Origin: a virus
DNA length: 25,808 nucleotides
Virus record (IMG/VR): IMGVR_UViG_3300042388_000255
Span: 1-25,808 of that record
Direction: 5' to 3' (one strand)
Shown: piece after piece, positions 1-25,808 of the stretch
Numbering within the stretch: position 1 is the stretch's first letter
Layout: every line of letters begins with the position of its first letter
Made by a program: the position numbers and the translations under genes
The notes under the pieces: generated by a model
What the model was told of the DNA's origin: nothing
Seen by the model: the letters and a program-made list of their open reading frames with translations, nothing else
Databases searched by the model: none

Positions 1-39
1 GTGTGGGTACGTCGAAAAATTGATGAGGAAGGGGATTGA
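1..39 (+). CDS. 3' end of an upstream gene (partial)
   Basis: Frame 1 is open from the first base and stops at TGA 37-39, giving twelve residues (VWVRRKIDEEGD). The stop is followed after one base by the ATG of the next gene at 41, a spacing typical of the tightly packed genes here. The body lies outside the window, so no function can be given. It could also be a chance open frame, but the near-contiguous stop/start makes a real gene end likely. Confidence 0.45.
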   Translation: MWVRRKIDEEGD

Positions 40-40
40 G

Positions 41-376
41 ATGGCCGCACTTGAAATGCGTGATGCACCTGTAAATACTCAGAAACTGGTAGATGGTAAG
101 GTTGAATGGATGACCTATCTATCCAATATGAACGAAGACTCGGAAGGGAAGCTGTGGAATTTTGCATGGAATTTTACTGACATTGATACCGAAGAAATAA
201 AAGAGGTGGCACTCGGTATCAACTTTACCTTTAGCGATGCGCTTGATTGTCTGATGGACTGCAAATGCAATATCAACGGTGAGTTAAGCGTGGAAGATAA
301 AGTTTTTACCGATGCGTTGCGCGCTGAATTAGAAACCATGATTAAGCGTATTGATGAATTGAAATTCGCGGATTGA
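41..376 (+). CDS. hypothetical acidic phage protein, 111 aa
   Basis: Unrecognised small protein, about 111 residues and strongly acidic (many D/E), without Cys clusters or membrane segments. I chose ATG 41 over the in-frame TTG 20 and ATG 23 because AGGAAGGGG at 26-34 lies at good Shine-Dalgarno distance and because the upstream reading frame ends at 39. Predicted structure is mixed: a beta-like stretch around LWNFAWNFTDI, then helices to the end (DALRAELETMIKRIDELKF). It begins a run of small co-directional genes with 0-20 bp gaps, probably one transcript with the next five genes. Function unknown. Confidence 0.75.
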   Translation: MAALEMRDAPVNTQKLVDGKVEWMTYLSNMNEDSEGKLWNFAWNFTDIDTEEIKEVALGINFTFSDALDCLMDCKCNINGELSVEDKVFTDALRAELETMIKRIDELKFAD

Positions 377-385
377 GTTACTAAC

Positions 386-811
386 ATGCAACCAAAGCGG
401 CAATTTGGCCTAGTTCCGGTAGAACATTGGGGTAGTGGCAAGCCTTCTAAATGGTATGACACTAAAGAGGACGCTATAAACAATATGGACGGATCGAAGT
501 TATTATCTGGTCAGGTAATTTTGGAGCGATTTGATTGCGGAAACCCGAGTCACTCGCATGATACTGTTGGCGCGTTAGCGTGCATTAAGAGGCAGGAGAG
601 GAAGCGGGAGTTGGCGCGGTTAAAGGCCGCGGGTGCCAAGTTTGATGCAGTAAAATGGACGCATGATGATTATCTTGAATTGCTTGCAGAATACCGAAGC
701 GGGTTGACGCAAGTTGATTTGGCAAAAAAACGCGGAATTATAAAATCCGCATGTCGCTATCGACTAAATAAGGCATTGCGGATTGAGCGAGACGCGATTG
801 ACCGGAAGTAA
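386..811 (+). CDS. hypothetical protein with C-terminal HTH-like segment
   Basis: A 141-residue protein starting nine bases after the previous stop. The N-terminal half (about 1-55) has no recognisable family. Residues about 60-90 are very basic (KRQERKRELARLKAAG). The C-terminal stretch (about 95-135) reads as a helix-turn-helix: DYLELLAEYRSGLTQVDLA, then KKRGI and a basic helix (SACRYRLNKALRIERD), the pattern of small DNA-binding regulators of the Trp-repressor/sigma-4/terminase-small-subunit type. A DNA-binding role is therefore plausible but inferred from pattern only. The Shine-Dalgarno is weak; no earlier ATG fits. The stop TAA touches the TTG proposed for the next gene. Confidence 0.7.
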   Translation: MQPKRQFGLVPVEHWGSGKPSKWYDTKEDAINNMDGSKLLSGQVILERFDCGNPSHSHDTVGALACIKRQERKRELARLKAAGAKFDAVKWTHDDYLELLAEYRSGLTQVDLAKKRGIIKSACRYRLNKALRIERDAIDRK

Positions 812-1153
812 TTGTCGAAAAAAATTGAAACAGCAATGGAAATAACCGAACGCGAACTTGAACGCCTGCGCAAAGGCTATGAGCGGTATGAGACTGCGCG
901 CAGGATGAACCCCCGGCAGTGGGTCGAAGCGTGGAAGGCCACATTAAGCACCGGCAAGCGGTTCGATGACATTATTGATGCGATGACACCGGCTATGCAG
1001 CCTAATTTGAAAGTAAAGGAAAGAAACATGGAACTGCAACAGCACCAACAACTGGTAGTTGATGAGCACGCCGAAAGTAAGCCGCGGCTGTGCTTTTCCG
1101 CCGTCCCGCTTGACCGCCGTGTTAGTGGTTTTTTGGAGACAGGAAATGGATGA
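812..1153 (+). CDS. hypothetical protein, TTG start, 113 aa
   Basis: An open frame directly abutting the upstream stop. The TTG at 812 has GGAAG just upstream (about 804-808); the alternative in-frame ATG 836 lacks a visible ribosome site. The first ~60 residues are helical and charged (ITERELERLRKGYERYETA), then MNPRQWVEAWKATLS. A second in-frame ATG at 1028 has a much better Shine-Dalgarno (AAGGAA), so a separate 41-residue product may also be made. The 3' end overlaps the next gene by eight bases. No family recognised; the coding assignment rests on gene packing and absence of a better frame. Confidence 0.55.
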   Translation: MSKKIETAMEITERELERLRKGYERYETARRMNPRQWVEAWKATLSTGKRFDDIIDAMTPAMQPNLKVKERNMELQQHQQLVVDEHAESKPRLCFSAVPLDRRVSGFLETGNG

Positions 1154-1397
1154 GCGTTGCGATTGCTGCCGATTTTTCAAGGCGCGTGAGGGTGGTCATC
1201 TTCAAGAAGATGATGGTGACGGAAAGTGCCGACGATACCCGCCTGTGCTGATTACAGGGCTTGATGAAGAAGCGCATTGGGACATAACCGGAATAGCCGG
1301 GAACGAGACTGATTTCTTTGCGCAACCCTATGTTTGCGGATATTGCTGGTGTGGAGAGTGGAAGGCGATGACTGTTAACACCGGTTATGCAACTTAA
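1146..1397 (+). CDS. small Cys-rich, putative metal-binding protein
   Basis: An 83-residue protein read from ATG 1146 (GGAG at 1135-1138), overlapping the end of the previous gene. Cysteines are clustered as CDCCRFF near the start, GKCRRYPP in the middle and CGYCWCGEW towards the end. This CxxC-FF / CRRYPP / CGEW arrangement is a familiar pattern among small phage and proteobacterial proteins thought to bind a metal ion or cluster; the family has no established role. The frame stays open upstream to 1059, but that stretch is not needed and overlaps the preceding gene heavily. Function unknown; metal binding is inferred from the cysteines. Confidence 0.7.
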   Translation: MDERCDCCRFFKAREGGHLQEDDGDGKCRRYPPVLITGLDEEAHWDITGIAGNETDFFAQPYVCGYCWCGEWKAMTVNTGYAT

Positions 1398-1417
1398 TTT
1401 ACACCAAAGGAAACATT

Positions 1418-1627
1418 ATGAATGAATCAACTAGAGACGAACATAAAGGCTGGGCACCCGGCTACAACAGACAGGGACGCTTTGATAGGCGCTTGTCTAT
1501 CTCGCTTGCATCAACAGTTCCTGCATGCCTTACGCGCGAATTCAGGAAAGAATTTCTTACGCCAGATTTACATGAGGCGCATGGCTGGGATATGGGTAAC
1601 AAGGTTATGAGGGGGATTGTAAAATGA
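1418..1627 (+). CDS. hypothetical small protein, 69 aa
   Basis: Starts at ATG 1418 with AAAGG (1406-1410) at seven-base spacing and ends in an ATGA overlap with the next gene, which argues for this frame. The product is polar with several Trp/Gly/Arg residues (GWAPGYNRQGRFDRR near the N-terminus) and matches no family I recognise. A competing frame opens at ATG 1422 and runs to 1610 (62 residues) with comparably protein-like composition, so the choice of frame is not certain. Confidence 0.5.
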   Translation: MNESTRDEHKGWAPGYNRQGRFDRRLSISLASTVPACLTREFRKEFLTPDLHEAHGWDMGNKVMRGIVK

Positions 1628-1854
1628 AAGAACTTACGGGCAGTCAAACAAAAAAGATAGTGTCTTTTTGGGAAGAATCAAATCTTGAGGAGGAGCGAAG
1701 TAGGATTTTTTTGGCAATATGTGAAATCTTGTGGATTAACGCGAAAATAGATTTTATGAGTGTTGCTGATAATAAGGCGATGTGGAAACTTAAATACAAG
1801 TATGGCAAGAAATTGCTACGTGAGATAAAAGCGGCAGAAAAGCGAGTAGATTAG
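1624..1854 (+). CDS. hypothetical small basic helical protein, 76 aa
   Basis: Begins in an ATGA overlap with the preceding gene, with GAGGGGG at 1609-1615 as ribosome site. The protein looks all-helical: a charged first helix (SFWEESNLEEERSRIFLAI), a hydrophobic middle (CEILWINAKIDF) and a Lys/Arg-rich C-terminus (KYKYGKKLLREIKAAEKR). No family recognised. It is the last gene before the repeat-bearing control region and its coding sequence is more AT-rich than the structural genes downstream, consistent with belonging to an early or accessory block. Confidence 0.65.
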   Translation: MKELTGSQTKKIVSFWEESNLEEERSRIFLAICEILWINAKIDFMSVADNKAMWKLKYKYGKKLLREIKAAEKRVD

Positions 1855-1864
1855 TTGGAAAGCC

Positions 1865-1930
1865 GTGCCGCATACGTGCCGTATTCGTGCCGCATACGTG
1901 CCGCATACGTGCCGTATTCGTGCCGTATCT
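1865..1930. repeat. six tandem 11-bp repeats with two operator-like dyads
   Basis: Six contiguous 11-bp units of GTGCCG followed by CATAC or TATTC/TATCT occupy 1865-1930. Where a CATAC unit meets a TATTC unit they form the inverted repeat ATACG-TGC-CGTAT, at 1872-1884 and again at 1905-1917, exactly 33 bp apart. The 11-bp period places each unit on nearly the same helical face. The array lies 21 bp upstream of a putative promoter box and between two gene blocks. A protein-binding array (operator or enhancer-like) is the simplest reading; an origin iteron array is the alternative. Confidence 0.85.
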
Positions 1931-1950
1931 AAGTTTTCCCATACCACACC

Positions 1951-1994
1951 CGGAAAACGCCCCAATTTAGCAAGCTGAACCGTCACTATCATTC
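1951..1994 (+). promoter_or_regulatory. putative activator-dependent late promoter, copy 1
   Basis: CGGAAAACGCCCC at 1951-1963 is followed at the common fixed spacing by the -10-like TATCAT at 1987-1992. The position of a -35 box (1964-1969, AATTTA) has no TTGACA likeness. It would start transcription near 2000 and drive the protease operon whose ATG is at 2026. The same two elements with identical geometry recur at five other intergenic sites. Confidence 0.6.
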
Positions 1995-2025
1995 ATGCTA
2001 GGTAAATAATCCGCAAGGAACTAGC

Positions 2026-2853
2026 ATGGAAACCCCTCTTATTCGCTATAACCTGCAAGACCGTGGGCGCACGCACACAGGGCAGGAACGTAATTTCAAC
2101 GTCAAGGCGATTGCTGATGCAATCAATAGCAAGCGATGCCAAGAAACCGTTAAAACGCGCGGCATGGTGGGGTACTTCGGTCACTTGCCGCGTATTCGTT
2201 TCGGTATGAACCCCATGGAGGGCGGCATAGACGGGCAGAAATATGTCCCGGTCGAACCCGCTTTTGTGACTACATACCTCAAAGCAAGTTATGACGGCAC
2301 GGTAGAGCACCGGGCCGAATTTCTTGACACCGCTTCGGGCCAGATCGCAGCCAAGATGTTTCAAGGCAAAGTGGGCGGCTTCTCTTCGGCAATTGACCAG
2401 GCTAGGCCAGAGTTTTACGGCATGGACTACGTGAACGCACCGAACTATCTAGATAACTCATTCCGCGGCATTGTGCTAGATGATGCCTATGGTGGCAAAG
2501 TCCACATGACTTACGATGATATTTACGCTGCTGAATTGGATGAACGCCTGCAGGCGTTTGTCAACCTGCTGGATTCGGCAAACAGTGAGCGGGAGCAGGC
2601 CAATAGCATCATTGAGCATCTTCGCTTTGAAAACGATGAGCTTTTGACCCTGCTAGCCAAGGCGGGCGTAAGTGACAAGTCACTCGATTCGGCTTTCGTT
2701 AAGCCGTTACTGACCAATCACGATATTTATGCGCGTATGCAGAGGGATTCTGCCAAGTTTCGCAAGGCGGAACTCCCCGCATTTGTAAAGCCTATAGGGA
2801 TTGCTGAACCCTCGTTTGTTGAGGATCGCCTGCTTTCAAAGTTTGGCGTTTAA
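2026..2853 (+). CDS. head maturation (prohead) serine protease, T4 gp21-like
   Basis: A 275-residue protein with the signature layout of the herpesvirus-assemblin-fold prohead proteases: GYFGHLPR (candidate catalytic His53), a beta stretch leading to EFLDTASGQIAAKMF, then KVGGFSSAI with candidate nucleophile Ser120 or Ser121, matching the ilnTp.Gk...gv.iGvSSRG block of gp21-like enzymes. It would cleave scaffold and capsid prosequences during head maturation. Residues about 165-212 form a coiled coil (ERLQAFVNLLDSANSEREQA), and the C-terminal region is probably removed by self-processing; LDSA/RDSA motifs occur at 182, 220 and 240. Ribosome site AAGGAA at 2015-2020. First gene of a putative late operon. 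The assignment is by pattern, and the major capsid gene is unusually far away (14801). Confidence 0.75.
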   Translation: METPLIRYNLQDRGRTHTGQERNFNVKAIADAINSKRCQETVKTRGMVGYFGHLPRIRFGMNPMEGGIDGQKYVPVEPAFVTTYLKASYDGTVEHRAEFLDTASGQIAAKMFQGKVGGFSSAIDQARPEFYGMDYVNAPNYLDNSFRGIVLDDAYGGKVHMTYDDIYAAELDERLQAFVNLLDSANSEREQANSIIEHLRFENDELLTLLAKAGVSDKSLDSAFVKPLLTNHDIYARMQRDSAKFRKAELPAFVKPIGIAEPSFVEDRLLSKFGV

Positions 2854-2856
2854 GTC

Positions 2857-3588
2857 ATGTTTGAGCCGGTTAAAGTCGCCTTTGGCCGCTATATGGGCGG
2901 CTTCTACAACAGTTTAGTGCCCACTACCAAAGGCATGCAGGAATTTGTCGGTCGCGGTCTTGAGCATTCCATTGGCTGGGCACCGGGCCGCATGGTGGAC
3001 GCGGCGGAAGACATGATCGCCTTGTGGCACCGTAACGACCCTAACCCGGAAAATATCACCCCCTCAAAACCCGCCAATATGCCGGTTTTACTTTGCGCCA
3101 TGGCACGCGATTATTCACCTACCATGCGTGATTACGCTTACCAGATTGTTCATCCTCAGTTTTTCACTTTCCCGGATGATGCGAAGGAAAGGATGTTCAA
3201 GCTACGCACCGTATCGGGCGATATTCGCGCGCAGATTGTGATTTTTGCGCATGACGAACCGACGGCGCGTGGCATTGCCGCGCAGCTTTTGTTGTATTCG
3301 GACGCTAACCGGCGCTTTCGCTCGTTCTATCGCTTTGCTGGCGTGGATAGGCCATGGCCGGTACAGATTGAGGCCCCCGATTCCCCCGCGATGAATGTGG
3401 GCAGTGAGTCGAATAATCTGACGGTTTTAGCCGTTGATTTTACGCTGAAAGTCACAGCCCCGTTGTATCAGGCACCGAAGGACGATGAACCGCATGACGG
3501 CAAGGGGACTGACGGGAATCCTGACGATCCACACGGTTATTTACTGGTTGAATCGTTCGGCGCTGACTACACCGAGGCGCAGCCTTGA
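2857..3588 (+). CDS. putative virion protein, neck or tail-completion candidate
   Basis: A 243-residue protein three bases after the protease gene and overlapping the next start by four bases. No family is certain. Residues about 120-160 (FKLRTVSGDIRAQIVIFAHDEP...QLLLYSDANRRF) and the beta-rich block around 170-215 (WPVQIEAPD, NLTVLAVDFTLKVTAPLY) resemble the mixed alpha/beta layout of tail terminator and neck proteins, which end in alternating hydrophobic strands like these. The C-terminal ~35 residues are acidic and Gly/Pro-rich (PKDDEPHDGKGTDGNPDDPHG), likely a flexible tail. The structural role follows from position among head and tail genes; the exact role is not established. Confidence 0.65.
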   Translation: MFEPVKVAFGRYMGGFYNSLVPTTKGMQEFVGRGLEHSIGWAPGRMVDAAEDMIALWHRNDPNPENITPSKPANMPVLLCAMARDYSPTMRDYAYQIVHPQFFTFPDDAKERMFKLRTVSGDIRAQIVIFAHDEPTARGIAAQLLLYSDANRRFRSFYRFAGVDRPWPVQIEAPDSPAMNVGSESNNLTVLAVDFTLKVTAPLYQAPKDDEPHDGKGTDGNPDDPHGYLLVESFGADYTEAQP

Positions 3589-4091
3589 GCGCATTAATCC
3601 CTATTCAAACCACGATTTCAGGCTATTCCGGCAAGCCCTGCACGCTGTTTTCTGCTTACGACACGCAAGCGCAAATTTTAGCCGTTGCCGTAGAAGCGGA
3701 ATACCAGCGGGCACGGCGGGCAGGTTGCATTGTGCTGACCAATGAAAACAATCGGGATATGCCGCGGGAATGGGTATTCACTGAGGCAGACTTTGCTGAT
3801 GCGATTGCAGCGTATTACACGTTAAAGCTGGGCGTAGCCTCGGATATGCGCAGCGGGCGGCTTAATTTTGCCGAGCGGGCGATGCGGGCGAACCCAGATA
3901 ACGCGATTGAACAGGACGGTATGAGCGAAGCGGGGCAAAAGTACCGGATAGCGGAAAGCATTACGTGTGTGCAGGTGGCGGCGTTAGTGACATGCGCCTA
4001 CGCGGTAAAGGCGCGAGCGATTGAAAAGACGGTGGAACATATTGCGCATTACGTGAAGGTTTTGAAGCATGGCGGCTTTATTACGGTATGA
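3585..4091 (+). CDS. conserved-looking hypothetical virion/assembly protein, 168 aa
   Basis: Starts at TTG 3585 in a TTGA overlap with the preceding stop, with GAGG at 3574-3577 at seven-base spacing; no ATG is available nearby. The protein is mixed alpha/beta: an N-terminal SALIPIQTTISGYSGKPCTLF, an alanine-rich helical middle (AYDTQAQILAVAVEAEYQRAR) and a hydrophobic helix near the end (CVQVAALVTCAYAVKARAIEK), too polar to be a clear membrane segment. I recognise no family. Translational coupling with its neighbours suggests it acts with them in head or neck assembly. Confidence 0.65.
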   Translation: MSALIPIQTTISGYSGKPCTLFSAYDTQAQILAVAVEAEYQRARRAGCIVLTNENNRDMPREWVFTEADFADAIAAYYTLKLGVASDMRSGRLNFAERAMRANPDNAIEQDGMSEAGQKYRIAESITCVQVAALVTCAYAVKARAIEKTVEHIAHYVKVLKHGGFITV

Positions 4092-4100
4092 GGCGACACA

Positions 4101-4439
4101 ATGAGCATGGATTTAGACCCTAATGCGGCACGGCGGTTTTATGGTGAAGTGCGCAAATTCGCGGAAGCGGTTAAGCCGTGGCAAGTCGCGTTATGGCATG
4201 AAATTGCACCGGATGAAGTATGGGATGCGACATTGGTATCGGAGCGCGTCTATGGCCGACGCGATGAATTCTTGGCGGTACTCGCGGCCTGTGGGTTGGA
4301 TATGTTTGATCAGCCGTTACCCCTTGGTCGTCGCATTGCTTTTCCAACTGAAATAACCCTGCTGAATATCAAGCGTCAGACCGGCTTTGAGTCGATAGCA
4401 CAATACCGCGAAAGCGGAAAACCAACCTGGGTTGAATAA
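4101..4439 (+). CDS. putative baseplate/tail protein with LysM-like (gpX/gp53-like) segment
   Basis: A 112-residue protein from ATG 4101 (GAGG at 4090-4093). Residues about 38-95 fit the LysM-like pattern of small tail-hub and baseplate proteins such as P2 gpX and T4 gp53: a VYG turn (SERVYGRRDEF), a helix (LAVLAACGLD) and a closing PLPLGRRIAFPT, where family members usually have lp.G..L.iP. Such proteins bind peptidoglycan or, in phages, stabilise the tail hub and baseplate. The C-terminal ~20 residues are polar. The stop overlaps the next ATG by one base (TAATG), so the two genes are translationally coupled. Family assignment is tentative. Confidence 0.55.
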   Translation: MSMDLDPNAARRFYGEVRKFAEAVKPWQVALWHEIAPDEVWDATLVSERVYGRRDEFLAVLAACGLDMFDQPLPLGRRIAFPTEITLLNIKRQTGFESIAQYRESGKPTWVE

Positions 4440-5761
4440 TGGCGAGTCCAATTAAAGGGAGAACGGGCGGCGTTAAAATTGCCTCATTGCTAGGCAAACT
4501 GCGCGGGCACGTTAGCGAGGCAAAAAACCGGGCCGGCGCGGATCAGGCGCAGCGTCAAAGCGCAGCGGAGGGGCCAAACAGCATCATTCTAAACGCGGAT
4601 GATGTGCATGGCGAATACGATACGGCGCGTGCGTTATATACGACGCTAGGCGGTGAAAAGCGGGTTATTACCCGAGATGACCTTGCAGCCTTTCGTAAAA
4701 ACATTCGCATTATCGGCAAAAAATACAAGGGCGGCATTCGGGCGCGGCAAGTGCTGGATATGTCGCTGGCGATTGATCGGGAGCGGGCGCGAGAACAAAT
4801 CAGAATGGCGGTGCCGGCTTCCTCAAACAACGGCATTGTGCGCTTTGTGACCAATGCAGGGCCTGATTCTGACGTGGCACGGCATCATGTGACTATCAAC
4901 TTTCTGAGCTATAGCGCGGCGGTTTCTTCCGGGCGTGGCGATGCGAAACAAATGGCCGGCTGGTTGCGCAAGGAGCCGTTAAAAATTGAGTGCGATTGCG
5001 GGCGGTTCCGCTATTGGTATCGGTACATTGCGACTATTGGTTCATTCAATGCGGGGCGTAACGAAACAGGCTACCCCAAAATACGTAACCCCGGATTACA
5101 TGGCGTGGCGTGCAAACATATTTTGCGCGTAGTGGCAGAAATCGAGTCTTCCGGCACGGTATGGCAGTTTCTTACCCGCATGATTGAGCGCGCGCGGCAA
5201 GCGGACGGCATGAACACCAAGACCGCAACGACGCAAGAAGACGCCGATGAAATGGCGCAAAAACAAAATAAACGGGCCAGAGACATCAAGACAACCGATG
5301 ACCGCAAAAAGGCCAGCGATGCGGCGAAAGCTAAAAAAGCCCTATTGGCTAAAGTGGTGGAAGCGGCCAAGCCAAAGCGCGAAACGGCGGCATCAAAATC
5401 AAGGTCGGTCGAACGCACCAAAGCGGAGTTTGAAAAGCTGGTAAAACCGGTAGCGAAACCTGCACCGAAACCAGTGCTGAAACCCGCCCCCACACCGAAG
5501 CCGGAATCTATTCAAAAGCCGGTGGTAAAACCTGCCCCGAAGCCGGTTACGCCGAAGCCGGCACCTATTCAGAAACCTATTCAAAAACCGGTAGCCAAGC
5601 CCGTTGTTAAACCTATCCCGCCTAAGCCGACACCGAAACCCGCACCCAGTAAAGTCGATAAAGCGAAAAAGGCTATTTCCGAGTTATCGGCAGAGGAATT
5701 GGCTAACGCTATGTCAGCGGAGCAGCTAGCCGCATTGCTCAATCTATTCAAAAAAGGCTAA
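4439..5761 (+). CDS. SWIM-type zinc-finger protein with long Lys/Pro-rich arm
   Basis: A 440-residue protein. Residues 185-227 carry a SWIM-like zinc-binding signature: CDC (Cys185, Cys187) followed after a Trp/Tyr-rich stretch and IRNPGL by ACKH (Cys225, His227). Similar CxC...CKH blocks occur in phage virion proteins of unknown role. Residues about 255-335 are a Lys/Ala/Glu-rich helix. Residues about 336-412 are a TonB-like array of KPAPKPV-type repeats, expected to form an extended polyproline rod, ending in a short helical segment (SAEELANAMSAEQLAALL). The layout suggests a globular zinc-bound head joined to a small anchor by a long arm; whether it is in the virion is inferred only from context. 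ATG 4439 is reached by a TAATG overlap; no strong ribosome site. Confidence 0.75.
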   Translation: MASPIKGRTGGVKIASLLGKLRGHVSEAKNRAGADQAQRQSAAEGPNSIILNADDVHGEYDTARALYTTLGGEKRVITRDDLAAFRKNIRIIGKKYKGGIRARQVLDMSLAIDRERAREQIRMAVPASSNNGIVRFVTNAGPDSDVARHHVTINFLSYSAAVSSGRGDAKQMAGWLRKEPLKIECDCGRFRYWYRYIATIGSFNAGRNETGYPKIRNPGLHGVACKHILRVVAEIESSGTVWQFLTRMIERARQADGMNTKTATTQEDADEMAQKQNKRARDIKTTDDRKKASDAAKAKKALLAKVVEAAKPKRETAASKSRSVERTKAEFEKLVKPVAKPAPKPVLKPAPTPKPESIQKPVVKPAPKPVTPKPAPIQKPIQKPVAKPVVKPIPPKPTPKPAPSKVDKAKKAISELSAEELANAMSAEQLAALLNLFKKG

Positions 5762-5764
5762 CCC

Positions 5765-6259
5765 ATGCTCGTTAATGTCCCTCAAGCGATCAATCGCATG
5801 GCCAGGAATGTGGTGATCAATCATCCGAATACTTGGAATTGTCAGATTTTTCGGAAAACGGTGCATCGTATCGCACCGATTGAACACGGCGGCTTGCCCA
5901 CGTTAGGCGGCTTGGCGGTACTCGATACCACGGACGAAGAGGATATAACATGGGATTTTATCGGCAATGGTTTTGCATTGAATGCCGAACAGTTCCAGCC
6001 CGCGCCTATCCTTGACCGGCGCGATGGCAACATTGGTGCATCCGCCGAATTCCGTTTCATGATCGAACCGGAGGAAGAATTCGGCTTTGATGTGAAGTCG
6101 AAGGACATTTTCTACCTGCTGATTTGGACAGCAGACTATGACGAGCCGGCGCGTATGGCGTTTGAGGTGGTCGGCATTGAAACGTCAGTCAACATCCCGC
6201 CATTCGTCAATCGTTACGTTGCCAATCGCCGCGATGATCTGCATATTCCCGCACAGTAA
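5765..6259 (+). CDS. putative virion protein, neck/connector candidate
   Basis: A 164-residue protein four bases after the previous stop, with AAAGG at 5754-5758. The sequence is beta-rich with many Ile/Val/Phe-Pro stretches (IFRKTVHRIAP, WDFIGNGFALNAEQF, FYLLIWTADYDEPARMAFEVVGIE) and ends RYVANRRDDLHIPAQ. Alternating strands with a late FEVVGIETSVNIPP block are reminiscent of head-completion and tail-stopper proteins, but I do not recognise the family firmly. It closes the operon that starts at the protease: a putative promoter follows seven bases after its stop. Confidence 0.6.
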   Translation: MLVNVPQAINRMARNVVINHPNTWNCQIFRKTVHRIAPIEHGGLPTLGGLAVLDTTDEEDITWDFIGNGFALNAEQFQPAPILDRRDGNIGASAEFRFMIEPEEEFGFDVKSKDIFYLLIWTADYDEPARMAFEVVGIETSVNIPPFVNRYVANRRDDLHIPAQ

Positions 6260-6265
6260 AAAACT

Positions 6266-6309
6266 CGGAAAACGCCCCAAAGCGCGCGAATTCGGTGCGT
6301 CAATAATAG
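6266..6309 (+). promoter_or_regulatory. putative activator-dependent late promoter, copy 2
   Basis: CGGAAAACGCCCC at 6266-6278, identical over 13 bp to the copies at 1951 and 14691, followed by -10-like AATAAT at 6302-6307 at the same spacing. No -35 likeness at 6279-6284. Start near 6314, about 26 bases before the ATG at 6340, serving the baseplate/fibre operon. Confidence 0.6.
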
Positions 6310-6339
6310 CGGCGTTAATTCTGTGAAGCGATTTTTATC

Positions 6340-6726
6340 ATGCCTGTTCTTGGCGATATTGGCGACCATATCGACGCAGTTATCCGCCAAGGTGCATCTT
6401 TCGGGCCGCACTTGGTCAGCCTATCGAATCCCGATGGCACGCCAATAGATTTAACCGGTTCAATAGTACGCGGTCAGATTTTCACTGACGTTGCAGCAGT
6501 ACCGTATTTATGCGAGGACTTTGACGTAGTCCTGAGAGACCCGGTAAACGGGATTTTTGAGTTCAGCCTGTCGCCTGAAGTTACGGCGAAGTTCCAAGCT
6601 GGAAGAGACATGCGCGACATGAACGGTTCGCATGAGTGGTGTATGGAAATCGTTTACCCAGACGGTTTGATCCATCCTCTCTTTTGGGGGGACGCACAGG
6701 TCAAATCGGCTGGGAGTGGATATTGA
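6340..6726 (+). CDS. baseplate upper-protein-like beta-domain protein
   Basis: A 128-residue protein with the recognisable layout of the small N-terminal domain found in phage baseplate upper proteins and fibre adaptors: IRQGASF near the start, then GTPIDLTGSIVRGQIF, a GIFEFSLSPEVTAKFQAG block, and a final strand EIVYPDGLIHPLFWGDAQV. Members usually read ...I.qGatf...l.w.d..G.pidLtGy.....i. and make a beta sandwich that joins the baseplate to receptor-binding fibres. Here the domain stands alone and is coupled by a TTGA overlap to the collagen-like gene, which probably supplies the next piece of the fibre. The ribosome site is weak (GAAG). Confidence 0.65.
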   Translation: MPVLGDIGDHIDAVIRQGASFGPHLVSLSNPDGTPIDLTGSIVRGQIFTDVAAVPYLCEDFDVVLRDPVNGIFEFSLSPEVTAKFQAGRDMRDMNGSHEWCMEIVYPDGLIHPLFWGDAQVKSAGSGY

Positions 6727-7088
6727 CGGCATTGATAACCCCTAGACAGGGCGTAACTGCAAAGCTGATTCAACCTTCGATTGTCAAGGTTACTGTTCTA
6801 AACGGACAGGGGCCGCAAGGACGGCCAGGAGATCAGGGAGCGCAAGGGGAGCAAGGTAACGCGGGCGTTAATGGCGCGTTTAGCCTTGTACGTTATGAAT
6901 TTGCTGAGTCAATGCAATGGCGGGTTGAACACGGAAAAGGGACGCAGGTTTTCATGGAAAAGATGACAAACTTATCGGGCGATATAATTTTTGCGCCAAT
7001 TCAAGAAATTGACGATGAGAGTTTTGTTGTTCAGCTAGCCGAGCCTACCGCGGGTTATGTCGATGTGATTTTTGGAGCGATGCCGTAA
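6723..7088 (+). CDS. tail fibre protein with collagen-like Gly-X-Y segment
   Basis: A 121-residue protein read from TTG 6723, which overlaps the upstream TGA and has GGAG at 6713-6716 at six-base spacing; the frame is open further upstream, but that stretch lies inside the previous gene. After about 32 residues of beta-like sequence (PSIVKVTVLNG) come eight consecutive Gly-X-Y triplets (GPQ GRP GDQ GAQ GEQ GNA GVN GAF), a collagen-like trimerising rod common in phage fibres. The C-terminal ~70 residues form a beta-rich head (FSLVRYEFAESMQWRVEHGKG ... YVDVIFGAMP). It is expected to trimerise and link the baseplate domain encoded upstream with distal fibres. Confidence 0.75.
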   Translation: MTALITPRQGVTAKLIQPSIVKVTVLNGQGPQGRPGDQGAQGEQGNAGVNGAFSLVRYEFAESMQWRVEHGKGTQVFMEKMTNLSGDIIFAPIQEIDDESFVVQLAEPTAGYVDVIFGAMP

Positions 7089-7103
7089 GGGCGCGAACAG
7101 CGA

Positions 7104-7316
7104 ATGAATGAAGTGAATACGATGGCAATTAAGGAGCTTCACCTTGCGGCTTACATTAAGACGCATGGCGGCAAGTTCTTAGGCTTTGAAAACAAGAGAT
7201 TTCGATTTGAGTCTGAAAAGACCGAAGAAGAATGGAGAGTGGCGCATAGCAATTCCTGCTGTCGTCGAGTGGATATGGAGCTAATTTCGCTCCGCAAATT
7301 TCTCACTTCAAAATGA
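7104..7316 (+). CDS. DUF5659-like small protein
   Basis: A 70-residue protein (64 if the in-frame ATG 7122 is used; neither has a strong ribosome site). It fits the DUF5659-like layout: a start of sL.lAAyl...G, seen here as HLAAYIKTHGGKFLGFE, a basic strand ending in a phenylalanine (NKRFRFESE), a charged helix, and a closing RRVDMELISLRKFLTSK where family members have a helix ending LK..L. These are short proteins of unknown function, often found near phage structural genes. Its position between fibre genes could mean an assembly or regulatory helper, but that is inference. Confidence 0.65.
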   Translation: MNEVNTMAIKELHLAAYIKTHGGKFLGFENKRFRFESEKTEEEWRVAHSNSCCRRVDMELISLRKFLTSK

Positions 7317-7332
7317 TTAAAGGAAATTCAAC

Positions 7333-8331
7333 ATGTCTATGACTCCCCAAACTATTCATGGCTTTCGCTTAGCCAATTCTTCTACCGCCGACAACTTCCA
7401 CGTTGAGCGTCTGGTAGCTGATCCGGTTCCCGTCGCGGCTGGCCGTTGGTGGTTCAACCTGACCGAAAAGGTCATGAAGTATTCCAGCCTCGATGCTGGC
7501 GGTGCAGTTATCGTTAAAGTCGTCTCTGACGGCAGCGCGGTTGCTACTGATATTGCCGCTTTGCAGGCTGCACTCGCTGCTGAGTTGGTTGCTCGCGCAG
7601 CCGGTGATACTGCGCAGGCGCTTTACACCGATACCAAGATTGCCGATTTGGTTGCCTCTGCCCCTGCCGTACTCGATACGTTGCAAGAGCTGGCGACTGC
7701 ACTGGAAAACAATCCTGACATCGTCAATGTACTGCGTACCGAAGTTGCCGCCGCGATTGCCGCTGCTAAAACTGAGCTGAAAGGCTCCGTTTCCGAAGCC
7801 CTCGACACACTGGGCGAAGTTGAAACCGCGATTGGTGCGATTGATACCCGCATTACTACGGTTGAAGGCCAAGTTAACGGCAATATCGGCACGCTGTCCA
7901 CCCTGACCACGGACGTTAAAACAACCCTGGTTGGTGCGATCAATGAAGTTGATGCAAATGCCGATGCGGCTGCTGCTGCTGTCGTTACCGAAGCTGCTCG
8001 CGCTACCGCTGCTGAAGCCGCCGAAGCTACCGCGCGTGCCGATGCAGATACCGCCGAAGCCGCTGCACGTTTGGCTGCTGACAACGCGATCAAAGCCTCC
8101 GTCAACGGCAAGAACTTCACTTTCCAAAGTGGCGCTGCTGCTGCTGAACACACCATTACCCATAACCTGAATAGCCCGTTTATTCTGTATTCGGTGTTGG
8201 TTGAGGGTGCTGATTTGGTTTACCGCAATGACTTGGTGCCGGTGGAAGATGCTGGCGTCAATGGCTTCAAAGTGTATCTGAGCGAAAGCCGCAACATCAA
8301 GGTTGCTGTTCAGTCCATGTTGAATGTCTGA
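7333..8331 (+). CDS. tail fibre protein with long coiled-coil shaft
   Basis: A 332-residue protein with a strong ribosome site (AAAGGAA just upstream). Residues 1-65 form an N-terminal attachment region with the typical fibre phrase GRWWFNLTEKVMKYSS. Residues about 70-255 are Ala-rich heptad sequence, including APAVLDTLQELATALENNP, a phrase common in phage fibres, and a run of short ARA/EAA repeats (RATAAEAAEATARADADTAE) expected to form a trimeric coiled coil. Residues about 260-332 are a beta domain with ITHNLNSPFILYSVLVEG, related to a domain near the N-terminus of the next long fibre (8777). A trimeric shaft joining proximal and distal fibre parts is likely. The long antisense open frame opposite reflects codon bias. 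Confidence 0.8.
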   Translation: MSMTPQTIHGFRLANSSTADNFHVERLVADPVPVAAGRWWFNLTEKVMKYSSLDAGGAVIVKVVSDGSAVATDIAALQAALAAELVARAAGDTAQALYTDTKIADLVASAPAVLDTLQELATALENNPDIVNVLRTEVAAAIAAAKTELKGSVSEALDTLGEVETAIGAIDTRITTVEGQVNGNIGTLSTLTTDVKTTLVGAINEVDANADAAAAAVVTEAARATAAEAAEATARADADTAEAAARLAADNAIKASVNGKNFTFQSGAAAAEHTITHNLNSPFILYSVLVEGADLVYRNDLVPVEDAGVNGFKVYLSESRNIKVAVQSMLNV

Positions 8332-8345
8332 GCGCCGGTAAAAAT

Positions 8346-8558
8346 ATGAATCCGCTCCCTTCTACCAATTGGCCCGGTGTGGCCACGGTCGATGGGGCGG
8401 TTCGTACCTTATGTGAGCACCTTGCATTGATCTATGACGATTCTCTGCAAGGTGATTTGAAAACTGCTAGTGATTACGCGCAACTCAAAGTCAATATTGA
8501 ATGGCTTAAAACTGGGTTTGAGCGTATCGAGAAATTGCTGATTGAAAATGCTAGGTAG
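8346..8558 (+). CDS. hypothetical small helical protein, 70 aa
   Basis: A 70-residue protein lying between two fibre genes. Residues about 15-33 form a helix (AVRTLCEHLALIYDD) and the rest is amphipathic (YAQLKVNIEWLKTGFERIEKLLIENA), suggesting a helical hairpin or coiled coil. No Shine-Dalgarno of note; the position 14 bases after the fibre stop suggests translational coupling. It overlaps the next gene by 11 bases. A fibre-assembly helper is conceivable from size and place, but no family is recognised. Confidence 0.6.
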   Translation: MNPLPSTNWPGVATVDGAVRTLCEHLALIYDDSLQGDLKTASDYAQLKVNIEWLKTGFERIEKLLIENAR

Positions 8559-8784
8559 TGAGCGAATTCACCCGCAACACGTCGCCGCATGGGCAAAAAG
8601 AGTCAGGGGAAACCTCCTGCAATGGGATGTTAAGAAGTCCGAAATGACGCTAGATCAGTCTTTGGCGTTTATCCGGCAACAATACGCCACTCTTGCCCTG
8701 ATAAACGGCGCAATAGACGGGCGAATCCGATTCACAGGGGTCGATTGTTCGGCCCTCGACAAAGGCAAAATAAATCATGGCTAA
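8548..8784 (+). CDS. hypothetical small protein, 78 aa
   Basis: Read from ATG 8548; an in-frame TTG at 8542 is possible. The protein is basic at the N-terminus (RIHPQHVAAWAKRVRGN) and helical in the middle (TLDQSLAFIRQQYATLALINGAIDGRI). No known family. It overlaps the previous gene by 11 bases and the following fibre gene by eight, so all three are probably translated in a coupled way. A product that modifies or chaperones the fibres is possible, but nothing in the sequence proves it. Confidence 0.6.
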   Translation: MLGSERIHPQHVAAWAKRVRGNLLQWDVKKSEMTLDQSLAFIRQQYATLALINGAIDGRIRFTGVDCSALDKGKINHG

Positions 8785-10111
8785 TCAAGCAATTCATGGC
8801 GGTGTAGAAATTTTAGATAACTTGTCTTTCACGAAAGACAATGCAAGCATTCCACTTAACCCTAAGCCGCGTCAAATTTCAGTGATTAACGGCCAGCCGT
8901 GCATTTACACGGATATTGGTCAGGGCTTTTATTCTTGGTTCCCCATGGGTGTGAAGCAGTCCACTTATGTGCATAGCCAAGGTGTAGAGTCGTTAGTATG
9001 GACAATCAATCACGGATTGGACACCAACGATTACGGCGTGTTCGTGTATGACACTGACCACTCGTTAGCTCTGGTGAATACGGAACCTGTTGATAGCAAT
9101 ACCATTCGCGTGGAATTGTCAGAGGCGATGGCCGGAACGGCAGTGGTGTTTGGTATTCCAGGATCGGCGGCGGCGGGCGGCATTCAGTTGATGGGCAGTG
9201 TTTCTGATGTGGTTGGTCTGGTTGATGCGTTAGCCGGCAAAGCGGCGATTGCACATGAACACACCGATTTGGCGACCGCTATTGACGATATTGAAACGGC
9301 ATTAGTCGGCAAAGCAAGTACGACGCATACACATGGTTACGCGACGCAAGCCGACATTGATAACACAATTAGCACGCTGATTGATAGCTCGCCAGCGGCA
9401 CTGAATACCCTGAATGAACTAGCGGCGGCGTTAGGCGATGACCCGAACTTTGCGACTACGGTGACGAATGCGATTGCAGACAAGGCTAGCTCAGTACACA
9501 CCCATACCAGCGGGCAGGTAAGCGGGCTAGCCGCCGTGGCGACATCCGGTTCTTACAATGACCTGAGTAGCAAGCCCACTATTCCGACTGGCACCGCGGC
9601 GACAAAAGACATCCCAGCAAGCGGCAACGCAAGCGCGACACAAGTGGTTTATGGAACAGATACCCGTCTCACTAACGCACGCACCCCGACCACACATGCA
9701 CACGCAATTGCTGATATTACCGCACTGCAAACTACGCTCAATGCGAAAGTACAGGCCGATACCAACAACACATGGACTGGCGTTAATACTTTCGGCGCAG
9801 CCATGCAGGAAAAGAAGGTTGACCTTGCTAGCGGCACCGAGATCAACTTGAGCCTGGGCAATGTTTTCACGCGCACGATTAGCGGCGCAACGACTTTTAG
9901 CGTCAGCAATACCCCGGTGTCTGGCATTGTCGCTAGTTTTATTCTGGAATTGACTAATGGCGGCGCTAATGTCAACTACTGGACTGGCGTGAAATGGGCT
10001 GGCGGCACTAAGCCGGCACTGACTGCAGCGGGCAAGGACATCCTCGGCTTATTCACCCATGATGGCGGCACCACATGGAACGGGCTAGTCTTAGGTAAGG
10101 ACTTGAAATAA
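8777..10111 (+). CDS. long tail fibre protein with HxH motifs
   Basis: A 444-residue fibre. Residues 1-60 form an attachment region (IHGGVEILDN...YSWFPMG). Residues about 62-130 are a beta domain (VWTINHGLDTNDYGVFVYD ... RVELSEAMAGTAVVFG) related to the C-terminal domain of the fibre at 7333. Residues about 140-345 form a thin shaft with SPAALNTLNELAAALGDDP, shared with many phage fibres, and repeated His-x-His elements (HEHTD, THTHG, VHTHTSG, THAHA); such HxH pairs coordinate iron in the T4 long tail fibre needle. Residues about 355-444 are a beta-rich tip (FTRTISGATTFSVSN ... NYWTGVKWAGGTKPALT), seen in several receptor-binding fibres. Likely trimeric. A stable hairpin follows the stop. Confidence 0.85.
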   Translation: MANQAIHGGVEILDNLSFTKDNASIPLNPKPRQISVINGQPCIYTDIGQGFYSWFPMGVKQSTYVHSQGVESLVWTINHGLDTNDYGVFVYDTDHSLALVNTEPVDSNTIRVELSEAMAGTAVVFGIPGSAAAGGIQLMGSVSDVVGLVDALAGKAAIAHEHTDLATAIDDIETALVGKASTTHTHGYATQADIDNTISTLIDSSPAALNTLNELAAALGDDPNFATTVTNAIADKASSVHTHTSGQVSGLAAVATSGSYNDLSSKPTIPTGTAATKDIPASGNASATQVVYGTDTRLTNARTPTTHAHAIADITALQTTLNAKVQADTNNTWTGVNTFGAAMQEKKVDLASGTEINLSLGNVFTRTISGATTFSVSNTPVSGIVASFILELTNGGANVNYWTGVKWAGGTKPALTAAGKDILGLFTHDGGTTWNGLVLGKDLK

Positions 10112-10116
10112 AAACA

Positions 10117-10142
10117 CGCGAGACTTGTACGCAGGTCTCGCG
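10117..10142 (+). terminator. 11-bp hairpin with UACG loop, possible transcript-end or RNA-stability element
   Basis: CGCGAGACTTG at 10117-10127 pairs with CAGGTCTCGCG at 10132-10142 (one U-G wobble), leaving the four-base loop TACG. It lies six bases after the fibre stop. The plus strand has no T-run after it, so it is not a classic intrinsic terminator on this strand; an A-rich tract precedes it. It may slow 3' decay or partly terminate before the adhesin genes. Confidence 0.55.
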
Positions 10143-10253
10143 CAATTCAATTAATGAGGTGACGCAATGATTTCAAGTTTAGTAATGATGGGGGCAGCGG
10201 GGGTAAGTGGGATTTTTGACGCAAGCGCGGGATTCGCGCTGTTCGGGGGGGGA
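10141..10253 (+). repeat. direct repeat, copy 1 (leader and 5' end of adhesin gene)
   Basis: The segment holding the ribosome site (GAGGTGA at 10156-10162) and the first ~29 codons of the adhesin gene is duplicated at 11049-11161. The first 78 bases (10141-10218) are identical in both copies, and about three differences occur in the rest. The duplication carries the translation start and the N-terminal anchor, leaving the body variable. Confidence 0.9.
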
Positions 10254-11048
10254 ACCGCGCAAACCACAACCGGATATACTGACAAATATACCTATGCCAC
10301 TAATACAGTTTCTACAGGTACTCATATTATTGCGAGTTATTCATTAGCCGCGGCCGGAAATGAGACAAAAGGCATATTCTCAGGAAGTTACGCAGCCAAA
10401 TATACTTATAGCACCAACACAGTGGCCCAAGCCCCTTACCTTGGGCTGCGAAGATCAAACCTAGCGGCAGCCGGCAACGCCAGTGTCGGAATTTTCGGCG
10501 GGGGTTATACTGGTACTTTATACGCAATCACCGATAAATACACCTACGGCGGGGATGAAGTCGCACCCGGCACAGCGCTCGGGCTGGCACGATACGGCCT
10601 AGCGGCAGCCGGCAACGCAACCGTCGGAATTTTCGGCGGGGGTTATCCAGTTAGCGGAATCAGAACAACATACACCGACAAATACACCTACAGCGGCGAT
10701 GCGCGAGCACCCGGCACGGCGCTCGGACTGGCGCGGTATGAGCCAGCCGCCACCGGCAACGCCAGTGTCGGCATTTTCGGGGGGGGATATACAGGCAGCA
10801 ACTCCGCTTATGCCGACAAATACACCTACAGCGATAACACCGTCGCACCCGGAACAATACTCGGAGTCGCAACACAGGGTTTAGCCGCCGCCGGCAACGC
10901 AACCGTCGGCGTATTCGGTGGAGGACACGAAAAGCTGAACCGTACCGACATATACACATACAGCGGAGACACGGTGGTGACAGGAACGGTGCTCGGTTTA
11001 GGGCGTCATCTATTGGCTGCCACCTCATCCGCCCCCGGCGGGTTTTAA
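10167..11048 (+). CDS. kelch-like repeat tail adhesin, six repeats
   Basis: A 293-residue protein. The N-terminus (MISSLVMMGAAGVSGIF...FALFGGG, about 29 residues) is followed by six repeats of 40-48 residues built around DKYTYSGDTVAPGTALGLAR and LAAAGNATVGIFGGG, closing with ATSSAPGGF. The GxFGGG ... YxY ... R pattern is kelch-like, so a six-bladed beta propeller is the natural model. Such propellers at fibre tips commonly bind host surface sugars or proteins. The first two repeats are more diverged than the rest. Strong ribosome site GAGGTGA. The gene sits downstream of the fibres and is followed by a shorter paralogue with the same N-terminus and C-terminus. The short hydrophobic N-terminus may be a docking segment rather than a secretion signal. 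Confidence 0.75.
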   Translation: MISSLVMMGAAGVSGIFDASAGFALFGGGTAQTTTGYTDKYTYATNTVSTGTHIIASYSLAAAGNETKGIFSGSYAAKYTYSTNTVAQAPYLGLRRSNLAAAGNASVGIFGGGYTGTLYAITDKYTYGGDEVAPGTALGLARYGLAAAGNATVGIFGGGYPVSGIRTTYTDKYTYSGDARAPGTALGLARYEPAATGNASVGIFGGGYTGSNSAYADKYTYSDNTVAPGTILGVATQGLAAAGNATVGVFGGGHEKLNRTDIYTYSGDTVVTGTVLGLGRHLLAATSSAPGGF

Positions 11049-11161
11049 CGCAATTCAATTAATGAGGTGACGCAATGATTTCAAGTTTAGTAATGATGGG
11101 GGCAGCGGGGGTAAGTGGGATTTTTGCCGCAAGCGCGGGATTTGCGCTGTTCGGGGGAGGA
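11049..11161 (+). repeat. direct repeat, copy 2 (leader and 5' end of second adhesin gene)
   Basis: Second copy of the 10141-10253 segment, beginning immediately after the stop of the first adhesin gene and including the same GAGGTGA ribosome site and the same first 17 codons without change. Near-identity at DNA level points to recent duplication or gene conversion. Confidence 0.9.
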
Positions 11162-11422
11162 GCTTTATCTAATTTAACCACAAGCAAATATATCTACAGT
11201 GATGATGCAACGACAGCAGGCACAAATCTTAATGTAGAAAGATATAACCATGCTGCCGCTGGAAATAGTGTTATTGGTATTTTTGCAGGAGGTCAGTCTG
11301 CAGGCACCGGTGCTACCACAAATAAATATATTTATAGTGATAATGCTAATGTAGTAGGTACAAATCTTAATGTAGGAAGGTATAATCATGCCGCCACCTC
11401 CTCCGTCCCCGGCGGATTCTAA
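11075..11422 (+). CDS. short kelch-like adhesin paralogue, two repeats
   Basis: A 115-residue paralogue of the gene at 10167. The N-terminal 29 residues are the same apart from one substitution (Asp to Ala) and the C-terminus ATSSVPGGF matches ATSSAPGGF, but between them are only two repeats (SKYIYSDDATTAGTNLNVERYNHAAAGN and a similar one). The body is visibly richer in A/T than the first copy, so it was not made simply by deleting blades from it; it looks like a different body between shared ends. Two blades cannot close a propeller alone; three subunits together would give six, matching the paralogue. It could also be a decaying remnant, though the frame is intact. Confidence 0.7.
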   Translation: MISSLVMMGAAGVSGIFAASAGFALFGGGALSNLTTSKYIYSDDATTAGTNLNVERYNHAAAGNSVIGIFAGGQSAGTGATTNKYIYSDNANVVGTNLNVGRYNHAATSSVPGGF

Positions 11423-11479
11423 CCACAGTCGTGACACCACCATCCCCATTCCCATTCACCACCACCAACAGGATTCTCT

Positions 11480-12100
11480 ATGTACAAAACTAACCGTCAA
11501 AACCATGACTTTCAAATCGCCTACTTTCTCGCGGGCTCATGCCACACGCCAGACGGTGCTTATGCCCTGCTTTGCGATCAGCTAGACGACCGCAAACTGG
11601 CGCTCAAAGCCGCCGAAGCTGGCGCACTACGCGAGACGGCTACCCGCATGCGTATCGCGCGACGCATGGCCAGTGAAGACGAAGCCGAGGTGATCGAAGC
11701 ACAAGCCGATTTAGCTGAAATTGAGATGCACCAAGAACTGACCGCTAAGAATGTCGCCGCGGCAGAGGCCGAAGTGGCCTATATCCAAAGCTGCATGGAC
11801 AAGCTGGAACCTTTGCGCCAATACGCGCATTTACCGCTAGCGCAAGCACATGAAGCCGCGCAACAAGAGGAATGGAAGCAAGAACTGATTCTGCGCGCCG
11901 AAAACTATCTACTGACTACCGGCACAATCAGCACAGATCATTTTGCCACGATGCGCATGCACCCGGAATTTGTTACGGCGATCATGCCGGCCATTCAAGC
12001 GACCCGGCAACTTATGCAAAGTGAAACCGGACAAATGCAGCTTTTGAGCAAAAAACCGATGGCGCAATTGGTGGGCTTTGAACAGTTGTTACTGAACTAA
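11480..12100 (+). CDS. coiled-coil protein at end of fibre operon, function unknown
   Basis: A 206-residue protein with AGGA at 11470-11473. Residues 10-35 contain a compact start (DFQIAYFLAGSCHTPDGAYA), then residues about 38-125 are Ala/Glu-rich helix (ALKAAEAGALRETATRMRI ... AAAEAEVAYIQSCMDKL), very likely a long coiled coil or helical hairpin; the C-terminal 80 residues are also helical. No family is certain. Its place just after the adhesins and just before an intrinsic terminator fits a fibre-assembly chaperone or an accessory structural protein. The 57-base gap in front of it is CACC-rich and low in complexity. Confidence 0.7.
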   Translation: MYKTNRQNHDFQIAYFLAGSCHTPDGAYALLCDQLDDRKLALKAAEAGALRETATRMRIARRMASEDEAEVIEAQADLAEIEMHQELTAKNVAAAEAEVAYIQSCMDKLEPLRQYAHLPLAQAHEAAQQEEWKQELILRAENYLLTTGTISTDHFATMRMHPEFVTAIMPAIQATRQLMQSETGQMQLLSKKPMAQLVGFEQLLLN

Positions 12101-12122
12101 ACGCCCCTAACGCACGCCCCTG

Positions 12123-12146
12123 ACCCGCTCCTGTAGCGGGTTTTTT
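12123..12146 (+). terminator. intrinsic terminator after fibre operon
   Basis: ACCCGCT at 12123-12129 and AGCGGGT at 12135-12141 form a GC-rich 7-bp stem with a five-base loop, followed by a run of six T (12141-12146). It lies 22 bases after the stop of the coiled-coil gene and 18 bases before the next putative promoter box. Confidence 0.9.
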
Positions 12147-12164
12147 ACGCCTGTCACGCGCACA

Positions 12165-12208
12165 CGGAAAACGGCACGCATTCAAGCCGCGTCATTCCGT
12201 CAAAATTG
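12165..12208 (+). promoter_or_regulatory. putative activator-dependent late promoter, copy 3
   Basis: CGGAAAACG at 12165-12173 and -10-like CAAAAT at 12201-12206 at the common spacing. It lies directly after an intrinsic terminator, which strongly suggests that transcription restarts here. Expected start near 12213, about 31 bases before ATG 12244 of the first lysis-region gene. Confidence 0.65.
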
Positions 12209-12243
12209 CGACATCTTTTTACTCACCCTTGCAAGGAAAAACC

Positions 12244-12741
12244 ATGGGCGAAAACTTTGACCATGAGACTTTACCGCAACGTAAGCTATCCATTAAATCC
12301 ACGCTCAGGATTTTCTTGCGGAATTGCCGTGATTTGATTGTTTACCCCGACATTGCCGCTGCGCGATTTGCCGTTGCGCTCAATGGGCTGTCTTGGTCGT
12401 TAATGCTGATTTTGGCGAGTAGCGATGTACTCCTTGACCCTGTTTTTTCTGGTTTATCGCAAATAGGCGATAGAACCTTTTGGGCGGTGTGCATGGGTGC
12501 AATAGGCGCGGTGCAAATGTTCACGCTTATTGCCCGTGTGCCGCCGTCCTGGCACACCTCGCTGATTGCGTTTACCAGTCTGATCATGTGGACGTATGTA
12601 ACCGTGTCGCTTATGTTATCTGCAATCACCAATGTTGCCGTACTCTCTACCACGGGCGTTATTGCATGGTTGTCGATTTGGATTTTTGTACGTTCGCGCT
12701 TTGGCAATGAGCCGGACATGCGTAGAAGAATAACGGATTAA
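12244..12741 (+). CDS. four-helix membrane protein, holin-region candidate
   Basis: A 165-residue protein from ATG 12244 (AAGGAA at 12232-12237; an in-frame TTG 12229 lies too close to that site). The first ~35 residues are basic and soluble (KLSIKSTLRIFLRNCRD). Four hydrophobic segments follow, at about 45-67 (FAVALNGLSWSLMLILA), 80-100 (FWAVCMGAIGAVQMFTLIA), 106-128 (SLIAFTSLIMWTYVTVSLML) and 132-152 (VAVLSTTGVIAWLSIWIFV), then a basic tail (RSRFGNEPDMRRR). It heads a two-gene operon just before the spanin/endolysin operon, so a holin or holin regulator acting in the inner membrane is likely from context; no family motif proves it. Confidence 0.7.
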   Translation: MGENFDHETLPQRKLSIKSTLRIFLRNCRDLIVYPDIAAARFAVALNGLSWSLMLILASSDVLLDPVFSGLSQIGDRTFWAVCMGAIGAVQMFTLIARVPPSWHTSLIAFTSLIMWTYVTVSLMLSAITNVAVLSTTGVIAWLSIWIFVRSRFGNEPDMRRRITD

Positions 12742-12743
12742 TC

Positions 12744-13154
12744 ATGGAACTATTTGGGTTGGACACTTTGGGGGAAATGGCCGTAGCAGCGACCGCGGGC
12801 ATAGGCGGGCTGGCATTTGCTGCACAGCGATTAGTTAAAACATGGTCAAGCACCTCGGTGGCGATCAATACCGATGGCGCATCCAATGAAATTCTCAATA
12901 CGCTGCAAGAGGAAAACAGGCTATTGCGAGAAAGTGAGCGAAGTGCGCGCAATGACTTAAACGAGGCTATGCGCAAGATGGGCCGCTTGGAAGCCATGGA
13001 GGCGCGGGTTGATGAACTCAAAGCGGAGATCGTTAAAATGGAATTGCGCTATGAAAAACAAGAGGTACTTATGGCGGATTTAGTGCGGCAAAATACCACG
13101 CTTATGCTCAAACTGGAAAAATGCGCCAAGTTTCTTGCCACGCAAGAAGAATGA
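12744..13154 (+). CDS. membrane-anchored coiled-coil protein, lysis-region
   Basis: A 136-residue protein two bases after the preceding stop. Residues about 11-32 are a weakly hydrophobic Ala/Gly-rich segment (MAVAATAGIGGLAFAAQRLV) compatible with one membrane pass, followed from about residue 47 by an unbroken charged coiled coil (LNTLQEENRLLRESERSARN to the C-terminus). The shape is like a type II membrane protein with a long helical stalk, similar in outline to i-spanins, but a better i-spanin is encoded at 13271. It may assist the four-helix protein encoded just upstream (holin partner or antiholin). An intrinsic terminator follows. Confidence 0.65.
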   Translation: MELFGLDTLGEMAVAATAGIGGLAFAAQRLVKTWSSTSVAINTDGASNEILNTLQEENRLLRESERSARNDLNEAMRKMGRLEAMEARVDELKAEIVKMELRYEKQEVLMADLVRQNTTLMLKLEKCAKFLATQEE

Positions 13155-13179
13155 ACAAGCCATTTAGCGAAAGTCCATA

Positions 13180-13206
13180 AACCCGCTCCCCTAGCGGGTT
13201 TTTTTT
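13180..13206 (+). terminator. intrinsic terminator
   Basis: AACCCGCT (13180-13187) pairs with AGCGGGTT (13193-13200) around a five-base loop, running into eight consecutive T (13199-13206). The stem is nearly the same as that of the terminator at 12123. It separates the membrane-protein operon from the spanin/endolysin operon and is followed 15 bases later by another promoter box. Confidence 0.92.
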
Positions 13207-13221
13207 CGCCCTGAATTCCCC

Positions 13222-13265
13222 CGGAAAACGGGCAGCGTCATGGCCTATTACATCCATCAAAATAG
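13222..13265 (+). promoter_or_regulatory. putative activator-dependent late promoter, copy 4
   Basis: CGGAAAACG at 13222-13230 and -10-like CAAAAT at 13258-13263, the same hexamer as copy 3 at the same spacing, directly after an intrinsic terminator. The expected start (near 13270) is at the ATG of the i-spanin gene, implying a leaderless message or use of a later start codon. Confidence 0.65.
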
Positions 13266-13270
13266 GCTGC

Positions 13271-13666
13271 ATGAATTGGATAGTAACCCGCACCCCTAGA
13301 TTTTGGCTGGAAACCGGCATGATGCTGATTATCGTCATGTTAGCCGCGGCATTATTTGTTGCCTTCCTGGAAATCGAAAACAAAACCCTCGCAATTAAAG
13401 TGGTTGAGGCGAATTTGCGGACAGAAAAATTCGTAACGAAATCACTGTCGCAAAGTATTGAATTGCAAAACGCGACGGTAACGTATTTGGGCGAAGAGCT
13501 TATGCGTAAGCGGGGCGATGTTGAAAAGGGATTGCTTGAAATTCGCCGCTTGCATGCGGCGGATAAACAAAAAGAGCAATGGTTGCGCGAATTTACGCCG
13601 TCGAATGATGAATGCGCAGATATGAGATTGCTGGTTGATACTTTCCGGGCATGGGGCAAAAAATGA
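13271..13666 (+). CDS. Rz: i-spanin (Rz-like inner-membrane spanin)
   Basis: A 131-residue protein with a short basic N-terminus (TRTPRFW), one transmembrane helix at about residues 17-36 (MMLIIVMLAAALFVAFLEI) and a periplasmic coiled coil (residues about 38-110, NKTLAIKVVEANLRTEKF ... EIRRLHAADKQKEQWL). This is the layout of Rz-type i-spanins, which join a lipoprotein partner to fuse inner and outer membranes at the end of lysis. The partner overlaps its 3' end. ATG 13271 has only a weak AGG upstream and would coincide with the predicted transcript start; ATG 13319, with TGGAA upstream, is an alternative but would lose the positive residues before the membrane helix. Gene symbol by role, not by clear sequence identity. 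Confidence 0.75.
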   Translation: MNWIVTRTPRFWLETGMMLIIVMLAAALFVAFLEIENKTLAIKVVEANLRTEKFVTKSLSQSIELQNATVTYLGEELMRKRGDVEKGLLEIRRLHAADKQKEQWLREFTPSNDECADMRLLVDTFRAWGKK

Positions 13667-13935
13667 TGAAATTAACGGTATTGGGCGGTCTGGTTATCGC
13701 GTTTATATCCGGCTGTCAAAGTCAGCCGGTGCAATTGCCGGAAGTGGTTAAAGTGCCGGTTTTAATGCCGTGCATAGAGCGTCATTTAGTGCCAATAAAA
13801 CCGACTGAATGCGTGCCAGCGAATGAGAAAAATCCAATTGATAAACTGCGCTGCTTGCTACTGGATTTGTTGCGAACTCAAAAATACGCGCAAGAGCTTG
13901 AAATCATCGTAACCGCCTGTGTAAAGGAAAAATAA
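13663..13935 (+). CDS. Rz1: o-spanin lipoprotein (Rz1-like)
   Basis: A 90-residue protein with a lipoprotein signal: a hydrophobic stretch (MMKLTVLGGLVIAF) and the lipobox ISGC, so the mature protein starts at a lipid-modified Cys18 with the outer-membrane-sorting residue Gln next to it. The mature part begins Pro-rich (QPVQLPEVVKVPVLMP) as in Rz1 o-spanins and carries further cysteines. ATG 13663 overlaps the i-spanin stop as ATGA with GGGG at 13653-13656; the in-frame ATG 13651 would add four residues. Unlike lambda Rz1, it overlaps by only a few bases instead of being embedded. It should sit in the outer-membrane inner leaflet and bind the i-spanin. Confidence 0.8.
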   Translation: MMKLTVLGGLVIAFISGCQSQPVQLPEVVKVPVLMPCIERHLVPIKPTECVPANEKNPIDKLRCLLLDLLRTQKYAQELEIIVTACVKEK

Positions 13936-13938
13936 GCC

Positions 13939-14391
13939 ATGAAATTATCTGCCCATTTTAGTTTGGATGAATTAATCGCCAGTGAAACGGCTTTGCGCCG
14001 CGGCATTGATAACACGCCTAACGCGAGTGTTATCGCTAACTTGAAACGACTGGCGGAAATGCTGGAAAAGGTGCGCGCTGTATTGGGGCAGCCCATGCAC
14101 ATTTCTTCGGGCTATCGCTCTCCCATGTTGAATGCGGCGGTGGGCGGTGCGAATAACCCACCTTCTGCGCATATAAAAGGCTTGGCGGCAGATTTTGTTT
14201 GTCCTTCCTACGGTAAGCCATTGGCAATTTGCCGACACTTGGAATCAGCGGGAATTCTGTTCGATCAAATTATCGAAGAGGGCACATGGGTACATTTTTC
14301 CATTGCCGAAGAGGGGAAAAAACCCCGTAGAGAGGTTTTAACCGCGCGGTTCAAAGACGGCAAAGTGTCTTATTCAAAAGGTTTATCGTGA
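13939..14391 (+). CDS. endolysin, M15 family zinc peptidase
   Basis: A 150-residue enzyme of the VanY/M15 type that cuts peptide bonds in peptidoglycan. The signature is clear: SGYRS (Arg60), then SAHIKGLAADF with zinc ligands His78 and Asp85, and EEGTWVHF with the catalytic Glu (114 or 115) and third zinc ligand His119. Length matches single-domain M15A endolysins of phages such as T5. No signal peptide, so release through a holin is expected. It sits three bases after the o-spanin gene (AAAGGA at about 13923-13928), completing a spanin-spanin-endolysin set. Confident by catalytic motif. Confidence 0.92.
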   Translation: MKLSAHFSLDELIASETALRRGIDNTPNASVIANLKRLAEMLEKVRAVLGQPMHISSGYRSPMLNAAVGGANNPPSAHIKGLAADFVCPSYGKPLAICRHLESAGILFDQIIEEGTWVHFSIAEEGKKPRREVLTARFKDGKVSYSKGLS

Positions 14392-14404
14392 AAGGAATAT
14401 AGCG

Positions 14405-14521
14405 ATGAGTGAAATTGGATTTATTTACATGATGGCGACATTCGCTGGTTTTTTGGTTGTTGCCGTGATTTATCTTTTGATGTCGCTGTTTAAGGTTAAT
14501 CAGGATAAAAACGATGGTTGA
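14405..14521 (+). CDS. 38-aa single-pass membrane protein
   Basis: ATG 14405 with AAAGGA at 14391-14396 at ideal spacing begins a 38-residue frame ending at TGA 14519. Residues about 5-27 are a strong hydrophobic helix (GFIYMMATFAGFLVVAVIYL), followed by a short basic/polar tail (KVNQDKNDG). The size and make-up fit tiny phage membrane proteins such as pinholins, antiholins or lysis regulators; placement directly after the endolysin supports a role in lysis. The actual role is unproven. Confidence 0.65.
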   Translation: MSEIGFIYMMATFAGFLVVAVIYLLMSLFKVNQDKNDG

Positions 14522-14651
14522 TCGGCGCATGACGATCCACGGCGACTTTCAAGCCGTGGTAAATGCCCTTTTCTTTTGGCAGGAAGCGCATTGTTATGAG
14601 GCTTGGTTATCTGAGGTCGAGCGCAAGCATTATCCCGCTGCATATCGTTAA
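14514..14651 (+). CDS. 45-aa hypothetical protein
   Basis: ATG 14514 lies inside the end of the previous gene, with AGGAT at 14502-14506 as ribosome site. The 45-residue product is aromatic-rich and soluble (ALFFWQEAHCYEAWLSEVERK) and ends at TAA 14649. Overlap and spacing like the neighbouring genes support translation, but no family is known and so short a frame may occur by chance. Confidence 0.45.
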   Translation: MVDRRMTIHGDFQAVVNALFFWQEAHCYEAWLSEVERKHYPAAYR

Positions 14652-14690
14652 AACACCGTTCTAGCGTCACTTCCCCCCCCTTTCAAAACT

Positions 14691-14734
14691 CGGAAAACGC
14701 CCCCTAAAGCCCTTTCATTTCACCTTCAGACTAT
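14691..14734 (+). promoter_or_regulatory. putative activator-dependent late promoter, copy 5
   Basis: CGGAAAACGCCCC at 14691-14703, identical over 13 bp to copies 1 and 2; the -10-like position (14727-14732, CAGACT) is the weakest of the strong set but keeps the conserved A and T. Start near 14739 leaves about 62 bases of leader before the major capsid ATG at 14801. A run of eight C (14673-14680) precedes the box. Confidence 0.55.
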
Positions 14735-14800
14735 TTCCCAAGCCGGTGTTACTCAGTTTCCCGGCGCGACTGATTAACCACCACTCATGGGAAAGACGAA

Positions 14801-16468
14801 ATGAAAGCTCATTCTGAATATTTGAAACACGACACGGTTGCTGCTGATAAATTTGTTGCCAGCATCAAAGACGCATCAAAAACCGAAGGTCAAACTTTTG
14901 ATTCTGCCGCTGCGCATGCCTTTGCGTCGGAAACAATTAACCGGATGCCGAACGCGAAATTGCCGCTTAAATTGCAGGCTATTTTCGATGACGTTGGCTC
15001 CAAGAATTCCGGCACCATTATGCGTGCGTTTGAAAACGGAATTTCTGCTTATGAAAAGGCGCATGGCTGCGATATGCCTGCCGATTTGATGGAGCAAGCG
15101 ATTCATTCGGCTTTTGCTACCACCAATGAAGCCCGCCGCGGCAATCACGCATTCGATAGCGCGAATAGCAACCACATGGATAATTTGGCCTTGCAGCCGA
15201 ATCGTGCCGTGGTAGCCATTTTGTCAACCATGGGTGAGGCAATTCCCTTTGCGCATTACCTGCCCGCTGACATTGGCTCTAACGAGGCTATTCTGGCGAT
15301 CATGTCGCATCAAGCCGGTAGCAACTATGGTTCCTACCCGCAAAACGGCGGCATGGATGGCATCATGTCTGGCGATCCTTACATTACCTCTTCGCGCGTG
15401 CATCAATGCACTATCGACGTTTCCGGTAACGCAACGGGCAAGCTAACCGCCAAACAAGCGACCATTGAAACCTGTGATCCGGCGGCTGCCGTTGTGCCAT
15501 TGGTGCGCGGTCGTAGCGTTGTTTATGTCAATGGCATGATTGCGGCGCAAGAAGTCTCCCAATCGGGTTCTGGCCTGTCTTCAGTTTCAGGTTCGTTCAA
15601 AATCGGCAGTACCAACTATTTGATCGGTGGCTCCATCAATACCGACACGGGCGAGATTGCTTTAACCTCAACTCCCGCTTTGCCCACCGCTACCCCGTTG
15701 GTTGTGGAAGGCTTTGTTGATTATGAGCGTGACCCTGCTTTGATCCCGCTGATTATCTCAAACGTGGACACCTTCAAGATTCACGCGAAGGCATGGAAAG
15801 CGCGTACTCGCCAGTCGATTGATGCTCGTATGCAAATGTCGAACGAATTGGGCCTTGACCCGTATAGCGAAAGCGTACTGGCCATTCAAAATCAGTTTGC
15901 CAATGAGCGTCATTACGAGGTGTTGGCTAAGGCGCGTCGTTTAGCGGTAAATAACCAACTGACCTATGATTTTGCCTGGGCCAATCAAGGCAACTTCAAG
16001 AACCGCGCTGATATTTGGCTGGACTTTGCTACCCCGCTGGGTGCCGCTTCGCAGAAAATGGCGATTGATACCATGAACCACGGTATTACCCATTTGTATG
16101 TCGGTCGCAACATGGCATCCATGATGCAATCGTTGGATGCAAATATGTTCGAGTCTTCGCAAATTTCTTCCCGTCCCGGCATTCACCGTGTTGGTCGCCT
16201 GTTCGGTCAATATGATGTGTATTACACCCCGAAATTGGTGGAAGAGACTTCAACCAGTTCGCAGGTCTTGGCAATTGGCCGTGCTACTGACGTAACCCGT
16301 AACCCGTTTGTGCTGGGTGACGCCGTACCTGCCACGGTGATCCCGTTGTATGTCGGTGACGACCTGAAAAACGGTGCAGGCTTCTATGCCCGCAACTTTA
16401 CCGCCGTCAATCCGCACGCACCTAGCGCCATGGGCTGCGCTCTAATCGACGTGATTAACTTCAACTGA
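14801..16468 (+). CDS. major capsid protein, HK97 fold, gp23-like
   Basis: A 555-residue protein. The helical N-terminal ~120 residues look like a removable prosequence, and FDS motifs occur at 33-35 and 118-120. The body has the layout of myovirus major capsid proteins: a spine-helix region around 340-385 (FKIHAKAWKARTRQSIDARM ... NELGLDPYSESVLAIQNQF) parallels the gp23 block in which capsid subunits carry long helices, and the C-terminal half ends in alternating strands (VIPLYVGDDLKNGAGFYARNF). An insertion-like beta region (about 205-310) may decorate the surface. Cleavage near residue 120 by the protease would leave a ~435-residue mature subunit. A hairpin terminator-like structure follows. 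Assigned by pattern, size and the sheath genes next door. Confidence 0.8.
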   Translation: MKAHSEYLKHDTVAADKFVASIKDASKTEGQTFDSAAAHAFASETINRMPNAKLPLKLQAIFDDVGSKNSGTIMRAFENGISAYEKAHGCDMPADLMEQAIHSAFATTNEARRGNHAFDSANSNHMDNLALQPNRAVVAILSTMGEAIPFAHYLPADIGSNEAILAIMSHQAGSNYGSYPQNGGMDGIMSGDPYITSSRVHQCTIDVSGNATGKLTAKQATIETCDPAAAVVPLVRGRSVVYVNGMIAAQEVSQSGSGLSSVSGSFKIGSTNYLIGGSINTDTGEIALTSTPALPTATPLVVEGFVDYERDPALIPLIISNVDTFKIHAKAWKARTRQSIDARMQMSNELGLDPYSESVLAIQNQFANERHYEVLAKARRLAVNNQLTYDFAWANQGNFKNRADIWLDFATPLGAASQKMAIDTMNHGITHLYVGRNMASMMQSLDANMFESSQISSRPGIHRVGRLFGQYDVYYTPKLVEETSTSSQVLAIGRATDVTRNPFVLGDAVPATVIPLYVGDDLKNGAGFYARNFTAVNPHAPSAMGCALIDVINFN

Positions 16469-16480
16469 TAATCATGTTGT

Positions 16481-16517
16481 GCGCTGCATGGGTTCAACCT
16501 GTGCAGCGTCTTGTTTT
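16481..16517 (+). terminator. hairpin with U-rich tail after capsid gene
   Basis: CGCTGCA at 16482-16488 pairs with TGCAGCG at 16502-16508; the inner bases extend the stem with two wobble pairs and a GGT/ACC match to a three-base loop. The downstream TCTTGTTTT (16509-16517) is T-rich but interrupted. No new promoter box follows before the next gene, so partial termination that lowers sheath relative to capsid expression is likely. Confidence 0.65.
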
Positions 16518-16537
16518 ATTTGCTCGGAGTTTACAGA

Positions 16538-16933
16538 ATGAAATCAGTCACCATTAGCGCGCCTGTCCTGGGCGAAAGAAAAACACGCCAACAAATTGAG
16601 TCGTTATTGGAAGGCGTCAATTTGCCGGTAGAAATTACCGTAACCAATTTATCGGCGCGCCCTTTGGCGATTACCGAGTACGGCATTGATTTACTTAGCA
16701 GTCAAAACACGGCAGGCGCAAGCAAGGCCGTTTCGATCAAGGAAGTGTCTGGCCTGTTCCGGCTGGCACGTAACGCCGAATCTATTGCTGAACTCAATCG
16801 TTATGGCGAGATTATCTCGGTGGCCATTGCCGGTGAAGTCGAGGAAGTTACCGCGGCGAAAGAACCCGAAGAGACCAAGCAGCCTGACACACTCAAGCGC
16901 CGCCTACAAAACAAAGAGGGGAATAGATCATGA
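16538..16933 (+). CDS. hypothetical virion protein between capsid and sheath, 131 aa
   Basis: Starts at ATG 16538 with GGAG at 16526-16529; the frame continues upstream to TTG 16511 inside the hairpin tail, which is not a credible start. The first ~65 residues are beta-like (VTISAPVLGERKTRQQIESLL, LPVEITVTNLSARPLAITEYGI), the middle is Ser/Ala-rich, and the C-terminal 40 residues are highly charged and likely flexible (EEVTAAKEPEETKQPDTLK). It ends in an ATGA overlap with the sheath gene. No family known; position suggests a neck, decoration or sheath-associated protein. Confidence 0.65.
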   Translation: MKSVTISAPVLGERKTRQQIESLLEGVNLPVEITVTNLSARPLAITEYGIDLLSSQNTAGASKAVSIKEVSGLFRLARNAESIAELNRYGEIISVAIAGEVEEVTAAKEPEETKQPDTLKRRLQNKEGNRS

Positions 16934-18582
16934 GTACCGCATTCGTTCGACAATTAGGCGCGGAGTCAGGCGTTCAGCTTAATCCGTTAGTCGATAATTC
17001 TGAAATTCCGACTAACGATAATTCCGATCAGGTTTTCGGCATTATCATGCGCTCCACACGGGGCCGCATTGACAAGCCGTTCGTAGTGGATCGTGGCAAC
17101 GTCATGACCCGCTTAGGCAATGGCCGTGAAGCGGGCGTAGCAAACGATATTAACGCCAACAACGAGGCATGGATTCAAGTCGTTGAAGCCTTGAACAACG
17201 GCGCTTATTCTGCAGTGGTGCAGCGTTTAGTCGGTGATTCCACCGTCAAGTTTGCCGTAGCTACCGTAAGCAGCGATGCGATTAACTTTACCGTGTCTGA
17301 TACGGCTCCCGTTAGCACACATTTGATGTCGATCAAGCATTTAGATTGCTTCAATGATGGCATTACCATTACGTTGCGCGCGGAAGAAAAGAAGGTTGCC
17401 GGTGTTGCAGTGGCGAATGATTACGTTACGCTCAGTCTGCGCGATAACGAGGGAACTTTGCTGTATGAATTCTATGGTTCGCTCAAAGCGGATGCTGTTG
17501 ACGATTACGGCAACACGGCATTCCTTGAGGAAGTCATTGCACGCCAAACAGATGCGGTGATCGTGGATATTCCGCAAACCGACACGCTGGAAATTGCGCC
17601 TACGTCAGATGCGTATGGTTACGATGCCACGAACGGACAGCCTAAATCGGTTACGTCTGCACTGCTGATTTGTTTCGTTGAGGGTAATCCGTATGCCAGC
17701 GGCGCGGTAGTGGACTACATGGGTGCGCGTACCAAGCTGCAAGACACACAATACAACTACGCTTACATCGCTTCCGGCGGCACTAAAACCCCCGCGTTGT
17801 TAGCACAATTGGCGCAATTGGCCTTTGATACCAATCGGCAACTGCGCTTTGATATTCCGGGCGACCTGTCGGTTAGCGCGGCGATTGCATGGGTTGAGCA
17901 ACTCAGCTTTGGGGCAAACAAAACCTCACACCTGTTGCATGCTTTTTGGGCGCCGTTCAAATCCATTGACCCGACCAACATTCATGGCAAGGGCTATATC
18001 GGTACTTCGGCGCTGAATATCGCTTATGCCTGTCTGCGCAATGCCGCAACTAATTCACTGGGCTTTGCGCCGAAAAATTACCCGGTAGCAGGGCGTGAAT
18101 GGCCGGTAAGCCGCCGTGGTATCACGCAGACTTTGACGCCTAGCAATCAAGACCTGAATGCGCTGGCCCGTGCCAAGATTAATCCGGTCGTTTATGAAGT
18201 CTATACCGGTGGCGGACGCACCGTGTTCCGTGATTCCCTGACCTGCGCGTTAGTCGAATCCAGCCTCAAAAAGCTGATTTCGGTTGCAGATATGTCGGCT
18301 TCGGTGGATGACGCCGTAACCCGCTATGGCAAGGATTGTTTGCAATTACCCATGCAGATTGCCATTAAGAAGTTCAAGGATTTCTTGACCACGTATTTTT
18401 CTGACGCGGAGGCTTCGGGCTGGTTAGTGCCAAGCAACGATCCTTCTATGGGCGGCAAGGCGTGGATGTTCGATGTACGGCCTAACGCGGTGCGACCTTA
18501 CGACCGCATGGACGTGAATTATTCGCTGCGTTATGACGGTGCAGTGCGTCAAATCCACGTTACACAAACTTTGGTTAAGTAA
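16930..18582 (+). CDS. contractile tail sheath protein (plain form)
   Basis: A 550-residue protein with the sheath layout: after an N-terminal extension (QLGAESGVQLNPLVDNSEIP), DQVFGIIMRSTRGRIDKPFVV matches the aG..erGP.n.P block at the start of sheath proteins, and NNEAWIQVVEALNNGAYSAVVQRL the NGg...yvvRV block. The C-terminal domain (about 430-550; LQLPMQIAIKKFKDFLTTYF, GWLVPSN, a final strand VNYSLRYDGAVRQIHVTQTL) corresponds to the conserved inner sheath domain that packs on the tail tube. Ribosome site GAGGGG at eight bases from ATG 16930. Sheath subunits stack around the tube and contract to drive it through the envelope. Its paralogue at 18607 is clearly homologous over nearly its whole length. 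Confidence 0.85.
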   Translation: MSTAFVRQLGAESGVQLNPLVDNSEIPTNDNSDQVFGIIMRSTRGRIDKPFVVDRGNVMTRLGNGREAGVANDINANNEAWIQVVEALNNGAYSAVVQRLVGDSTVKFAVATVSSDAINFTVSDTAPVSTHLMSIKHLDCFNDGITITLRAEEKKVAGVAVANDYVTLSLRDNEGTLLYEFYGSLKADAVDDYGNTAFLEEVIARQTDAVIVDIPQTDTLEIAPTSDAYGYDATNGQPKSVTSALLICFVEGNPYASGAVVDYMGARTKLQDTQYNYAYIASGGTKTPALLAQLAQLAFDTNRQLRFDIPGDLSVSAAIAWVEQLSFGANKTSHLLHAFWAPFKSIDPTNIHGKGYIGTSALNIAYACLRNAATNSLGFAPKNYPVAGREWPVSRRGITQTLTPSNQDLNALARAKINPVVYEVYTGGGRTVFRDSLTCALVESSLKKLISVADMSASVDDAVTRYGKDCLQLPMQIAIKKFKDFLTTYFSDAEASGWLVPSNDPSMGGKAWMFDVRPNAVRPYDRMDVNYSLRYDGAVRQIHVTQTLVK

Positions 18583-18606
18583 GAAAAAATCAGAGAGGGT
18601 TAAGCA

Positions 18607-21600
18607 ATGGGTAATCCATTTACGCGGCAATTGGGAAAAGAATCGGGTGTCCAGCTTAACCCACTGGTTGATAACTCTGAAATACCGGTAACAGACACGG
18701 CAGATCAATCCTTCGGGATTGTGCTGCGTAGCACACGCGGGCGCATTGACCGGGCGTTTTCGGTTGATCGAAGCAATGTGGAAACCCGTTTAGGTAATGA
18801 AACCAATCGAGTCATTGGCGCGGATAATGAGGCGGTGATTCAAGTGGTTGAAGCCTTGAACAACGGCGCTTATTCGGCAGTGGTACAGCGTTTAGTCGGT
18901 GACGATTCCGTGGTTAAGTATGCCGTGGCGTCATTCGTCGGCGCGGGCGAAACAGTGATTGAACCTGACCCTGTTGCCCCGGATGCGCATTGGGATAATG
19001 TTGTACTTGCTATGCCGATGGATCAGACCGGTGAGCCTAGTTGGGATGAACCAACAATTACTTCAGGAACGCTGCCGAGCCATCAGAATTGGCAGGCTAT
19101 CGCTTGGAATGGCACTGTGTTCTGTGCAGTAGCTTCCTATTCAAACGTAGCCGCGACATCACCTGACGGTATCACATGGACTCAAAGAACGATGTCGAGT
19201 TCTAAGAATTGGCAGGCTATCGCTTGGAATGGCACTGTGTTCTGTGCAGTAGCTTCCTATTCAGTAGCAGTTACATCGCCTGATGGAATCACATGGACTG
19301 AAAGAACGTTACCGATCTCTCGGAATTGGCAGGCTATCGCTTGGAATGGCACTGTGTTCTGTGTAGTAGCTTCCTATTCAGACATAGCAGTTACATCGCC
19401 CGATGGTATCACATGGACTGAAAGAACGATGTCGAGCCATCACTATTGGCAGGCTATCGCGTGGAACGGTACGGTATTTTGTGCAATAACGTCTGGTTTC
19501 AACGTAGCCGCGACATCGCCTGATGGAATCACATGGACTGAAAGAACGTTACCGATCGCTCAGGAGTGGTACAGTATCGCGGGGAACGGTACGGTATTTT
19601 GCGCGATAGCTTTCAATTCATCCGTGGTCGTGACATCTCCGGATGGTATCACATGGACTCAAAGAACGTTACCGAGCGCTGGGGGTTGGCATGCTATCGC
19701 GGGGAACGGTACATTGTTTTGTGTAGTAGCTTACAGTTCATCCGTGGTCGTGACATCTCCGGATGGTATCACATGGACTCAAAGAACGTTACCGAGCTAT
19801 CTGTCTTGGCATGCTATCGCGGGGAACGGTACATTGTTTTGCACGATAGCTAACAGTACAAACGTAGCCGCCACCATCACTCCCGGTTACGCTTTCACCG
19901 ATTTAAAAGGTCATACGATAACGAACACCGGCGCGGTGATCAGCACAGCGCAAAGTAAGTTCGGCGGCGCGAGTGGGTATTTTGATGGTGATTACGTTGA
20001 AGTAGAAGAGTCGGCTGATTTTGCTTTTGGCACTGACTTGTTTACGATTGAAGGGTGGGCTAGGCCAGCAGGTGCTGGCACTGTAGCAGAAACCAGAACC
20101 TTGCTATCACTCGGTACATACGAAACTGAATCATACCTAGCGATTGAGCACAAAATCAGTGCGCAGGGTGCCTCTAGTTTATGCGCTTCAACTTTCAAGT
20201 CAGACGCTGACCCCTATTGGGATAATGTCGTACTTGCTATTCCGATGGATCAGTCAGGTACGCCTAGTTGGAATGCGCCGACGATTACTCAAATGACGTT
20301 GCTATCTAGCGGAAATTGGCAATCTATCGCATGGAATGGTACTGTTTTCTGCGCGATTGTAAAAAATTCAGCGACGGCTGCTACATCATCTGATGGTGTT
20401 ACATGGACGTTAAGAACGCTGCCAGTTTCGTTAAATTGGGCAAGTATTATATGGAATGGCACGGTATTTTGCGCTGTTGCAATGAGTTCGTCGCAGTCAA
20501 TAGTCTCAACAAACGGAATTGATTGGACAATCGGAACGATGCCAGTTAGTGCGAATTGGTATGACGTAGCATGGAACGGCACGGTGTTTTGCGCAATAGT
20601 CTATGGGCCAACCACAGTCGCAGCTACATCTACAAACGGCATTGTTTGGACACCGCGGACGATGCCAGTAAATGAATATTGGAGCGCCATTGCATCGAAC
20701 GGTTCAATATTTTGCGCAATCATAACTGGGCACAATAAAGCATATACGTCTTCAGACGGTGTTACCTGGACTGCGCAAACACTACCTGCTAGTACAGGGT
20801 GGTCTGATATTGCTTGGAACGGTTCAGTTTTTTGTATTATTCAAGCGAGTGACCTAACGACCGCTGCAACATCTCCTAATGGTATAGCATGGACGGCGAG
20901 AACGCTCCCAGCTGCAGCACGATGGGATTCAATTGCGAGTGCTGGTAGTGTTTTCTGTGCAGTTTCGCATAATACCGCGCCCAATAAAGGTGCAATCTCT
21001 TCGGATAATGGGGTTACATGGACATCGTTTAATTTATTGGGCGCTCAACCTTCATATTGGTCAGTGGCGTCAAACGGTGCATCATTTATGACACTTGCAT
21101 ATAGTTCTGCCATAGCCAATATTATCGCCCCCACCTACGGCTTCACCGACCTAAAAGGCCATACGATAACGAACACCGGCGCGGTGATCAGCACAGCAAA
21201 AAGTAAGTTCGGCGGCGCGAGTGGATATTTCGCTGACGCCTCACGTTGGTTAACAACTTCACATGTCGATTACGCATTTGGTACAGGTGATTTTACCATA
21301 GAAATGTTTGCATATTTCATGACAGTCGCAAACAAATACTTCTTCAGTACAGAAGTCACGAACGGACAATACTTCTATATGGGTCATACGGATGCGGGCG
21401 CATTAATAGTCTATGGTTCTCATATGTTAGACGTTTTGGTCGTTAGTAATATATTACGTGATAGATGGTATCATATTGCTTTCACACGCGCCTCCAATGT
21501 AGTGCGTTTATTCGTAGATGGTGTCGAACGCGCTAATACAACGACCACTTTCAACCTTACGACGCAATCACTTTTCATCGGTGGTACTACTACTGGTCTC

Positions 21601-23373
21601 CTTCCTTCCGGTAGTTGGATGAAAGGTTACATCGACGACCTCCGCATCACCAAAGGCGTTGCGCGTTACACGGCCAACTTTACACCACCGACAAAATCCT
21701 ACCTTACTTCGGCTACACCCACCTACTCAAAAGTCTCGACGGCGGAGGTTGCGTTGAGTGCCGTTGACCCCTGGAAATTCTTTGCCTTACAACGGAACGG
21801 CACTGCGCTAACCCTTGCTGTTGATGGCGTGGCAGCGACGCCACTTACGCTAGCGGTTAATCATGCGTTTTCTGCCAACAAGCCGATTCTGATTGGTGCC
21901 GGCAGTGACGCTACCGGTACAGCAAGCGGCTACTATTCGGGCTATTTGGATGACCTACGTATCACCAAAGGCGTAGCACGCTACGCTTTCCCGTTTGATC
22001 GGCCCACCATTCCATTCTGGCACGCCATTGTTGCACCGCCTGTCGTGGAGGTTGAAGAAGACCCGGAAGGGCCTGCAGACATTACTTTTATCACGGCGGA
22101 AAGCCTGAGCGGCCTCAATGCCTACCTGCTCGCCGTCAAGCATCTTGAGTGCTTCAATGATGGTATTCGGATTGAAATTCACGCGGATGAAAAGCGGGAA
22201 AATGGCAGCAATATCGCCAACGATTACATTACGCTGAATATCCTTGATCGGGATAGCGCACCGTTGTATGCGTTTTACGGCTCCTTGCGGCAAGATGCCG
22301 TGGACGATTACGGACAAACCGCCTTTTTGCCGAATGTGGTGGCCAGTCAAACGGATTTGGTCGAAGTCAACATCCCACAGGCCGGCGCGTTGCAGATTGC
22401 ACCGGAATCATTCGCGTATGGCTATCGCAGTAACGGGCTATTCCGTTCGGTGAAGTCTGGCGTGTTGAATTGTTTTATTGAGGATAATCCGTTTACGGCT
22501 TCTTCGGTCAATTACACGGCGGCATGCGACAAGCTGAAACAATCGCGCCTGCATTACACCTATTTGGCTTCGGGCGGCACGCAAGACTTGGCACTATTGG
22601 CGCAACTGGCGCAACTGGCGTTTGATACCAATCGGCAATTACGCTTTGATGTACCGGGCAATATGACGGTCAATGCCGCACTGGCATGGACTGAGCAATT
22701 AAACTTTAGCTCACGTCCTTATGCCCATTTGCTGCAAGCCTTTTGGGCACCCTTCAAGTCACTGGATTATGCAGGGCGTTACAACAAGGGCTATATCGGC
22801 ACTTCGGCGTTAAATATCGCCTTTGCCTGCTTGCGCAATGCGAAGACGAACCCGCTGGGCTTTGCCATGAAAAACTACCCTATCGCGGGGCGTGAATGGC
22901 CCATTAGCCGCCTTGGTATTGCGCAGACTGTCACGCTATCCGGTAGCGATTTGAATGCGCTGGCACGCGCCAAGATCAATCCGGTGGTGCAAGAGAATTT
23001 CACGGGCGGCGTGCGAACGGTATTCCGGGATTCTCTGACCCAGGCCGATGTTGAGTCGAGTCAAAAGATGCTGATTTCGGTGGTGGATATGTCCACTGCC
23101 ATTGATGCCGCCGTAACCAGTTACGGCAAGGGCTGTCTGCAATTGCCTATGAAAGTGGGCATTGCAAAGCTGCACGACTTTATGGCCGCGTATTTTCTCA
23201 ATGCGGAATCGTCCGGTTGGTTGGTTCCTAGCGAGGAATTAAACGGAAAAGGCTATCGGTTCGATGTGCGGCCTAATGCTAATCTTCCCTATGAACGCAT
23301 GGATGTAACGTATTCGCTCCGTTATGACGGAACCGCTCGCCAGATTCATGTCACCCAAACCCTGAGCAAATAA
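18607..23373 (+). CDS. giant tail sheath paralogue with nested LamG and beta-propeller insert
   Basis: A 1588-residue second sheath protein. Residues 1-111 and 1158-1588 align throughout with the plain sheath at 16930 (shared phrases VQLNPLVDNSEIP, VEALNNGAYSAVVQRLVGD, KHLECFNDGI, SLRYDG.ARQIHVTQTL), so it keeps every sheath part. Between them lie about 1045 extra residues: LamG part 1a (128-146), propeller 1 (147-426, seven repeats around WNGTVFC and SPDGITW Asp boxes), LamG 1b (427-534), a complete second unit 535-1036 (LamG 2a, seven-repeat propeller 554-842, LamG 2b ending DDLRITKGVARYTANF), LamG 1c (1037-1138, ending DDLRITKGVARYAFPF), and an acidic linker (VEVEEDPEGPAD). LamG and Asp-box folds commonly bind glycans. 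Ribosome site GAGAGGG. The insertion site corresponds to a variable loop in the plain form (about residues 106-130), so it probably faces outwards. Incorporation into virions is inferred. Confidence 0.85.
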   Translation: MGNPFTRQLGKESGVQLNPLVDNSEIPVTDTADQSFGIVLRSTRGRIDRAFSVDRSNVETRLGNETNRVIGADNEAVIQVVEALNNGAYSAVVQRLVGDDSVVKYAVASFVGAGETVIEPDPVAPDAHWDNVVLAMPMDQTGEPSWDEPTITSGTLPSHQNWQAIAWNGTVFCAVASYSNVAATSPDGITWTQRTMSSSKNWQAIAWNGTVFCAVASYSVAVTSPDGITWTERTLPISRNWQAIAWNGTVFCVVASYSDIAVTSPDGITWTERTMSSHHYWQAIAWNGTVFCAITSGFNVAATSPDGITWTERTLPIAQEWYSIAGNGTVFCAIAFNSSVVVTSPDGITWTQRTLPSAGGWHAIAGNGTLFCVVAYSSSVVVTSPDGITWTQRTLPSYLSWHAIAGNGTLFCTIANSTNVAATITPGYAFTDLKGHTITNTGAVISTAQSKFGGASGYFDGDYVEVEESADFAFGTDLFTIEGWARPAGAGTVAETRTLLSLGTYETESYLAIEHKISAQGASSLCASTFKSDADPYWDNVVLAIPMDQSGTPSWNAPTITQMTLLSSGNWQSIAWNGTVFCAIVKNSATAATSSDGVTWTLRTLPVSLNWASIIWNGTVFCAVAMSSSQSIVSTNGIDWTIGTMPVSANWYDVAWNGTVFCAIVYGPTTVAATSTNGIVWTPRTMPVNEYWSAIASNGSIFCAIITGHNKAYTSSDGVTWTAQTLPASTGWSDIAWNGSVFCIIQASDLTTAATSPNGIAWTARTLPAAARWDSIASAGSVFCAVSHNTAPNKGAISSDNGVTWTSFNLLGAQPSYWSVASNGASFMTLAYSSAIANIIAPTYGFTDLKGHTITNTGAVISTAKSKFGGASGYFADASRWLTTSHVDYAFGTGDFTIEMFAYFMTVANKYFFSTEVTNGQYFYMGHTDAGALIVYGSHMLDVLVVSNILRDRWYHIAFTRASNVVRLFVDGVERANTTTTFNLTTQSLFIGGTTTGLLPSGSWMKGYIDDLRITKGVARYTANFTPPTKSYLTSATPTYSKVSTAEVALSAVDPWKFFALQRNGTALTLAVDGVAATPLTLAVNHAFSANKPILIGAGSDATGTASGYYSGYLDDLRITKGVARYAFPFDRPTIPFWHAIVAPPVVEVEEDPEGPADITFITAESLSGLNAYLLAVKHLECFNDGIRIEIHADEKRENGSNIANDYITLNILDRDSAPLYAFYGSLRQDAVDDYGQTAFLPNVVASQTDLVEVNIPQAGALQIAPESFAYGYRSNGLFRSVKSGVLNCFIEDNPFTASSVNYTAACDKLKQSRLHYTYLASGGTQDLALLAQLAQLAFDTNRQLRFDVPGNMTVNAALAWTEQLNFSSRPYAHLLQAFWAPFKSLDYAGRYNKGYIGTSALNIAFACLRNAKTNPLGFAMKNYPIAGREWPISRLGIAQTVTLSGSDLNALARAKINPVVQENFTGGVRTVFRDSLTQADVESSQKMLISVVDMSTAIDAAVTSYGKGCLQLPMKVGIAKLHDFMAAYFLNAESSGWLVPSEELNGKGYRFDVRPNANLPYERMDVTYSLRYDGTARQIHVTQTLSK
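19087..19860 (+). repeat. tandem 117-120 bp repeats encoding propeller 1 blades
   Basis: Seven repeats, one per blade. A 57-base block at 19087-19143 is identical at 19207-19263 and differs by a single base at 19324-19380. Another 57-base block is identical at 19621-19677 and 19741-19797. Such DNA-level identity over short units indicates recent unit duplication or gene conversion. Propeller 2 (about 20266-21132) has the same protein pattern but no comparable DNA identity. Confidence 0.92.
19912..19976 (+). repeat. LamG direct repeat, matched at 21160-21224
   Basis: Thirty-eight bases at 19912-19949 are identical to 21160-21197, and after two differing bases a further 25 bases (19952-19976 and 21200-21224) are identical. 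The repeat encodes HTITNTGAVISTA and SKFGGAS, the start of the LamG core in both modules, and lies about 1.25 kb apart in the same gene. It is a ready substrate for homologous recombination that could delete or duplicate a module. Confidence 0.9.
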
Positions 23374-23397
23374 CGTCTTTCAATGAAAGGAAATACC

Positions 23398-24471
23398 ATG
23401 AATTTAACTGAACTGTTGCGCGATGCCTTGCGCCCCAAGGTCGAACTGGCCCCCGCGTTTGATTCCGCTGATGCAGCCGAAGGCGAACCCGCCAATTATG
23501 TCGAACAAGATATTGCCCTCAAGGCGCTGTCTGCCGTGCATGAATGGGCCATGCGTGATGATTTGGACGTGGGCGAGTCGTTCACGGATCGCCTGTTGAT
23601 GTTGATGGTCGGCGTTGCCGATGAGAATAAAGACGGTGAAATTTCCGAAGACGAACAAGCGTTGATCGAGATTGCCCTGAATGCCGTGTTTGATTACATG
23701 GTAGAGAAAGGCGTGCCGGAAGATGATGCCGGCGCATTGCTGAACGATTGGGACGCAGACGCAGGTGATCGTGTACGCGAATTGCTCAATACTGCATTGT
23801 CGGATGATGATGATGAGGCCATGTCTGATATTGACGGTTTCATCTTCGGTGCAGAGGCACAATCTTCGCTATTCGATTCCGCCAAGCAGGAAGACGAAGA
23901 TGAAGACGATGATGAGGATGATGATGACGAGGATGACCCTGACGGCGAAAAAGAATGGGCCAACATGCCGGAAGACGAGGACGAGGACAAAGCCTTAGAT
24001 GGTGATTTCCGTGGACATCCTTTCCGCGGCAATCAATACCGCAAGGCTAGCCGCTCTTCGGGCGCTGCCGTTAGTGCATCATCGAAAGCGAAGAAAGCCG
24101 AAAAGCATGGTAGCAAGTCTGAGCAGAAAAAAGCCCACAAAGCGGCTTATCATGCGCACGCTTCCGCCGCTAGCCAAGTGCATTCCAAAGGTGCGCGCAA
24201 GTATCACCGCAAAATGGCGAAGCTGCACGGCAAGAAAGCAGGCATGGACAAGGTTACGTTGGATTCCATTGCTTTTGATGCGACCTACAAGAAACGCATT
24301 GTTTTCCGCGCCGGCAAAAAAATCAGAGTCAACAAACGGGTGTCTGGCACGGTGCGCCGTACCGCAAAACAAAAGCAGGCGACCCGAAAAGCCTCTATGA
24401 AATCGCATAATGCCGCGGCAATGATGAAGCGCGCCAAGTCTATGCGCATGCGCCGCAAAGCAGGTTTCTAA
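23398..24471 (+). CDS. EF-hand, acidic-tract and basic-tail head protein candidate
   Basis: A 357-residue protein from ATG 23398 (AAAGGA at 23386-23391, partly within a small hairpin CTTTC-AAT-GAAAG). Residues 75-86 are a textbook EF-hand loop (DENKDGEISEDE: Asp75, Asn77, Asp79, Gly80, Ile82, Glu86). Residues about 136-198 are acidic, including a long Asp/Glu run, then GHPFRGNQYRK (207-216), a motif common in phage head-associated proteins. Residues about 217-357 are Lys/Arg/His/Ala-rich and histone-like. FDSA occurs at 21 and 159, and LDS at 289, as in the capsid and protease. A plausible model is a scaffold or inner-head protein whose basic C-terminal part meets DNA after processing; this is inferred. 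A terminator follows. Confidence 0.75.
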   Translation: MNLTELLRDALRPKVELAPAFDSADAAEGEPANYVEQDIALKALSAVHEWAMRDDLDVGESFTDRLLMLMVGVADENKDGEISEDEQALIEIALNAVFDYMVEKGVPEDDAGALLNDWDADAGDRVRELLNTALSDDDDEAMSDIDGFIFGAEAQSSLFDSAKQEDEDEDDDEDDDDEDDPDGEKEWANMPEDEDEDKALDGDFRGHPFRGNQYRKASRSSGAAVSASSKAKKAEKHGSKSEQKKAHKAAYHAHASAASQVHSKGARKYHRKMAKLHGKKAGMDKVTLDSIAFDATYKKRIVFRAGKKIRVNKRVSGTVRRTAKQKQATRKASMKSHNAAAMMKRAKSMRMRRKAGF

Positions 24472-24492
24472 CCCCCGCTGCACCTCAGCAAG

Positions 24493-24518
24493 CGCCGCCA
24501 TTGTGCGGCGTTTTTTTT
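24493..24518 (+). terminator. intrinsic terminator
   Basis: CGCCGC (24493-24498) and GCGGCG (24505-24510) form a 6-bp GC stem with a six-base loop, followed by eight T (24511-24518). Only 14 bases separate it from the next start codon and no promoter box fits between them, so the next gene must rely on read-through or on an undetected promoter inside the upstream gene. Confidence 0.88.
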
Positions 24519-24532
24519 GATTAGGAAATGGC

Positions 24533-25315
24533 ATGGCGAATAACCTAACGTCGCAATGGGGCACCCTTTCCCCGCACCTTATTGCCGACTTTTTTCAGGT
24601 GGACAATGATAATGTACCCATAGGCAATACCCATGTACTTGCGCCGCTGACCGACGCTAGCATGGAGATTGCTTTGAATTGGCAATCGCCGTTTGAGAAT
24701 TCCGGCGCGGAAACCAAGGCCCCGGCGTTAATGGCGATGCTGCAATCGGGATCGCTGGAACCGTTGATGGCAGGCGTCAAGATGTTGTTTGCCGGTGGCA
24801 ATGGCGAGATGAGCGCCGCGGATGCAAAGGCTAGCCGTGACCATGAAAACAGCCTACTGAGTAAATTTGCGGGTAGGTCTGGCATGACCAAGCTGAACTC
24901 GACGCAAGTGTTTACGGGCATGCCGCCGATTAAAATTCAGGTAACGGCACTATTCCGGGCGTGGCGTGACCCTGTTACTGAGGTGGAAGTACCGTATGAC
25001 CAGTTGATGCAATGGGCATTGCCGGAAGAAATCTCACTCGACGGCACGCCATTGAACCAGGTGGTCGGGGCGGCGAATGGGCAAAAAATCGGCGTGGTTG
25101 AATTGTTGATGCCGTCGAAAACCCCGGTCAAGATTGCGATGCGCTACAAGAATCGGATGTACGGGCCACTGGTGATCGAATCCATTACTAACCCGCTGGC
25201 CTCTCCCATCGACCATAAAGGCAACTTTACTGAAATGTTAGTGCCGATGACGCTCTGCACACTGACCGCGCTGGATCGCAGGGATTGGACGAATACGCGC
25301 AAACAGGCCATGTGA
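24533..25315 (+). CDS. putative tail tube, tube-initiator or baseplate protein
   Basis: A 260-residue protein from ATG 24533 (AGGAA at 24523-24527; the ATG five bases earlier leads to an early stop). The sequence is beta-rich at both ends (HVLAPLTDASMEIALNWQSPF; MPPIKIQVTALFRAWRDP) with a late YGPLVIESITNPLASPIDHKGNF followed by VPMTLCTLTALDRRDW. That end recalls P2 gpU-like tail proteins (fgpwvIesi...G....f.l.L.r.d), a fold shared by tube, terminator and tube-initiator proteins. Position after the sheath genes also fits a tube or tube-initiating protein, which is otherwise missing from the window. Exact role unproven. Confidence 0.6.
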   Translation: MANNLTSQWGTLSPHLIADFFQVDNDNVPIGNTHVLAPLTDASMEIALNWQSPFENSGAETKAPALMAMLQSGSLEPLMAGVKMLFAGGNGEMSAADAKASRDHENSLLSKFAGRSGMTKLNSTQVFTGMPPIKIQVTALFRAWRDPVTEVEVPYDQLMQWALPEEISLDGTPLNQVVGAANGQKIGVVELLMPSKTPVKIAMRYKNRMYGPLVIESITNPLASPIDHKGNFTEMLVPMTLCTLTALDRRDWTNTRKQAM

Positions 25316-25321
25316 CAAACA

Positions 25322-25365
25322 CGGAAAGCATGCACCAATTAGGGGGCGCTGTTGCGCCATGATAG
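25322..25365 (+). promoter_or_regulatory. putative late promoter, weak copy 6
   Basis: CGGAAAGCA at 25322-25330 matches the box imperfectly, but the -10-like CATGAT at 25358-25363 lies at the exact common spacing and is followed by AG as in copies 2 and 4. The spacer contains a small hairpin (GGCGC-TGTT-GCGCC, 25345-25358). It would serve the gene at 25456 with a leader of about 86 bases. Confidence 0.35.
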
Positions 25366-25455
25366 CGGCTTGTTGCGGCTAGGCGCATGCCACTGGAAAT
25401 GATCCCGCTTCCATGCCGTAACCCCCTATATTTGCGGGTAAAAGAGGCTTCAAAC

Positions 25456-25808
25456 ATGATTCACTTTCCTGTACTGCGCACCAAGATCGCCACGATTACG
25501 CTGCGCGAAATTCCCATGATTGACGCTATTCGCATTGCAGGTATGCCGGTTCAAAACGACGAATCTGCCGTTACCGCTTTTTTGCGGGCGGTGGTGGAAT
25601 CGGCAACGGGCCTGCCGGATGATGTGTTGGACTGGACGGTGGAATATCGCACGTTGGCGGTATGTCATTATTTGGCGAGTGTGCTACCGGGCGGGCCGGA
25701 TTTTACGCTGGTGAACGGCGCTGCGCGTTACTCGGATTATCTGGACGGGGCTATTGATGCCATTCCCGCCAGTATCAAATTGGGAAAGGTAAGTGGTGAT
25801 ACGTGGAA
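25456..25808 (+). CDS. truncated gene, possible baseplate or tail-assembly protein
   Basis: ATG 25456 with GAGG at 25444-25447 at eight-base spacing; the frame is open for 117 codons to the window end. The N-terminus reads MIHFPVLRTKIATITLREIP, then MIDAIRIAGMPVQNDESAVTAFLRAVVESATGLPDDVLDWTV. An opening beta strand ending TLREI followed by helices is typical of T4 gp26/gp51-like baseplate-assembly and tail-chaperone proteins, but the match is loose. It lies behind a weak putative promoter and after the tail genes, consistent with the next tail-assembly operon. The C-terminus is missing, so no firm call. Confidence 0.6.
   Translation, partial: MIHFPVLRTKIATITLREIPMIDAIRIAGMPVQNDESAVTAFLRAVVESATGLPDDVLDWTVEYRTLAVCHYLASVLPGGPDFTLVNGAARYSDYLDGAIDAIPASIKLGKVSGDTW

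Follow-up and report, generated by a model that had tools for sequence, protein, structure and literature searches.

A giant second tail sheath gene with nested LamG and propeller domains in a phage related to P1

Introduction

Contractile tail sheaths are regarded as motors, while adhesion is assigned to fibres and the baseplate. The viral DNA analyzed here (a stretch of 25,808 nucleotides, referred to as the window) carries two adjacent sheath genes, one of ordinary size and one of 1588 codons in which the sheath core is interrupted by domains of adhesin type. How is this giant protein built, and could a sheath subunit of this kind serve as an adhesin on the side of a tail?

Genome setting and the plain sheath

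The window phage is a bacterial virus related to P1, with a contractile tail. Its genes for a Gp23-like capsid protein, a 140-aa protein, a plain sheath, a giant sheath, a gp21-position protein and a PmgG-like protein (Table 1) can be compared with the P1 order 23 (capsid), 22 (sheath), 21 and pmgG. Among the relatives are Xanthomonas phage Rb1 and replicons that carry a plasmid label, such as Burkholderia pBVIE05, which has a gene for a RepB initiator near its sheath gene; at least some relatives are therefore phage-plasmids. According to the genome records, the hosts of these relatives are chiefly beta- and gammaproteobacteria.

Table 1. Features of the sheath region of the window
Feature	Coordinates	Strand	Basis
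Major capsid protein (Gp23-like), P1 gp23 position	14801..16468	+	PF07068, phrog_1014; P1 gene order
Hairpin resembling a terminator, 3' of capsid gene	16481..16509	+	
Plain tail sheath, 550 aa, P1 gp22-type	16930..18582	+	PHROG_1036; AF2 and Foldseek
Beta-hairpin of plain sheath (108-114/117-123), turn = insertion point	17251..17298	+	AF2 secondary structure; hot spot
Giant second sheath gene, 1588 aa, 171 kDa	18607..23373	+	Open throughout
Sheath core, N-terminal part (residues 1-109)	18607..18933	+	71% to plain 1-112
Pro/Glu-rich linker 1 (residues 110-125)	18934..18981	+	Sequence
LamG1 first strand (WDNVVLAMPMD)	18982..19041	+	LamG profile 7-22
Propeller A, seven ~40-aa W/Asp-box repeats, within LamG1	19042..19893	+	
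LamG1 N-half	19894..20208	+	LamG profile 34-115; PHROG_3545 772-845
LamG2 first strand (WDNVVLAIPMD)	20209..20262	+	LamG profile 7-22
Propeller B, seven W/Asp-box repeats, within LamG2	20263..21141	+	
LamG2 remainder	21142..21690	+	LamG profile 34-214; Pfam Laminin_G_3
LamG1 C-half	21730..22014	+	LamG profile 128-211; PHROG_3545 893-977
Acidic/Pro linker 2 (residues 1137-1156)	22015..22074	+	Sequence
Sheath core, C-terminal part (residues 1157-1588)	22075..23370	+	62% to plain 115-550
P1 gp21-position protein with 130-aa extra domain	23383..24471	+	phrog_1053; alignment; P1 order
PmgG-like protein	24533..25315	+	phrog_1114

The plain sheath matched the PHROG_1036 tail sheath family (E 1.1e-126). 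Since a search of the PDB with its sequence returned no matches, the link to P1 comes from fold: an AF2 model built from a 47-sequence alignment (pLDDT 86, pTM 0.83) had as its best PDB matches in Foldseek the P1 sheath structures 8jaj, 9ay3 and 8jan (E 1e-28, TM 0.73). Comparison of profiles between the plain sheath and P1 gp22 gave a probability of 98 and an E-value of 6e-14. The plain sheath is thus predicted to have the P1-type fold, with the fold evidence drawn from this copy only.

The giant sheath gene and its nested insert

The giant gene begins 24 nt downstream of the plain gene on the same strand and its ATG is preceded by an SD-like GAGAGGG; no terminator-like hairpin was found between the two genes. 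BLASTP aligned giant residues 1-109 with plain residues 1-112 (71% identity, E 5e-42) and giant residues 1157-1588 with plain residues 115-550 (62% identity, E 9e-176), and the giant protein also matched PHROG_1036 (E 1.6e-116). These E-values rule out a likeness by chance. A single insert of 1047 residues (112 kDa) splits the core at one point. A preliminary description of the window, made from its letters, had reported a stop-free reading frame of this length just downstream of a plain 550-aa sheath, with ends that align to the plain copy around one insert and with every sheath part kept. All of this holds: BLASTP places the boundaries at the first 109 and last 432 residues, both core parts align, the sheath family is matched and conserved residues are retained (see below).

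Within the insert, Pfam identified Laminin_G_3 (E 2.3e-17). Asp boxes (S-x-[DN]-G-x-x-W) are spaced at about 40 aa, six at residues 185-384 and six at 594-799, inside two blocks of seven W-repeats that start at residues 162, 202, 241, 281, 321, 361 and 401 (propeller A) and at 571, 611, 651, 692, 732, 773 and 817 (propeller B). The final repeat of each block has no Asp box, and the repeats suggest that both propeller rings close.

The order of these modules was resolved with a LamG profile made here from natural phage LamG domains. Along the insert, profile positions 7-22 are followed by propeller A, positions 30-115, a second LamG domain (7-22, propeller B, 34-214) and finally positions 128-211. 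When stitched, LamG1 matched the profile continuously over positions 7-211 with 126 bits, compared with about 57 bits for either half alone, and stitched LamG2 matched over 7-214 with 170 bits; LamG1 halves stitched in the wrong order matched as two separate domains. The first-strand pieces score weakly by themselves (4 and 8 bits) and are assigned to the LamG domains because of the stitched scores and the alignment. In a MAFFT alignment, 21 of 21 natural LamG domains fell before and after propeller B and skipped nearly all of the propeller, and the PHROG_3545 matches in the two LamG1 halves follow one another along that profile. Together, these results lead to a build in which the sheath contains LamG1, LamG1 contains propeller A and LamG2, and LamG2 contains propeller B. 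The nested LamG and double propeller of the preliminary description are therefore both present, but the nesting is deeper than proposed, with the propellers inside the LamG domains and LamG2 inside LamG1. A joint LamG and propeller alignment, in which LamG rows were misplaced on propeller A, was discarded; LamG-only rows were clean around propeller B.

At the DNA level, identity among the repeats of propeller A is about 82%, and the 95-bp stretches 3' of propellers A and B share 91.6% identity, which points to a recent internal duplication or conversion. The blades show a dN of 0.20 and a dS of 0.54. LamG and propeller modules are common among other virion proteins, and the family suggests that the LamG domains of the insert may bind carbohydrate. 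None of the other propeller/LamG loci fetched showed a LamG domain around a propeller, and when phages were searched at the DNA level with the insert, the sole match was 73 bases long.

The insertion site in related sheaths

The insert enters at plain residues 115-116, in the turn between strands 108-114 and 117-123 of the AF2 model. In the alignment, this turn pairs with P1 gp22 residues ~110-114, inside domain III (100-242), and domain III of P1 gp22 extends outside the sheath (PMC10304247). The tube-facing helix of P1 (459-477) is distant in sequence from this site. Mapped in this way, with the plain sheath as the modelled copy, the insert should probably point outward, and the tube-facing placement that had been raised earlier as an obstacle to assembly is unlikely.

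In a first survey of 124 distinct full-length sheaths, all insertions of at least 15 aa but one fell within plain residues 100-131. The sheath hairpin is an insertion hot spot in these relatives. Its inserts include beta-repeats of 65-76 aa, a segment of ~100 aa (L339), one of ~125 aa (L304) and Methylovulum-type segments of ~260 aa, and the modules resemble baseplate, neck and head-decoration profiles. Single-copy sheaths with such inserts presumably still assemble. The single-copy sheath L304 (positions 2833-4845 of its contig) carries at the hairpin a domain of another kind, which matches head-decoration profiles, and the sheaths of Methylovulum and relatives (L340, L342 and L343; ~740-812 aa) hold glycine-rich beta-repeats in the hairpin loop.

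In its final form the set held 282 loci encoding 141 distinct sheaths, and flanks of 2.5 kb or more were present on each side for 103; many of the loci are duplicate contigs, and counts of distinct sequences are preferred. Among the 141 distinct sheaths, the window phage alone had two sheath genes or an insert longer than ~260 aa. In two other loci, L023 and L342, the sheath gene is split in what looks like a frameshift. No orthologue of the giant sheath was found in any other contig.

Duplication and constraint

The two sheaths of the window are sisters in the tree (SH-aLRT 100), with branch lengths of 0.70 for the giant and 0.19 for the plain copy; the duplication therefore took place within the lineage of the window phage. 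The giant sheath is fast-evolving, with a constrained core. It retains 32 of 33 invariant and 64 of 73 near-invariant core residues, and comparison of the two cores by NG86 gave a dN of 0.285 and a dS of 2.2, which is saturated, for a dN/dS of ~0.13. Identity to the plain copy is highest in the C-terminal handshake arm (81%), followed by the N-terminal arm and the first part of domain II (74%), and is lowest in domain III (56%). Conserved sites lost in the arms amount to 1 of 19 and 1 of 13. In the tube-facing domain I, the giant lacks K448, which is conserved, as well as K480 and K483, two positions that are commonly basic, and the tube-attachment helix has one K or R residue in the giant and three in the plain sheath (family range 1-4). 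These losses are compatible with a special position as well as with relaxed selection, and could mean weak docking or decay.

Proposed role and alternatives

On balance, we lean towards reading the giant protein as a decorated sheath subunit, present in the minority, that assembles together with the plain sheath of a P1-type contractile phage and acts as an adhesin on the side of the tail. After duplication of the sheath gene, the plain copy would have retained the structural job, while the second copy would have taken up recombining adhesin modules (LamG1 with propeller A, LamG2 with propeller B) at the turn of the domain III hairpin. Late co-transcription of the two genes is probable, and giant subunits would enter plain rings through their retained N- and C-terminal handshake arms. 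The insert would then project beyond the sheath and might aid sideways sticking of the virion to glycans of the host envelope or matrix, while plain subunits would go on driving contraction. We infer that the giant sheath is incorporated into virions at low stoichiometry and binds glycans.

The giant subunit could also be confined to a set position, for example the ring beside the baseplate or the neck, where it would act as an additional collar or an adhesin of the baseplate. The AFP and PVC particles have several sheath proteins, the minor paralogs of which are thought to act in this manner, and the altered tube-facing residues of the giant would suit a special position. However, the sequence names no such position and the handshake arms look ordinary, and this alternative is considered unlikely.

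Decay has somewhat poorer prospects. A non-virion or decaying paralog, serving as a repository for shuffled domains but without a structural function, would account for the long branch, the lost domain I residues and the absence of an orthologue in any other contig. Yet 1588 codons have stayed open behind an SD-like start, the dN/dS of the core is well below 1 and dN is below dS even in the blades, which makes this account rather improbable.

Whether the giant builds whole sheaths, as an alternative and fully decorated tail, or sits in every ring was addressed by an estimate of volume, rather than docking, from P1 dimensions (205 Å extended and 275 Å contracted, with a rise of 40 and 18 Å). 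At 40-60% packing, the shell of a fully decorated sheath would be 43-61 Å thick when extended, which is feasible, and single-copy relatives do bear inserts of up to ~260 aa on each subunit. After contraction, however, the shell would reach 69-97 Å at the 18 Å rise. If one in six subunits were decorated, a shell of 8-20 Å would suffice. A full shell is thus possible but crowded once contracted, and a mixed tail is the preferred reading. The retention of the slow-evolving plain gene also speaks against this alternative, which, for whole sheaths and for every ring alike, is very improbable.

Finally, a chimeric metagenome contig or a wrong repeat count, which the similar repeats of propeller A could promote, can hardly be the explanation, given that a second IMG/VR contig (L021), extending 2.9 kb beyond the window, is 100% identical over 7865 bp including the whole giant gene with all junctions in frame, although the two contigs may derive from overlapping reads and this agreement is support rather than independent proof.

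Comparison with known systems and significance

P1 gp22 and its block 23-22-21-pmgG resemble the window in fold, profile, gene order and the outward domain III, but P1 has one sheath gene, with no large insert. Two sheath paralogs that arose by duplication are known from the Pseudomonas phage PaBG, in which both proteins are present in the virion (PMC7412058). The PaBG copies are 58 kDa each and 38% identical, whereas the window genes are in tandem and one encodes a 171-kDa protein with adhesin-type domains. Particles of AFP and PVC also contain several sheath paralogs, but at 350-450 aa these are far too short for such an insert.

Single-copy multidomain sheaths with extra outward domains have been tabulated up to 1283 aa (PMC9230969). 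In the Type 3 sheaths of jumbo and huge phages, the extra domains are sited away from the tube (PMC9230969), but most of them are Ig-like or helical and most of the phages are large, unlike the 1588-aa LamG/propeller second copy of a P1-like phage. The hairy-tailed phage CBB has appendages along its contractile tail, for which a role at the host surface was proposed (PMC5259590); its whiskers are ~119 nm long and their gene is unknown. Phage virion proteins with LamG domains and Asp-box propellers share domains and motifs with the insert, but carry them as separate genes or tandem domains.

The literature searched, which excludes most subscription journals, held no precedent for a LamG/propeller sheath. 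The earlier statement that no sheath of this build has been described stands to that extent, but large sheaths and the PaBG pair were already known. As two-sheath phages and large multidomain sheaths have precedents, the giant is a new, extreme variant and not a new category.

A broader picture is offered more tentatively, as falling a little short of an even chance: the tail of a P1-like phage is mixed, a duplicated sheath paralog with Russian-doll LamG and propeller domains makes parts of the contracting sheath wall a lateral adhesin and the hairpin is a general plug-in site for adhesion modules. If this were true, given a paralog with more than 1000 residues of adhesin-type domains and an outward-mapping hairpin hot spot across the family, lateral adhesion of tails could be tested as a trait, and the hairpin would be a natural display site for large domains on a contractile tail. 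The nested insert is also a clear case of domains inserting into domains through recent duplication.

Other features of the window

The 362-aa gene downstream of the giant sheath gene had been a candidate for the tail tube, which was dropped when alignment and P1 gene order identified it as the gp21-position gene. Most of its counterparts in relatives encode 224-260 aa; the window protein has in addition an acidic run and a GHPFRGNQY-type domain of ~130 aa. A comparison of the 291-aa gene 3' of the PmgG-like gene with P1 BplB gave no match (BLASTP). Between the sheath and gp21-position genes of the relative L034 (9274-10257) lies ~1 kb with no listed plus-strand ORF of at least 80 aa; other relatives differ.

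A tail-fibre and lysis module at positions 6340-14400 of the window (fibres, an M15 endolysin and a spanin-like pair) separates two genes that are adjacent in relatives such as L005. The spanin-like genes overlap (13271-13666 and 13651-13935). Positions 10167-11048 encode a 293-aa protein, probably a further propeller, built of some six repeats of kelch-like type (GIFGGGY...KYTYS..T.APGT), and a short paralog of 115 aa with the same leader sequence is encoded at positions 11075-11422.

Follow-up and report, generated by a model that had tools for sequence, protein, structure and literature searches.

A second tail-sheath gene in a phage contig carries two seven-bladed propellers, one of them homogenised at the DNA level in short tracts

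We analyzed a window of 25,808 bases, an IMG/VR virus record, in which the second of two tail-sheath genes encodes two seven-bladed propellers. Propeller 1 is homogenised at the DNA level, whereas propeller 2 is at synonymous saturation, and comparison of the blades of propeller 1 showed that these older blades are patched with tracts, tens of bases long, that were copied recently. As an explanation of the whole, we consider it probable, on balance, that the phage carries a decorated second sheath whose LamG-set propellers are shaped by tract-wise recombination among blades together with selection on one face.

The two sheath genes and their parts are encoded on the plus strand. The plain sheath gene 1 (16930-18582, 550 aa) matches the phrog_1036 sheath profile over its whole length (residues 2-550, E 1.1e-126). 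The insert-bearing gene 2 (18607-23373, 1588 aa, E 1.6e-116) matches the same profile in two ordered parts, residues 6-112 and 1160-1588, flanking an inserted segment of about 1,047 aa (18943-22083) that splits the sheath domain, with profile positions 106 and 110 adjacent across the insert; both propellers thus lie within the single ORF 18607-23373. In a tree that represented gene 2 by its C-terminal part only, the two genes were sisters (100/100), with a branch length of 0.68 for the decorated gene 2 versus 0.22 for gene 1. The closest annotated phage was Xanthomonas phage Rb1 (60% identity for gene 1), and none of 43 other sheath loci had a propeller or, within the DNA fetched, a second sheath ORF. 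As shown by these profile and tree comparisons, the sheath gene was duplicated within the lineage of the window's phage, one copy gaining the insert, and the "tail surface protein" of the initial annotation can be made precise as a second tail-sheath paralog. Taken jointly with the blade-recombination mechanism, gene 2 would quite probably encode a second sheath subunit that has undergone neofunctionalisation and now displays two lectin-like propellers, each with seven blades and each within LamG. About a dozen phrog_1036 relatives have only a small insert (~25-60 aa) at the corresponding site, which seems tolerant of insertion; in eight relatives (L010, L011, L012, L013, L018, L025, L037 and L043), a Gly/Val-rich insert of the GGxGY...VGGxGTGA type was observed at sheath residues ~115-185.

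Propeller 1 (A; 19063-19887) consists of seven blades of ~120 nt, with W at 19090, 19210, 19327, 19447, 19567, 19687, and 19807. Propeller 2 (B; 20290-21135) consists of seven diverged blades, with W at 20317, 20437, 20557, 20680, 20800, and 20923 and blade 7 starting from 21058. In the AlphaFold2 models, both propellers form a closed ring of seven blades with four strands each, and for propeller 1 the pLDDT was about 98 over most of the propeller, with a pTM of 0.84. The propeller model aligned with 2z2o over 279 residues (VIA-align Z 32.9, rmsd 2.2), and the nearest solved folds were virginiamycin B lyase and YCF48, while a sequence search of the solved structures gave no convincing match (best E 0.0046). 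The sequence also matched DUF6242 (PF19755) above the cut-off, and the nearest predicted viral structure was a DUF6242 phage protein with 50% identity. The Asp-box motif SxDxGxTW is fitted exactly by one blade only (B6, SSDNGVTW), and most of the other blades carry SxDGxTW, which is one residue shorter. Elsewhere in the window, the adjacent ORFs 10167-11048 and 11075-11422 share almost the same first 29 residues (MISSLVMMGAAGVSGIF...) and contain repeats of 144-nt period (10460-10799) around FGGGY motifs; they are possibly a second repeat-rich, propeller-like protein pair.

Each propeller appears to be nested within a LamG fold, after its first strand, as judged from the flanking residues and their relatives. 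The first strand of LamG-1 (DAHWDNVVLAMPMDQ, 18979-19053) forms the 5' flank of propeller 1, which is followed by a LamG-1 segment (19888-19982) that is 91.6% identical to 21136-21230. Similarly, the first strand of LamG-2 (20206-20280) forms the 5' flank of propeller 2, and the remainder of LamG-2 (21136-21694) was assigned to Laminin_G_3 (PF13385; E 2.3e-17, best over residues 882-1016, 64 bits versus a cut-off of 27.6). In 38 phage LamG relatives with no propeller, the strand DPxxxxVSLLLHMDG is followed by FTDSS...ISTAQSKFGG within about ten residues. In both modules of the window, the propeller occupies the very point where the relatives' strand continues directly (F(T)D...SKFGG), and the MAFFT alignment split the LamG rows of the relatives around the propeller. 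In the AlphaFold2 model of the module, the first LamG strand had low confidence, and the propellers were confident. Furthermore, module 2 seems to split LamG-1 in turn, since a second LamG C-terminal half lies after module 2 (21730-22020); this is likely the C-terminal half of LamG-1, to judge from the alignment of the two C halves and from a 45-nt repeat, GY(I/L)DDLRITKGVARY, at 21625 and 21940. Between modules 1 and 2, the synonymous differences in the LamG flanks were 3/14 (5' strand) and 4/23 (19888-19962), against a synonymous-difference fraction of 0.63 between the blades of the two propellers.

The DNA of propeller 1 contains long identical blocks. The initial annotation had reported 57-base blocks, identical or different by one base, at 19087-19860, and such blocks were indeed present, but confined to blades 1-3: the block in blade 1 (19086-19142) matches that in blade 2 (19206-19262) exactly, the block in blade 3 (19323-19379) is one base off, and blades 4-7 match it at about 70-80%. 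Blades 5 and 6 share a separate exact block of 61 nt, the longest exact repeat in the array, with one copy running from blade 5 to the start of blade 6 (19617-19677) and the second copy in blade 6 (19737-19797). In propeller 2, which encodes the same seven-blade pattern in varied DNA as had been described, no exact internal repeat >20 nt was found. We compared same-amino-acid codon pairs between blades with a null in which synonymous codons were drawn from the codon usage of the window. The synonymous-difference fraction of propeller 1 was 0.334 (33.4%), far below the null of 0.643 +/- 0.029 (z -10.7; minimum 0.556 in 500 simulations), whereas that of propeller 2 was 0.612 (61.2%), with no departure from its null of 0.647 (sd 3.2%, z -1.1). 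The divergence among blades is therefore not uniform across the two propellers. The mean amino-acid identity between blades was 0.67 in propeller 1 and 0.43 in propeller 2, and the closest blades in propeller 1 were mostly neighbours. The mean synonymous difference of 0.33 implies that the array of propeller 1, taken over all its blades, is not of very recent origin.

The homogenisation is distributed tract by tract. Over the first 19 codons, identity reaches 98-100% among blades 1-3, with blades 4-6 at 69-80%, while over the remainder of the blade the closest pairs are instead blades 2 and 4 (0.89) and blades 5 and 6 (0.91). Since the front and back halves group differently, the array is a tract-wise mosaic and not the product of a single fresh amplification. 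Indeed, a PHI-like permutation on 28 informative sites in six blades showed that compatibility was higher between neighbouring sites than between sites far apart (k=3, p 0.0005), and the synonymous difference was uneven along the blade, with 0/21 in some columns and 12-17/21 in others. Such mosaics are as expected from conversion or unequal exchange, which they support, and the data fit gene conversion and repeated small unequal crossovers alike. The propeller-2 blade closest to most propeller-1 blades was blade 1 (0.60-0.68), and a spread of the blade-1 tract to blades 2 and 3 would agree with this closeness. Near-identical tracts were also observed in the two sheath genes, at 17167-17241 and 18832-18906 (4/24 synonymous differences), directly before the insertion site and with surroundings that are not near-identical; this is perhaps another converted tract.

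The residual differences in propeller 1 concentrate in the loops of one predicted face. In propellers, the b-c and d-a loops lie together on the face opposite to that of the a-b and c-d loops, and the faces were assigned here from this topology, not from model coordinates. The b-c and d-a loops, inferred to form the top face, gave a pN of 0.47 and a pS of 0.18, and the a-b and c-d loops of the bottom face gave a pN of 0.12 and a pS of 0.69; as the blade pairs are non-independent, this excess of pN over pS supports selection as an indication and not as a formal likelihood test. Furthermore, the columns defined as most variable across the family exceeded random columns in propeller 1 (p 0.0007, column permutation), and the family entropy was 2.9 bits on the first (b-c/d-a) face versus 1.4 on the second. 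A loose end is the nearly fixed third base of the variable loop codons of propeller 1, in which bases 1-2 vary (0.15 vs 0.61; column-permutation p 0.04 for the third base). Within 19087-19860, the codons before each W and in the b-c loop show the patterns nnT nnG nnT and nnC nnT nnC, and this fixation was absent from the other propellers tested.

Several other explanations of the homogenised blades were considered. Propeller 1 could have been re-grown from one or two blades in one fresh amplification and then altered by point mutation without exchange; its mean blade identity of 67% agrees with the >60% pairwise blade identity by which recently amplified propellers have been classed (PMC9218822), a class into which propeller 2 does not fall, and its closest blades are mostly neighbours. 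However, neither the mosaicism of the half-blades and the pattern of site incompatibility nor the uneven synonymous difference along the blade suits this account, and we regard it as unlikely. That the blades are alike through ordinary conservation, that is, protein constraint or narrow codon usage, is barely conceivable: the framework residues are conserved, but with codons drawn from the usage of the window or from that of the propeller itself, the simulations gave 0.58-0.64 synonymous differences and never <0.487 in 500 runs, and propeller 2 is saturated with the same pattern. Plain coding constraint was thus rejected by the codon-usage simulation. Collapse or copying of similar blades by short-read assembly deserves mention, since the repeats sit in a metagenome contig. 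An overlapping IMG/VR contig (L008), the separate record of which suggests a different assembly, is nevertheless 100% identical over 17944-25808 of the window (7,865 bases), including the whole array, and the longest exact repeat of 61 nt is shorter than ordinary short reads. Together with the intact open frame of 1,588 codons, these observations make an assembly artefact, which the initial annotation had named as a possible refutation, highly improbable.

The blade variation could also have come from a process that mutates the loop codons of each near-identical blade in a targeted manner; a diversity-generating retroelement encoded at another place in the genome would be one example. The near-fixed third bases, found only in propeller 1 among those tested, would suit such a process, as would the reverse transcriptase and the template and variable repeats with A-specific mismatches in three sheath relatives. 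In these phages (L305:10477-11152, L306:15811-16459, and L307:1313-2109), the repeat pairs are 117-130 nt long and differ by 9-11 mismatches, all on template adenines, and the variable repeat of L305 ends an 857-aa gene. On the other hand, the scanned ORFs gave no match to a reverse transcriptase family, nor did the L008 record (the phage genome is incomplete), and no template-like blade copy was present outside the array in the available DNA. In addition, the framework adenines in the same stretch are invariant, the p of 0.04 for the third base is weak, and the variable repeat of the relative on the L018 contig ends a different gene, the one of 857 aa. The absence of a reverse transcriptase in the initial annotation thus held for the ~28.7 kb available, but not for the three sheath relatives, which have one with a clean diversity-generating retroelement. 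We consider this route very unlikely here, and a retroelement is not needed to explain the blade variation in propeller 1.

For the wider propeller family, a blade-pattern search recovered 79 viral and 42 bacterial loci, and by low synonymous difference propeller 1 ranked 16th of 137 related propellers, which include some near-copy contigs, while propeller 2 was ordinary. The most homogenised propeller had a synonymous difference of 0.13; this array (L104:2-1708) has about ten to eleven blades and an exact run of 117 nt, and is a candidate for a recent change in blade number. Seven was the usual detected blade count (93 of 150 arrays, in which diverged blades can escape detection), as well as the count in all 12 full-length single-propeller alleles hosted by Ig-like domains. 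Instability of the blade number was accordingly rejected for the propeller family, and the fast change in blade number proposed in the initial annotation found no support.

Exchange of propeller tracts was visible in related phage genes. Among the Ig-hosted genes L261-L277, some pairs have 95-99% identical flanks and differing propeller tracts. L262 and L268, with seven blades each, share about 98% identity to either side of a stretch over blades 1-3 that is 47-78% identical in most 40-base steps, and in L261 and L268 (flanks 95% and 91%), the positional correspondence is mostly lost, with same-position blades at 0.73 and others at 0.69. Similarly, L078 and L100 have flanks at 85% and 93.5% and unrelated propellers (0.54). 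A strict positional match of the blades is kept in L115/L118, L156/L157, and L106/L108, so that exchange is not universal. For the tracts replaced in Ig-hosted alleles, no exact donor was found within the same gene, so that they may have entered from other phages instead of being copied between blades. By eye, from the flanks and with no profile, the same type of propeller seemed to be inserted in an Ig-like domain in one gene set (L077, L098, L106, and L108) and beside tail-collar-like sequence in another (L081, L083, L086, L145, and L164). For the propeller gene of the window itself, a search for allelic variants with the WDN/PMDQ pattern recovered only L008. The earlier proposal that propeller 1 is actively amplified or converted is thus upheld as to conversion or recombination, by the mosaics and by the replaced tracts of the relatives; as to present-day activity, this sole second copy is identical.

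In the mechanism that we propose, blade-to-blade recombination, by gene conversion or by paired unequal exchanges during replication, would copy framework tracts, keeping the count at seven and re-sorting the top-face loops, in which selection would favor amino-acid change. The top face would bind a putative host surface ligand, and the insert would probably sit outside the tail. The propeller would in addition act as a replaceable cassette, because the flanks are similar while the propellers differ, both between the modules of the window and between related phage genes. Repeat-driven diversification, as initially suggested, is thereby retained with respect to the homogenised blades, the one-face variation with pN > pS, and the tract replacement in relatives, but without a rapid change in count. 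We suggest more tentatively, as a possibility short of an expectation, that many tailed phages carry an RT-independent seven-bladed cassette of this kind, set in tail domains such as LamG or Ig-like ones and here borne by a sheath subunit, with tract-wise blade recombination at a fixed count, selection on the top face, and whole swaps via conserved flanks. If true, tailed phages could reach new binding surfaces without a dedicated enzyme, by recombining repeats alone, and the fold would stay intact because the blade count is held at seven. With binders on a sheath subunit, they could also be distributed over the length of a contractile tail. As a natural series of alleles, L261-L277 open the idea to a direct test.

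A literature search, which covered a minority of the subscription journals, turned up no description of a propeller inserted into a sheath protein. The phrog_1036 sheath proteins, such as that of Xanthomonas phage Rb1, are like gene 1 in family, and their locus also adjoins the major capsid gene, but they differ in having a single sheath gene and no propeller. The seven-bladed propellers of the DUF6242 and Asp-box-like type, known from phages and bacteria, resemble those of the window in the family match and in fold, but the window's motif is mostly SxDGxTW and its propellers appear to lie within the LamG of a sheath protein. Recently amplified beta-propellers are already known across families, Asp-box among them, with viruses among their sources, and Pereira and Lupas (2022) described high internal blade identity, with amplification and differentiation visible in the DNA (PMC9218822). 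Their stress is on amplification from single blades, and the word "phage" is absent from their text, whereas here we find a short-tract mosaic in an older array, a blade number that holds at seven, and propellers replaced as cassettes while their flanks are conserved. In the HNWD and other WD40 recognition genes of Podospora, repeats under concerted evolution and rearrangement carry the recognition specificity (PMC2873952); these are fungal WD40 repeats with frequent loss and gain, in contrast to phage blades of another motif that keep the number of seven and are known from contigs, not from populations. The array looks like a recombination-based means of altering a binding surface. Other propeller proteins had already revealed the outline of such a process, and what is new here is the display on a sheath, the apparent nesting of the cassette, and the swapping of propellers tract by tract.
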